NCBI RefSeq assembly: GCF_000004825.1
Contig: NW_008805075.1
Coordinates: forward strand, 683,788-747,787
Source: Heterostelium album PN500
Taxonomy: Eukaryota > Evosea > Eumycetozoa > Acytosteliales > Acytosteliaceae
Length of the DNA: 64,000 nucleotides
Direction: 5' to 3'
How positions within the stretch are numbered: position 1 is the first letter of the stretch; every line of letters starts with the position of its first letter. The notes under the pieces are model-generated. The model did not search any database and was not told the DNA's origin. It worked only from the letters and a program-made list of their open reading frames with translations. Shown piece after piece: positions 1-64,000 of this stretch. The translations under genes and the position numbers were made by a program.

Positions 1-1
1 G

Positions 2-64
2 TGGATTGAACATTTTCATGCTCGTTGTAACCCTTACCAGTCAAACCCAATTAAAGCAATTTAA
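2..64 (+). CDS. C-terminal end of an unidentified upstream gene (partial)
   Basis: From base 2 an open frame reads 20 codons, beginning WIEHFHAR and ending NPIKAI, then stops at TAA (62-64). Base composition changes sharply right after the stop, from mixed coding-like sequence to AT-rich spacer, which is the main reason to believe this is the last exon or end of a plus-strand gene starting outside the window. It is too short to assign a family. The frame could be chance, but its non-repetitive residue content is unlike the surrounding low-complexity spacer. Confidence 0.5.
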   Translation, partial: WIEHFHARCNPYQSNPIKAI

Positions 65-832
65 TTTAAATAAATAAAATGATCAAATTTTTCAAATAAT
101 TAAAAAATCAATTTAAAAAAAAAAAAAAAAAAGCTTTTAAAGTATGAAAGTTGTTTAATGAAAAGAGAACTTTTTTAAATATTATATCTTTGATTACCTA
201 TTTTTATCGATAATAAAGATATAATATTTAAATCAAGCGAGCTTTTTATATTTTATATGATTACTATAACAGAACTTCAGTGATTTTAGTTTTAATTCTT
301 TTCTTTTTATCAAAACTAACTACATGACATGATCTCTTGCTTTTTATCATTATTTATCGATTATTTATTATTTATTTTGTAAAAGATTCCACCGGATAAG
401 TAATAATGAAATCTCTATTATGATACCAGAAGCTAGTTATAAACAACTGCAAAATTCACGAATTGTTTTTTTTTTTTAATTTTTTTTTTAAATTTTCAAA
501 AAAGGAAAAAATTTTGGTGAGTTCTGAAAAAATGTATTCCGGAACAAACAATATTTGTGTAAACAAATAACACCGGAACATGTATGATTTCGATCTTGTA
601 TTTTTAGAATTTGATTGCAGTGTTTGAGAATATGTAGTTTTTTAAACTATTTAAACTTTGATTTCTTAAACTTTGAAATCATTATCAATTTTTTAAATTA
701 ATAGTAATAAATAATAAATAATATTATTTGTTACAAACTTTTATTTATAGCTTTTTATAAATCAATCATATTTAATATCGAATAGATTATATTAAAACAA
801 CAACAAAAACAAAAACAACAGCAACAATAACA
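65..832. other. Intergenic spacer upstream of pirin gene
   Basis: AT-rich spacer with poly-A and poly-T runs and no convincing open frame. The only structured stretch is at about 538-581: the palindrome TTCCGGAA appears at 538-545 and CCGGAA recurs near 575, enclosing a short inverted repeat (ATTTGT/ACAAAT). The 40 bases before the pirin ATG are rich in CAA/AAC, a common dictyostelid 5' leader composition. Confidence 0.6.
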
Positions 833-1867
833 ATGTCATCAAGATTAGTATCATTAATTACAGATGGTCTCAAGACTTCAGATGGTGCAGGTGTCAACCT
901 CACCAGAATGATTCCAATTAGAAGTGGTTTTTCAAAGGCACAAAGATTAGATCCATTCTTAATGTTGGATCATATTGCATCGGATGACTCCGATGATTAT
1001 ATCGAAGGTTTCCCAGAGCATGGTCATCGTGGATTTGAAGTAAGTATAATCAAATATCTATAACTACAACAAAGTTGTTTTAATTATACTAATAATATTG
1101 TAATACTATTAGACTGTAACTTATATGTTAGAAGGTAGTTTCGAACATAAAGATAATAAGGGAAATCGTGGATTGTTGGTTCCAGGATCTGTACAATGGA
1201 TGACCGCCGGAAGAGGTATTATTCACTCGGAGATGCCAATGCAAGATGAAGGTAAACTAAAGGGCTTCCAATTTTGGATAAATTTGCCTCACAAAGATAA
1301 GATGATGGCACCAAGATACCAAGATATCATGCCGGAGAATATCCCAGTTGTCAAAGAAGATGGTAACACAATCAAGGTACTCGCAGGTCACTATAAGGAG
1401 ACTGAAGGTGCTGTCAAAGATATCGTTACCAAACCACTATTCCTCGATATCGATTTGAAAGCCGGTGCTAAATTCAGCACTGACATCGCCGTTGGTCACA
1501 GTTCATTCGTTTTCATTATCTCTGGTGAAGGAGCGTTCGGACCTGACACCAACGCCAAACTCGTCAAAGAATCACAACTTGCAGTTCTCGATGGAAGCAA
1601 CAATGAAACTAGAATCGACATCACTGCATCCGATAAGGGTTTAAGATTGATGCTACTAAGCGCAGCGCCCATTGGTGAACCAATTTGTCAATATGGACCT
1701 TTGTAAGTATTTTATAATTAATAACATTAAATATAAAATTAATAATAATAATATGTAACTAACAAACAAAATAAATTAATTTTTTAAATCAAACTATATA
1801 TAGTGTCATGTGTACACAAGAGGAAATTGATCAAGCTTTTGATGATTTCTATTCAGGTAGATTTTAA
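833..1867 (+). CDS. Pirin family protein (cupin metalloprotein)
   Basis: Three exons, 833-1039, 1113-1702 and 1804-1867, join in phase (861 nt, 286 aa). Pirin is a bicupin that binds iron; family members act as transcription cofactors or as quercetin 2,3-dioxygenases. The N-terminal cupin shows HGHRGFE split exactly by intron 1 (H63, H65) and GIIHSEMP (H107, E109), the four metal ligands of pirins. The second cupin follows, and exon 3 restores the family C-terminus (GPFVM...DFYSGRF). Length is close to human pirin (about 290 aa). Splice sites are GTAAGT/TTAG and GTAAGT/ATAG. The ATG follows an A-rich leader. Neighbours give no functional clue; cytosolic or nuclear location is inferred from the absence of a signal peptide. 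Confidence 0.93.
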
Positions 1868-2312
1868 AATTATAATTTTAAAATAAAATAATATGTAAAA
1901 TAGTAAAAATTCTAAACCGTTTAATAAAAAACTTTAAAGTTAATTCTAAACCGTTAATTAAGTTAGTTAATTATATAATATTATATTATTTGAAAAAGTT
2001 ATATAAATCAAATAATAATCTTTATTAACAATTTTGGTATAAGTATTTTTTTTTTGAGAAATGAAAATTAAAAATATCTCCAGTTTCGGGTGTTAAAAAA
2101 CAACATCGGGAATATTGATTTTTTTTTTTTGATTTGTTTTGATACCCATTGATTTTAGTAATACTGGTATTCAATTTGATTTAATTTAATAAAACAATAG
2201 GTTCAGACTTTTAAAAATATCTATTAACCGTTTTATATTGAATATAAATATCAAATATGTAGGTGTTTTAGTAAAGTTCATTCATTCCATTCACATAAAT
2301 ACAACAACTAAA
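1868..2312. other. Intergenic spacer between pirin and gluA
   Basis: AT-rich, 445 bp, with a short duplicated phrase (TTCTAAACCGTT at about 1910 and 1943) and poly-T runs near 2047 and 2120. No gene or RNA structure recognised. Confidence 0.5.
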
Positions 2313-4995
2313 ATGAAAATATATTATTCATTTACAATTGTTGTGTTGTATTTATTTGTAATTTTATCAACGTTGACTATTGATGCTAGAAAAGTAGTGG
2401 TTCAAGATCTTAATAGTCAAAATGATATTAATAATCATCAAAATTATAAATCACTATTAAGTAGAAAAGTTCTAAAGTTGAAGCAACCCTCTTTAAAAAA
2501 CAAGGATCTTACCGATAGACAAAAACAATACATTCAAGACAGAGATGGTTTTGTAGATAGATTATTAGCAACTCTTTCATTGAAAGAGAAAATTGGTCAA
2601 ATGACTCAAGTATGTTGTAACAAATTATAAATTACAATTTAAATTGATAATCTACTTCTTATTCATTCTTTTATTATTATTATCATTTTTAGATTGATGT
2701 AGATATTCTATTAGAACCAGATTCATTAAGTATCAATACAAATTACTTGAATCAAATCTCTTCACAATATTTCGTTGGATCATTCTTGAATTCACCTACT
2801 GCCAACGGTGTAATCGATGGTAACATCCATTATGTTAATCCATCGGACTGGATCAATATACTTACAACTATCCAGAACATCACATTGGCTAACAGTCCTT
2901 CGAAAGTACCAATGATTTACGGTATGGATTCCGTGCATGGCGCCAACTATGTTCATGGTGCTACAATGTTTCCACACGTATGAATGAATTTATTAAAGCT
3001 TGATGGTATTATTCGATTGACTAACAATTTTTTTGGTAAATATAGAATACTGGATTAGCTGCAACATTTAATCCTGATTTGGCTAAAACAGCCAATCAAA
3101 TTTCAGCTAAAGACTCTGCTGCCGTTGGATTCCGATGGATTTTCTCACCTGTTCTTGGTGTAGCTATGCAACCTCTCTGGTCTCGTACTTATGAGACTTT
3201 CGGTGAAGATCCTTATCTCGGTTCACAAATCGGTGGTGTTGGAAGTGTCCAAGGTCTCCAGGGTGGTATTTATCCACTCTATGAGAATGTAACGATGCCA
3301 TATGTTGTATCGACACTGAAGCATTACATGGGCTACTCCAATCCGGTCAATGGAAAAGATAGAACACCCGCTTGGATTCCAGAGAGAATGTTGCGTCGCT
3401 ACTTCCTACCGTCGTTCTACGAAGCGATTATGAGTGGCGCCGGATCGGTCATGTTGAACTCTGGTGAGGTGAACGGTGTTCCAATGCATGCCTCTGAGAA
3501 GTATGTCGAGGATATATTGCGTGGTGATTTCGGATTCGACGGTGTCATTGTCACCGATTGGCAAGACATTGAGAAATTAGTGGAGTTCCATCATCTTACC
3601 GATTCTATGGAGGAAGCTATCATCTATGCTTTGAATGCCGGTGTCGATATGTCGATGGTTCCTGACGATTTCAGCTTCCCTACCATCCTATACCAGTTGG
3701 TAACTGACAACATTGTTCCAGAATCCAGAATCGATGAATCGGTTCGAAGAATTCTCAATTTGAAATACTCTGTCGGTTTGTTTGATACTCCATTCCCAGA
3801 CCCTAATAATCAGTACCTTGCAACCATTGGAAGTGAAAATGATAGACAGACCGCTGAATCGATCATTGCCGAATCGATTACTTTACTCCAAAACAATAAC
3901 AATGCATTACCGCTCAATCCATCGCTTATCAAAAATATTTTGGTAACTGGACCAAGTTCCAATTCTATTGCAAACCAATGTGGTGGATGGTAAGTTTTAA
4001 TAAGAATAATAACCGAATATTTCATTTATCAAAATATTAATAATATATCTTAAAATTAAAGGTCGGTTCATTGGCAAGGTGTTGCAGCTGATTGGGAAGT
4101 ACCTAATGGTGTAACAGTATTACAAGGAATTCAAAATTATTTCAATAACACTCCTACCAATGTAGTTTTCAAACAAGGAAATATTTATGGAGTTGCCAAT
4201 GATACATTGTATACTGAGGCTTATCTTGCAAGTTTAGAGGCGGATGCAGTCGTTGTTGTTATGGGAGAACTTCCAGAGGCTGAAACACCTGGTGACATTA
4301 ATGATCTTGCAATGGATCCAGCTTCGGTTGAGCTTCTAACTCTAATGGTACAGAATGCTAAAGGTCCAGTTATCCTTGTTTTAATGGAGGCACGTCCAAG
4401 AGTGTTACCACCAAGTCTCATTAGTTTAGTGGATGCTGTCATTATGGCATATCTACCAGGTCCACAAGCTGGAAATCCATTGGCTGGTATTCTCTTTGGT
4501 GATATCAATCCATCTGGACGTCTATCGATAACCTACCCTGCTACCACTGGAGACATTTCACCATATTACTATAAATACAGTATGTATGGATTCCACAACC
4601 CATTGTTCTCTTTTGGAGATGGACTTAGTTATACCACTTTCAGCTACAGCAATGTACAATGCAATGGTACTGCAGTCAGTGGACAAAATTCGTATAATGC
4701 AACTCTTGGTGAATATATTTCAGTTCAGGTAACAGTTGAAAACACAGGAAAAGTAGCAGGAAAAGAAGCAGTTCTCTTCTATCTTAGTGATCTCTATGCT
4801 TCGGTTACGCCAGAGATGAAAATGTTGAAACGATTCCAAAAGATTCAATTGAACCCAGGTGATAGTGTAGTAGTTCAAGTTGTCCTATCACCATATGACT
4901 TCTCATTCATTGGTCAAGACAACGAAATCACAGTAGAGCAAGGACAATTCGTAGTTGCAGTTGGAAATCAACAATTGAATCTATATTTAAATTGA
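2313..4995 (+). CDS. gluA: Lysosomal beta-glucosidase, glycoside hydrolase family 3
   Basis: Four exons, 2313-2609, 2693-2977, 3046-3989 and 4062-4995, give 819 aa, matching the roughly 820-residue dictyostelid GluA. The enzyme removes terminal non-reducing beta-D-glucosyl residues and in Dictyostelium is a lysosomal/secreted glycosidase regulated in development. The N-terminus is a signal peptide (KIYYSFTIVVLYLFVI). The GH3 TIM barrel includes GMDSVHGANYVHGATMFPH and SRTYETFGEDP; the nucleophile is D365 in GVIVTDWQD. The alpha/beta sandwich (ITLLQNNN...VTGPSSNS, GELPEAETPGD) and the C-terminal fibronectin-III-like domain (FGDGLSYTTFSY onward) follow. The frame is also open upstream from a TTG at 2238, but the first ATG (2313) begins the signal peptide. 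The stop is TGA. Confidence 0.95.
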
Positions 4996-5179
4996 AAATT
5001 TATAAATAAAAAGAAATGATTTATTGTCTATATTGTAATCGATGCTGAGCCTCTTGGCAATATTTATCGTCATTAAAGAATTGCTCTGATATTGATCTGT
5101 TGTATCTTCAACTATTGATTCTATATCCCAATCACTTATAATAGTTCTTTACTTTATTTACAATTTTTTAGTATAACGT

Positions 5180-6694
5180 TTAAACGTGATAAACTAGTTT
5201 TCTGGAACGAGTAAAAGTTTGATAGTTTGAAGAGTAGTATGAATATTGCAATCCTATTTGAAGAAAATGATTGGTGGCATCAAAGTTATTGTTATTTGTG
5301 TGAATAATGAATCTTGACAGTGATGATGGACAATCAACTTTAATGTAGTTTTCACAGATAGATTCCCCACATTTCTTATCATGATGAATGGTTTGATCCT
5401 CAACTACGATTAAGTTTTTCAATAAACCGATCACTTCAAACCAGAGATGAGTATCATACTTCAAGTATGCCGATAGATGAGTGATGTTGAAAGTAGCAGG
5501 GTTGAAATGTGTAAACAAATCTTTGTTTGACAGCTCTGCAAACGATATCTTTTGTAAATTCGGGAAATCCATATTACGATGAACTTTTTCGTTGAGATTG
5601 ACAAAGCCAAGTTCTTTGATTGAACTTCTCGATTCCTTTGGAATCAAGTTGATATCCAAGAGTACAATATTGATTTGTTCAAGTGAAGGAAGGTTGCTGA
5701 ACAGAATTCGCTCAAGATTGTCAGATCTATAGGTGAATGTCACTTTCTTTAGTGTCTTAATCTTTGCAATCTGTCGGTAGTTTTTGCTATCAATTCCGAT
5801 CTGACACTTTAAGTAACGAAGCTTGGACACTATGAATGCCATATTCTTGAAGACGGTAGATGCAAATTCAGTAGATGATGCTCGATCCCATTCGATATGT
5901 AGCTTTTCAACCGACGAGAGAATATGTTGGAGGTGAACCGATTCTTTTTTCATCAACAGACCAAACATACAATGATTTACTTTGAGTTTGACTATATTCT
6001 TGATTGGACACCATGTATTGGTGAGTCTATTGACTTGAGGATCATAAGTGGTAACGGAATATTGCCATTTTCCATTCTTTTTGTAACCTTTGGATTTAGA
6101 GGTGACTCGTTGTTTCAAATAGACATTGTCAAACATACGACTGACTAAACCAAAGAATTGTTTGTTGATCTGTGTCAGTATGAGTGCATTGCAGTACGAA
6201 AACAATGGAGTGCAATGAGTGGTTGAAATCTGCCAAGAGTATCGGAAGATCTTCAGGATGATGAGCACCGGTAGATTGTATTCGACATGACCACGGTGGA
6301 ATTGCGATGCAGGATTGTCGTCAACCAATAGCTTTTTTAGTTGTCTCTGAACATCTCGACCCTCTACAATCGAGTCTACAAGCTGTAGTTTACTCGCTGA
6401 TTTGTTAACTTTGATCTTGTTATCTTGGCATATCTGAAAGAGTTGATCTTTCTTTAACACTAATAATTCATCTTTACTTGAATTGAAATCTATTGTTTTC
6501 AATTGACTGGATTTCTTTTTTCTTGCAGATGATCTATTAGATTTGACTTGACTATCTACAGCATCAATATCATCAGAGGTATTTACTACAGCTGTAGATG
6601 TTGTTGTTGTAGTCGTGGTTGTTGTTGTTGTTGTTGTTGTAGTTGTAGTCGTTGTAGTTTCTGTTTTAATTGTTGAAGTATTATTTATATTCAT
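5180..6694 (-). CDS. SAP-domain, F-box-like dictyostelid protein with poly-Thr tract
   Basis: Single exon, 504 aa. The ATG is followed by a run of about 20 threonines (residues 14-32), a Lys-rich stretch (SSARKKKSSQLK) and a SAP-like helix pair (KDQLFQICQDNKIKVNKSASKLQLVDSI, about residues 80-110, shown here in part by its two helices). SAP modules usually bind AT-rich DNA. Next comes an F-box-like helix (LPVLIILKIFRYSWQ) and an irregular leucine-rich C-terminal half. It shares the F-box-like segment and a WCP(I/L)K motif with the product at 10245-12504, so the two are diverged paralogues; this one lacks the zinc finger. No named orthologue is recognised. A role as a substrate adaptor or chromatin-linked protein is inference only. 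Confidence 0.8.
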   Translation of the reverse strand: MNINNTSTIKTETTTTTTTTTTTTTTTTTTTTSTAVVNTSDDIDAVDSQVKSNRSSARKKKSSQLKTIDFNSSKDELLVLKKDQLFQICQDNKIKVNKSASKLQLVDSIVEGRDVQRQLKKLLVDDNPASQFHRGHVEYNLPVLIILKIFRYSWQISTTHCTPLFSYCNALILTQINKQFFGLVSRMFDNVYLKQRVTSKSKGYKKNGKWQYSVTTYDPQVNRLTNTWCPIKNIVKLKVNHCMFGLLMKKESVHLQHILSSVEKLHIEWDRASSTEFASTVFKNMAFIVSKLRYLKCQIGIDSKNYRQIAKIKTLKKVTFTYRSDNLERILFSNLPSLEQINIVLLDINLIPKESRSSIKELGFVNLNEKVHRNMDFPNLQKISFAELSNKDLFTHFNPATFNITHLSAYLKYDTHLWFEVIGLLKNLIVVEDQTIHHDKKCGESICENYIKVDCPSSLSRFIIHTNNNNFDATNHFLQIGLQYSYYSSNYQTFTRSRKLVYHV

Positions 6695-6991
6695 TGTCTG
6701 TTTTATGATTTATTTATATAATAAAATGAATGTTGAGGAGATCATTTTTTTTAAACAAAAAACAAACTAACATATGTTATTAAATACTTTAAAAAAAACA
6801 AAAAAATAATACAAATAAAAAGAAAATAAAAAAAAACTAAAATATTAGTTTTTTTGGATCTCCATTTTGTCAATCATTTGTTGTTCGCTGCATCGATCAC
6901 CAAAAAATTATAAATAAACAAACTATCGTGCTGTGTTAAAATTAATTTTTTTCAATGATAGTGATGGTATTTGTACATGTAAATAAAAACA

Positions 6992-8338
6992 ATGAATATA
7001 GATAAATTTAAATGTGTTTTTAATAATGTTGTTCTAAGAAATCATATATTCAATGAAGTTTATAAAATAAATCAACAAATAGTTCAGTTTTATCAGAAAC
7101 AAATTAGAGATACAGTAAAGGTATACAAATGGAATGAATTGGTGGTGAATAAACCTGCTTTAGCTGGCAATGGCTATTTAGAGTTATTGGAACAATCATA
7201 CAAGACAAATAATGAAGGTACTCCTAATTGGGTGGTGATGATCAATACTATTCGTGGTGGGAGTATCGAGGTTCTCCTGTTTTTGTTGCATCAATTGAAA
7301 TGGGATGTCAAAGTGATCAACCAGACACTTGTGGATCGAGCTGTCAATGTAACAATAGAACATGCCGATATGCTTACCTATGCAACTCTCTATGCAAGAC
7401 TGGATGTTATCGACCATCTAATGACGATAGGCGAGATGAACGATCAATGGGACTACTACTATGCAATGGCAGTCTCTCCGTTGACCGATCGATTGGATAT
7501 CGTAGAGAAAATGGTTGGCATAATGAATGACCAAACTATGTTTCCCGAAGGAATAACTACCAAAGGAAATGTAAGGAGATCAACGAGAAAAGGTTCGACT
7601 GTCTTTGATTTCGCTGCGTACAACGGTAATTTGAAAATCATCGATTGGCTGATTGGTCAGCGCGCACAAGATATTGAATACAGTGATGTCTATATTCCTG
7701 CAATTCTCGGTGGTCGACTACATGTCTTAGAGTATCTTTATGGTCAACCTCTCATTGAATCACTATTTCACTTGGGTACTGACAGTGATTTAAGATATCT
7801 CTATTGTGCAAGTCAACATGGTAGTATCGATATCATTCAATGGATCTATGCAAAGCGAACGACAAGCGATGATCAACAACTACAAGACGCAGCAGTATCA
7901 AGAAAGATGATATTCTTCAATAAGAATATCGCTATATTCAAATGGTTGTACTATAAAAATCTTATCGATATGCGGAACATTGATTCATATGTGATGAGTG
8001 CAATCAGCACCAAAAGTCTGGATGTTCTCAAGTTTATTTTTGAACAAAACTGTTTGAAACAAATTAGAACCGCAACGATATTACAAACAATACATTCAAA
8101 TCGTCTAGAGATACTACAGTGGTTCTTTGAAAACAGCATTGCACTACAAATTCCATCAATATCCACACCACAATACCTTTATGTTGCCAACGCACTGAAT
8201 CACCTCGAAATGGTAGAATGGATGTTGAGTAACTTAACTTTTGAAGAAATCGATCAAGATTCATTAAAAAAACTTAAAGACAATGAATCTAAAATTAAAA
8301 TAGTTGATTTTTTTCAAAATGAAGATCTCTTTAAATAA
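6992..8338 (+). CDS. Ankyrin-repeat protein (dictyostelid WL-type family)
   Basis: Single exon, 448 aa, starting MNIDKFKCVFNNVVLRNHIF, the helical N-terminal cap shared by all ankyrin proteins in this window. A second conserved block, YKWNELVVNKPALAGNGYLE, precedes about nine degenerate ankyrin repeats recognised by paired helices such as GSIEVLLFLL, GNLKIIDWL, GRLHVLEYLY and GSIDIIQWIY. There is no catalytic or membrane domain. Ankyrin repeats mediate protein-protein contacts; partner and location are unknown. It is transcribed divergently from the SAP/F-box-like gene across a 297-bp AT-rich promoter region. It is more diverged from the 50-64 kb cluster members than those are from each other. 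Confidence 0.85.
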   Translation: MNIDKFKCVFNNVVLRNHIFNEVYKINQQIVQFYQKQIRDTVKVYKWNELVVNKPALAGNGYLELLEQSYKTNNEGTPNWVVMINTIRGGSIEVLLFLLHQLKWDVKVINQTLVDRAVNVTIEHADMLTYATLYARLDVIDHLMTIGEMNDQWDYYYAMAVSPLTDRLDIVEKMVGIMNDQTMFPEGITTKGNVRRSTRKGSTVFDFAAYNGNLKIIDWLIGQRAQDIEYSDVYIPAILGGRLHVLEYLYGQPLIESLFHLGTDSDLRYLYCASQHGSIDIIQWIYAKRTTSDDQQLQDAAVSRKMIFFNKNIAIFKWLYYKNLIDMRNIDSYVMSAISTKSLDVLKFIFEQNCLKQIRTATILQTIHSNRLEILQWFFENSIALQIPSISTPQYLYVANALNHLEMVEWMLSNLTFEEIDQDSLKKLKDNESKIKIVDFFQNEDLFK

Positions 8339-8508
8339 AACAAATCAAAGTTATGATATAATACATCTGATTGTGAAAAAAAAACGATCTGAAATCTTAT
8401 GTTAAAAAAAAAAAAAAGCTGGGGATTTTCGAAGAAATTCCAAATTTTAATAAATACTTTAATTAAAGTCAGATGATTAATCATCATTTGTTATTTATTT
8501 ATTTTTAG

Positions 8509-10215
8509 ATGTATAATAATAATAATAATAATAATAAGAATAATTATAATTATAAAACTTTAATAGATAGTATTGGAAGTCAAAGATCTATATTAAATTT
8601 ACCTTCGTTTCCAATACAATGTTTTATCGATCAATATCAAGCTAGTATCGATTCATTTCTAGAGTATGATTTGGCTCAACATCAATTACAACATAATCAA
8701 GATGGAATGATGATGGCACTACCACTACCACCACCAGCTCCACCGGTTACTTCCAACTACTTGCCCGATGAGATGGTTCGTACTCTCTTGAAGCTACGTG
8801 AGAGTCGACCCGATCTAACCTCCGTAGAGAGTATCATCATGTTGAACAAGATAGAACTACAAAGAATGACTGAGAAATCATCGGAGGAAATCAGTGTATT
8901 TCTCAACTATCTATCGAATACCTTGCTATATAGATTATATACTTCGCCTACACCATCCGCAGATGTTGCTATTGGTAGTGTTCAACCATTATTGACAATG
9001 GTTACGGCAGCAGAGATTGAATCATTTCCGATTTCAAAGATTAGGCTGTCGACTGGCTCGAATGTACTGGATCGTCATTTACAAGGTGGAATCATGCCGA
9101 GTGGAATCACAGAGATAGTGGGTGAATCGGGTTGTGGAAAGACACAGCTAGCAATTCAGCTTTGTATTCAGGCACAGCTACCGTTTTCACTCGGTGGTAT
9201 GGAGGGTGGTGCAGTCTACATCGTAACAGAGTCGAACTTCCCACACAAACGTCTATCGCAAATGATTGGGAAGCGTCGACCTATCATCGAAAAACTATTG
9301 CAAAGAAACAGTGAAAATAACAATAGCAGTAATAGTTTAAATATACAATTCGAAGATAATATTATTATACATAAAGTACCTACTGCCCAGCAGCTATTGA
9401 CCGTATTGACACAACAGTTTGCAGAACTGATATTCAAGAGAACCATTAGATTGCTTGTTGTCGACTCTATCGCTGCACTGGTTCGTTCAGAGTTTGGTAC
9501 AGAATCTAAAGATCTAATAGAGAGAACTAATTTACTCTGGGAGATATCCAATCAACTAAAGTTAATAAGCGAAGAACATGGTATTACAGTGGTAGTTATT
9601 AATCAAGTGACTGATTATTTCGACAGTAACAATATTGAAAATCAACCACAACAAAACATCAATAATAAGGAAAACAAAGATGAAAATGAAGATGATTCAA
9701 TGGAATTAGATTTGAATTTAGATGATGATAATAATAATAATAATAGTAAAGCAATTGTAAATAATAATAATAATAGTTTAATGGTAGTATCGAATAGACC
9801 GTTAAAAAGAAGAAAGAAACCCCTGGTACCCGTATTTCAAAGTAGTAAACAACAACATTCACCGTTTTTAGTCAATGGTAATGTTAATCCTATGGGTGGT
9901 AATGGATTTGGCGGAGTTTCTACCAAGGCTGTCATACCTGCGCTTGGTCTATCGTGGGCACACTTTGTAAATACTAGAATCATGATGTTGAAAACGCATC
10001 GTAATATCCAGAAACCAGGTGGAACTTCAACATCAATGTTACCAGTTCGTCAGATGAAAGTAATTCTTTCATCCAGTTTACCAAACGATACATTTCATTT
10101 CTATATCGATACACAAGGTGTTATTGGGCTTGATGAAAACAACAACGACAATAACAATGATAATAATGAAACATCTTTGGAACTTGATTATTTTAGTTCA
10201 GATTATAAATTTTAA
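8509..10215 (+). CDS. xrcc3: RAD51 paralogue XRCC3, homologous-recombination repair protein
   Basis: Single exon, 568 aa, longer than human XRCC3 (346 aa) because of low-complexity inserts. The RecA-type ATPase core shows Walker A GESGCGKT (residues 205-212), the XRCC3-type block GGAVYIVTESNFPHKRL, Walker B RLLVVDSIAAL (about 313-323), VVINQVTD, and PALGLSWAHFVNTRIM near the C-terminus. XRCC3 works with RAD51C in strand-exchange repair of DNA breaks in the nucleus. Residues about 380-475 form an Asn/Asp-rich insert with a basic KRRKK patch, a possible nuclear signal. The N-terminus has poly-Asn and PPPPAPP tracts. The ATG directly follows TTTTTAG, so a 5'UTR intron is possible. It converges on the next gene with only 29 bp between stops. 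Confidence 0.9.
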   Translation: MYNNNNNNNKNNYNYKTLIDSIGSQRSILNLPSFPIQCFIDQYQASIDSFLEYDLAQHQLQHNQDGMMMALPLPPPAPPVTSNYLPDEMVRTLLKLRESRPDLTSVESIIMLNKIELQRMTEKSSEEISVFLNYLSNTLLYRLYTSPTPSADVAIGSVQPLLTMVTAAEIESFPISKIRLSTGSNVLDRHLQGGIMPSGITEIVGESGCGKTQLAIQLCIQAQLPFSLGGMEGGAVYIVTESNFPHKRLSQMIGKRRPIIEKLLQRNSENNNSSNSLNIQFEDNIIIHKVPTAQQLLTVLTQQFAELIFKRTIRLLVVDSIAALVRSEFGTESKDLIERTNLLWEISNQLKLISEEHGITVVVINQVTDYFDSNNIENQPQQNINNKENKDENEDDSMELDLNLDDDNNNNNSKAIVNNNNNSLMVVSNRPLKRRKKPLVPVFQSSKQQHSPFLVNGNVNPMGGNGFGGVSTKAVIPALGLSWAHFVNTRIMMLKTHRNIQKPGGTSTSMLPVRQMKVILSSSLPNDTFHFYIDTQGVIGLDENNNDNNNDNNETSLELDYFSSDYKF

Positions 10216-10244
10216 TAAAACTATATTATATTTATATATTTTTA

Positions 10245-12504
10245 TTAATTTATTCTTTTAAATATTCTGTTAAATGAATCACTTTCATATTCCAATTGGA
10301 ATTTAAAAGTGACTGATGGTTTTTTAATCCATTGTTCTAGGAATGGTAGGGTTCCAGTACCATTCTGATATAGGCGTATCAATCTAATGTTGGGAAGTTG
10401 ATTGGAAATGTCGATGAGAATATCTTTTAGGTTCTTAGCTGGCACTGAGTAAAAGATCGTCAAGATTTCAGCTCTAGGGAATTGCTTGACTTTGTCAACT
10501 ATATCAATACTTAGATTGCCCTCGATGCGTTTGATTTGGTTGACACTAACTAACTTTTCAGCATGAGGATTTAAATACAGAATCTTGGTACAGTTTGGAA
10601 CGGTGTAGGCAGCTTCGCTACGGTAATTGTACGATATTTGCAGAGAGTTCTTTACAGTTGTTTTTATCTGCTGGAAGATATCGGTGGCGAACACACTGTC
10701 CGTAAGAACTTTAACCACTGAGGAACGCGCAATGTAATTCAACAGATTCTTTGTCATGAGATCGTTAAATTCATAGTTTGTGCTGTCTTCGTTGATAATT
10801 AGAGAAGTCAAATGAGAACAATTTACACGAAGAGTGTCAAGAAACTCTTGGCTCATCAGCAGCTTTCTTGGAGTAGTTAATTTGCGCAACGATGGTGTAT
10901 TCGAACACAATGGAATTGCCTGCTCCACTGTAATCTGTTGTGGTAACACCAACTGCTCTACTTGATCGAGGGAACCAAGAATTTCACCGAATTTCAATTT
11001 GGGATCGTAGTTCTTGTAGATGAGATATTGAATTGATTTGAGAGGACACCAAGGATACTCGATCTTGGTTAGGAAGTTGGTATTTAGTCGTTGAGTCAAC
11101 TCGAAAGGAACGATCGGCAAGATGTGAGTGGATACCAATCTAAAGATTGACTTTGATAGTAGACAAAGATCCAATATTTTCTTGAGAAGTGGTCTCGATC
11201 TCAAGAATATGAGTTTAGATAGCCACAATTCATAGGTGCACATGTGTCTCAAAATCTTCACCACCAACAAATTCGAGAATGTCATTGTACTTGGATCTCT
11301 AGATATTATTCTAACATCAGCATCATTCTTCTTATTTCTTCTTAAACTATTATTTCTAATACCATTATTATTATTACTATTGTCACTATTATTATTATTA
11401 TTTCTAACATTCTTTCTTCTTCTATTATCATTAATATTATCAGTCGACTGTTGTTCAATAGGTAAAGATAATATCATAGGTATAGGTTGTTCTAACGAAG
11501 TGAAGAGTGAAGATGATGCAGACTCTAAACTATTAGGTGTATTTGAAATGGATGGTGCTTGTAGTGGTTGTATTTGTTGTTGTAATTGAAGTTGTTGCTC
11601 CTGTTGCTCTAACTGTCTCTGAGCTCTCAAAAGAGATATCTCCTTAACGATCTGATGCTTCTTTTTATCTACAACAGATAGTCCCATAGTCACTGCCAAT
11701 GCCTGAACTTCTTCAGGAGTCATTGCACGGAGATCACCATCTTTCTTAATAGTACCATTTCTACTTCCAGAATCCTTTAACTTATTGTTTTTTGTTGGTC
11801 TATTATTCCTGTTGTTGTTATTAATATTACTTGTTGTCGTTGTATTTACATTCATAGGTAACAATAATTCACTATTATTACTACCAATACTAACACTACT
11901 AATATCAGGTGATATATTGGTGTTATTTGTGGTTGTTGTTGTAGTCATTGTTGTCGTCGTCGTCGATGTATGGATGTCATTCATTTCGACATCATTGTCA
12001 TTAGCAGTGGTTGACGTAAATGTTATTTGGTCAGAAGTTAGAATGGTAGTTTCAACAACAATATCACCTTCATTTTGCATGTCACTAGTGATATCATTAC
12101 CAACATCATTAATAACCCTATTATTACCATTAGAACTGTCTGTTAAGATCCCACTTCCCGCTGATCTTTGTTGTAGACCTGAATGATATGACAGAATGTT
12201 TAAAGTCTCTTCGTCACTAGCAGATAGCCCATCGACAAAGACCGATAGTCTTTTGATACATCCATTTATATGTAACAGTAACGACAACTGATCTAATTAT
12301 ATATACTTTAGATGTTAGATTATCAAATTAAATCACCCATAGATATATACCCTCTCATCCCAACTCAAAAACCAAGATTTCTTTGTTGTTTTGATTGTTG
12401 TTTTTAACCTTTTTTAATTACATACTTGTGGAATGATGACATATAGGACATTCACCCTTAACTATACAATTACTTATTATTTGATAGAAATACTTCTCTT
12501 CCAT
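10245..12504 (-). CDS. UBZ4-like zinc finger plus SAP protein, F-box/LRR-like C-terminal half
   Basis: Two exons, 12504-12426 and 12292-10245, give 708 aa. The long exon has no ATG at its upstream end; adding the small 5' exon with intron GTATGT...ATTAG supplies one and preserves frame. The join creates C19-x2-C22-x11-H34-x3-C38, the spacing of Rad18-type UBZ4 ubiquitin-binding fingers. A SAP-like segment follows (TPEEVQALAVTMGLSVV, about residue 215), flanked by Thr, Asn and Gln runs. The C-terminal half resembles the F-box-like/LRR half of the 5180-6694 product (shared WCPLKS). UBZ then SAP is the order seen in Rad18, but there is no RING finger here. A ubiquitin-reading nuclear adaptor is a reasonable guess, not shown. 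Confidence 0.75.
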
Positions 12505-12961
12505 TTGGAGTTGTTGTTAACTATAATAACAAAAAAAAAAATCACAATTGTGAACAATATCAAAATTTTGATTTTGAACAAACATATTTGAAGTTCCTCC
12601 AGACTTTTAAAGAGAATTCTTTAAAATAAAAGATATTCAATGATTGATTTTAACACAACTTAAACATTCAAAAAAAAAATAATTAATTATTCATTTATTT
12701 TTATGTTTTTGGATCTTGGATCGATCGACGATTTAATTGATTGGTGTAATAGTTTATTTGAAACAAAATTAGACTATTTTTATTATCTTTTTTTTTAAAA
12801 AAAAAAGATATCTAACAATAAATAATATATAATAATTATTTGTTGTTGTTGTTTTTTGTATAATCATAATATACAAAGTATGAATAGTAATCATCATTAA
12901 CTAAGGATATTAATATATACATGTATATATAGACAATGATAAGATGATGATAAATGATAAA
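12505..12961. other. Intergenic spacer, promoter side of UBZ/SAP gene
   Basis: 457 bp, AT-rich, with poly-A/T runs, a GATCGATCGA palindromic phrase near 12720 and TG-rich repeats near 12840. No gene recognised. Confidence 0.5.
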
Positions 12962-13860
12962 CTATGGTGATAATCTCTTTGTAATCCATTTACCATGTGA
13001 AATAGGATCGATACTTTGAGCATCGAGATTCAAAATCGATTCACGTTTATATTTGATGCGGTCGTGTATTCTTCCACCTTTGCCTTGCCAAAACTCAAAG
13101 GAGGTCGGTATGATTCGCCAGCCTCCCCAGAACTCTGGAGGTGGCACTTCACTGCTCTCGTACTTTTTCTCGAGTAAATAGGTATCTTCTGTCAACTTGT
13201 GTTTGGTGACCTCGGAACTCTGGAATTCCGATACCCATGCACCAATCTGACTCTGCTTTGGACGCGTCTTGAAGTAGGCATCGCTCTCTTCACGCGAAGT
13301 CTTCTCAACGGTGCCCTCGATGCGTATCTGTCGCTGCGACCAATAGAATGTCACCGCTGCATAGGGATTCTCGAGTAACTCCTTCGACTTCCTACTATTA
13401 TAGTTTGTAAAGAATACAAATCCTTTTTCATCGAAATATTTAAGTAATACCTATTTGTTTGTTTGTTTGTTTGTTTGTTTTATTTGAAGATTTATAAAGG
13501 TTAGTATTATTCTTATTGATTGATTGGTTGGTTGATTGATTAGTTACATACAATTCTACCTGATGGTTTACCATCTTTGGTAGCGGTACAAAGATGCATT
13601 GCGTTTGGTTCTGATACGTTTTTCCAGAGGATTTCATCTTCGAACCATCGATCGAATTGCTTGAATGGACTCTCGAGGAGACTGTTCTCCTCAAGGTTTC
13701 CAAGACGATAGTCCTCTCTCATACTTGATAATAATGGGCTTGACATCATAGTCTTTTCATGATGTAACTCGTTACTACTATTGCTATTACTACTATTACT
13801 GTGTTGTTGTTGTTGTAGTTGTTGTTTATCAAATCTTGTAATATGATTCTTAGCTTGCAT
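12962..13860 (-). CDS. pnpo: Pyridoxamine 5'-phosphate oxidase
   Basis: Two exons, 13860-13552 and 13450-12962, give 265 aa, the usual PNPO length. The FMN enzyme oxidises pyridoxamine or pyridoxine 5'-phosphate to pyridoxal 5'-phosphate, the last step of vitamin B6 synthesis and salvage. After a Gln/Ser/Asn-rich leader (residues 1-45) come MREDYRLGNL, P-F-KQFDRWFEDE, MHLCTATKDGKPSGRIVLLK (spanning the intron), FFTNYNSRKSKEL, FYWSQRQIRIEG and the signature FEFWQGKGGRIHDR, ending ITKRLSP like other family members. The exon join falls at RI|VLLK and keeps phase. The 101-bp intron holds (TTTG)n and (TTGA)n repeats. The leader is low complexity rather than a clear targeting peptide. Confidence 0.93.
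13453..13480. repeat. (TTTG)n microsatellite in the pnpo intron
   Basis: About seven TTTG units next to the 3' splice site of the pnpo intron (minus-strand sense CAAA). It lies within the intron and does not affect coding. Confidence 0.8.
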
Positions 13861-15399
13861 AACTAACTAAATTATATTAATAAATAAATATGTAAAAAAA
13901 AAGTAAATAAATAAAAAAGAATAACAAATAAATGATTATATTGTTTTGTGAAAATGAATGATTATGTATATATATATATATTTAAATTATTGATGATTTA
14001 CATGTAATAAAACAAAATATTTAATCAAGGTAAAAAAAAACAAATGTTTTTATCTTTTTCTTTTTCTTTTTATTTTATTGTTTTAATCTTTTTGTTTAAA
14101 TGATTATATTTATATAAAATACATATATTTTAATGTAAAAATAATCGTTTGAAAAAGAAAAAACAGATTTTTCGAACTAAACGTGTTGTGTTTTCTTTTG
14201 ATGTGTGTTTATGATGGTGAATTGGGGGACAGGTATGGTAGGTAGATTAAACAGATAGATAATTTTATTTTATGTTTCGTTTTTATATAACTAATTGATT
14301 TTATATAATGATTTAAAAAGTAAGAATACGAATAATTTAATAAATTAAATTAAATTAAATTTTTGTTTAATATTCATGTGTATTGTTTAATTAAATTTCT
14401 TGCCAAGTTCTGAAAAAAATCGGAGGTTCTTTTTAAAAAAAAAAACAAAACCATATTAATTTCCTTATTTGGCCCAGAGTTTGAACCTGTTTTTTTTTTT
14501 TTAAAAAAAACCCAAGAACAACTCCATCCTTTTATGTAAATGGTTATTTATATTGTTCTAATCAATTATTTAAAAGAGATATTTTTTGTATCACCCTTTC
14601 GAATATTTATTTGAGAGACTTTGATGGATTCAAAGCCCGGGCATTAATTTTTTGAAAAACGAAAAAATTTTGATCCACACTAACTTCACAAAGACTTCTT
14701 GTTGATGAGAAAAATATGCACACAACCGTATCATCGAATTTTTGTGGCAGCAATAAAAAAAAAATTAAAAAAAAATCAAAAAAATATTTTGTTTGAAAAA
14801 TAAAAAAAAAATAATCAATCAACATCATTTTTCTTGTCAAATAATTAAATATCGATTTTTTAATAACATATATTAATGTAAGAAGAATAGAGTGCAGATT
14901 TATAAAGTTATCATCATCATCATCATTATCGTAGTCGTCATCATCATCATCATAATCATTACAACGATCAAACAATAGCATTACATCAAATAGGAAACAA
15001 ACAAAAGTTACGCAGCAGAAAATCAACAAATAATAAAATGCGAAAATAAACAAAACAGGTTATAGAGAAGATAGACAGTTGATAATAGATCAGATTTATA
15101 ATTGTTATTATAACTTTTAACAATAGATATTTCTATATAGGATTAGCAATGATAGATCATTGCAAAAATGTAAATTAATCAGAAAATGGTTACGCATTAA
15201 AATAAAAATAAAAAATAAAAAATAAAAAATTGTTTTTTATTGGACAGTAAACAAAAGTAGATACAAATATAGCTAAATAGTAGCATAAAAATTCGTGATT
15301 GAAGATGATGATGATGATAACAATGATAAAGATAAAATAAAGAAAAATAGAAAAACAAGTGATTAACACAATAATATTGTAAAATAACTTTTAGATAAA
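13861..15399. other. 1.5-kb intergenic region, low complexity
   Basis: Two divergent promoters (pnpo to the left, the small mitochondrial-type gene to the right) separated by AT-rich DNA. It contains (TA)n near 13970, AAATT repeats near 14345, poly-A/T blocks, and a CAT/GAT-rich segment near 14910-14960. A short less AT-rich island at 14620-14760 includes CCCGGGC and an open minus-strand frame, but no recognisable protein or RNA. Nothing else supported. Confidence 0.5.
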
Positions 15400-16081
15400 A
15401 TGAGCGCTAGATTCCTCGTTGCTTTCAAACAACTCTTCGTTTCCGAACTCCCAGCCATCGCTGAAGCCTCCAGCACCACTGCCTCACCAGCTGGTAAACT
15501 CATCGGTAGGTTAAAATGATCAGTAGTTGTTAGCAATCATGATATACCAAATATAATCAAATCAAATCAAATCAAATCTACAAGTAGTTAGCTAGCTAGT
15601 TGGTTATCAACAACAAAGAATCAATTCAAATTGAATAGAATAGAATAGATAGATAAATAGATAGAAATTCAATTCCAACTGCTAGAAGAGAATAGAAACA
15701 GAACAGCAATTTAGGTAGATAAAAGACAGGAAACCAAAGAAACAACAACAACAATAATTGGAATAATGACTCTGACTTGTTGAACGGTTGATAAGATTTG
15801 ACAATGATTATAGTGGTAGATGATGAATGACAATCGACGTTGAATTTTGAAAATACTAATATCGATATATATATTTGTTAAATTTTAATTATATAGAATT
15901 CTTGAACCCACTCACTGGTGACCCAACTGCCAAGTTCATCAATTACGCTTCAGTTTTCGCTGTTGGTTACGGTCTCAACTGTGCCATCAACATGCACCAC
16001 GACCACCAAGATGTCATCTACCCATACATGAAGACAAAGAGAACCAAGACCTTGGCTCACTTGTACACCAAATCAGAGTAA
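15400..16081 (+). CDS. Small single-pass protein, probably mitochondrial (unidentified)
   Basis: Two exons, 15400-15505 and 15897-16081, give a 96-aa protein. The 391-bp intron (GTAGG...TATAG) is full of GATA, AATC and CAA simple repeats. The N-terminus (MSARFLVAFKQLF) is amphipathic and basic, like a mitochondrial presequence or matrix helix. One hydrophobic segment (YASVFAVGYGLNCAIN, about residues 50-65) is followed by a His-rich HHDHQDVIYPY and a basic tail. Codons strongly prefer C at the third position, unlike neighbouring genes, which in dictyostelids suggests high expression. Size, topology and codon bias fit a nuclear-encoded respiratory-chain or ATP-synthase accessory subunit, for example a small cytochrome c oxidase subunit. 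The exact family is not recognised. Confidence 0.75.
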
Positions 16082-17395
16082 ATTTAGTAAATTAATAATT
16101 TAATTTAGTTATAAAAAAAACCCAATAATAATATTATCAAATCACTATAATATAATATATAAAAAAATTAATTATACTCTATCACCTTAATATGTATGAT
16201 GAAATAATAATAAAATAAAAAAAAACTTTTAAAAACAATCTTTCATAGAGTTCATATAGTACTTTTTCTAGATGAAGTAATTATGTGATCTTTATTTATT
16301 CCCTTTTTGTTTATAATAAATAAAACAAAAAAGACAAGACTAGAAAGTTTTTTTTTATTTCTTAATATTTATATATCAAATTTTTTCAACAAGTTCAAAT
16401 TTTTTCAGGTTTGAACATGTTTCTCTGTGCACAGCTTAATTATTACCAGTTGTGCCTTTATACTTTTCTTTTTCACTTTTTCAGATGTTGCAAACAATTT
16501 ACTAAAAAAGGACGTTTGTGATTAAAACTTATCACGGGTGGAGGCTGGTAATGTGTTAAATTTAAGTATTTTTGATTTTTTTTTTTTTTGATTTTTTTTT
16601 TTTTTGTAAAAACCCGAACTCTTAATGATTTAGCGAAATGATTTAACAGGTTAAAAGTGAAAAAACCGATTAGACTGTTTTACAAATTTATACATTTCAA
16701 TAAACAGGCAAATAGAAATTAGATTTTTTATTTATCTGTACTCTGTATATACATTTATTTTATTTATATTACCAAATTAGGTTATTTTTAAAAGTAAAAA
16801 TTTTAGTCATTACTCTGTTTACAATTCACTTTTAAATAAAGGTATGTTTTTTTTCTACAGTTCTAATTGACAATTCAGAGAATTTAATTAATGCCCAACG
16901 ACATAAAGTTGATTGGATGAGTGGTTTGTTGATTTGATGATTTTTTAAAAAAAAGGTCGGTGGACCAACAAAAATTAAGATAAGATGAAGAAAAAAAAAC
17001 AATAAATTAAAATAAAATCAAAATGAAATGATTTTTTTTGGTTGAACATAATATTTACGACTAAAAAAATCAGTTCGTCAATCTACAAATCTTTACACAA
17101 TCAATCAACAATCATAAAGATATATAAATATAATAGTATTATTATTGAATTATTATTAACGTTAGGTTTTATTTATTTATTTATTATTTTATAACTTTTT
17201 AACTCTATAGGGAAATCAATGTAATAAATAATTATATAAATTATACAAAATTTATTTTATATATATATTATTTAGAAAAAGAAATAACAACAACAGTAAA
17301 TATAGATAGTTATAAATTTTCATCAACTATTACACAAATCCAGAGTATTTTTAAAATATTATAAATATATATATATATAATAAATATTGAAAAGA
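16082..17395. other. 1.3-kb intergenic region
   Basis: Highly AT-rich spacer between two plus-strand genes. It has a directly repeated GATTTTTTTTTTTTTT block at 16568-16605, scattered poly-T, and a (TA)n leader just before the transporter ATG. No ORF or RNA gene is supported. Confidence 0.5.
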
Positions 17396-19232
17396 ATGGG
17401 GGCTTTACCAAATCAAAACAAATCAACTACTTTTCTTGGAATTTCAAAGAATACCATCAAAAAGTGTGTTGTTATGTTTTTAATTGCCAATCTTGGATAT
17501 GGATTACAACTTTCCTATTCAACACCGGTTGCATTATCACAAACCTATTGTAAGTTGTTTAAACAATTGTTTTTCTCAAAAAGTATGTTATATTTCTAAC
17601 AATTGTAATTATTTTCATCTATTTTATTTATTTTAGTTAAGGAATTAAAAATATCAGAGGAACAATATGGACTCTTATTTTCAGTATATTCACTCCCAAA
17701 TCTGATAATGATTATTGTGGGTGGAATTCTAATCGATATTTTGGGAACCGATATCATCAGTATTATTTTTTGTGGAATCGCAGCATTCTCATCGATTTTC
17801 ACAGTGCTTTCGATGCCACATTTTAATTTGATGATGGTCGGTCGTTTCCTTCTTGGTATGGGTGGTGAAACTCTTTTGGCATGCGCAACAACAATGATTG
17901 TAAATATCATATGATAACAAAGAAAATAATCACTTGCTTTTTCATTAAAATACTAATTTAGTTTTTATCTGTTAAATAGCCATTGTTTTATTCACCAAGA
18001 GAAGTTCCAATTTGTATGGGTTTCTTGGCATGTTGGTTCTATTGGGGAAATTTAACAGCTATGTTAGCATTACCAACCATCAATTCCATCTGGGGATTCA
18101 GACCAGCTTTATGGTTAGTGGCTGCTGTCTTCATCCTGGAATTTATATTGAATTTAGTTTTATGTAAATTTAGAGAGAGATTAAAATGGTCAGGTATGTA
18201 TAATATTATTGATAGTTTGTTTGTTTACCGTCCACATCAAATATTAATATTTTGAATTCTAATAATAATTATATAGATCAAATTGATAGAAGTGCAAGTG
18301 CAGTTTCATTAAAACATATAAATAGTGAGGTTTCGATGATGAGTGAAGATAGAGATTTACAAGATCCAGATAATGAAAGTCCAACCATTTCATTGAATGG
18401 AGAACAACATGTTCAGGGTGCAATCCAATCGAAATGGGAGATTTTCGTGTACAAACTTTCCGAGGTTAAAGATATGTCTAAACGTTTATCAAAGAGATTC
18501 TGGTTATTGGCACTGATATGTTTCATTTCTTTCTACACCATGTTTGGTTTGGCTATCATCGGTACCGATGTGTTGGAGCACAAATTTGGTTACGACGAAT
18601 CGAAAGCAGCACTCATCATGGCATCGGAAGCTATGGTCAATGGAATCTTACCAATGTTTACCGGAATGTTTATTCAACGTGTTCGTGGCAGAAAGATCCA
18701 GTTGATGATTTTAGCTTGTATCCTGCTTGGCTTGGGAACTTTCTTTTTGAATGTAACCGAAGTATTCCCACTTCCATGGATCCTGCTTTGTGGTGTTGGA
18801 TTCGCATTGTTGAATACCACCCTGATGAGCTGTGTTCCTCTGCTAGTGGAAATATCGATTGTAGGAACAGCCTACGGAATCATCTGTACCAGCTATAACC
18901 TCAATATCTTCATTTTCCCACCGATTCTCGATACCATCAAACGAAGAACCAATAGCTATTATATTCCACTTTGGTTCCTTACGTTCTGTTCGATGTTGGC
19001 CATAGTATTGCTCTTGGTACTGAAGTACTTGGATATGAAAGCACCACTCAACGAATCACTTGACTCACCATACTCCACCGCTGGCATGGACAATCCACCC
19101 GAGCAAATCGTTGAGAAAGAGGAAAACCTTGGTACTATTCAAGATGAAGAGGTTGCAGATCAACATCAACCAAATATCAACAATATCGGTGATGAGGAAT
19201 ATGAACCAATTAATTCAGTAATTATATCTTAA
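17396..19232 (+). CDS. Major facilitator superfamily transporter, MFSD1-like
   Basis: Four exons, 17396-17549, 17637-17899, 17980-18193 and 18277-19232, join in phase to 528 aa. About 12 hydrophobic segments are visible: six before and six after a hydrophilic loop (residues about 215-275, from DRSASAVSLKHINSEVSMMS). MFS hallmarks include GLLFSVYSLPNLIMIIVGG...D in TM2/loop 2-3 and GRFLLGMGGETL in TM4, as in the lysosomal MFSD1 group, which exports dipeptides from lysosomes. The first ATG in good context is 17396 (AAGAATGGGG). The acidic C-terminal tail (VEKEENLGTIQDEE) is cytosolic. No predicted signal peptide is needed. Substrate and lysosomal location are inferred from family only. Confidence 0.85.
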
Positions 19233-19549
19233 ATAAACTATTGAAGACTTAAATAATACAACCAAGGACAACACAATTTTTTTCAGATACATATCTGATG
19301 ATGATTTTTTTTGAAAGTATGTTTTGTAATTTTAAATCAAAACAACACGTGCGACTAGCTTTACCTGTATTCCATTTTTTTCATTTATTTAAAGAACTAT
19401 AACTTCAATGGAGTAGTCTAATATCATCACAATTTTCAAAATTGAAATCCATACTAATATTCATTGCCATACACTCTATTGTCTGTATCCCACGATCATT
19501 TAACAAGAATAAATATAAATAGAAAAAAGTCGTGATCTTAAATTACTTT
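19233..19549. other. Intergenic spacer between convergent genes
   Basis: 317 bp between two gene 3' ends; AT-rich with no identifiable feature beyond likely polyadenylation regions on both strands. Confidence 0.5.
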
Positions 19550-21203
19550 TCATTTTATTGAGCCAGAATTAATTAATAATTCTTGAAATCGAAGTCGTGA
19601 ACCTAATAGATCTTGAACAATGAACGCAATGAATTTAGGAGTATTAGTCGCATAAACAATGAATGATTTCTCTGATAATCTTCTAAGGTGGAATGTTCTG
19701 TGGTTGGATTTGTTGCTATCGATATTGAATGTAATGGTGTTTACTGTTTTTGGTATGTATGTTGGGACAATGGCATCGTTGATGTAAATAGATCTTGTTG
19801 ATGGTGGCCATTCTTCAGGAATAATCAATTTACAATCATTCGTGAAGTAAACTGTCTCCACTGATCGAGGTATAGATCTTGGTTGTATAATTGAATTGTT
19901 ACCAAGGACAATGGATTTCAGTGATTGCGGTAGACCAATTACTTTGTGCTTGTAGTGGTTATTCATATCCAAATGCTGTAAACTATCTGGTAGTGCCATA
20001 ATTTGATTAATTGGTTTGCTCAAATTATTTGGCAAACAAAGTTTAACGAGATTGCGTGGTAGTTCTCCAATATTTGAGCTGTAATCCTCCAGCAAAGAGA
20101 GATCCAAAGTCTCCAGTTGCTCGAAACCAGAAAAGAAATTGGTCTTGAATTTAATTTTCGATTCCAATTTCAAATATTTAATATCTTTGGGTATGAGTTC
20201 TGGTGTGATCGTTTTTGGTGTGCCAGGATTTAAAAGAGTAAGATGTGTGATATATGATGGAATGTCACCTGCTTTAATGGAATAGCCATCGACAGCTACC
20301 AAACTTAGAGTTTCAATCGATTTCAAATCTCTGATGTTTTGCAACCAGCACGTTGATATTGAAACATTTTTCAATGTTAAAGGAAGTTGTGCTGTTGTGT
20401 CTGATGATTCCAAAGATTTTGTGTCAGAAACAAACACCAATCCCTCAAGATTAGGTGGGAAAGTGCCAACATCAATTTGTTGTGTAATACCATGTACCTT
20501 TAGAACTTTGAGTGTTCTGGGTAGCTGAGGAACATCAAGTGTACCAATAGGATTGGTATATTTCAATTTTTCGAGTCGTTCAGGAAGATATGATTCTTTG
20601 ATGCGATTGGGCGATGTAATCTCTTTGATATTCGACAGAGTTTTGATTCTAGCGGTTGACATTGAAGTGCTTATTACCTTCAACGAATAGATGTTGGATT
20701 GACTTATCTTTTTGAGTGCTCTATCATTCATATTTGTATCTGATATCATTTTAGTGTAGGATGGTTCAATTTGACGACATTCAAGATCACCTAGTTTGAT
20801 AATGTTAGTAATCTTATCAGTATCTTATAAACATGAATGAATCAAGATATTTACCGATAGAAATGAGGGTGTCGGACTTTTTTTCTCTATTGGGATAGGT
20901 ATATGTATAACAAATTTGCAGAACACAATTGGTTTTCGATATGAGAGATCTCTTAAATTGAGGTTTGAATGAATTCAACGAAAATAATCGATTCTTTTCA
21001 TTGTAAAAATGATTCATGTTTGATTTCTTTAATGATTTACAGTTGAACCAAAGATATTTATCTCTTTGATCGAACCATCTCTTACAGACTAAACTGAAAC
21101 AAATTCTCTCCAAGTCATTGTCTAACTCTCTTATTATTTTACTTATTAAAAGAATTGGTAGATTTATAGCTATATTGTTGTTTTTATTAATTGTATCCCT
21201 CAT
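19550..21203 (-). CDS. F-box protein with FNIP-like leucine-rich repeats
   Basis: Two exons, 21203-20855 and 20790-19550, join through a 64-bp intron (GTAAAT...ACTAG) to 529 aa. Residues about 13-50 form an F-box-like helix set (INLPILLISKIIRELDNDLERICFSLVCKRWF). The rest is a solenoid of roughly 22-24-residue units with LP/IP-x-S/T-L/V-x-x-L patterns (ALPDSLQHLDM, GLPQSLKSIVLG, SIPRSVETVYF, YIPKTVNTITF), the layout of dictyostelid FNIP/LRR proteins, although the literal FNIP tetrapeptide is absent. F-box proteins link substrates to SCF ubiquitin ligases; that role is inferred from architecture. The downstream exon also has its own ATG, but only the joined model supplies the F-box. Confidence 0.82.
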
Positions 21204-22531
21204 CTCTCTTTAAGATTGATTGAGCATTGTTATATGATACAAAATATATTGTGATATAAGCCTTATTTTTTCGAAATTTTTCAGAAAATAAATTTATAAA
21301 TCAAAATTGGATAGGAATAAATTGTTAAATGTTATTGTAGATCTCACCATGTCTAAAGAAAAAAAGAAATTAAGATTGAAATAGGTGATGTTCAATACAC
21401 CTCATTACCATTTATTTATATCAAACATCATTCATTATTGTTATAGATTTTTAAGTTTTTGCTGAACAATCAAACTGCTACAAAGTAACTTCATATCTCA
21501 ATTTCAGATTAAACTTTTAGTTCATAAATATAAAATAATAAATAATAACAGTTTTATCATCAAAATAACAACTTGCTTATTAGAATGACGAGAGATAGTA
21601 AAATAATACATGAATTTCTGATTGATGATGTTTATGATCATAAATTAATTGTTTACCAAAATTTTAAAATAGTTCTTTTTTTTTTCAGATCGGAGGAATC
21701 GAAGGAATTCGGTTGGATCTATTGTTAATCCCTAATACATCAATCAGATTTTAATATACTCTTTGTAAACAAAGAAAAAAAAAAAGAACTGGTCAATCAC
21801 GAAAAAAAAAAAAAGAACTATTTTTTATTGATCAAAAAAAAAACTGAAGTGTGTTTACCTCTAAAGGTTGTAAGATCACCTCCATAGGAGAATTATGATT
21901 GTAATTCAAATCAACCTTAAAGTGTCATAAGAATAAAAATATAAAGTTAGAAAAAAGTGGTCAAAAATAAAAATAAAAAAAAAAATATCGAAAAAAAAAA
22001 GTGGGTTTCGACTTTTTTGATCTGGTATTGGAACCCACATTTTTTTTTTTGCAAATCGGGACTGCGCATTCGATATAATTTGCTCTATTTATTTATATTT
22101 TACGATAAATCAAGATATGAAAATTATCTAAATATATAAAGAAACAATAATAATTTTATATAGGAAGATGATTTTTATTAATTTGTAAATAATGACTCAT
22201 ATTTATAATTATTTGGGAGCAAAGGGGAAAAAAAGAAAAAAAGAAAAAAGTGTACAAAGCTTTTAAAAGACACAAAAACGTTCTTTTTTTTTTTTTTTTT
22301 TGGGATGGGAAAAAAAATATCTGATCTTTAGGGTTCAAAAAGTAAGATCCATCCAACGATGTGTAAATTAGTTGTTTTTTTTACTCTTTAAATTAAAAAG
22401 ACTAAAGCCTCTCATTCATTTTATATTTAACAATAAATCATAATAGTAACTTTTATCTATTTTTTTAAATAATAAATGTTAATCAAAAATATATATATTT
22501 ATGAATAATAAAGAATAAAGTTTAAAAAAAG
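21204..22531. other. 1.3-kb intergenic region, poly-purine/poly-pyrimidine rich
   Basis: Long A and T runs (a run of about 20 T at 22284-22303 beside GA-rich sequence at 22219-22250), plus a few less biased patches: 21690-21740 (GGAGGAATCGAAGGAATTCGG region) and 21850-21890. One patch has a TTTTTTTCAG-like acceptor in front, but no partner exon or conserved frame can be defended. Confidence 0.45.
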
Positions 22532-25500
22532 ATGATGTCAAAGATATATCTTAAAATATTTGTAATTTTAATTATTTTCACACAAATAAATGGTAAATAT
22601 TAATTAAATATATACTTGGTTTTTTTTTTTTTTTTTTGTATGTTTGTTTATATCAAAATGACTGAAACACATGTCCACCTTAATTACACCAAACCACTCT
22701 ATATGTAAAGTGGTACCACTAATATGTGAAATTCCATTGTTTTATTTTTGTGGTCATATAATTTAGGCGGGTAGAATTTTGGTAAAGATGATCATCAAAA
22801 TTTTTAAATTCATTATTTTTTCATTAACAACTCAACTAAATTTTAATAAATATAATTTAGCTACACACTTTAGATATGGATCACTTTCATGGAAAACAAC
22901 ATCCGATCCTAAAGTCTACAGTTTTTCACTGAAGGTTGCATTTAGATACTCCTATTTCAATGAATCCGGAAATGGTGTACCACAAGTCGGAGAATCGATG
23001 AGCTATGGGAATGTAAAGGTTCAATACCTCTCTAATTGTTATTTCTGTAATCCACAACAATATAAAACCAATTTCTTAGTGGATCATATCGACTATGACA
23101 ATGATTGGCTTACTGCCGAGTATGCCTTCACCATCGACTTTAACGGCCAATACGATCTCTATGTATCCTATCATAACAGTGAACGTCTATCAACTTTAAA
23201 CAATAATGCAAGAGGTATGTTTGTTTGTTTGTCTAAATATAAACATTTTAAATACTAATCTAATTGTAAACAAAAAAAATTTTTTTAAGGTGATTGGAAT
23301 ATTGCTACAAGATTCAATATGGAGGAGATTAGTAATCTCAATATTAGTCAAGTTGAAATAGGTTCACCTGTTACTGGTTTATTACCTGTTGTCAATGCAT
23401 ACGTGGGTCAAACCAATAGATGGAGAATACCAGCTGTAGATCCCGTAAATGAGGGTATTACTTATTCATTTTCGAGTGAATCGGAAATGCCAGGAGTTCA
23501 ACCATCTGGAATGTCCATCTCTCCTGATGGTATTGTGTCGTTCACTCCGACACAAGAAGGTGTTTTCTGTTCTCAAGTTAATATATCAAAGAGCTACCCA
23601 TTCTTTACTTACACTGTCGTTGACTACATGATCAATGTAACCAAACCATCGGGATTTACTGGTTTACCTCCTGTTTTCATTGACCCAACACCATCGCCTA
23701 ACAAAATATTGACAGTTGTTGCCAATGATGCTGTTTCGATTATCATTGTTGGACAATCGCCACAACCAACATCCAGTGTTTTCATTTCAATTGGAAATCT
23801 ACCAGATGGAATGACTACCGTTTCACAAACCAATAGTCCAACGAATATTGAAAAGTTGGTGTTCAATTGGAAACCTACCACCTCACAGGCTGGTATTTAT
23901 GTTATTACCCTTGGTTTGGTCGACAGCCAAGGACTCCAACTTGCTGGGGGTGTTCAATCTTTCTCTCTCAACGTAACTCTGCCCGAGTGTGGAAATGGAA
24001 AGAAGAGTTATTCCGGTACAACTTGTATTTGTTATCCAGGCTGGGCTGGTAAACAATGTATTGACTGTGATACCAGTTATTTTGGTTCCAGCTGTCAAAA
24101 GACACCAGAGTGTATCAATGGTAAATCAAATGATGGAATCTATGGCGATGGCCAGTGTGTATGTGATCACGGATGGATTGGATCGTCTTGTAACATTAGT
24201 CTTGTTCGTAGATGTAGTACAAGTGAATCAAGTTATATAGTTACCGAGTCAACAAGTGATTCCAGTAATTTCCAATCATCGTCCGTTCAAATCTATTTGA
24301 ATCGTTTCTTGCAAACCACACCACCACTGGTAGTTCAAACCAAGTTTGTCAAATCTCCACAATCCATTCCACTAGATTTGTATTTCGTTCTCGACGTATC
24401 ATCGAGTCCATCGATTTCAAATCTCTACAACCAATTCCAGAAGATCTATCCAGATTTCGAGAGTTACTTGGTTCCATACATTCGTGAGAAGGCAAAGTTT
24501 GGATTCGGTTATTTCTCAGACTCTGAAAATCAACCAAATTCATTCCAGTTAATCTCTGTTTTAAATAATTCTATTAAAAATGAAATTAAGTCAATTTCAT
24601 TGAGTAGTGGACTACCTCAACCAAACATACAATACCAAGCACTGATAGATGCTGCCTCTACAGTATCGTGGAGTACAACTGGTAGTTTGAAAATGATGAT
24701 TTTAGTTACCGACAATGATTTGGCACCAACTAATTCATCGTTAATTCCAACATTAAAATCAATACTTGCCAAGCAAAACATATTGCTTGGAGTATTCTCA
24801 ATGGATATCGTTACTTCCTACACCAATTGGATGACTCCAGACATTGGTATTGCATCTTCTTGGTCAACTACTTCGATATGGTATAGAGAGCTGATTAGTA
24901 ATATAATTGTACCAATGGGATCACAATTACAAACTAGTGTAGTTGGTGATCAATCATTTGTATCAAGTGGTCCAACTGAAATCTCAACAGGATTGTTTGA
25001 ATCAAGTTTCAACTATCCTGAAACTGGCGAGCCTGTTTCCACCCCAACAGTTTCCATAAATGTCGTTGGATATGGAAAGCAAACCATTCAAATCGCTTAT
25101 AATCACCCACCTACTACCACATCAACCATTGTCAATCTTCAAATGAATGATAATCGTACATTTTCCATTCCAACAAACGATATCGATGAAAATATTCTCA
25201 GTATCCAATTCAAATCAATTCCGTCTCAAGGTGTATTATTATTCAACGAATCCCAGATTGTTATTGATACACCATATCAACTTCCAACCATCCAAAGTTC
25301 GAATATTTTCCGTTATATTCCAAATGAATATTATTTCGGAGTAGATCAGGTTGTTTATACTATTGATGATGGATGTACAAGTGCCAATGGTCAAGTCAAT
25401 TTCGAAATTGCCAAGATAAATCTACCACCAGTATGCAACCCAAAGACAATTGCCACCGATCAATTCACAGAAGTCCAATTCTCAATTGAATCTTCAGATT

Positions 25501-28500
25501 TCGAAGGTGATCTATATTCATTGAAATTCGGTAGTCTAGCAGGTGTTGGAGCTATTGGTGTAATTACTGAAAATGATATTCCAGTCAACCAAGTATCACA
25601 GTATTCCAATTCTTCTACATTTGTTTTCAAACCATTGGAAACTTCCATTAATACAAACATCTCTATTCCAATTCAAGTATTCGATATCAATGGGTTTTCA
25701 TCACAGTGCGCATTAACCATTGTTATCAATCGAATCAATGTTCCTCCAACTATAAACGTTGACCAAAGACAATTGATTGTGCCAACCGGTAACCTTACTA
25801 TTCCTTTCTCAGTAACGGACATGGATCCCGATGAAGAGCTGACAGTTACTTTGACAACTATCAATCCAAAGAATGGTGCATTCTATGACTCTAATGGAAA
25901 GTTAATCAAACCAATCGATATTCCATATGATTTGGAAGTTTTTAACAATGTTCAAAGTGCATCTTCTTTCTTCTTTTATAAAGCTGCTAACTTCGAAGAT
26001 ACAGGAGTTAGTTTTACCATTCAAGTTATGGATAAAGCTGGCGTTCTAGATTCCGAGAAAGTCTCCATTACAGTCAATGGAAGCAGAGCCAACAGTCCAC
26101 CAAAGGCATTCAAAGTAGGTGATCTTTATCTTCTTCAAGATAAAATTTCATCTGTTTTCACATTGAACGGATCGGATACCGATGGTCCACTATTAGATCC
26201 AAAACTTTCGGTGGTTATTTCCTCACCCCCAAAGTTTGGACAACTTTTAAATGACGATGGTGTTACTCCCATTTCCAATCAAAACTATGCTCCTTTGAGA
26301 GTCATCTATAAACCAAATCCAGGTTACTATGGAAATGATAATCTAATTTACTATTTGGAAGACTCGATGGCCGCCCAATCCAATCAGGTCAATGTTAATT
26401 TCAATGTTAAATTTGTTAACCATCCACCATATGTAAACGCTCCAAACCTAACTTTGTACAGAAGTAACGATAATACTGAAGTTTCATTAGCATTCACCAT
26501 TATTGCAACCGATGTCGATCAAGATGATCCACTCTCAGTTAGAATCACCTCATTCCCTTCATATGGAAGTCTTTTATATTTAGATGGATCACCTATTAAT
26601 GGTTTCAAGAAATTAAAGGATTTAAATATTCAATTTATTGTTCCAGAGACCATTAATTATGACTTCACGACCGATTATACCGTGGAGGTATGTGATTCGT
26701 TTGACGCTTGCTACGAAGATATCGGAACAATCGTATACAGCTATACAACAATCAGAAATCCACCGACTTGTAGACCAACACCAATCTATCTAAATCAACT
26801 GAACCCTATTAATTTCGTTTTGAAAGGATTCAACAGTGATCCATCCAACAAAATGAAAATTGCTCTCTATGGATTGCGTTCACTTGTCAACTTTGGTCAA
26901 ATCATGTCAAGTACCACAAACTCATTGGTTAAAGATGGTGATCGATTCGACCAACCAGCTACATTTACATTCAAACCGGAAACAACAACACATGGAGGTG
27001 TCATCATTCTTCCATTTGTTGTTTTCGACAGTAGTAATCTCACTGCCCAATGTACACTCTTGATCAATGTGACTCGAGTCTACGTACCACCAATCATCTC
27101 CATCTCAAGACAAATCACAATGAACCCAGACACCTTAAGAACCATCCCATTCTCCATTTTCAACTATAATTACATCAGCTGTAATGTAACAGTCAGTATT
27201 ACAGCAATCAATAGCGGTGGAGGATCATTCTTTGACGGTTCCAAGCACCTTATATCAAATGATCCCTATAAGCTTGGTGATTTCCAAATAGTAAAGGATG
27301 TACATGATTTTGCTTCTGGATTATCATACAAATCTATCAATGGTCAATATACTGCCAATTTTACAATCAAAGTAGTTGATGATAGAAATGGAACTGATTC
27401 CAAGAATGTCTCTATTGTTGTCGCTGGAAATGTCAAGCCTTACCCACCAGTTGCTATTCCAGTCCCAATGGTTTCAACTCTGCAGAATCAACAATCATTG
27501 GTAATCATACTTAATGGTAGCCATCCTTTCCGACCCTACTACAATGGTAGTCTGACTATTTACATTATCAACTTCCCTCTACACGGAGAAGTAGTACCCG
27601 ACAACGGAGCCACCAAACAGGAGATAAAGTTAGATTCACCTGCTTCCGTTGTATATATTCCAAATACCGATTATTCTGGTACAGATCAATTTGATTTCTA
27701 CGTAAAGGATCAATTTGGTTTGGTTTCAACTCCCGAAACAGTTAAGATTACCATTGAAAAAGTAGACTATGCACCAACAATCAATTTAAATCCAGAGACT
27801 ATTCTCTCATCAACCAGTTGCGGTCAAAATATCGAGAATATCAACATCTCAGTGTCAGTAACCAATCACAATCTAATGCACAATCTTCAAGTTAAATTAT
27901 TACAACTACCTGCCAATGGAACCATTCTCTATGATGGACAGCCAATCGATCCAAACAATATGCCATTCCAGTTCAACTCTTCAAAGGGACTACAGTATCT
28001 GCCTTCTAAATCATTCCATTCCTACAATTCAACCTATATTATAGAAGCATGTGATCGTCTTTGTTCAATTGCAACTGGAAATATTGTTATCCAATATATC
28101 GATTCACTTCCCCAAGGTAGAGATGAACAATACTATATGAAACAGAATCAAGATTCACACTTTGCACTTTTTGGTCAAGACTGTAAAGATGGATTCAATG
28201 TTAAATTCCAATTCCTCACGCTTCCTAAATTTGGTACTCTCTACGATGAATTGGGAATTGAAATTAACTCGACAAGCCAACTACAGGACAGCAATGCCTT
28301 TTCCTATGTACCATTCAAAGATGCTGTCAGTCTGGAGACCAATGGAAATGAAAGTCCATTGGAAAGTTTCTCTTATCAAGTCATCAACAACAATTCCCTT
28401 GCCTCTCAAAGATCCTATTCCATCGAAATCTTTGTCCATCCCATCCCAACTTATATTGGAGAATCACATTTTACATCTCACGAAGAAACACTCTTGACCA

Positions 28501-29813
28501 TTCCAATTCTTGTCTCGTTCAATGGAAAACCTTATTCATTGGTCATCAACAGCTTCTCAGCCAATGGACAATTGTACTATATCAATAGTATTGGTAAAAT
28601 TGTTTATATTCCCTCATCTGGATTGCTCTTAAATGAATACAACTATGTACTTTATTATATGCCACCAAAAGATATCTATGGTTGGAAAGTTGATACGATT
28701 GCATTCCATTTGAATGGTACATATGATTCGGATTTGTATTTGATAGATATCGATGTCACTCAAGTCTTCCAAGCACCAGTCATTGTCCCCTTGACCTTTA
28801 CCAAGAATGGAACAACCCTACCATTCCAACATTTCGATGCTGAACTCTTTGTCAATCAATCAACAGTCATCACCTTTGATGTTACTTCAAGAGATCAATC
28901 ATGGGATGAGTTGAAATCATTTTTTGGAAGTGGACAATCACCATCTGGAGTGTTTTGTCAATACGATCAAACTGTCACAAACTTTTGTGGTGATTATCTG
29001 ACCTACAACTCGATCATCAAGAGATCAGATGAAGATCAACTCTGGAGAGTTGTATATATTCCACATAAAGGAAGAACTGGTTTGAGAATTTCTCAATTCA
29101 CAATCATCGGACAGGATTCCATCAACAAGACCACCTCGGAGAGAATATACATTTCAGTTCTCAGAATTAATATTCCACCAGTTGTAATACTGACCCAAAA
29201 CCGATTCAATACCACTATCGATGTTCCAATTTCATTCAATAATATCTCAGTATTCGATCCAGATTCAACTGAAAATAATAATATCACTTTTACACTAAGT
29301 TTGATATCTACTTTGGATAATGAATTGACATTGGACGGTTCAATCGATTTACCATTTGCATTGGAGTCATCGTGTAATATCACTGTCAACCAAGTAAACT
29401 GTACCAATTCGAACGATATACTTAATAGATTCTTGGAAGCCATCTCAGTTGTTTTCAAACAAGTTGGAGACTATCAATTGGTTGTCAATGTAAACGATCA
29501 AGGTTATAATTCACTCAGACCAGATCAAAACAAACTTAGTGATTCCAAGTCAATCCTTATCAGTGTTAGTCAAGCGCCAAATCCTAGTAAACCTTATAAA
29601 ACTACAATTATTATAGTCACTTCTATTATAGGTGGTTTGGGCTTGGCCTCTATTGTAGCATTTTCAGTTTGGAGAATTCTTAAATCAAGAACTCCTCCAA
29701 CAGAAGCATACTTTGGAGAATACTATTCCAAGGATGTCAGTATAAATCCATTGTATGTCCCACCCACCAATATCTCTAGTGGAATAAATCCACTTTACGA
29801 AAATAAAAATTAA
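22532..29813 (+). CDS. Sib-type (integrin-beta-like) giant cell-surface adhesion protein
   Basis: Three exons, 22532-22592, 22861-23214 and 23290-29813, give 2,312 aa. Exon 1 is a signal peptide (MMSKIYLKIFVILIIF), spliced to ATHFRYGSLSW. Two EGF-like Cys-rich units lie at about 371-440, followed by a VWA domain (about 495-690) whose MIDAS motif is DVSSS. Then come about twelve cadherin/Ig-like beta units, many opening with PP(V/T) and holding D-x-D or DxxGxxS motifs. Near the end are a Gly-containing TM helix (IIIVTSIIGGLGLASIVAF) and a 40-residue tail with two NPLY motifs (2291-2294, 2305-2308). VWA, TM and tandem NPxY are the marks of Dictyostelium Sib proteins, which bind talin and mediate adhesion to substrates and particles. 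The TM and tail fit that role. Which of SibA-E it matches cannot be told by eye. Confidence 0.9.
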
Positions 29814-29876
29814 TAAACTTTATAAATTACAAGATTATTTTACAAACATGTTAAAAATTTGTGTTTATTAAAAAAA

Positions 29877-31271
29877 TTAAGTACTTAATAAAAAAATTGA
29901 TAATAAATAAAAAACTAATCCAAAGAGATAAACTTGATATGCCTGAAACCATCGAGTAAAGTAAAGTAATGGTTTGTTTCGTAAAAACCATAGTTTAAGT
30001 TCTTTTTGTTGGTTTTTATGAACATAGGCTGATTCGGTAAATCCTTCTGTTCGGTTTTTGTTGAGCCAGTCCAAAATTTCGATATTACCAGTATAAATAG
30101 CGTTGTTCATTGCCTCAACAGAACATCCTTGATTAGTATTAAAGTGTAAATACTTTAAGACTTCGAAATGACCATTCAACGATGCATTATCCATGGCAAA
30201 TTTGGAACAACCTTCATTTCTATTTTCATTTAGAAATTGAACGATTTCAAGAAATCCTCCTTCTGCTGCGTAGTCCATAGATCGGTAAGTACATCCTTCT
30301 GTTCTATTATTATGTAACCATATCACGATGTTGTTGAATCCATTTTTACAAGCGAGATCAAAAGCATCTGTTGAACATCCTTCTGTTCTATTATTATGTA
30401 ACCATATCACGATGTTGTCGAATCCATTTTTACAAGCGAGATCCATCGCTCTCTTTGAACATGAACCTATATTATTAAAGTCCAACCACTTTAAAACTTC
30501 TATGTGTCCGAATTCAGCTGCAACATCCATTAGATTTGTCATTTCATATACACTTGTATCTCTATTCTCTCGTTTCAAGTATTCGAGAACATGTAGTTGA
30601 TTTTCTCGTACAGCAGATTCAAACATGTGGTTTCCAAGTGTAAAATCTTCTGATCTATTGGCATCCAACCATTCAATCATATCGATTCGACCAACTTTGG
30701 CAGCAGAGGCATATGTCTCTGTTGTAGAAGAATAGGTTCCTAGTTGTTTCGATACATACTCCAACATCTCAATGCTGTTTGATAGCGGTGATTTTATAAT
30801 GGCCTGATGATAATGCATATCGATACCTTGCCGCTTGTAGATTTCCTCTAGGTATTTGAACACCTCCAATTTACCAAACCAAGCTGCATAGCACAATAGA
30901 TTATATCCACTTCGTGAGTGGCACCCAGCTAGAATAGTTCTATCAGTATCAATTTCATCAATGATATACTTTAAGATTTCGATGGTATTTGGTATTGATG
31001 ATCTGATTGCATTAACCAGCATACGATTTAAATGTTCTCTTGGTATTAGCCTTATCTTGTGGTGTTTTTGGAACAAATCAAGATAGCCATTCCCTATTAA
31101 AACATATGGGATGTTGATCATTTCATCCCAACTATAGGTATCCCATTTTTTTTTATTGCGTTCATATTCTGTTCTATTATATTCTCTAGGTAATCTATTA
31201 AATCTAAAGCTTAATATTAATCTTTTTAAAACTATATTATTTAATACAGATAATAACAATGATTTATTCAT
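29877..31271 (-). CDS. Ankyrin-repeat protein (WLxxNRTEGC family)
   Basis: Single exon, 464 aa from the ATG at 31271 (MNKSLLLSVLNNIVLKRLIL). The frame is open 23 codons further upstream, but that extension is low-complexity Phe/Asn sequence and not conserved in paralogues. After the YSWDEMINIPYVLIGNGYLD cap come about ten ankyrin-like repeats; several carry the amoebal signature WL-x-x-NR-T/S-EGCS-x-x-A-M-D. Repeats near residues 305-345 are almost identical in DNA (two adjacent copies around 30300-30430), showing recent internal duplication. The C-terminal 45 residues are more hydrophobic (VYLFGLVFYLLSIFLLST), a possible membrane anchor not seen in the other members. Function unknown. Confidence 0.85.
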   Translation of the reverse strand: MNKSLLLSVLNNIVLKRLILSFRFNRLPREYNRTEYERNKKKWDTYSWDEMINIPYVLIGNGYLDLFQKHHKIRLIPREHLNRMLVNAIRSSIPNTIEILKYIIDEIDTDRTILAGCHSRSGYNLLCYAAWFGKLEVFKYLEEIYKRQGIDMHYHQAIIKSPLSNSIEMLEYVSKQLGTYSSTTETYASAAKVGRIDMIEWLDANRSEDFTLGNHMFESAVRENQLHVLEYLKRENRDTSVYEMTNLMDVAAEFGHIEVLKWLDFNNIGSCSKRAMDLACKNGFDNIVIWLHNNRTEGCSTDAFDLACKNGFNNIVIWLHNNRTEGCTYRSMDYAAEGGFLEIVQFLNENRNEGCSKFAMDNASLNGHFEVLKYLHFNTNQGCSVEAMNNAIYTGNIEILDWLNKNRTEGFTESAYVHKNQQKELKLWFLRNKPLLYFTRWFQAYQVYLFGLVFYLLSIFLLST

Positions 31272-31544
31272 TTTTTTTGAATAGGTTAAAAAAAACAAAA
31301 AGATATTTTTATTTGTAAAGTTTAATATGTGAAAAAACAATTAAATTGATTTGGAGATTTTTGTTGTTGTTTTGATAAAATCAAAAGTGTGAGTGGGTTC
31401 AAAAATGGGGGTAAAGGTTACAGTCAAGAGCCAGTTTTGTTTTGTGGATGATTGAAAGACTATTTTTGATTTTTAAAATTATTAAATTCTTTTTATTTTT
31501 TTATTTAGTCTATGATACAAAGAAAGAAGAGATTAATAAAATAT

Positions 31545-32310
31545 TTATTTTTTAACTTCAAAAAGTCTGGCAGTAATTGAATGATGGGGGGGTTCTAAGT
31601 GAAAGATATTGGTACTTCCAGGAGGAACTGCTACTGGACTAGAAATTTGATCACTTTTTGAATTGGCATTGGTTACATGAATGGTCTTTTTGGATCTCTT
31701 CTTTTTGATTGCTACTACAATTCCCACTGTAATAGCGGCTACTGCAACACCTCCACCTACTGCAATTCCAACGATGGCACCAACTGATAAGACAGCAGAA
31801 GAAGCAGCAGATGTTTCTGGAGGAATTCCTCCAGTAAATTTAGAAACAAAATCTGAATATGATATATCAGCATAATAATTTAAGGATACTATGTTTTTTA
31901 ATTATAATATAAGATTAATAAATATAAATTAAAAATAATATAATGGTTTTTTTATACTTACACATTTGAACATTAGATTTTGGAAGGGTGACAGTGGGAG
32001 CAGAAGCAAAACTAACTAACGGATTAATTTGCTCTTGAGTAACAAAATCAATTGCAGAATTAGACTCTGGGTTTTGGGTCACAATTACATCTGGAAGTTG
32101 GTTAAACTTGGAATTGTGAGAGACGACCTTATTGAAATTGACTTTCCAGGTTTGAAAAGCTGTTTGGAATTCCTCACTGGTGTAGGATTTCTTGTATGCA
32201 GCTGCCCAAGCTTTGAATACATCTTGTACATCGGAATCACTTGCAATGTATTCCGATGATATGTTATTTACAAATAATATTAAACAAATAATTAAAACTA
32301 TATATTTCAT
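31545..32310 (-). CDS. Membrane-anchored stand-alone papain prodomain (I29), copy 1
   Basis: Two exons, 32310-31962 and 31888-31545, give 230 aa. Signal peptide 1-20. Residues 30-70 match the cathepsin propeptide inhibitor domain I29, with ERFNIN spacing intact and conservative changes: E47, A51, W55, N58, V62, N66. Downstream NYYADISYSDF (120-130) resembles the prodomain N-x-F-x-D-x-x-x-x-EF block. Where a cathepsin would continue into its catalytic domain, this protein has instead a Gly/Ala-rich TM helix (about 148-177), a KKKRSKK stop-transfer and a tail ending with EPPHHSITARLF. Free I29 proteins such as CTLA-2 and crammer inhibit papain-type proteases. It is head-to-head with a CAP-papain gene 556 bp away that lacks a prodomain, hence a likely partner. 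Confidence 0.85.
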
Positions 32311-32866
32311 CTTGTTTTTTTTTTTTTATAAAGTTGGATATGAATAGATTTTTTGATTGTTTTTAAAAGATTAATAGATTGATAACTTAAATTTAAGTCT
32401 TTTTAAAAAACAATTTTAATCTGCAATTAAATTTTATTTGTTAATGGTATAAATTTATAAATTCGAGGATTTAATAAATTAAGACCAATGAACATTCTTT
32501 AAAACTTTATCATAATTTGCATAATTTGTAGATCCACCATATTTTTTGATTTTTGAGTTTTGATTGGTTTTGACATTTTTTTATCCAATCAATTTTTGAT
32601 TTTTGCTGAATATGGGTTTTCAGAATAAATCCGGATTGATCAAAATAATTATTAAATATATAATTTTTGTACAATCTAAATTAGATAACTATTATTATAA
32701 AACTAAATAAAATTGGATTAGAAATGGATTGATTAAAGATTATAAATAATAAAAAAAAAATAGTTTGTCTTTTTAATTGTAATCTTACTTTTTTTTTTAT
32801 ATTTTTAGTAATAAATATCTTATTTTTATTTATATACTTATATATATTTTATTTGTATTATTAAAA
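32311..32866. promoter_or_regulatory. Shared divergent promoter region, I29/protease pair 1
   Basis: 556-bp AT-rich spacer between the start codons of the divergently transcribed I29-TM and CAP-papain genes. No specific element could be identified, but any upstream elements for both genes must lie here. The pairing is repeated at 36922-37626. Confidence 0.5.
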
Positions 32867-34322
32867 ATGTCTAAAATTGTATTATTAAATTTGTTTATAA
32901 TTATATTTACATCATTGGTTGTTGGTCAATTTACTAATGACGAACTACAAACGGTTATTGCTTATCATAACTATCTGAGAACCTATCCAAGTCCACCTTC
33001 TGCGACTCCACTTACACCATTGACCTATGACCAAGGGATTGCCGACATTTTAAATAAAACCATGAGCACATGTTCAGGATGGAGTCCGATCGCCATGCAA
33101 GGTACCGGTTCGGAATGGCAATATTGGTGGAACCCTGCGTCTGCTTTTAGTGTAGCTAGCCAAATGGATATGATTGCTGAACAATCCTTCAACTATGATT
33201 GGAATGTTCTAAATTGTCAAGAAAATACTGTTTGTCTGTAAGTTTTTAACTTTTTAAATCTATTCTTTCTTTTTTTGTTTCTTTTTAATTTACCATTGTA
33301 CATACACTATCTACTTGTTATGTAGTCCATGGTTATATATTGTTTGGTCATCTGTATCTAAATATGGTTGTGCAAAAGCTATTTGCAATGGTCAAGCCCA
33401 TATGGGTTGTACATATCAGTCACAAGGTGGCTTTGATGGAGTTGCACCATACCAAGTAAAAGTTACTCCAACACCAACTCCTACTCAAACTCCTACTCCA
33501 ACTTCAACTCCATCATCAACTCCATCACAAACACCTACCCAAACACCAACACAAACACCATCACCATCTCCAAGTTCGACTCCTAAATCTGATTCTCTAA
33601 CTATCGATTGGAGAAATGGATATGTAACACCAATTCGTAACCAAGGAAATTGTAAGTTTTTTTTTAAAAAATTATATATATTTTACAAACCATTAGATGG
33701 ATAATAATACTAATATAATTTTCCAAAAAAAAAAAAAAAATTAGGTGGAAGTTGTTGGGCATTCGGATCTGTAGCAGCAATGGAATCGAGATATCTCATC
33801 AAGAATGGAAATTCCCAAGTATCGACACTTGATCTATCGGAACAAAATGCAGTAAGTTGTCTTCCCAACGGTTGCGAGGGTGGCTGGATTAATAAGGTAT
33901 TCGACGCATTCCAATCGCCAGGTATCGCCTATGAATCTGACAACCCATACTTGGCTGAAGACGGTCAGCCATGTAGTTACACCTCACCCAACAACCATCC
34001 TAGATTCTTCTTCAACGGCTACGGTAGTACCTCCAATTCCAAAGATGAACTGATCAATGAGCTTCAGAACGGACCGGTAACTGTTGGTCTTTGGGTCGAT
34101 GATAGTTTCCAACTGTACTCCTCTGGTATCTTTACATGTAGTCAAGTGTACACTACGACCAACCACGTTGTTTTGGTCGTCGGTTACAATCAAGAGCAAG
34201 ACTACTATATCATTAAGAATTCTTGGAGTACTCAATGGGGCAATTCGGGGTATATGTATTTAAGTGCCGCTAACGATAACTGCTGCATGCTTACCTATGG
34301 TGGATACTATCCAACATTCTAA
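32867..34322 (+). CDS. Secreted CAP(SCP)-papain fusion cysteine protease, copy 1
   Basis: Three exons, 32867-33237, 33326-33651 and 33745-34322, give 424 aa. Signal peptide about 1-21. Residues 22-165 are a CAP/SCP domain: YHNYLR, LTYDQ, VW-x-x-V-x-KYGCAKAIC and the signature-2-like GGFDGVAPY. A 45-residue Pro/Thr/Ser linker follows, then a C1A papain domain beginning IDWRNGYVTPIRNQGN. The active site is complete: oxyanion Gln, C236 in CGSCWAF, H373 in TTNHVVLVVGY and N391 in KNSWSTQWG. There is no I29 prodomain anywhere; the CAP domain occupies its place. Intron 2 splits the codon three residues before the catalytic Cys. It is probably lysosomal or extracellular. The divergent neighbour encodes a free I29, a plausible inhibitor or folding aid in trans. 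Confidence 0.9.
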
Positions 34323-34932
34323 TTAACAAACATTGTATTTTGCTTACTAAATATTAACTAATAAGATAAATAAATAAAATTGTTGTAATATTAAATATCA
34401 AAATGATAATAATACCTGTGATATTTATCAGTCAAAATGATATAACTAACTAATAACAGCAATAATTAAACAGTTTACATATACTTGATTCATTGAGATA
34501 GATAGATAATTAATTAGCGAAGATGGTGGATAAAAAAATCTCTATTGCTGCGTGATGTTAAGTGAATTATAAAGGTAAATTGTTATTATCCACACACACT
34601 AATAACAATAGCAATAACAATTTTACAAAAACAAGTAATTTGTAAAATAACAAAGATAAGAAAAAAAAAAAAAATCTACTCCCCCCTTACTTATCTGTTT
34701 ATATCTGTTTTTATCTATTTACATCTGTATTTTTGAATTAATTAATTTATTATTTGTTTTTTAAACACACACAACCACAAACAAACAAAAAAAATAAACC
34801 AATACTACTCGTTACAAGTAGTTTGGTTGATCATCATCAATCACTGAAAGCAAAGAGAAAAAAAAATAAAAAAATCATTTATCAAAAATGAAACTACAGT
34901 TTGTTTCCTTTTTTCAAACAACAACCTCTTGA
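34323..34932. other. Intergenic spacer
   Basis: 610 bp, AT-rich, with CAAA-type repeats, a CCCCCC run near 34681 and a CACACACAC phrase near 34600. No gene seen. Confidence 0.5.
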
Positions 34933-36153
34933 ATGGAAATGAATAAAGTATTGTTTCAAAAGATATTTAATAATAGTGTATTAAGTAAATTGATTTTTAA
35001 CTTGGTACATCATATTCATTTCGATCTTTTAAAACAAAATCATTGTATTTACAAGTGGAAAGATGTCATTAATACACCATACGTTCTGTCTGGTCATGGC
35101 TATCTAGAACTATTGAAAGAATATCTCAGTCGGAACAATAAGAATATGTGCGTTTCATTCATAGACTACAGTTATAACTATCAGATTCTAGTGGATGCAG
35201 TACGAGGTTGTAATGGTCTTCATATTCTTAAATTCCTATTGGATGAACTACGGATCGATCCGTACAAGATATGGCAGAGTCAGCAAAACACCACTGAAGA
35301 TCTGATGTATTTCGCTGCGAAACACGGACGCTTGGAGATAATCTACTACCTGGTTGGCAAATATAGTCGATGGGATTTCTACAACGCTATTACTGTGGCA
35401 CCGCTCTCTGGAAACATGGAACTGTTGAAATTCATAGGTTCTCAAGCTTGTGAAACATTCGAAAACACTGGCGCTGTCAATTTCGAAAACTATTTAACTA
35501 CAACATACGATTCAGCTGCATTGGTCGGTAGAATCGATTTCATTCAATGGTTACAGGAGAATCGATCTCAAGATCTTCAACTGAATAATTGTAGGTTGTA
35601 TAACAGTGCGATCGAAGGTGGTCATCTTCCTTTACTCCGGTACCTTGTAGAGAACAAAATTGGTTATGAAAAGCTAGGAAATATATTCGACTATGCAACA
35701 CTACAAAAGCAACCAAACACTCTTGATATACTGGAATTCCTTCAAATACATTTTAAAACTGGATTTTGTACACAGGCAGCAATGAATAATGCAGCTTCCA
35801 CCAACAACATGGAGGTTTTACGATGGTTGCATAACAATAGAAGTGAAGGATGTTCATCGAAAGCAATGAACGAAGCCGCCAAGAACAACAATTTTGATAT
35901 GTTAAAGTGGCTCAATGAAAATAGGAGTGAAGGATGTACAAACTATGCAATTGAAAATGCAATCTATCATCAAAATATAGAAATGATTCAGTATCTTCAT
36001 GTTAATAGACCGGAATGCTCAGAGTTAACTTTTGAATTATATATGGTTTATCATAGTGGTATTCGAAAAGCAAAGAATCAAAACAACTATAAACTCTATG
36101 AGCTATTAATGCAACATGATATATTAAAGTTGTCGGCTGACGAATATATTTAA
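34933..36153 (+). CDS. Ankyrin-repeat protein between the two protease modules
   Basis: Single exon, 406 aa (MEMNKVLFQKIFNNSVLSKLIF). The usual cap YKWKDVINTPYVLSGHGYLE is followed by about eight ankyrin-like repeats, including EVLRWLHNNRSEGCSSKAMN and DMLKWLNENRSEGCTNYAIE. A second in-frame Met two codons later (MNKVLF) matches paralogue starts better and may be the true initiator. It is the only member of the 29-64 kb group on the plus strand and separates the two I29/CAP-papain pairs; its 3' end converges on I29 copy 2 with 64 bp between stops. There is no evidence that it acts with the proteases. Confidence 0.85.
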   Translation: MEMNKVLFQKIFNNSVLSKLIFNLVHHIHFDLLKQNHCIYKWKDVINTPYVLSGHGYLELLKEYLSRNNKNMCVSFIDYSYNYQILVDAVRGCNGLHILKFLLDELRIDPYKIWQSQQNTTEDLMYFAAKHGRLEIIYYLVGKYSRWDFYNAITVAPLSGNMELLKFIGSQACETFENTGAVNFENYLTTTYDSAALVGRIDFIQWLQENRSQDLQLNNCRLYNSAIEGGHLPLLRYLVENKIGYEKLGNIFDYATLQKQPNTLDILEFLQIHFKTGFCTQAAMNNAASTNNMEVLRWLHNNRSEGCSSKAMNEAAKNNNFDMLKWLNENRSEGCTNYAIENAIYHQNIEMIQYLHVNRPECSELTFELYMVYHSGIRKAKNQNNYKLYELLMQHDILKLSADEYI

Positions 36154-36217
36154 ATAATAAAACAGTGTACATTAGTTATAATTAAACAAAAACCATATCT
36201 ATGATATTATGTTTATT

Positions 36218-36921
36218 TTATTTTTTAACACCGAAAAGTCTGGCTGTGATAGAGTGATGAGGTGGTTCCAAGTTAAAGACGTTGGTAGCACCCTCAGGAA
36301 TTGGGGTTGGTGAAGAAATTTCTTTACCTTGAAGTTCTACTTCTTTGTTTTGGTTGGCTCTTCTTTTCTTGATGATAACGACAGTCGTTGTGGCAGCACC
36401 GGCAACAAACACCGCACCTCCTGCAGCAATTGCAGCAATAGTCGAAGCAGCCAAACCGGCAGCAGCAACAGCTGGTGGAGTAGCACCTGTAAATGTTGAA
36501 GCAAACTCAGAGTATGACATATCACCATAATAATTCATAGTTTCTAAAATAAAAAGTTGGTAAATAAAAAAGTTTTTATATAAATTAGATCATCTTTAAA
36601 CTTACGAAGTTGTGCATCTGCTTTTGGATAAGTAATTGTAGGACCAGCAGCATCATTTAATAAAGAATTTATATTTGAACTAGGATTGCTTACAACTGCA
36701 TCTGGTAGATTGGCAAATTGTGAATTGTGTTGGTTGACAGCTTGGAAATTATCTTTCCACTTTAGGTAAGCCGATTGGAATTCATCGTTGGTATAGGTTT
36801 TCTGGTAAGCAGCGGACCATGATTTGAAAACAGCTTGAATGTCTGCCTCAGTAGATTTATATTCAGCTAATACACAACTTGTAAAAATAATACATGAAAT
36901 AAATAATAATAAATAACGCAT
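36218..36921 (-). CDS. Membrane-anchored stand-alone papain prodomain (I29), copy 2
   Basis: Two exons, 36921-36606 and 36543-36218, give 213 aa. The plan is the same as copy 1 at the same residue numbers: signal peptide 1-19, I29 domain with E47, A51, W55, N58, V62, N66, then NYYGDMSYSEF (109-119), an Ala/Gly-rich TM helix (about 135-163), IIKKRR stop-transfer and a cytosolic tail ending LEPPHHSITARLFGVKK. The intron falls at the same point, between the ERFNIN helix and the NYYGD block. The strongest conservation with copy 1 is in the I29 helix, the NYY(A/G)D(I/M)SYS block and the tail, not the TM or the acidic link, which suggests selection on both ends. Head-to-head with CAP-papain copy 2. 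Confidence 0.85.
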
Positions 36922-36933
36922 TTTTTTAAAGAA

Positions 36934-36969
36934 AATAAATAAAATAAATAAATAAATAAATAAATAAAA
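36934..36969. repeat. (AAAT)n microsatellite
   Basis: About eight AAAT units in the 5' leader of I29 copy 2 (sense TTTA). Confidence 0.8.
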
Positions 36970-37574
36970 AATTTCGAAAATTATAGAAAAAACAATGTAA
37001 ATGTAGAACCTATCTTTAATCAAACAACTTGTTTTAAATTAAAATAATTAGATCAAATATTGAACCCAACAACAAATCCAATCATACTTTCATATTGGTA
37101 TAAAGATCTATACCAGAGATCTCAAATCCTATTATTGTAAAAAAAAACAATTTTTTTTTGAAGTTGATCAAGAGAATCTAGAATCAAAAGATATTTTTGT
37201 AAATTTCGATTTTTTTGGAACCTAAACCCTTTTTCTTGGTTGTTTTTAGAGATATTTTTAGTTGTTTGATGAAACGATTGTAAATGAACAAATTAATTAA
37301 TTAATTAAGAAATCTTGATCTCCAGGCTTATCAAACATGAACAAAATAATCTTAAACCTTGAATTTGGTTTTTAGTAATTTCTTTAGGATGAATTGTTTT
37401 TTTTTTTTTTTGATAGAATGATCGATTATCATAATCGAAAAAATATCTTAAAAAAAATCAAAAGAACCTTTGATAGGAATCCCAAAATCAGTAATTTACA
37501 AATAGGATGGTTTGTAGTCCAACATTTTAAAATTGAAATTTACAAATAAATAAACTTTTTAGTTTTTTATTTAC

Positions 37575-37576
37575 TT

Positions 37577-37607
<31 letters not shown>

Positions 37608-37610
37608 TTA
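37575..37610. repeat. (TTTA)n microsatellite
   Basis: About eight TTTA units ending 16 bp before the ATG of CAP-papain copy 2; forms an inverted pair with the run at 36934-36969. Confidence 0.8.
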
Positions 37611-37626
37611 TTTTGTAATTTTAAAA

Positions 37627-39045
37627 ATGAAATTAAATTTATTTATTATATTATTTACGATATCTTTTGTTGCAGGTCAACTTTCCAGTGATGATGTGCA
37701 ATATTTAATTACCTATCATAATAATTTGAGAAGTAATCCAACTCCATCAGCCTATCCAACGTTAAGTTTGTTGACCTACGATTATGATATTGCCAATGTA
37801 ATCCAGACTGAACTTAGTACCTGCAGAGGACAATGGAGTCAATTGGTATATCAAGGTGTAGCATCTGAGTGGCAGTATTGGTGGACTCCAGCTTCATACT
37901 TTACTCTTCCAATCCAAATGGATTATATTAACAAACAAGCGGCTAATTATGATTGGAGTATTAAAGATTGTAAAGCCGGTACAACTTGTAAAGTAAGTAA
38001 TAACATTTGAATATTATTATTTACTTATTTTAATTAGCTTTTTTATTTTTTATTAGCCTTGGCAATTTATGGTGTGGTCCCAAACTACTAAATTCGGTTG
38101 TGGAAAAGCTGTATGTGGTGACTATACTTATATGTCTTGTGCCTATCAATCACCAGGTGGATATCAAGGTGTTGCTCCATACACACCAGGTACCCCCCCA
38201 CCTCCCCCAACTCCACCACCTCCACCTCCCACTCCAAATCCAAACAGTATTGATTGGAGAAATGGATATGTAACTAAAGTTAAGAATCAAGGTCAATGTA
38301 AGTTTTTTTCTTATTAATATATTCTACAAAATTATAAATATTAATAATATTATATTTATTACACTTTTTTTTTTTCAGGTGGTTCATGTTGGACTTTCGG
38401 TTCCATTGGTGCACTTGAATCAAGATTTTTAATTAAGAATGGTAACTCTCAACTAAGTACATTGGATCTAGCTGAACAAAATGCTGTAAATTGTAAGTAA
38501 CATCGTTATTCATTAATCAAGTTTTCCAATTTAATTAATTTAATCTTTTCTATTTCTTATCCTTTTTCTTTTTTTTTCAAGGTTTACCATATGGATGTAA
38601 TGGTGGTTGGTCATCTAAAGTATTTACTGACTTCCAAGCTCCTGGAATTGCTTATGAAGCTGAATTACCATATAAAGCTGCTGTTGAATCTTGTAGTTTT
38701 ACCTCACCACCAGGCACACCAAGATTCTTTTATTCAGGCTATGGAAGAACTCCAGCAGGTGATAAACAAGCTTTACTTGCTGAACTTAGAAGAGGACCAA
38801 TTGCTGTATCTCTCTGGGTAGATGATGCCTTCCAGCGTTACTCTAGTGGTATTTTCAGTTGTCAGCAGCAATATACCACTACCAATCATATTGTTTTGTT
38901 GGTTGGTTATGATGCCGACAAAGATTACTATATTTTGAAGAACTCTTGGGATACTTGGTGGGGTCAGGCGGGCTATATGTATTTGAGTGGTGCCAATGAT
39001 AACTGCTACATGTTGGGATATTCTTCTTATTATCCAGTAATCTAA
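37627..39045 (+). CDS. Secreted CAP(SCP)-papain fusion cysteine protease, copy 2
   Basis: Four exons, 37627-37992, 38057-38297, 38379-38492 and 38582-39045, give 394 aa. Signal peptide about 1-17, CAP domain 18-150 (YHNNLR, VWSQTTKFGCGKAVC, GGYQGVAPY), a short Pro-rich linker (PPPPPTPPPPPPTPNPN), then the papain domain from IDWRNGYVTKVKNQG. Catalytic residues are present: C206 in CGSCWTF, H343 in TTNHIVLLVGY, N361 in KNSWDTWWG. Like copy 1 it has no I29 prodomain. It has one intron (38493-38581) absent from copy 1, within AVN|CLPYGCNGGW, and a different linker type. Two active-looking copies, each with its own divergent I29 gene, argue that the pair is kept as a unit. Confidence 0.9.
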
Positions 39046-39247
39046 AAATAAATTAACTATTTATTACCAATATTGTTAATGTTGCAGTGTGTTTGATTTT
39101 GGAATTCTTTTTTTCTTTATCCAGTTTTCTAAAAATGAAAAAATAATAATACAAAATTACAAATATATATTCTATAAGTATAAATAATTTATTTGATTTA
39201 CCAAAAAATATATATTGAATCTGAACTGCTGTTGGTTAGTTATGACT

Positions 39248-41279
39248 TCAATATTTACTCTCTAACCAGAAGCTATCGTGTACTAGATTTCTATTGTTAC
39301 CAACATATTCGAAATACAATGATGTAGTGTTGGCGTAGAATCTGGTGTAACCATAGTTGATAGCTCTGAAAATAGAGTAATCTGGTTGAATTTCATGACC
39401 GTTTCCATTGTCCAAATCGGTAGCAGTCCATGGTACTTGATAAGTATTTCCTGCCATTCCAATTAAAACGTGAACTGGAGCATCGTTATCAGATTGTGCA
39501 CATGTACCATTATTTAATCCACACATTCTTTCATAAACATGACTAAATATAAATTTGTAAATTGTTAATAAATTAATATTTCGAGCTGTAGTTTGAATAA
39601 AACTTACACATGACCCCAAAGACAGAGATTAACATCATATTCAATTAAAAGTGGTTCGATATTTAAACGAAGATTGGTTTTAAGACCAATTTCGTCACCC
39701 GGTAGTGCAGAGTCATACATTGGACGATGACCACTGAATACAACCCATGGTGTTCTGGTTCTATCGACAGATGCGAGATCTTGCTTGAGCCATTCGTATT
39801 GAGGTGATCCAGCTAAAAAGTCGTGTTCAGCAGACATCACAGTAAAGTGAATTGGTCCATTCTCGAATGAATACCAAAGATTTCTCTCGGGAGTATTCTC
39901 TGCACCTGTCATATGATATCTAGTGTTATATGGAACTCCACATTCACCACCACTATCAGTACCGTAATCACTCCAACTTGGATTGAATGATTGATTCTTA
40001 TAATCCCATTCATGACTATATTGATGATAATATTAATATTAAAATTAATTAGAATTATGAAAAAACAAACACATACTTTCCAATTGAAACCATGTATGGA
40101 GCACGACCAAGTACTTCGGCCATTGAATCTTGGAAATAATCCCAAAGGAAAGCATATCCTCTGGCGTATGAAATATCACCAATGTGGAGTACTGTCCAGG
40201 TTGGTGATTGGTTAAGTCCGTTTACCGATTTCTTTCCGAGTTTTTTCGCGAGTGGACTGTGAGAGATTGGTGCCATCACAGTTTGGTAGACGTTGGCAAC
40301 AGTCTGTGGTGCCGGTGTTTGAGCGTCGCTGTTGGCCGGGTAAAAAGATGGCATAACACCAAGATCACCAAATGCAATGATATAGGCCTCGGAAGCTGGT
40401 GCCGGTGCACTGATGAAGCTGAATGGACCGGCGAATCCATCGTTGTTACTTCCGAAAGTGTAGTAGTATTCGGTGGCGTGATCCAGTCCGCTGATGATAA
40501 CATCGTGGATAAATCCGGGATTACGGAAATAGAGTGGATCGATTGCAGGCTTCTCACACATCTGATTGATGGTGTAGGTAACAGTGGTACCGGTGAATTT
40601 ATCGAGCAGAGACGATGGCGATGTTCCAACCATAACGATTGGGGTGTCGTCGGTACCAGAGATCCACATGAGACGCATCTCATCGGTGTTGTTGGTCAGT
40701 GAGAGATACTGTTTGCCTGGCATATTAAGATTCTCAAAGGTGACAACATTGGAGGTGGCTACATTTGTCAACATAATCTTGTCATAGGTGATGGTTGGTG
40801 GTACGTTTCCAGGCACCCAGATTCTGAATAAATAGTTATCACGAACATTTACCAACTTTATTGACATTGAACCATATCCTTCTCTCCAAGCTATATTATT
40901 GATTGATATTATAAAAAGTTAGCAAATAAAAAGTAAGTCGTATAAATATAATTTACTTACTTGAAGAATTTGAAAGTAAAATATAACCTACTGGAGCAGT
41001 AATGTTTGAATCGACTGGGAAGTAAATAGCCAAAGCATCCATTGGTGTTGGATTTTCAATACCTTGCCATGAAATCTCTATAAAATCACCTGATTGTTGT
41101 AAAACCTCTGTTTTTATGTATTAAGTGTAATGTATAGAGATATAAACTTGTTAGATAAGATATTTGATATGATCTATGTGAATATTATTATTACCTGGTG
41201 ATGCCTTTAAAATAGCTTGAGAATAACAATTACCAAACAATAAACATAATATCCCGAAAAGGATTATAATGATATTCAT
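39248..41279 (-). CDS. Purple acid phosphatase (metallophosphoesterase)
   Basis: Five exons, 41279-41195, 41107-40961, 40890-40077, 40015-39608 and 39542-39248, give 582 aa. Signal peptide in exon 1 (MNIIIILFGILCLLFGNCYS). An N-terminal Fn3-like domain contains RLMWISGTDD. All five PAP metal blocks are seen in order: FGDLG, GDISYARGYAFLW, GN|HE (split by intron 3), MSAEHDF and WGHV|HVYER (split by intron 4). The enzyme hydrolyses phosphate monoesters at acid pH with an Fe-Fe or Fe-Zn(Mn) centre and is usually lysosomal or secreted. Size is that of plant and fungal high-molecular-weight PAPs. It converges on CAP-papain copy 2, 202 bp apart; both could serve phagosomal digestion, which is inference. 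Confidence 0.93.
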
Positions 41280-41661
41280 TGTTTTATTTAGATATATCTA
41301 TGAATACTATCAAATAACAAAACTAATCTGTTAACACTTCTAAATAGGTTATTGATTGAACTACTACTATGTTTTTAACACAACTGATCAAAGTGGTGTG
41401 GGAAAAACCAAAATTCATTTGCTTTATTAAAAAAAAATAAATCAAATTTAACATTCGAGATATTTTTTTGTACACAAAACCAACCCATCTAACGAGAAGG
41501 GTGTCGCCTGGTAATCTTGAACAAAAATAAAAAAAAAATCTTGTTCGTTTTTAATTTATATTTAAGATATCTTTTATTTATTTTAATTTTAATTTTAATT
41601 TTAATTTATTTTAATTTTAATATTATTTTATCTATGTAGCGTAACATATATAAATAATTTA
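41280..41661. other. Intergenic spacer with TTTTAA repeat
   Basis: 382 bp. A (TTTTAA)n tract occupies about 41578-41622. The part next to the phosphatase start is its promoter side. Nothing else recognised. Confidence 0.55.
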
Positions 41662-43213
41662 TTATTTAATTATTAAATTAGCTAAGTCAGGTGATTGTGG
41701 GTTGTTGTTTTTTATTTCTGAAGCTAGTGATCCTCTTTCTATTGATTCGATTGAAGGTACTGATTCGTCGAGTTGTTTCTCAGTATAGATGTTGTGAGAC
41801 ATAAGATCAAGTGAACTAACGATGGTCTCTAGCCAGGTAGCTGCATATGATACAACCTTGTTGATTTCCCATAATGGAATGAATCTTGCAGAGGCAAAGT
41901 TTGACAATAATGCTACAATCGATCTTCTTATATTAAAAGCATCAATTTTTTGATTTGACAAAGGAATCAAAATAGCTGATACTGTTGATGTAATGAAATT
42001 CTAAAAACATAATAATATATAATTATTGAAGTTTAGTTTGTTCGTTAGTTGTTTGTTTATATGTAAAGATACAATATCTTTAAAAAAATAATTACATTTG
42101 TATAATAAAAAGTAAAGAGAAAAGAAGATGATATTGCTAGTGCATTTCTTGCAAATGTTCTGACGGTATGACTCTTTGCTTCCGATTGAAATAGAGATCG
42201 ATACTCTGGTGTCAGTTTGTCTAGTTGCAACTTTGGTGAGTTTCGTTTAATTTGTGCCAAGAGGGAGTTGACCATCTGTCTTTCGAAATATCCATGTTCA
42301 TAGCGAAGTGCATCATAGTATTTCAATACCAACAAGCCGCCTCCATTGATAATAGTATAGCAATTCTCAGGACAATATGAAAACTCACGAATTAAAAAGG
42401 GGATCGCTCTTCTTAGTCCATAGGTAGAATATTTATTGGCAGCAATTGAAAACAATTTCAGAATAATAGAAATCGGTGCATTCTTATCTAAAATAAGTAA
42501 TAATATTACTTTTTGTTAATAACTAATAATCTGTCAATCTATCTATCAATCAATCAATCAAATATACTTACAATTCATCGCTAATGAAATTGCTAATTTG
42601 AAATGAACCAATCTAATTTTGAGTATGCATTCTAGTGCTGAAGTCGGTGCAACATTCTCATTGATTTCCTCGTTGATATCGATTGGATAGAGTGGAACTT
42701 TCTTTGCGTTGACCTGGAGAGAAAATTGCTTGGAGAGCGCATCCAATAAAAACAGACCGTCAAGTACCGCTAGGTAGGTGTCTTCATGTTGAAAGTCCGA
42801 TCGAAGACGATTGTTGACATACAACAGACGCAGTAGCACCGTCATCTTCTTTGGAGCGATAAATTCATTGATGACAACCTTAAATTCTAGACCTTTACTA
42901 TGATCACGTGGAATCATACTCATATAGTCATCAAACAACTTTCTAGAGTTCACATGTACTAATTCTTTAAATATTTTATTATTCTCTTTCTCTCTCTTAT
43001 AATATGAGTAGATCGACTTAACTTTGTTTTTGTTTATTTTTTTAAGTTTAATTAGTCAGTTAAATAAATAACTTTAGTTTGATCAATATCATTATAATCT
43101 ATTTGTTTTATATACATACAAAAAACAACATTTGTATAAGCTAAAACACTCGCTTCTGGCCATGTTATTCCAAGATTTAGTCGAGAGCGAATCGAGTTAA
43201 AAGTATCTACCAT
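41662..43213 (-). CDS. ARM-like paralogue family, member A (unknown function)
   Basis: Four exons, 43213-43120, 43021-42572, 42487-42096 and 42000-41662, give 424 aa; intron phases 1,1,0. I do not recognise a named family. Exon 2 is a helical domain with LPLYPIDI-like acidic loop (here KVPLYPIDINEEINEN). Exon 3 opens YKNAPISI and holds one armadillo-like helical repeat, YGLRRAIPFLIREF...ENCYTIINGGGLLVLKYYD. Its end and exon 4 include hydrophobic helices, and the C-terminus has ESVPSIESIE, matching (C/L)IPSAE in other members. Five such genes lie in 41.6-63.1 kb. Exon 1 is the shortest of the five. Two hydrophobic stretches (exon 3 end, exon 4 middle) suggest membrane association, not proven. 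Confidence 0.8.
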
Positions 43214-43488
43214 TGTCTATTTATAACAAATATCAATAAATGATTTTTAATTGTCTTTTCCTAAAATGAATTGTTTTTAGAAATCATATGAAAGTATATA
43301 TATCTTTTAGAAATCACCAAAAAAATAAAACTAATGTTTTGACAGCTGTTAAAACATCTAAAAAGATCTTGATTCACAATAAAATTTATTCTCATTTTTT
43401 CAATTGACACATTTATTTGTCATTTATTTTCTATTTTATGGAGAATTAATTAATGAGATGATGATGTAATCATTTGGTCAATAAATAG

Positions 43489-45018
43489 TTAATTGTTATC
43501 ATTTTCAAATTCCTCCAACATAGTTTTGTATTGCTTTGCTTTTTCAATGAGCTCTGCAGAAGGGATTAACCTATCGTATCGAGATGGTCCTAATTCATTT
43601 TTGAAATCATCTTGAACGATCGAAACCTGTCCAAAATAGTGATTCACCAGACACATGCAGATGATATTGATCAACAAGCTGTACTTGTAGTTTGGAGTGT
43701 AAAATACCATTCCCAAAGTAAGTGCCAAAGAAACCAATGGTATCTTTGCCTTTTCTCTGATATTAACATTCATAACCATATATCCACTTGTAATCAATGC
43801 TGTTTTAATATCCTTAATTAAATTAAAAGATAGTTAGTTATTAGTTTGATTATATTTTATACCTCAGTAACATAGTTATTACTTACATTTGAAAGATAAA
43901 GATTTAAAAAGAAATCGGGAATCACACAAGCATTTGAAGCTAAGGTAATGGCTTTGTGACTTTCAAATAGTTCTTGTACTATTTTGGCATCTTTTGCTTG
44001 GAGGTTTCTAGTGTATTCTTGATAGGATGAAAAACCAATGTTATCTAAAATATACTTAATAGTGTCGGTTTCTCTCTTTCTACAGTTGTAAAGAGATATC
44101 TTGTAGTAATAGAGAACCATTAATCCATTGGCTTTAACAATGCTACGACAATTCTCTTTTCTATGATTGGCAAGATTTCCCAGTAATTTAGTTGCATATC
44201 TTCTTAATCCATAAGTATTCAAAGGATTCAAAGACATTGTAACTATATTTCTAACAATAGAATATGGAGCATCTTTATCTAAAAATAATAAATAAATAAT
44301 AAAATTAGTATTAATTATAAAAATATTTATATCTAGATATATTTACAATTCTTTGATAAAGATGATAATATGAATGCAATATTATCTCTATATCTTAATA
44401 GTATTTCCAACTTTTCATTTAAAAACTTGTAATGTTTTTCGGATTTATTGTCTTCTTCGTCATCGTAGATAGAGTAGAGTGGAACATAGGTTGGTTCTAT
44501 TGCAAGTGATCGAACTTTGATATCTTCATCCAATCGTACGACTATCTCCAGTAGAGAATTGTAAATAGTTTCCGATTGGAAATTCTTTCTAAATGATTCA
44601 CAGCAATCCAATAGCTTCATAAAGTTTTGAAATTCTTTATTGTCATCTCGGTTGAACAGTGCCATCGTCTTTTTAGAGGTGGTATTTAACAAAGATGTCA
44701 TCATGGAGTTTGCTTCTTCCATCGATAGCATATCATCATAATTATTTATTAATTTTGATTTTTCTTTAAAGAAAATAATCATATCTCTTGCTATAAATAA
44801 AAAATAATATTTAATTAGTAAATATATATTTACAATTTAATTTTATATTTAAAATAATTACCAAAAACATATATTCCATAACCTATTATTGAATTGTCAA
44901 TGATATCAAACTTTATTTGATTTGGTAACAATATTTGATTTACTATTTGTCCAATTACAATGCTTGCACCACAAACAACTACTGCTTTATATTCTTTAAT
45001 TTTAGATAAAATACTCAT
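43489..45018 (-). CDS. ARM-like paralogue family, member B (unknown function)
   Basis: Four exons, 45018-44862, 44790-44347, 44278-43887 and 43812-43489, give 438 aa with intron phases 1,1,0. Exon 1 is hydrophobic (VVVCGASIVIGQIVNQILL). Exon 2 carries SMEEANSMMTSLL...FQSETIYNSLLEIVVRLDE and the loop YVPLYSIYDDEEDN. Exon 3 has the family block YKDAPYSIVRNIV and the ARM-like unit YGLRRYATKLLGNLANHRKENCRSIVKANGLMVLYYYK, described here by its two helices. Exon 4 has a hydrophobic centre (IPLVSLALTLGMVF, followed by a conserved PNYKY motif) and ends RLIPSAELIEKAKQY. It lies next to member A in the same direction, 275 bp apart, as expected from tandem duplication. Confidence 0.8.
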
Positions 45019-45468
45019 TTTTTAAATTATATGATTTAAATTTATTATTGATAAAAATCAAATGAATTGAATTTATTTATAGTATTGGTTTTTTGCAAAG
45101 TTGTGACATCATTCTAGGTTTTAAAGAATAAAAAATTAATATTTCAAATATAAATTCCTATATTGGAATTTTGTGATTGCAAAAAATAAAAAAACAAAAT
45201 TATCTCTAGATATTAGATAAAATTTATTGAAAATCCCAAATCATCATAAAAATCCAAATGTGGTGTGTTGATTTCTTCACTATTTATTTGTTATTAAATC
45301 ACAAATAATATTAAATAAAAGAAGTTCAATCTTGATTACAGTAATAATATTAATTAATAAAAAAGTTAAAAAAACTAGTTTAAACACATTTTTTTAAAGA
45401 AATCATTAAATACTTCATAAAAATCATTAAATATTTATTAGTTGTTTATTTTTTTATTATTATTAATA
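45019..45468. other. Divergent promoter spacer, member B / B-box gene
   Basis: 450 bp, AT-rich, with no recognisable element. The last 30 bases before the B-box ATG (TTTATT...ATTAATAATGG) are shared with the leader of the decayed copy at about 47410-47437. Confidence 0.5.
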
Positions 45469-47159
45469 ATGGATGTTGAAAAGAATAGCAGTTCAATGAT
45501 ATGTTCTCAACATAATGAGCAACATAGAGCGATATGTTTTGGTTGTAGTAGATTAATGTGTTCAAGATGTATTGTTACTCACAACAAGATTCATCCTGAT
45601 CATTGTCAATTGTGTGAACATATCGATGACATTAAAGAATCATTGAATAATATTAAAGAGGTTAATGAGGAGAGCTTAACAGAAAATAATAATGATAATG
45701 ATATTAATAATGATAGCGATCAACACTCTACATTTATCAACAAAAGATTAGATTCCATTTGGAAATCGTTAAGATCATCAACAACTAAATATAAACGCTT
45801 AAAATTAGTAGAGAGTGAGATCTCTAAACACTTTGAACAAATACACCAATATCTAATCATAGAAGAGCACAGTTTAAAGAAACCAATCATAAGTGACTTA
45901 GATTTCATTGGCAAACAAATACAAAGTAATGTTGATGAAGTAAAGCATATCAATAATATAATAGAAATATATAACTACAATCACAATGACGATGAAGAGA
46001 TGCAGTGCAATAGCCAAGAATCAGATATAGAACAATCAACAGATACTGCAGATAGTTATTCTTTAGCATCCATAGTCGATTCTATATCGAACAACTCATC
46101 ATTACAATCGTTCATCGATGATAATCGAACAACAATATTCGATCAGCATAATAGTGATCTTTTAAAAGAACTTCTTAAACAACACAACAATGATACAACA
46201 TCTTTATTATTTGATATCATTCAAAAATACAGTAATCAATTTAGATCTATTTATACAGCCAACACCACCAACAATGATCAACACACCGATTTAAAAAATA
46301 ATAATGAATACCAACTCTGTGTCACGATACCTAATTATGATAAATTAATCGATGTCGTTCATCAATCAATCAAAACTTTAGCGACATCAATGGCCGCCAA
46401 TGGTGTTATCGTTGAAGGCCACAATGAGTACTCATCACTTACCGAACTGGAGCGCAAAGAGAAGAACAAATCGATCAATCAAGTAATCAAGACCACACCT
46501 CTAAATTTGGATGACAGGTGGTATCTCATATGTAAACCATGGTATGATAAGTGGGAGTCAAACATCTACACAACAGAGCATCTAGGTCCCATTATTAACG
46601 ATACTTTACTCATCACCGACACAACACATCTCAGATTGAATGCCATCGTAGATCAAGACTTTGTCGTTGTTCCAGAGTCAACATGGGACTACTTTTTAAA
46701 GTCATATGACTGCCCAACCATTATAGTCAGAACAGTTGTTGGAACTGAAATTTTACTTCAAATAGACTATAATTATCCCAAATGCTTGAAATTTTTCAAA
46801 TCTTCACAACCAGCAAGAATTATTGAGCATTATGTTACTAATTCTGAAAAAATTTCTGCTGTCAAAGATGTATGTATAAAAACTGCAAATAGAAAAAAAA
46901 AAAAGAAATTAACTAATAGTTTGTTTATTAACAGAAAGTATGTAAACTATTTAATATTCATCCAGAAAATGTAAGAGTTTGGGATTATTATCACAATAAT
47001 AAATTTAAAGAGTTGAATAATGATGAAAAGGTTGCAAACTCTAATTTGTTCGAAGACCAACTTGTAAGTTGGAACATCCTGTGATATTATTAAGTTAATA
47101 ATACAATTGCTAATTAATTAATTTATTATGAAAAATAGATCCTTTTAGATGAAGTTTAG
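45469..47159 (+). CDS. B-box, coiled-coil, DUSP and ubiquitin-like domain protein
   Basis: Three exons, 45469-46869, 46935-47063 and 47139-47159, give 516 aa. A B-box zinc finger (residues 10-50: C-x2-H, C-x2-C, C-x2-C, paired His) is followed by a helical/Asn-rich middle. Residues 348-430 match the DUSP domain of ubiquitin-specific proteases: WYLICKPWYDKWES, GPIINDTLL, DFVVVPESTWDYFLKSY. Residues 425-516 match the ubiquitin-like domain that follows DUSP in USP4/15 (VCKLFNIHPENVRVWDYY, then DEKVANSNLFEDQL); this is completed only by splicing the two small 3' exons. The USP catalytic Cys/His boxes are absent, so it cannot be a deubiquitinase. The first 330 residues match the decayed gene at 47437-49150; the tail does not. 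An adaptor role in ubiquitin signalling is inference. Confidence 0.85.
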
Positions 47160-47182
47160 TAACAATGTAGTTTTACTTCCAT

Positions 47183-47350
47183 TCCGTAGAAGAACAATCA
47201 AGTTCAATGTAGAAACCAAATCAAATACCTAATTCCATAGAAAGATATCATTTCATTCTTAATGGTCTGCTGAGTTTCAACATCCTCTTTGATGACAAAC
47301 ATGATAGAGCTATCTCTATTTAGTTGCAGATATTTAAATAAATACAATAC
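47183..47350 (+). pseudogene. Remnant of a B-box/kelch-like gene tail
   Basis: Downstream of the DUSP-UBL gene, non-coding DNA matches the tail of the neighbouring B-box copy: CAAGTTCAATGTAGAAACC at 47200-47218 against 48920-48938 (one mismatch), and an identical 19-bp CTATCTCTATTTAGTTGCA at 47310-47328 and 49143-49161, followed by similar TTTAAATAAATAC. The order is the same in both. This is a truncated relic of the original 3' end of the first B-box gene. Confidence 0.65.
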
Positions 47351-47436
47351 TTTAAATAAAAATAATTGACCAACAAAAAAAGATCCAAGGATCATTAAAT
47401 ATTTTTTGATTTTTATTCTAATTATTTTTATTAATA

Positions 47437-47651
47437 ATGGATATCGTAAAGAATAGCAGTTCAATGATATGTTCTCAACATAATGAGCAACATAGATTAA
47501 TATGTTTTGGTTGTAGTAAATTAATGTGTTCAAGATGTATTGTTACTCTCAATAAGATTCATCCTGATCATTGTCAATTATATGAACATATCGATGACAT
47601 TAAAGAATCATTGAATAATATTAAAGAGATTATCTGAAAATAACAATATAA

Positions 47652-47683
<32 letters not shown>

Positions 47684-49150
47684 CATAATAATAATAATAA
47701 CGATCAATTCTCTACGTTTATCAATAAAAGATTAGATTCCATTTGGAAATCGTTAAGATCATCAACAACTAAATATAATAAATTAACATCTATAGAGAGT
47801 GAGATCTCTAACCACTTTGAACAAATACATCAATATCTAATGATAGAAGAGCACAGTTTAAAGAAACGAATCATAAGTGATTTAGATTTCATTGGCAACA
47901 AATACAAAGTAATGTTGATGAAGTAAAGCATATCAATAATATAATAGAAATATATAACTACAATCACAATAATGACGATAATTATGAGATGCAGTGTAAT
48001 AACCAAGAATCAGATATAGAACAATCAACAGATACTGCAGATAGTTATTCTTTAGCATCCATAGTCGATTCTATATCGAACAACTCCTCAATACTATCGT
48101 TCATCGATGATAATCGAACAACAATATTCAATCAGCATAATAACATAATTTTCAATCTAAAAGAACTTCTTAAACAACACGACAATGATACAACATCGTT
48201 GTTATTAGATACCATTCAAAAATACAGCAATAGATTTAATACATATACAACCAACACCACCAACAATGATGCCGATTTACAGAATAATGATCAATATCAA
48301 CTGAATGTCACTAAACTTACATTCGATAAATTAAAATTGATCATTCAGCAATCAATTAAAATTTCAAAACTACCTTCAAACATTGATAGCACCAAGAGCA
48401 GTAAAATCAATAACTATATCTTTACAACACATAATTCAAATGGAGCAACACCCATCAACACAACAAACAATTCGATAGAGCACATTCACTTGGATAAGTC
48501 TGTCTATAATACATACTCCTCAGTGGTTACAGTTGGTGAATATATTCTATGGTTCCCCGTGTAGACAAATGGATGCGATTCTCTATCAAAACAAAATCCT
48601 TAGACTGTGATGGCAAAAATAATGAACTCGAGGGTGAGAGTGTAACATCCGTTGTTATGATGGTGAAAATTATATCTATTTGGTTACGATTCAATATTAA
48701 AACAATGAAATTCGAAATATTGATATCCTGTCCAAAAATTACGGTGAACCGATTTCTTCAAAGACACATTGTATTCCATTATTTGCGATGAACAGCTAAT
48801 GATTAAACTCGATATAAATACCTTTTCATTATCAACTCATGAAATTCCAAAAATACCATTCTCGGCGTGCCATGATAGCAATGGAAATTTCTACATTTAT
48901 TCGACAGATCAACAATTCATCAAGTTCAGTGTAGAAACCAATCAATCAACGAAACTAACCGAATTTCCATATGGATCCGAAGAAGTTTTTGTCATGTACC
49001 ACCAAATTTCTCCAAAAGAAAGTTATATTCATTTTCTGATGTAACTGGAAATCTCAAATATTCCATTGAATCAAACCAATTTCAATCTTTACTCTTTGAT
49101 CTCTTTGATGAAAAATACGAATGAGCTTTTGTGGATCTACATCTATCTCT
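47437..49150 (+). pseudogene. Decayed B-box protein gene with kelch-like tail
   Basis: A tandem copy of the preceding B-box gene. The first 65 codons (MDIVKNSSSMICSQHNEQHR onward) are almost identical. The frame then breaks near 47629-47640 (stop TGA), where a short stretch is missing. It breaks again near 47897, where one A is lost relative to the intact copy, and again near 48555 after YILWFP (stop TAG). Between breaks the protein is clearly related, for example SDIEQSTDTADSYSLASIVD. The tail has repeats such as DKWMRFSIKTKSLDCDG, DGENYIYLV and RFNIKTMKFE, typical of the beta-propeller-like C-terminus of dictyostelid B-box proteins. A (AAT)n tract (47652-47699) lies near the first break. 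Introns cannot explain all breaks. Confidence 0.8.
47652..47699. repeat. (AAT)n microsatellite in decayed B-box gene
   Basis: About 16 AAT units (one CAT variant), encoding poly-Asn in the ancestral frame. Expansion here may have gone with the loss of frame nearby. Confidence 0.85.
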
Positions 49151-49217
49151 ATTTAGTTGCATTTACAGATTTATTTAAATAAATACCATACTTTATTATA
49201 TTAATTATAATCTATTT

Positions 49218-50758
49218 TTATATTGTGTACTCGGTTTCATCTAGTTCGGTTTGTTCGTATTTGTCATCACATCCAATATAATTTATGGATTCTGCTGAAG
49301 GTATACATTCGTCGTATATGGTAGGAGTAAAATCGATCTCTGCCTCACTATTAAATATCGCTTGGGCATCGTTATATAAAAAGACGGCGGTGTCTGTGAT
49401 GGCATGTATCAAAACATTATATTTATAGTTTGGAACGAAGAGCACCAATGCACTTGACATTATAAAATGATAAAATGGACATTTGACGTAACCTCTCGAA
49501 AAAGTATTGAATGCCATGAATCCAGTTGATGCAGTTGCCAACAGATAACTCTATAAATAAAAAAACAATTGTTGTATTAGATATTTTGTTTGTTATTTGT
49601 AATAAATAATAATATTATTAACTTACATTTGTTTTATAAAGATTTAGTAAGAAATCACCTAAGAAATGAACTTGTTTCATTACTGTATTCTTTCTGTAGG
49701 TCGAAATTTCTTTGTGAACTACCATGGCATCTTCCTGCGGAAGATTCTTTATGTATGGTTCATAGTTTTTGAATCCAATCGTCTTGACAATATGTTTGAT
49801 TTTGGCTATTTCTCTGCTTCGGAATTTGTAGAATAATGAGTCATAGAATTTCAAAATTGTCATTCCATTTGCACTTAAAATTGTGAAGCAATTTTCTTCA
49901 CGACCAGAGAGGGAACCTAACAACTTTGACGCAAATCTTCTCAGTCCGTATGTATTCGATGGACTCAATCCCATAATGACAATATCACTTACAATTGAAA
50001 ATGGTGCATTTTTATCTGTTGGTTGATGTCGTTTAGAGAGAAAGATTAATAACTAATATATATAATAACAAGTTTTTGTAAAACTTACACGTTTCAGAGA
50101 GTGAAGACAATACTGTTGCAAGATATTCTCTAAAGATTAACATGCTGTTCAAATCTGTACTTAAATTGGGATAAGGTTCGGCAACTGTGTCCTCTTCGAA
50201 GATCTCATAGAGTGGAACGTAAGAAGGATCGATCTCTAGAGAAAAACTTTTGATAGTTTCATCTAAAGCTACAATGCGTTTCAACAGGTTATCAAAGATA
50301 TTCTCTTTCTGAAAATGCTCTCGAAGTCTCTCGGATCGATCAAAGTACGAAATGTAGTCATAGAAATCCTTTCGCTCGATGAATTCGATTATTCTCTCTT
50401 TATTGATGGCTTCCATAAGCTCTTTCATGAATTGTTCCACTTTCTCTAGGGATACAAGTTTTTCGAAATCATTGATATAATATCTTCTTTGTTTGATGGT
50501 ATCATATATATCGGAACCTAAAAACAATCAAAGAAACATGTTAATAACTAGATTTAAAAGTCATAGACTCTAAACAACCAAATTCGTTTATTTCTTACAG
50601 AAATTATATACAGAATAGGCTAAAGCTAATTTGTCAATTATCGTTGTTCTGAGAAGAGTATCTAACCAGAATTGCTTTGTAATTACATTCTTGAACATTG
50701 CTTTAGCTCCATCGATAACTACCGATTTAAACTCTGTATTTATAATAATATTATTCAT
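49218..50758 (-). CDS. ARM-like paralogue family, member C (unknown function)
   Basis: Four exons, 50758-50599, 50517-50089, 50015-49627 and 49550-49218, give 436 aa with phases 1,1,0. Exon 1: MNNIIINTEFKSVVIDGAK, with KQFWLDTLLRTT, the FW block also seen in members E and F. Exon 2 contains SLEKVEQFMKELM and YVPLYEIFEEDT. Exon 3 opens YKNAPFSIVSDIV, then the ARM-like repeat NTYGLRRFASKLLGSLSGRE, ENCFTILSANGMTILKFYD. Exon 4 has the hydrophobic FIMSSALVLFVPNYKYNVLI and ends DECIPSAESINYIG. The exon 1 donor (TTTCT|GTAAGA) and all others keep frame. It starts the all-minus-strand run that extends to the right end of the window. Function unknown. Confidence 0.8.
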
Positions 50759-50989
50759 TATATTCTATAAATATATCTCTTGATCTATTTAGAGATACTT
50801 ATATATATATTTCATTGATCATTCATTTTCTATTCTTTTAAAGCATTTTTGATCACTATCAAAAAAGGAAAAAAATTAAAAATTTAAAAAAAAAAATATA
50901 TTTATAAAAATTGTGTCAAATATCTTTGTGATCAAATTCTGATGCAAATTTAAACATCTTTAATAATTAATTTTATTTATTAGTTTTTA

Positions 50990-52947
50990 TTAAATTGATT
51001 CTTCTCTTTTCCTTATATGGTCATCCAAAAGTTTTGTTGAAACATTTGAATATCCATTAGAATTTATAAACTTTTGATATTCTTTTAGTACGTCCAATGG
51101 GAAGTTTATCTTGTCCAAAAGGAATTCGATCATTTCGTCATCGTCATTCGAATAATAATATTGAAGATAATCGTCAGGTACTGTCAGTTCATTGGCAAAC
51201 TCTGGATGTTTCTCCAAGAGATATTCGATAATCTCCATATGTCCGATTCTGATGGCTGTCTCGAAAATCTCAATGGTACATCGACATTCACTTCTATTCT
51301 CATAGAGCCATTTTACAACTTGCAACTGAGTCCCTTCAACTGAATGCTTCAACGACCGGTCATTGAACACACCTTGAATGTTATTATCGTGGAACCATTT
51401 AATCTCTTTTAAAGAACCACTATTGAATATGATTGAGAAATCTTTTTGGAGTATTTCATTCCTATCGATTTGAAAGTTCTCTTTTACCCATTCGACAACC
51501 TCTGGCTTTCCATGTTGTAAGTTTATAAACTGTAACCGTTTCAAACTGGAAATCTCAGTTCTGTTTTCTCGCAACCATTTCATTGTTTCGAAATGACCAC
51601 CATTAAAAGCATGTACCATAGCTAGATTTGTACATCCAATACTTGGATGATTCTCATTCAACCATATTAACATCTTCAAATTGCCTTTTCTTGATACTTC
51701 ATCCAATATTGGTGTCTTTGAAAAGGTGTCTAACCCAATCTCATTCAGCCATTTAATGCAATCCATGTGTCCGTTGACGGGGCGGCAAAATCTATTGCCG
51801 ATGTAGTTGGTCGTTCAGTTCGATTCTCTAACAACCATTTAGAGAGTTCCAAGTGTCCATTAGTAATAGCCCAATAGATTGGTTGAGAACATTGATATAC
51901 AATAGGTTGATTCTCATGGAGCCATCTGGTAACATCTGTATAGCCTTTGGTACAAACAACATCCAAAACCGATTGACTGCAGCCTTCAGTTCTGTGTTGT
52001 TGTAACCACTTAAGAACCTCTAAGTTGTTGTTATATGCTGCATTGTCCATTGCTTTCACACTGGCACTGACAGTTGTATTTTCATGCAACCATTTCAAAC
52101 ATTCGATATTTCCATGTGATGCAGCAAAATCAATTGCGGTCCTACTTGATTGTCTCATATTGTTATGGTATAACAGTTTTGCGATTTCCAATTGATTGCA
52201 ATAGATTGAGTAGTCAAACAATGTACCATAATCCATGTTGGGAAATAGACTTGTAGGTTCACCGATATCAATCAGATATTGAACGACATGCAGATGTCCA
52301 CCTTGAATAGCACCGTAATACATATTACAGTTCTCTCTGTCATCCGATCTGCTCTCCGTTAGCAATTCAATCATGTCGATTCGACCCATCTTGGCAGCAC
52401 TATCGAAAACTACACCTGTTTCGTAATCATAGTCTCTACATATCCTTGATTGATCACAAGCATCCAGCTGTTCATTCAAGTACTTTACGATCTCGATATC
52501 GCCAGAGAATGGTGCTTTGATTAATGCTTGATAGTAGTTCAACCGCTTCTTTTCAAACTCTGTACATATGTATTTAACTATTTCCAAACTACCATACTCT
52601 GCAGCACTACACAGGATACTATCGAAATTAGCAGTGATATATTTCGTTCTTGATATCGGTTTGACCAACGAGACCAAATATTTCAATGCCTCAAGGTTTT
52701 TACTCTTGAATATCGCTCTGAATGTTTCATCCAAATGAGGATAGATTGAATGATCGGCATAGTATTGTTTAAGTTCATTTAAATAGAAGTTACCAGCCAT
52801 TACATATGGAAGTTTTATTAGATCAGACCATCTAAATCTAGCACTACTATTCTTACTAATCACATTATTTATACTCTTGACATGTTTGAATATTAATTTA
52901 GATAATACACAATTATTAAATATCTGTAAATATTTATCTTTTTGCAT
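50990..52947 (-). pseudogene. Ankyrin-repeat gene broken by one frameshift
   Basis: Read as one unit it would encode about 656 residues, the size of its intact neighbours (672 and 657 aa). It starts MQKDKYLQIFNNCVLSKLIF and continues in one frame to ...TTSAIDFAA; the family pattern then resumes in another frame as NGHMDCIKWLNE and runs to the normal C-terminus (KLLDDHIRKREES). The break is at 51772-51785, in a G/C-rich GGGGCGG context, where two bases are extra (or one is missing). No other damage is seen and both halves keep all family motifs, so this is either a very young pseudogene or a sequence/assembly error at the G run. Repeats show WLHENRTE-type units throughout. Confidence 0.75.
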
Positions 52948-53197
52948 GATTATTTATTAAAAGATAATAATTGTAACATTTCAAATAACGTTATGGTCCA
53001 ATTTTATACAAATTTTTTTTAACATTTTTTAGAAAAGTGTTGATGAATTTGATCACAATTATTAGTCTAATTTTTTGTAAAATCAATTTGATGATTTCAA
53101 AAAGAAATGTATTTTAAGTTACTTCTTATAAAATAAAAAAATAATTTTAATCTCTCTTTTATTTAATTATTTAAAAACCATTGACAGTTTTAATTAA

Positions 53198-55216
53198 TCA
53201 TTCAAATTGCTTTGACCTTTTTTCAATATGGTCATCCAAGAGTTTAGTAGGAATCTCTGGATATCCATCTGAATCTATAGACTGATGGAATACCTTTAGT
53301 TTGTCCAATGGGAAGTTGATCTTGTCCAAAAGGAATTCAATCATTTCATCATCGCCAGAAGAATAAAAATTTTTAAGAAATTCGTCTGGTTCAGACTGTT
53401 GATTGGCAAACTCTGGATGTTTCTCCAAGAGATATTCAATCATGTCCATATGCCCAGTTGCAATCGATAACCGAAAACCTTCTATAGTACATTGGCAATC
53501 ACTTCTGTTTTCATAGAGCCATTTCACAAGCGGGAATTGCATTCCATCAATTGCATCCTCCATTGAAGAGTCATTGAACACACCTTGAATATTATATTCA
53601 TTCAGCCATTTGATCATTCTTATTAAACCATTGTTGAATGCGATTGAGATTGTTGGCTTTGGGAAAACAACATTGGGATTCTTGGCGTAAATAATGTCAA
53701 CTATTTCCGTGTATCCGTTTATTATCGCATTGTGAAACATTTCAGTCACATCGATTTCAAAGTTCTCCAATATCCAATTGGTAATCTCTGCATTTCGTGG
53801 GTACATGTCATTTATGACTAACTGCTTCAAATTGGAAATCTCAGTTCTGTTATCTTTCAACCATTTCATCGTTTCGAAATGATTATAACTTATCGCATTT
53901 TTAAGAGCTCTTCCAGTACATCCTTCACTTCTATTTTCATGCAACCAAATTAACATCGTAATATCGCCGTGTCTTGCTGCTGAATCCATAGCATCCGTGG
54001 TGATTGAATTTGGAATATTCTCATGCAGCCATCTGATAACATGCATATGGTTTAAGTGGGCTGCACACTCCATTGCCCATGTAGTTGGTCGTTCAGTACG
54101 ATTGGCAAATAACCATTTTATAATTTCCAAGTTTCCGCCTATAACTGCATCACTGATACTAATTTCATTTGCCGATGTTTGATTCTCTAATAACCATAGT
54201 GCAACTTCAGTGTATCCTACTTTACACACAACATCAAAAACATATTTACTGCAACTTTCAGTCAGGTTTTCATGTAACCATTTAAGAACTTCAAAATGAT
54301 TGCCTAATGCTGCGTTGTCCATTACTATATCGCTGCCTCTGATAGTTGTATTTTCCTTCATCCACTTTAACATTTCGATATTCCCGTGGCATGCAGCAAA
54401 ATCCATAAGAGGTACCTGTGATTCTCTGATATTATTGTGATATAACAGTTTTGCGATTTCCAATTGATTGCAATAGATTGAATAGTCAAAAAGAGAATCA
54501 TATTCTAATGATGGAGATACACGTAGAGGTTCATTGATATCGAGAAGATATTGAACAACATGGAGATGTCCACCTTCAATTGCAGAGCCATACATTGTAC
54601 TTTCCTCTCTATCGTTTGATCTATTCTCTGCAAGCCATTCAATCATATGGATTCGACCCTTCTTGGCAGCACTATCAAAAGATACACCTTCTTCAAAACT
54701 AATAGGCAGCCTTGTCTGATCACAATTCTCCAGTTTTTCGTGTAAGTACTTGATCATCTCCAAATCTCCAGACAACGGTGCTTTGACTAGTGCCTGATAG
54801 TAATTCAACCGCTTCTTTTCAAACTCTGTACAAATGTATTTAACCATTTCCAAACTACCATACTCTGCTGCACAACACAAGATATTATTGAATTGGATTT
54901 CGTGACGGTATTCCGTTTTTGAGATCGGCTTCACCAAATCAACCAGATACTTCAATGTCTCGAAGCATTTACACTTGATAGCACCTGTGAACGTTGCAGT
55001 CAAAAAAGGATAGATTGAATGATCGGCATAATGTTGTTTAAGTTCATTTAAATAAGAGTTACCAGCCATTACATGTGGATTCCTAATTACTTCTGACCAT
55101 CTAAATTTGCGAATCTCTTTATCGGTAACTACACCATGAATATCACTAACATATTTGAATATTAATTTATTTAATAAACAATTATTAAATATCTCTAAAA
55201 ATTTATCTTTTTGCAT
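53198..55216 (-). CDS. Ankyrin-repeat protein, 672 aa (tandem paralogue)
   Basis: Single intact exon, 672 aa, start MQKDKFLEIFNNCLLNKLIF. After the FRWSEVIRNPHVMAGNSYLN cap, about 16 ankyrin-like repeats run to the C-terminus. They include GSLEMVKYICTEFEKKRLNY, GHLHVVQYLLDINEP and several WLHENRSEGC-type units. The C-terminal segment (EFLLDKINFPLDKLK...IPTKLLDDHIEKR) is shared with the frameshifted gene to its left. Sequence identity among the three 50.9-57.8 kb copies is high at both ends and lower in the middle repeats, as if central repeats are exchanged or under diversifying change. The start context TAATCATGCAAAAAGA is identical in all three. Partner unknown. Confidence 0.9.
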   Translation of the reverse strand: MQKDKFLEIFNNCLLNKLIFKYVSDIHGVVTDKEIRKFRWSEVIRNPHVMAGNSYLNELKQHYADHSIYPFLTATFTGAIKCKCFETLKYLVDLVKPISKTEYRHEIQFNNILCCAAEYGSLEMVKYICTEFEKKRLNYYQALVKAPLSGDLEMIKYLHEKLENCDQTRLPISFEEGVSFDSAAKKGRIHMIEWLAENRSNDREESTMYGSAIEGGHLHVVQYLLDINEPLRVSPSLEYDSLFDYSIYCNQLEIAKLLYHNNIRESQVPLMDFAACHGNIEMLKWMKENTTIRGSDIVMDNAALGNHFEVLKWLHENLTESCSKYVFDVVCKVGYTEVALWLLENQTSANEISISDAVIGGNLEIIKWLFANRTERPTTWAMECAAHLNHMHVIRWLHENIPNSITTDAMDSAARHGDITMLIWLHENRSEGCTGRALKNAISYNHFETMKWLKDNRTEISNLKQLVINDMYPRNAEITNWILENFEIDVTEMFHNAIINGYTEIVDIIYAKNPNVVFPKPTISIAFNNGLIRMIKWLNEYNIQGVFNDSSMEDAIDGMQFPLVKWLYENRSDCQCTIEGFRLSIATGHMDMIEYLLEKHPEFANQQSEPDEFLKNFYSSGDDEMIEFLLDKINFPLDKLKVFHQSIDSDGYPEIPTKLLDDHIEKRSKQFE

Positions 55217-55858
55217 GATTATTTATTGGATAAGAATTTTTCTTTGTCCACTATTCCAAAACAATGTAATTACTATTTGTTACAATCTTTGAAAGATTTA
55301 AATAAAGCAACAAATTTTTTAATTTTATAAAAATATCTTTTTGATTGAAAAATGATGTTTATTTTTTAAATAAAGTCAAATCAAAAAGATATTTTTATTT
55401 CTTTTCAAGGTGACTAATGGTTATGAGAATTTTTAAAATAGGTGTCATTTGATTTCAAAAATAATTATGTTGTTATTTTTAGATCAAAGAACAATTCTGA
55501 CACCAAGTATTCATCTGGGTGGTTTACTTTATTATTTATATAAATAATTAAGTTAAGCTTTTATATGCTGTTAGTTTGTTTGTTTGTTGTTTGATGAGGG
55601 GATATTCAAAGTTACAACTTGCATTATTTGAAGTAGGAAATTTAGAGGGGAAGGTTAATTAGTTATTTAGGTAGTAGTAGTAGTCTCATAACCATTAGTC
55701 ACCTTGAAACAAAGAAAAATATTTAAAATAATATTTAATTCATACTATATATGTTAAATTTAACATATTTATTTATTAGGCTAAAAAACACCACTCCATT
55801 TGCTTTTAAGTTTATTTGGTAAAATTAATTCTCTAAATAAAAAGAATAACAGCTAGAG
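55217..55858. other. Spacer between ankyrin paralogues holding an inverted-repeat element
   Basis: 642 bp. Most of it is the inverted-repeat element at 55403-55709 (see separate entry). The part next to 55216 is the promoter of the 672-aa ankyrin gene and begins with TTATTTATTGGATAAGAAT, shared with the leader of the gene at 57832. Confidence 0.6.
55403..55709. mobile_element. 307-bp element with perfect 26-bp inverted ends (MITE-like candidate)
   Basis: Left end 55403-55428 (begins TTTCAAGGTGACTAATGG) is the exact reverse complement of right end 55684-55709 (ends CCATTAGTCACCTTGAAA). The 255-bp interior is non-coding, with TTTG repeats at about 55575 and a TAG repeat at about 55675. Flanks show a further imperfect match (ATATTTTTATTTC against ATATTTTTCTTTG, in inverse sense). 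No clear target-site duplication is visible. It could be a MITE-type DNA transposon remnant or a hairpin-RNA locus. No second copy is apparent in this window. Confidence 0.55.
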
Positions 55859-57832
55859 TCAGTGGTTTTTAAGATACTCACACATTTTAATGAATATCTT
55901 TTTGTTTTCCAATGGGATGTTGATATTGTCCCAAAGGAATTTAACGAGTTCATCATCGTTATTCATATAATAAAATTTAAGAAATTGCTCTTGATTCGTA
56001 AGTTGATTGACTAACTCTGGATGTTTATTCACTAGATATTCAATCATCTCCATATGACCAGTTGCAATAGATAACCTAAGTGCTTCTAGAGTACATCGAC
56101 AATCACTTCTGTTTTCATTGAGCCATTTCACAAGTAAAAACTGCATTCCATCAATTGAACTAATCATTGCTTTGTCATTGAACACATCTTGAATATTATT
56201 TTCATGGAACCATTTGATCATTCTTATTAAACCATTTTTGAATGCGTAGGTGATAGTTTCCTCGTCAAAATGGATATTAGGATATTTGGTGAAAATAATG
56301 TCAACCATTTCTGCTCTATCGTTTAAAACTAAATTGTTGAGCATTTCCGTCAAATTGATCTCGAAATTATCCAATATCCAATTGATAAACTCTGTATTTG
56401 GTGGGTACATGTCATCCAAGTATAACTGTTTCAAACTGGAAATCTCAGTTCTGTTCTCTTTCAACCATTTCATCGTCTCGAATTGATTATAACCTATCGC
56501 ATCGATAATAGCTTGTTCGGTACATCCTTCACTGCTATTCTCGTTGAGCCATATTAGCATAGCCAAGTTGCCATGTTTTGCTGCTGAATCCATAACTTCC
56601 GCCGAGATTGAAATCGAAATATTCTCATGTAACCACCTGATTATATGCATGTGGTTTTTGCTGGCCGCAGAGTCAATTGCCCATGTATCTGGTCGTTCAG
56701 TTTGATTTGCAATTAGCCATTTTACAAGCTCCAAGTTCCCACTACAGACTGCTTCATTGATCTCTCTGAGGGAATGTACTTTCGAAGGAAGATTCTCATA
56801 TATCCATTGCACTATTTCCTTATAACCTTTATAGCAAGCAGTCTGAACAATACTATCATGGTAACCTTCCGTTCGGTGTTGATGTAACCATTTAAGAACT
56901 TCTAAATGGTTGTTGTTTGCTGCATTGTCCATTGCTTTCACACTGGCACTGACAGTTGTATTTTCATTCAACCATTTCAACATTGGTATATTTCCATGTG
57001 ATGCAGCATAATCAATTGCGGTGCTCTGTGATTCTCTGAGATTACGTTGGTGTAGCAGTTTTGTGATTTCCAATTGATTGCAATAGATTGAATAGTCAAG
57101 CAATGTACCATACATCGTTTGTGTAGTTGTAGATATCGGTTCATCGATATCGAGAAGATATTGAACAACATGGAGATGTCCACCTAAGATAGCAGTGTAA
57201 TGCATATTATTACCCTCTCTATCTCTCGATCTATTCTCTGCCAACCATTCAATCATGTCGATCCGCCCCATCTTGGCAGCATTATCAAAAGACACGTCAT
57301 CTGTATCTTTATTAGGCTCTGTACACATCTTTAATTGATCGCAACTCTCCAGCTTTTCATTCAAATACTTTACGATCTCCAAATCTCCAGACAAAGGTGC
57401 TTTGTTTAATGCATAACGGTAATTCAACTGCTTCTTTTCAAACTCTGTAGATATGTATTTAACGATTTCCAAATTACCAAACTCTGCAGCATAACATAGA
57501 AAAATATTGAATTCCACTGATTGAGTGTATTTCGTCTTTGAAATCGGCTTGACCATCTCCACCAAATATTTCAAAATCTCTAGATTTCTACTTTTGATTG
57601 CCGCTTTGAAAGTTTGGTTTAAATAAGGATAGATTGAATGATCGGAATAATACTGTTTAAGTTCATTTAAATAGAAGTTACCAGCCATTGCAAATGGATA
57701 GCTAACTAGTTCTGACCAACTAAATCTACTGCTATCCTTACAAATAATAAGGTTGATACTCTTAACATGTTTGAATATTAATTTAGATAATACACAATTA
57801 TTAAATATCTCTAAAAATTTATCTTTTTGCAT
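55859..57832 (-). CDS. Ankyrin-repeat protein, 657 aa (tandem paralogue)
   Basis: Single intact exon, 657 aa, start MQKDKFLEIFNNCVLSKLIF, cap FSWSELVSYPFAMAGNFYLN. About 16 ankyrin-like repeats are visible, such as GNLEIVKYISTEFEKKQLNY, GHLHVVQYLLDIDEP, HLEVLKWLHQHRTEGYHDS, and many WLxENRTE units. The C-terminus ends FIKMCEYLKNH and lacks the KLLDDHI tail of its two neighbours, so the 3' end has diverged or been truncated. The leader contains a 9-bp-stem hairpin 36 bp before the ATG. No catalytic or membrane feature; interaction partner unknown. Confidence 0.9.
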   Translation of the reverse strand: MQKDKFLEIFNNCVLSKLIFKHVKSINLIICKDSSRFSWSELVSYPFAMAGNFYLNELKQYYSDHSIYPYLNQTFKAAIKSRNLEILKYLVEMVKPISKTKYTQSVEFNIFLCYAAEFGNLEIVKYISTEFEKKQLNYRYALNKAPLSGDLEIVKYLNEKLESCDQLKMCTEPNKDTDDVSFDNAAKMGRIDMIEWLAENRSRDREGNNMHYTAILGGHLHVVQYLLDIDEPISTTTQTMYGTLLDYSIYCNQLEITKLLHQRNLRESQSTAIDYAASHGNIPMLKWLNENTTVSASVKAMDNAANNNHLEVLKWLHQHRTEGYHDSIVQTACYKGYKEIVQWIYENLPSKVHSLREINEAVCSGNLELVKWLIANQTERPDTWAIDSAASKNHMHIIRWLHENISISISAEVMDSAAKHGNLAMLIWLNENSSEGCTEQAIIDAIGYNQFETMKWLKENRTEISSLKQLYLDDMYPPNTEFINWILDNFEINLTEMLNNLVLNDRAEMVDIIFTKYPNIHFDEETITYAFKNGLIRMIKWFHENNIQDVFNDKAMISSIDGMQFLLVKWLNENRSDCRCTLEALRLSIATGHMEMIEYLVNKHPELVNQLTNQEQFLKFYYMNNDDELVKFLWDNINIPLENKKIFIKMCEYLKNH

Positions 57833-58207
57833 GATTATTTATTGGATAAGAATGAAAAACGATGGACCGAGGAAAACAGCTTAAACCTTTTTCCTCGCTA
57901 CTTACAAAAAAAAAAAAAATTAAAAAAAAAACAGGGGTAAATATGAATGGTGGTGTTTTTTTTTTTTAATTAAATTTATTTCTTTGAAAAATTTTGCAAA
58001 CGAAAAACACAAAAAACATTCGAACAACCTTAATAGGATTAATAATGATCTTATGCTTTTATTTGATTAGTAATTATCAAATTGTTTAGTTGGAAATATA
58101 TTTAAAATATATTAAAATAAATTAACATCAATACTTGATATATACTGTGTTAATTCCTACAATCTTTTATTTTGAATTTTATCATTATTTATGTATTATA
58201 TGATTAT
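57833..58207. other. Intergenic spacer (promoter of 657-aa ankyrin gene)
   Basis: 375 bp. It contains a perfect inverted repeat at 57868-57897 (CGAGGAAAA, 12-base loop, TTTTCCTCG) in the presumed 5' leader of the ankyrin gene. The remainder is AT-rich without other structure. Confidence 0.6.
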
Positions 58208-59613
58208 TTAAAAAAAATTGCTCCAAATATATTTCCAGATTCTATGATTGAAGTGATTGAAAACAGAATGTGTCAACCAGTCTGGAATTAACAAAATCTT
58301 AATAGCTGCATGAACAGTATTCAAAATAGGTAAATCTTTACCAATGATATTCAAAATAGGTAAATCTTTACCAATGAAGGTGTAACGAATTGCAAAATAA
58401 TAACTGGTGATAGCAGTTGCTGTCAATTTATTCTATATATAATGTATATGTTGTTAGTTTATGTTAAAGTTATGAATATAAGAAATGTATATATTTACCT
58501 CTGTCATATATTTTGAGAAATAGAATAGAGTTGCAGTACCACATACTTTGGTCAAAATCGATTGCAATCTTACCTTTCTTATTTCTCTGTGTACGAACGA
58601 TTGATCGATTTCGCTGAGATTGTTGATGTAGTTTTGGTAGGAACTGAATCCGATGCCTTTGATAACCTTACGGAGTTTGTCAGTCTCTGAATTATACTTT
58701 AGAAGTGGCAATCCATTCGATTTCAAAATGGTCTTACAGTTCTCTCTTCTATCAGAGAAACCACCTACTACTCTTGCCAAGTATCGTTTCATACCAAACG
58801 ATATAGCTTCATTCTCACTGTATTCTACAACTTTTTTAACAATCGATTCAGGTACTTTTACATCTATAATTATAATAATTGTTAATATATATATATATAT
58901 CTCTTTTATAATAAATAGATAACATACAATTAACAGTAAGAACTGATAGTATATGTGTATGTAATCTTCTAATTGAAAGAAGTGAATTGATTTCATCGGT
59001 TGGACCTTTTCCTTCTGGATCGTTTTCCTCTTTGGTGTTGATCAACAAATAGGTACCTTCTGGATCGGCTTTGTGTGTTTCCTCTTTTATGTAGATATCC
59101 AAGTTGATCAAGCTTTGCAAAATCTGGGTGTAAAGAACCTGCTCTTGAAGATAGGATCGATATACTTCGTGGTTTAACAAAGTTCCCAATTTCATGGTTA
59201 ACTTGTTGTTTACGAAATTATCGATCACCGATTGCACTTGAATCTCTGCTGGATTTGCTGTAGCCTCTAAAAATGATTGAACATAAGCCTTTGCTTTCTC
59301 GATTGGCAGAATATACTCCAAATCTTTAATGTGTTCATTATTCTTGTTTGAAATTAATGTATATACTAATTTGAAATAATACAAAAGTTATGATATTAGA
59401 TTTATTTTTGATTAGATACTTATTAAAACAGTGTTTCTTTTTAAACTTCTTACCATCAGAAAGTGCAATATATGTGAAATATATTCGCTCAAAAACTGTA
59501 GTATGTCCAATTCTATTAGACCAAAACTTTTTGTTTAACAATTGTTGGGCTGATAGTGATACAGCTGTTTGAAAAGTATTGGAGATATCTAATGTTGCCA
59601 TATCTATTTTCAT
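58208..59613 (-). CDS. ARM-like paralogue family, member E (unknown function)
   Basis: Four exons, 59613-59454, 59365-58928, 58863-58499 and 58432-58208, give up to 395 aa; a second in-frame ATG at 59601 would shorten it by four. Phases 1,1,0. Exon 1 holds LLNKKFWSNRIGHTT. Exon 2: ILPIEKAKAYVQSFLEA, YLQEQVLYTQILQSLINLD. Exon 3: YVKVPESIVKKVV, then the ARM-like unit SFGMKRYLARVVGGFSDRRE, ENCKTILKSNGLPLLKYN. Exon 4 is shorter than in relatives and contains a 30-bp tandem duplication giving IGKDLPILN twice. The conserved YVPLY loop of exon 2 is reduced to TYLLINTKEENDPEG, and the C-terminal (C/L)IPSAE motif is lost. It is the most divergent member. Confidence 0.78.
58318..58377. repeat. Perfect 30-bp tandem duplication inside member E
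   Basis: Two identical 30-base units (58318-58347 and 58348-58377, each beginning TATTCAAAATAGG) in frame, adding ten residues (IGKDLPILN-type unit). Perfect identity suggests a very recent event. Confidence 0.9.
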
Positions 59614-59824
59614 ACAGTGTTATTTGTATGGTGTATTATTATTATTATTATTATAAAAATGGATGATGAGTGTTAATGAATGATCTGATGTCATATCTTA
59701 AAAAAACAATGTTTATAAAACAAGATAACAAATCAATTCCTGATAACCAGCCCAAATCAGCTAGGAATTATTTTTTTTTTTTTTTGTATTTGTGATCAAA
59801 AAAATTGACACCTCATCGTTAACT

Positions 59825-61300
59825 TTACATTTTATTTTGATCTACTACTAAAAAACTATAGTGTGGATTTTCTTTGATTATTGATAATAAATTTTGTAGA
59901 TCTTCATTTTCGAAAATAAAGTTGGCGGTGATCCATTGAAATCCCGTGGGTTCTAAAGATTGGTCATAATCATCATCGTCGACTTTGTTGTCAGCCTTCA
60001 AGTGGTGGGTGATTGCATAATCCACTATGCGCTTGAAAGTTCTATCCGTACGGATAGCCACTCGTTGATTACTCTCATTGAATAGCCATCTAGCAACATC
60101 ATGCCTCAGATTCACTATGAGAGCCTCTTCGAAGTAACTAGGTTTCAATATAGGTTGCTCTTCGCAATGATCGTAGATCCATTTGACTCTATCGATATCC
60201 GAGTGCTTCATTGCTAGCTTCAAGATTTTTGGTGAAAGTTGTGGTATTATCTCTATATTTTCATTCATCCAATCGAATATCTCTAGTTTACAATTGTTCT
60301 TAATGGCTAACTGTAGTGCATGGTCAGTAAATCCTTCAGTTCTATTCTCCACCAGCCAATTTAAAACGTCTAGGCTGCCAGCACCACATGCCAGATCTAT
60401 GGCATAGTAAGTCGCTCCAGACGTAGTATTTTCGCTGAGGAATTTCAACATCGCCAGATTACCATTCTTGGCGCAATGATCGAGAGTGTTTGATTTACAA
60501 CCCTTAGTGTCTCCAAGCTCAACCAATAGCTTCGCAATCTCGAGTTGATTATACTTGGCAGCTAAATTAATTAGATTAACTGATTTCGGGAAGAGACGAC
60601 TCGATCTATCACTTAATAGATACCGAACGACTTCTATATGACCTTGGCTGATTGCATTCTCGTACATCCAGCTCCATTGAATATCCTGTGATCTGTTTGT
60701 CTCCAGCCATTCTATCATGTCTAAACGACCTCTTAGTGCAGCTCTTTCAAATTGTGTCACTCTTTTAAATCCCGGTGCAATTATGGTTCGTGTGTTTGGA
60801 TCGATCCTACTCGTCAGGTACTTTAGGATGTTGAGATTACCCGAATCTACTGAAAGAGTGCTGGCTTCGTAGTAGTCCCAATTCGACCTGACCGAACATA
60901 GATATTCGATGATATCAAGCCTATCATATTCTGAAGCGTTCTCCAATAGTGTTATTGGTAACTTATTTGAATCTTTCATAAGCAAACTAAATAGATATCT
61001 GATCATTTCTAAACTACCCGATTTCAAAGCAAGTTTAAACAAATCGTAACTCTTTTCCTCCAAGTATTGATATCCTTTCTGATTATATCTTACTATATCA
61101 TAATCATATTCTTTATCATCGAAATAACTTTTCAATAAATCTAAATAACCGTAAGCAATCATAGTTTCTGGTGACTGAATTAATTGACACCACTTTATTA
61201 CTTTAAAATTATTTTTAACATTATATATTGCTATTAGTTTAAATATCTTATTAAATAGTAACTTGTTCTGAAATAATTGTAGAAAAATATCTTTGTTCAT
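59825..61300 (-). CDS. Ankyrin-repeat protein, 491 aa
   Basis: Single exon, 491 aa, start MNKDIFLQLFQNKLLFNKIF, cap IKWCQLIQSPETMIAYGYLD. About 11 ankyrin-like repeats, including GSLEMIRYLFSLL, GHIEVVRYLLSDRSS, GNLAMLKFLSENTTSGATYY and GSLDVLNWLVENRTEGFTDH. The C-terminal 100 residues depart from the repeat pattern, with an acidic stretch (KADNKVDDDDYDQS) and no similarity to the tails of the 650-670 aa copies. It sits between ARM-like members E and F, all on the minus strand, continuing the alternation of the two families. Confidence 0.88.
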   Translation of the reverse strand: MNKDIFLQLFQNKLLFNKIFKLIAIYNVKNNFKVIKWCQLIQSPETMIAYGYLDLLKSYFDDKEYDYDIVRYNQKGYQYLEEKSYDLFKLALKSGSLEMIRYLFSLLMKDSNKLPITLLENASEYDRLDIIEYLCSVRSNWDYYEASTLSVDSGNLNILKYLTSRIDPNTRTIIAPGFKRVTQFERAALRGRLDMIEWLETNRSQDIQWSWMYENAISQGHIEVVRYLLSDRSSRLFPKSVNLINLAAKYNQLEIAKLLVELGDTKGCKSNTLDHCAKNGNLAMLKFLSENTTSGATYYAIDLACGAGSLDVLNWLVENRTEGFTDHALQLAIKNNCKLEIFDWMNENIEIIPQLSPKILKLAMKHSDIDRVKWIYDHCEEQPILKPSYFEEALIVNLRHDVARWLFNESNQRVAIRTDRTFKRIVDYAITHHLKADNKVDDDDYDQSLEPTGFQWITANFIFENEDLQNLLSIIKENPHYSFLVVDQNKM

Positions 61301-61422
61301 TTGTTATTTGTAATAATAATATAAAGTGTCATGATAAAGCTTAAACTAAAAAAACATATCTTAAAAAAAAAAAAAAAAAAAGAAACTTTTAAGAAAAAGA
61401 TTTATGTCGATATTTTATATGT

Positions 61423-63094
61423 TTAATTAACTTCTGTATCTGGTGAGTTATTTGTAGGAGATAAAATATCATTGATAATATCCATTGTTGGTACTAAGAT
61501 GTGCAATTCTTCATCTTTATATTCTCTTGTGACGTTGTGTGTCAGTACTTCAGCAATATTACCATTGTTGTAGACGGTTGGTAGAATTTCAGTTAAACTC
61601 TTGACCAGTGCAGTACTCTTCCAATTTGGAACAAACATAGCTGTTGTCATCAATACTGCTGTCGGTGTCAAATTATGTGAGAATCTATTACTTATTTTTC
61701 TACTAACAACTAGATATCCTGTGATTGCAGCTGATCCTAAATAACTCTATTATATAATATAATCGATAGATAGATGGATATTTATTAATATTACTATTAA
61801 CAATGTTATACTATTTTTTCTATCTATCTTATCTTATTACTTACATTTGTTCTATAACAAGAGTATAAGAATGTACTAAGAATTGAAAGAGTATGACGTT
61901 GAATGGTAGTTGATCTATAGTTTTTGATGGTTGTTACTACCAATTGTTTCTCAGAGGCTGCTAAAGATTTGATAGAGTCTTCGTATGATTTGAATCCGAT
62001 GGCTGAAACAACATCTAAAGTAATCTTTTTATCCATGTCTCTTCCTGGGTACTGGAGAAGATCGTAGAATTTGGTCAACATCAAACCATTGGCAGCTACA
62101 AATAATTAATATGGTTAATCATCTAATTTTATCTGAATAATAATAGTAGTAGTTAGATCTAACTTACCGACAATCGTGAAACAATTCTCCTTGCAATCCT
62201 TTAGATTGAAAAGAAGTTTAACCATTGATCTTCTTAGACCAAAGGTAACACTTTGACTGGTACCAACAGCAACAATATTCTGTATAACTGACAAAGGAGC
62301 GTTTTCATCTAAATTCAATTAAATTTAAGAGGTGAAACAAACATGTTAGATTTTAATATTAATTACGATGATATCATTGGTAATTACTTACATCTAATGG
62401 ATAATGAAATTAAAATATTGGCATATAACGATCTTATTTGAAGAAGTGAAACGATTGCTTCGGATGCTCCACTGATTGTCTCTTCATTCTCGCTAATTAT
62501 GTAGAGTGGTATCTGCGATGGAGAATCGATGATCGATTGATGTTTGGTGCGCTCATCAATCAATTTTATAGAATCTAAAATCAGATTGAAAAAGTCTTCG
62601 GTTTGGAAGTGTCTGCGGAGTGAAGGACAAAACTTGAGTAGACTCGTCAGTTTATCCATCGATTTACTATTGCAATACTTGTAGGCAACATCTATAACGT
62701 TCATATCTGGACTGGTAGTTGTAGTGATAAATTTGTTCATCAATTCTTTTGCTTCCTCCAATTTCATAATATGGTCAAATTCATCTACAAGATAACTCTT
62801 TCTACTTAAATGTGAAATGTACATTTTAACTAAAATATTATTATTATTAATATAAATATAAATAGATAAATATAACTAACTAAACAATAAATTATCATTC
62901 AATTACATACCAGCCATAAATGTACTTAAAGCAATAATTGCTTTGTCTGTACGTGTCAAACCATTCAACTTTGACAACCAAAAAGCTTTATTTGGTACAT
63001 TTTCGATGATATTCTTTGATATATCAACTAAAGTATCTAAATTTCTATTTCTCTCTATAAATTTAGTTAAAGATAATACTGTTTTATCATTCAT
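61423..63094 (-). CDS. ARM-like paralogue family, member F (unknown function)
   Basis: Five exons, 63094-62911, 62829-62392, 62308-62168, 62095-61845 and 61746-61423, give 445 aa. It follows the family plan, but the usual exon 3 is cut in two by an extra 72-bp intron inside the ARM-like repeat (ENCFTIV|AANGLMLTKFYD). Exon 1: NKAFWLSKLNGLTRTDKAII. Exon 2: MKLEEAKELMNKFI, FQTEDFFNLILDSIKLIDE, IPLYIISENEETI. Exon 3 opens YENAPLSVIQNIV. The last exon has SYLGSAAITGYLVVSRK, a hydrophobic AVLMTTAMFVPNWK, and ends HILVPTMDIINDIL. The extra intron shows a gain here or loss in the other four. Function unknown. Confidence 0.8.
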
Positions 63095-63229
63095 TTTCGA
63101 AAAAAGATAAATAAACTAAAAAGGTAAAAATGCAACTGCAGTGATACAAAAAAAAAAAAAAAAGAAAACGACTAATCAGTTTCGATTTGTTTATTTTTTT
63201 TTTTAAAACATTTTTATTTATTTATTTAT

Positions 63230-64000
63230 TTACATTTTAATAGAAGTCGATAGATTCGTATTGGTTTGATTTTGTATCTCTTTACAGCGCTGTGAATAGA
63301 GATGTTTCCTCTCAATAGCTTTTAACCATTGGATTAACTCGAGGTTACCTTTTGCCTCTGCTTTTCTGAGTGCGTTCGGTGCCATCTGCTGACCTTTCGA
63401 TGTATTCTCGTAGAGCCATTTCAGCATCTCCAAGTTGTTGTTTTCGATGGCGTGGTAATAGGAGTCGGAGGTGCAGCCTTCCGCTCGGTTGTGGTGCAGC
63501 CACATCAGCATCTGAATGTTATTGTTGAGTGCTGCGTAGTCCATCGCTTTGTTGCTGGCGGTTCCGACGTTGGCCGAATGCAAGTATCGAACAATATCGA
63601 AACGGTTACACTTGGCGGCGTGGTCTATAATTCGATGATCGGAAATAACAACCGACGATGACGATGACGATGACGATGATGATTCGATTTGTTTGGCGAC
63701 GCCCACCAGGTATTCCAGCAGTTGGATATGTCCGCCTTCTATCGCCATCTTTAGCGCCAGTTCGCAATCGAATCGGAATTTCGTTTTCGACTGGTAGTAT
63801 TTCACGATGTGGAGATAACCGTTGAGTGCCGCCGATGCCAACATATCGAGTTGCAGCGAACGATTGCAGCGAATCATGATTTCAAATTGTATTTCGTCGA
63901 TCACGTATCTTAGAATCTCGAGGTTACCTGTTCGAGTGGCGTTGATGATGATCGCATTGAAATTCTGTAGCAGCGTTTCCACTTTATTCTTGTAAAAGTA
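63230..64000 (-). CDS. Ankyrin-repeat protein, 5' end beyond window
   Basis: The frame is open from 63230 to the right edge; at least 255 residues are present and the start lies outside. It shows about six ankyrin-like repeats (GNLEILRYVIDEIQ, GYLHIVKYYQSKTK, GHIQLLEYLVGV, NNIQMLMWLHHNRAEGCTSD, NNLEMLKWLYENTSKGQ, GNLELIQWLKAIERKHL) and a run of nine or so serines (SSSSSSSSSVVIS). G+C content and codon choice here are visibly higher (GCC, GCG, CTC common) than in the other ankyrin genes of the window, hinting at a different origin or age. Confidence 0.85.
   Translation of the reverse strand, partial: YFYKNKVETLLQNFNAIIINATRTGNLEILRYVIDEIQFEIMIRCNRSLQLDMLASAALNGYLHIVKYYQSKTKFRFDCELALKMAIEGGHIQLLEYLVGVAKQIESSSSSSSSSSVVISDHRIIDHAAKCNRFDIVRYLHSANVGTASNKAMDYAALNNNIQMLMWLHHNRAEGCTSDSYYHAIENNNLEMLKWLYENTSKGQQMAPNALRKAEAKGNLELIQWLKAIERKHLYSQRCKEIQNQTNTNLSTSIKM

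Follow-up and report, generated by a model that had tools for sequence, protein, structure and literature searches.

Divergent gene pairs in Heterostelium album encode CAP-papain proteases without a prodomain and membrane-anchored I29 proteins that may replace it in trans

Papain-family enzymes are the textbook case in which a prodomain in cis folds and silences its enzyme. We found that the 64,000-nucleotide stretch of Heterostelium album DNA analysed here (the window) contains two head-to-head gene pairs in which these parts are separated: one gene encodes a secreted protease with CAP and C1A (papain) domains and no I29 prodomain (CAP-C1A), and the other a predicted type I membrane protein with I29 (I29-TM). 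The divergent linkage is repeated elsewhere in the assembly, both halves of I29 appear to be retained in the membrane proteins and the proteases form one group in a tree. On balance, we lean towards the view that each pair is a papain-type zymogen divided between two genes, with I29-TM as the partner that provides latency, folding or membrane holding in trans. The most likely role of I29-TM is that of the missing prodomain, acting in trans as chaperone, inhibitor and membrane escort.

The two pairs had been proposed in a preliminary description of this DNA, and clean gene models and Pfam domains confirmed them; all four genes have GT..AG introns and splice cleanly. I29-TM 1 lies on the minus strand (32310-31545). 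Its first exon (31962..32310) encodes a signal-like N-terminus, the I29 helices (FKAW..Y.K.Y...EFQTAFQTWKVNFNKVVSHN; Pfam I29 E 1.7e-8, residues 32-71) and most of an insert, and its second exon (31545..31888) encodes, by alignment, motifs and hydropathy, the second half of I29 (NYYADISYSDFVSKFTG), a transmembrane segment and a cytosolic tail with HHSITAR. An A+T-rich region of 556 bp (32311..32866; GC 0.16, longest open frame 56 codons) separates its start codon from that of CAP-C1A protease 1 (32867..34322, plus strand, 424 aa; exons 32867-33237, 33326-33651 and 33745-34322), in which a signal-like N-terminus is followed by the CAP domain, a Pro/Thr linker and the papain domain. I29-TM 2 (36921-36218, minus strand) is likewise spliced from two exons, the first (36606..36921) with a Pfam I29 match at E 1.9e-6 (residues 32-119 of the spliced protein) and the second (36218..36543) with NYYGDMSYSEFASTFTG, the transmembrane segment and a tail with HHSITAR. 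Across 705 bp of A+T-rich DNA (36922..37626) lies CAP-C1A protease 2 (37627..39045, plus strand, 394 aa; exons 37627-37992, 38057-38297, 38379-38492 and 38582-39045). Both intergenic regions are candidate shared promoters. An ankyrin-repeat gene (34933-36153) separates the two pairs. A tRNA scan of the window with the bacterial code found none, and NCBIfam profiles gave no useful match.

Both window proteases match Pfam Peptidase_C1 (E 1.6e-56 for protease 1 and 3.9e-52 for protease 2) and CAP (E 2.3e-6 and 4.6e-7), with no match to I29 at E<=1. The Cys/His/Asn site was described as intact, and it is: the Gln/Cys region (NQG.CGSCW), the His and the Asn (KNSW) are present in both. We modelled the proteases of nine of the ten CAP-C1A loci in the assembly, all except C38b. 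Every one of the nine matches C1 at E 8.5e-47 or better, and the catalytic Gln, Cys, His and Asn are intact in eight by alignment and reading, the Cys region being altered in C7. CAP (PF00188, N-terminal half) scored above the cut-off of 21.1 bits in eight, with C15 just below it (20.9 bits, E 6.8e-4); including this sub-cut-off match, CAP occupies the usual place of the prodomain in all nine. A prodomain hidden within the protease was rejected, as Pfam found no I29 in any of the nine at E<=1, and an HMM built from the I29 domains of this genome and run with filters off gave a best E of 0.58 among them. The proposal that these proteases lack I29 therefore stands.

The converse proposal, a membrane-anchored I29 without a protease, also held, with one refinement. 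The Pfam I29 matches in both window membrane proteins are accompanied by a predicted transmembrane segment and by no protease domain in cis, and we found that an insert of about 30-40 residues, together with an intron, separates the ERFNIN-like helix of I29 from its N-x-[FY]-x-D segment. As a result, Pfam matches only the first half in I29-TM 1, whereas in I29-TM 2 the match spans 88 residues and takes in the entire profile. Seven of the eight spliced I29-TM proteins scanned passed the curated cut-off of PF08246 (24.4 bits) with 28.6-47.5 bits, C7 giving no I29 match, and C5 and C38b scored 24.4 and 26.1 bits on genome DNA only. By regular expression, the helix pattern was present in 7/9 I29-TM proteins and N-x-[FY]-x-D..[EDQ][FY]..G in 8/9. 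The R of ERFNIN and the G of GxNxFxD, the motifs of the I29 helix and second half, are mostly substituted, this glycine being retained only in C28 among the eight clear proteins. All eight retain the N..D..[EDQ][FY] and G positions of the second half, and in all eight the cleft-filling segment ends in TG or NG. A profile of six I29-TM proteins aligned in two segments, including N-x-F-x-D..EF..YTG, to the solved propeptides of pro-papain, procaricain and TgCPL (3f75_P). Both halves of I29, among them the stretch that occupies the active-site cleft of C1A enzymes, thus appear to be retained.

I29-TM reaches its membrane segment at about the point at which, in an in-cis protein, the mature protease would start. 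Kyte-Doolittle hydropathy shows, in each of the two window membrane proteins, a signal-like N-terminus of hydrophobic residues and, further on, a second hydrophobic stretch with lysines and arginines behind it; a hydrophobic stretch comes after I29 in all nine modelled I29-TM proteins. With this topology, I29-TM would enter the endoplasmic reticulum through its predicted signal peptide and stay in the membrane with I29 facing the lumen. There, I29 may dock on the C1A domain of the protease from the adjacent divergent gene and place its [YF]TG segment in the active-site cleft as an in-cis prodomain does. I29-TM would then aid folding, maintain latency and hold the protease at the membrane until acid or cleavage releases it, and the conserved cytosolic tail may direct the complex to a compartment of the endolysosomal system or of the cell surface. 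It is conceivable, if very improbable, that I29-TM is mainly a sorting receptor, whose I29 recognises the protease as cargo and whose tail carries it to the endolysosome, inhibition being incidental. A SIT[AG]R motif with a His just before it (H or H-x) indeed occurs in the tails of 8/8 clear I29-TM proteins, although these tails are otherwise of variable length. However, we recognised no established sorting signal in the tails, and the retained TG- or NG-ended cleft segment would be expected for blocking an active site and unneeded for recognition alone. As a general signal the tail motif was not upheld: a tail query matched only the C5, C38 and C4 copies and missed the other family tails, which makes it a weak negative.

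The pairing goes beyond chance, extending to most CAP-C1A genes of the assembly. These genes occur at ten loci on eight contigs, nine of which have a clear divergent I29-TM neighbour, C7 being doubtful. Outside the window the pair repeats at seven loci (C4, C5, C13, C15, C28 and two on C38), with C7 a doubtful eighth, so that the complementary domains and divergent pairing first noticed in two pairs are retained at nine loci, or ten with C7. The partner at C13 was located by tblastn and locus reading, that at C15 by I29-TM queries and that at C7 by locus reading. When all 47 C1A rows were merged to 34 loci, a membrane-protein neighbour lay within 2.5 kb of the C1A match at 10/10 CAP-C1A loci, C7 counted, and an I29-TM match lay near 0/24 of the others. 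Among 35 of the 47 rows, excluding weaker exon rows, 26 Pfam I29 matches were placed, 19 of them in cis, ahead of a C1A domain, and the other 7 in genes divergent from a CAP-C1A gene.

An in-cis prodomain had been taken as a general need of papain-type enzymes. A C1A enzyme without one is, however, not unusual in itself: 5 of the 34 C1A loci have neither an in-cis I29 match nor an I29-TM neighbour, so not every C1A enzyme requires an I29-type prodomain. The place of the CAP match raises a further explanation, which we consider unlikely: CAP may now do in cis what the prodomain did, leaving I29-TM as a surface or phagosomal inhibitor of, or receptor for, other cathepsins, either the amoeba's own or those of its prey. 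The in-cis I29 loci could supply such targets, and the known stand-alone I29 inhibitors have cathepsins from separate genes as their targets (PMC3551606, PMC4089206). By contrast, the adjacency of I29-TM to nine of ten CAP-C1A loci (ten with C7) and to none of the 24 other C1A loci, and the co-variation of partner distances described below, argue against it.

Queries with three I29-TM proteins also matched in-cis I29 genes and weaker loci, with some matches spanning the pre-transmembrane region. In a six-frame search for unlinked I29-TM genes at 14 other weak-match loci, which left out five weak matches (two on C3, two on C14 and one on C30), no significant I29 was found (best E 0.27). With first halves of I29, the controls (loci C4, C13 and C15) scored E 2.8e-15 to 1.8e-8. 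The family-profile matches at the 14 loci fell almost wholly in the transmembrane part. We dropped C7 as a firm tenth pair. Its membrane protein is divergent to a CAP-C1A gene, but the I29 HMM match was not significant (E 6.8) and its family-profile score (25.7 bits) was no better than those of unrelated membrane proteins of the same genome (up to 36.7 bits), which match through the transmembrane stretch only. We also rejected C38b as proof of co-decay of the partners: its two frame breaks each amount to a single-base difference from C38a within a short run, and both may be assembly errors.

Distances among the proteases agree with those among their partners. The two matrices correlated with r=0.97 over nine pairs (C38b out, C7 in; 2 of 20000 permutations) and with r=0.86 over seven (C5 and C7 also out; 40 of 5040 permutations). 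dN/dS was 0.16-0.35 for I29-TM in three comparisons and 0.19-0.31 for the proteases in two, with C38a/C4 left out; two dS values exceed 1 and one is near 1, making those ratios rough. These values show purifying selection on both partners. In a C1A tree of 18 rows (9/10 CAP-C1A and 9/24 others, two of these without I29), the CAP-C1A proteases form one group (95/99), and in an I29 tree of 18/19 in-cis domains and 8/10 I29-TM proteins, the latter form one weakly supported group (68/86). Both groupings fit a single origin followed by duplication of the unit, and one ancestral pair copied as a unit could yield both the linkage and the matching trees, so the pairs are not independent events. One could thus suppose that the linkage is historical and the role of I29-TM now unrelated to the protease, as the lack of a recognisable I29 in C7 might suggest; we think this improbable. 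Pairs diverged to about 30% identity are still adjacent on separate contigs, and the second-half positions of I29 are retained in every clear protein. No flanking protein was common to the loci at 1e-6 among 106 frames (flanks of about 0.8-3.5 kb). Within these short flanks, duplication of a larger segment was therefore rejected, and the pair itself appears to be the inherited unit.

Proteins of the CTLA-2, crammer and BCPI type are soluble and are not known to have a transmembrane segment. Similar to I29-TM, CTLA-2alpha, crammer, BCPI and salarin are I29 proteins without a protease in cis, and they are known to affect C1A enzymes in trans. In published excerpts, cathepsin B of Drosophila is the target of inhibition by crammer, and CTLA-2alpha is inhibitory in acid and has a stabilising effect on cathepsin L when the pH is neutral (PMC3551606, PMC4089206). 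The same excerpts describe no membrane form and no enzyme-adjacent gene for these four (PMC4089206, PMC3551606). I29-TM differs from them in its transmembrane segment, conserved cytosolic tail, I29 insert and dedicated divergent CAP-C1A gene. An I29 propeptide and a C1A enzyme occur as two chains in one structure of TgCPL (3f75_P and 3f75_A; profile match E 5.9e-8), but this state belongs to the experimental setting, unlike the separate genes of our pairs, and the native gene presumably encodes both in cis. Stand-alone propeptide-like regulators also include SUB1-ProM of Plasmodium and TgMIC5 of Toxoplasma; according to an excerpt, these have a subtilisin propeptide fold and concern serine proteases, SUB1 retains its own propeptide and, unlike I29-TM, neither regulator is reported there as membrane-anchored (PMC6993865). 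CfaD is described as a member of the cathepsin L family. The architecture of the enzyme is not new: modular CAP:C1A proteases with the same domains in the same order (CAP then C1A) are already in print, in a single sentence, for Planoprotostelium, Dictyostelium purpureum and Polysphondylium pallidum, with nothing said in the relevant excerpt of a missing prodomain or an I29-TM partner (PMC10084794). Among the matches listed from the open-licence literature, we found no report of an I29-TM/CAP-C1A pair.

Under the split-zymogen reading, a further possibility can be advanced tentatively: CAP-C1A may be unable to fold or stay latent without the membrane prodomain encoded beside it, which would confine its activity to membranes displaying the partner, and the nine or ten pairs, many of them diverged to about 30% identity, may each be partner-specific. 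If so, this would be a lineage in which a prodomain turned into a membrane protein of its own and kept its place next to the enzyme across eight or nine duplications. In such a lineage one could test directly how the specificity of a prodomain evolves, how a protease is confined to one membrane and by what means an amoeba that lives by phagocytosis keeps secreted or phagosomal proteolysis under control. The diverged pairs of this single genome offer a ready-made set for partner-swap tests of specificity.

Two divergent gene pairs lie in the window (C14:683788-747787 of a 32.9-Mb assembly of 39 contigs), each joining a secreted papain-family protease without an I29 prodomain (CAP-C1A) to a predicted membrane protein that carries I29 and no protease domain (I29-TM). 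Splicing produced four complete reading frames, with all introns GT..AG. The proteases (424 and 394 residues) matched Pfam Peptidase_C1 and CAP and had no Pfam I29 match, and the membrane proteins (230 and 213 residues) each had an I29 match. The coordinates and domain content given for both pairs in the preliminary description hold. The divergent start codons are separated by 556 and 705 bp of A+T-rich sequence, in which the longest open frame has 56 codons. Ankyrin repeats were found in five of the ten open frames scanned with Pfam (29877-31340 (-), 34933-36153 (+) and 53198-61303 (-)), one standing between the pairs and one adjoining pair 1. A purple acid phosphatase gene (39248-40918 (-); Pfam N-terminal domain at 40055-40918, with downstream frames phosphatase-like by eye) adjoins pair 2. 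The window also contains a 2174-codon open frame for a large Sib-type adhesion protein (23289-29813 (+); vWA_SIBA-E, SibA Ig-like, Big_9 and cadherin-like matches) and a 568-codon frame that was Rad51-like in the Pfam scan (8509-10215 (+)).

We searched the genome with the I29, CAP and C1A families and with the I29-TM and protease sequences. Merging C1A exon rows gave 34 C1A loci, ten of them CAP-C1A: two each on contigs C14 and C38, and one each on C4, C5, C7, C13, C15 and C28. A divergent membrane-protein gene was present within 2.5 kb of all ten, and was clearly I29-TM at nine; none of the other 24 C1A loci had such a neighbour. Among 26 I29 matches, 19 were in cis, upstream of a C1A domain in the same gene, and 7 were divergent, and 12 of 18 CAP matches lacked a same-strand C1A domain inside 3 kb. 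The second C38 pair calls for caution, being near-identical to the first with a one-base break in each gene. Fourteen other loci weakly matched by the I29-TM queries had no significant I29 in six frames, a check in which control loci on C4, C13 and C15 gave clear matches; five further weak matches lay outside it.

C1A and CAP matches were found in the nine spliced proteases (the CAP match on C15 fell marginally below the cut-off), and I29 was detected in none of them. Eight of the nine carry the Gln-Cys-His-Asn set, and the residue after the active-site cysteine is tyrosine, not tryptophan, on C4, C5 and in the first C38 pair. Among solved chains, those nearest in sequence belong to plant papain-like enzymes, to cathepsin K and to a cathepsin L-like protein.

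The C7 locus (L033, 1428-5291) keeps the pair layout, with a protease whose cysteine region is altered beside a divergent membrane protein. The latter occupies the position expected of a partner, contains a stretch (NNWATAYGRQ) resembling the first I29 helix, and matched the family profile (E 4e-7, 25.7 bits; best of 1000 shuffled sequences, 1.7). Because its I29 was not significant (E 6.8) and its profile match was equalled or beaten by unrelated membrane proteins matching only through the transmembrane stretch, we count this pair as doubtful, either diverged or unrelated.

Hydropathy of I29-TM revealed an N-terminal signal-like segment (below the threshold used on C13) and, further along, a second hydrophobic stretch with basic residues behind it. 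This pattern fits a type I membrane protein whose I29 domain lies outside the cytosol. The partial Pfam match had hinted at a truncated I29, yet both halves can be read in the spliced proteins: first an ERFNIN-like helix, next an insert of about 30-40 residues, and last N-x-[FY]-x-D..[EDQ][FY]..(Y/F)(T/N)G. A profile of six I29-TM proteins aligned in two segments with the pro-papain, procaricain and TgCPL propeptides. In known zymogens, part of the propeptide runs through the active-site cleft, and it is with this part that the I29-TM segment ending in TG aligns. For all eight clear proteins, the most hydrophobic window begins 19-24 residues past the glycine of TG/NG, which places the membrane anchor about where a mature protease would start in cis. 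Within the insert, P-x-[VI]-[ST]-[YFL]-P occurs in seven of the eight, C28 having T for the first P, and all eight cytosolic tails have SIT[AG]R after a histidine (H or H-x). An in-cis I29-C1A gene on C16 (289381-289608) has a longer, charged, cysteine-bearing loop at the insert site, so the I29 fold may tolerate an insert. Inhibition is reported to require Gly73 in crammer and residues 77-80, near the C terminus, in BCPI (PMC4089206). On our reading, these residues would correspond to the TG segment.

The fourteen weakly matched loci checked above (L036-L038 and L059-L069) encode membrane proteins without I29 whose transmembrane stretch, of the GLS.GAI.GI..G type, is much like that of I29-TM; it often follows Cys-Lys, and several of the proteins also have DPDF..L.D ahead of it. 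Judged from this likeness, I29-TM may have acquired its anchor from a family of this kind. One of these loci (L036, C14:652500-656500) holds two near-identical 299-codon frames of the family in opposite orientation.

In a tree of 18 C1A rows, CAP-C1A formed one group (95/99) in which C7 had a long branch, and in a tree of 26 I29 rows I29-TM formed one group with weak support (68/86). Partner distance matrices correlated (r 0.97 for nine pairs, C7 included; r 0.86 for seven pairs, 40 of 5040 permutations), as expected when pairs are copied as units, and this is not evidence of partner contact. No flanking proteins were common to the loci in the 0.8-3.5 kb compared, and dN/dS was below 0.4 in all comparisons that could be computed. 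The simplest reading is a single split, after which the pair was duplicated as a unit eight or nine times and neither member was lost.

Stand-alone I29 inhibitors are established. A single sentence in PMC10084794 records the CAP:C1A combination for slime moulds, and SUB1-ProM is described as a stand-alone propeptide-like regulator neighbouring a subtilase (PMC6993865). Among the matches listed in the open-licence literature, none described a C1A enzyme lacking its prodomain together with a partner I29 protein anchored in a membrane; such a report may exist elsewhere. Crammer and CTLA-2alpha are reported to inhibit in trans, and CTLA-2alpha to stabilise cathepsin L at neutral pH, with crammer reported effective too (PMC3551606, PMC4089206).

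Because the linkage is dedicated, the domains are complementary and the cleft segment is retained, we favour over its rivals the reading that I29-TM is a trans-acting prodomain of the neighbouring protease. By analogy with C1A biology, crammer and CTLA-2alpha, I29-TM would assist folding of the adjacent protease, keep it latent until release, and take part in its sorting. The interest of the finding lies in a pairing that is both exact and repeated.
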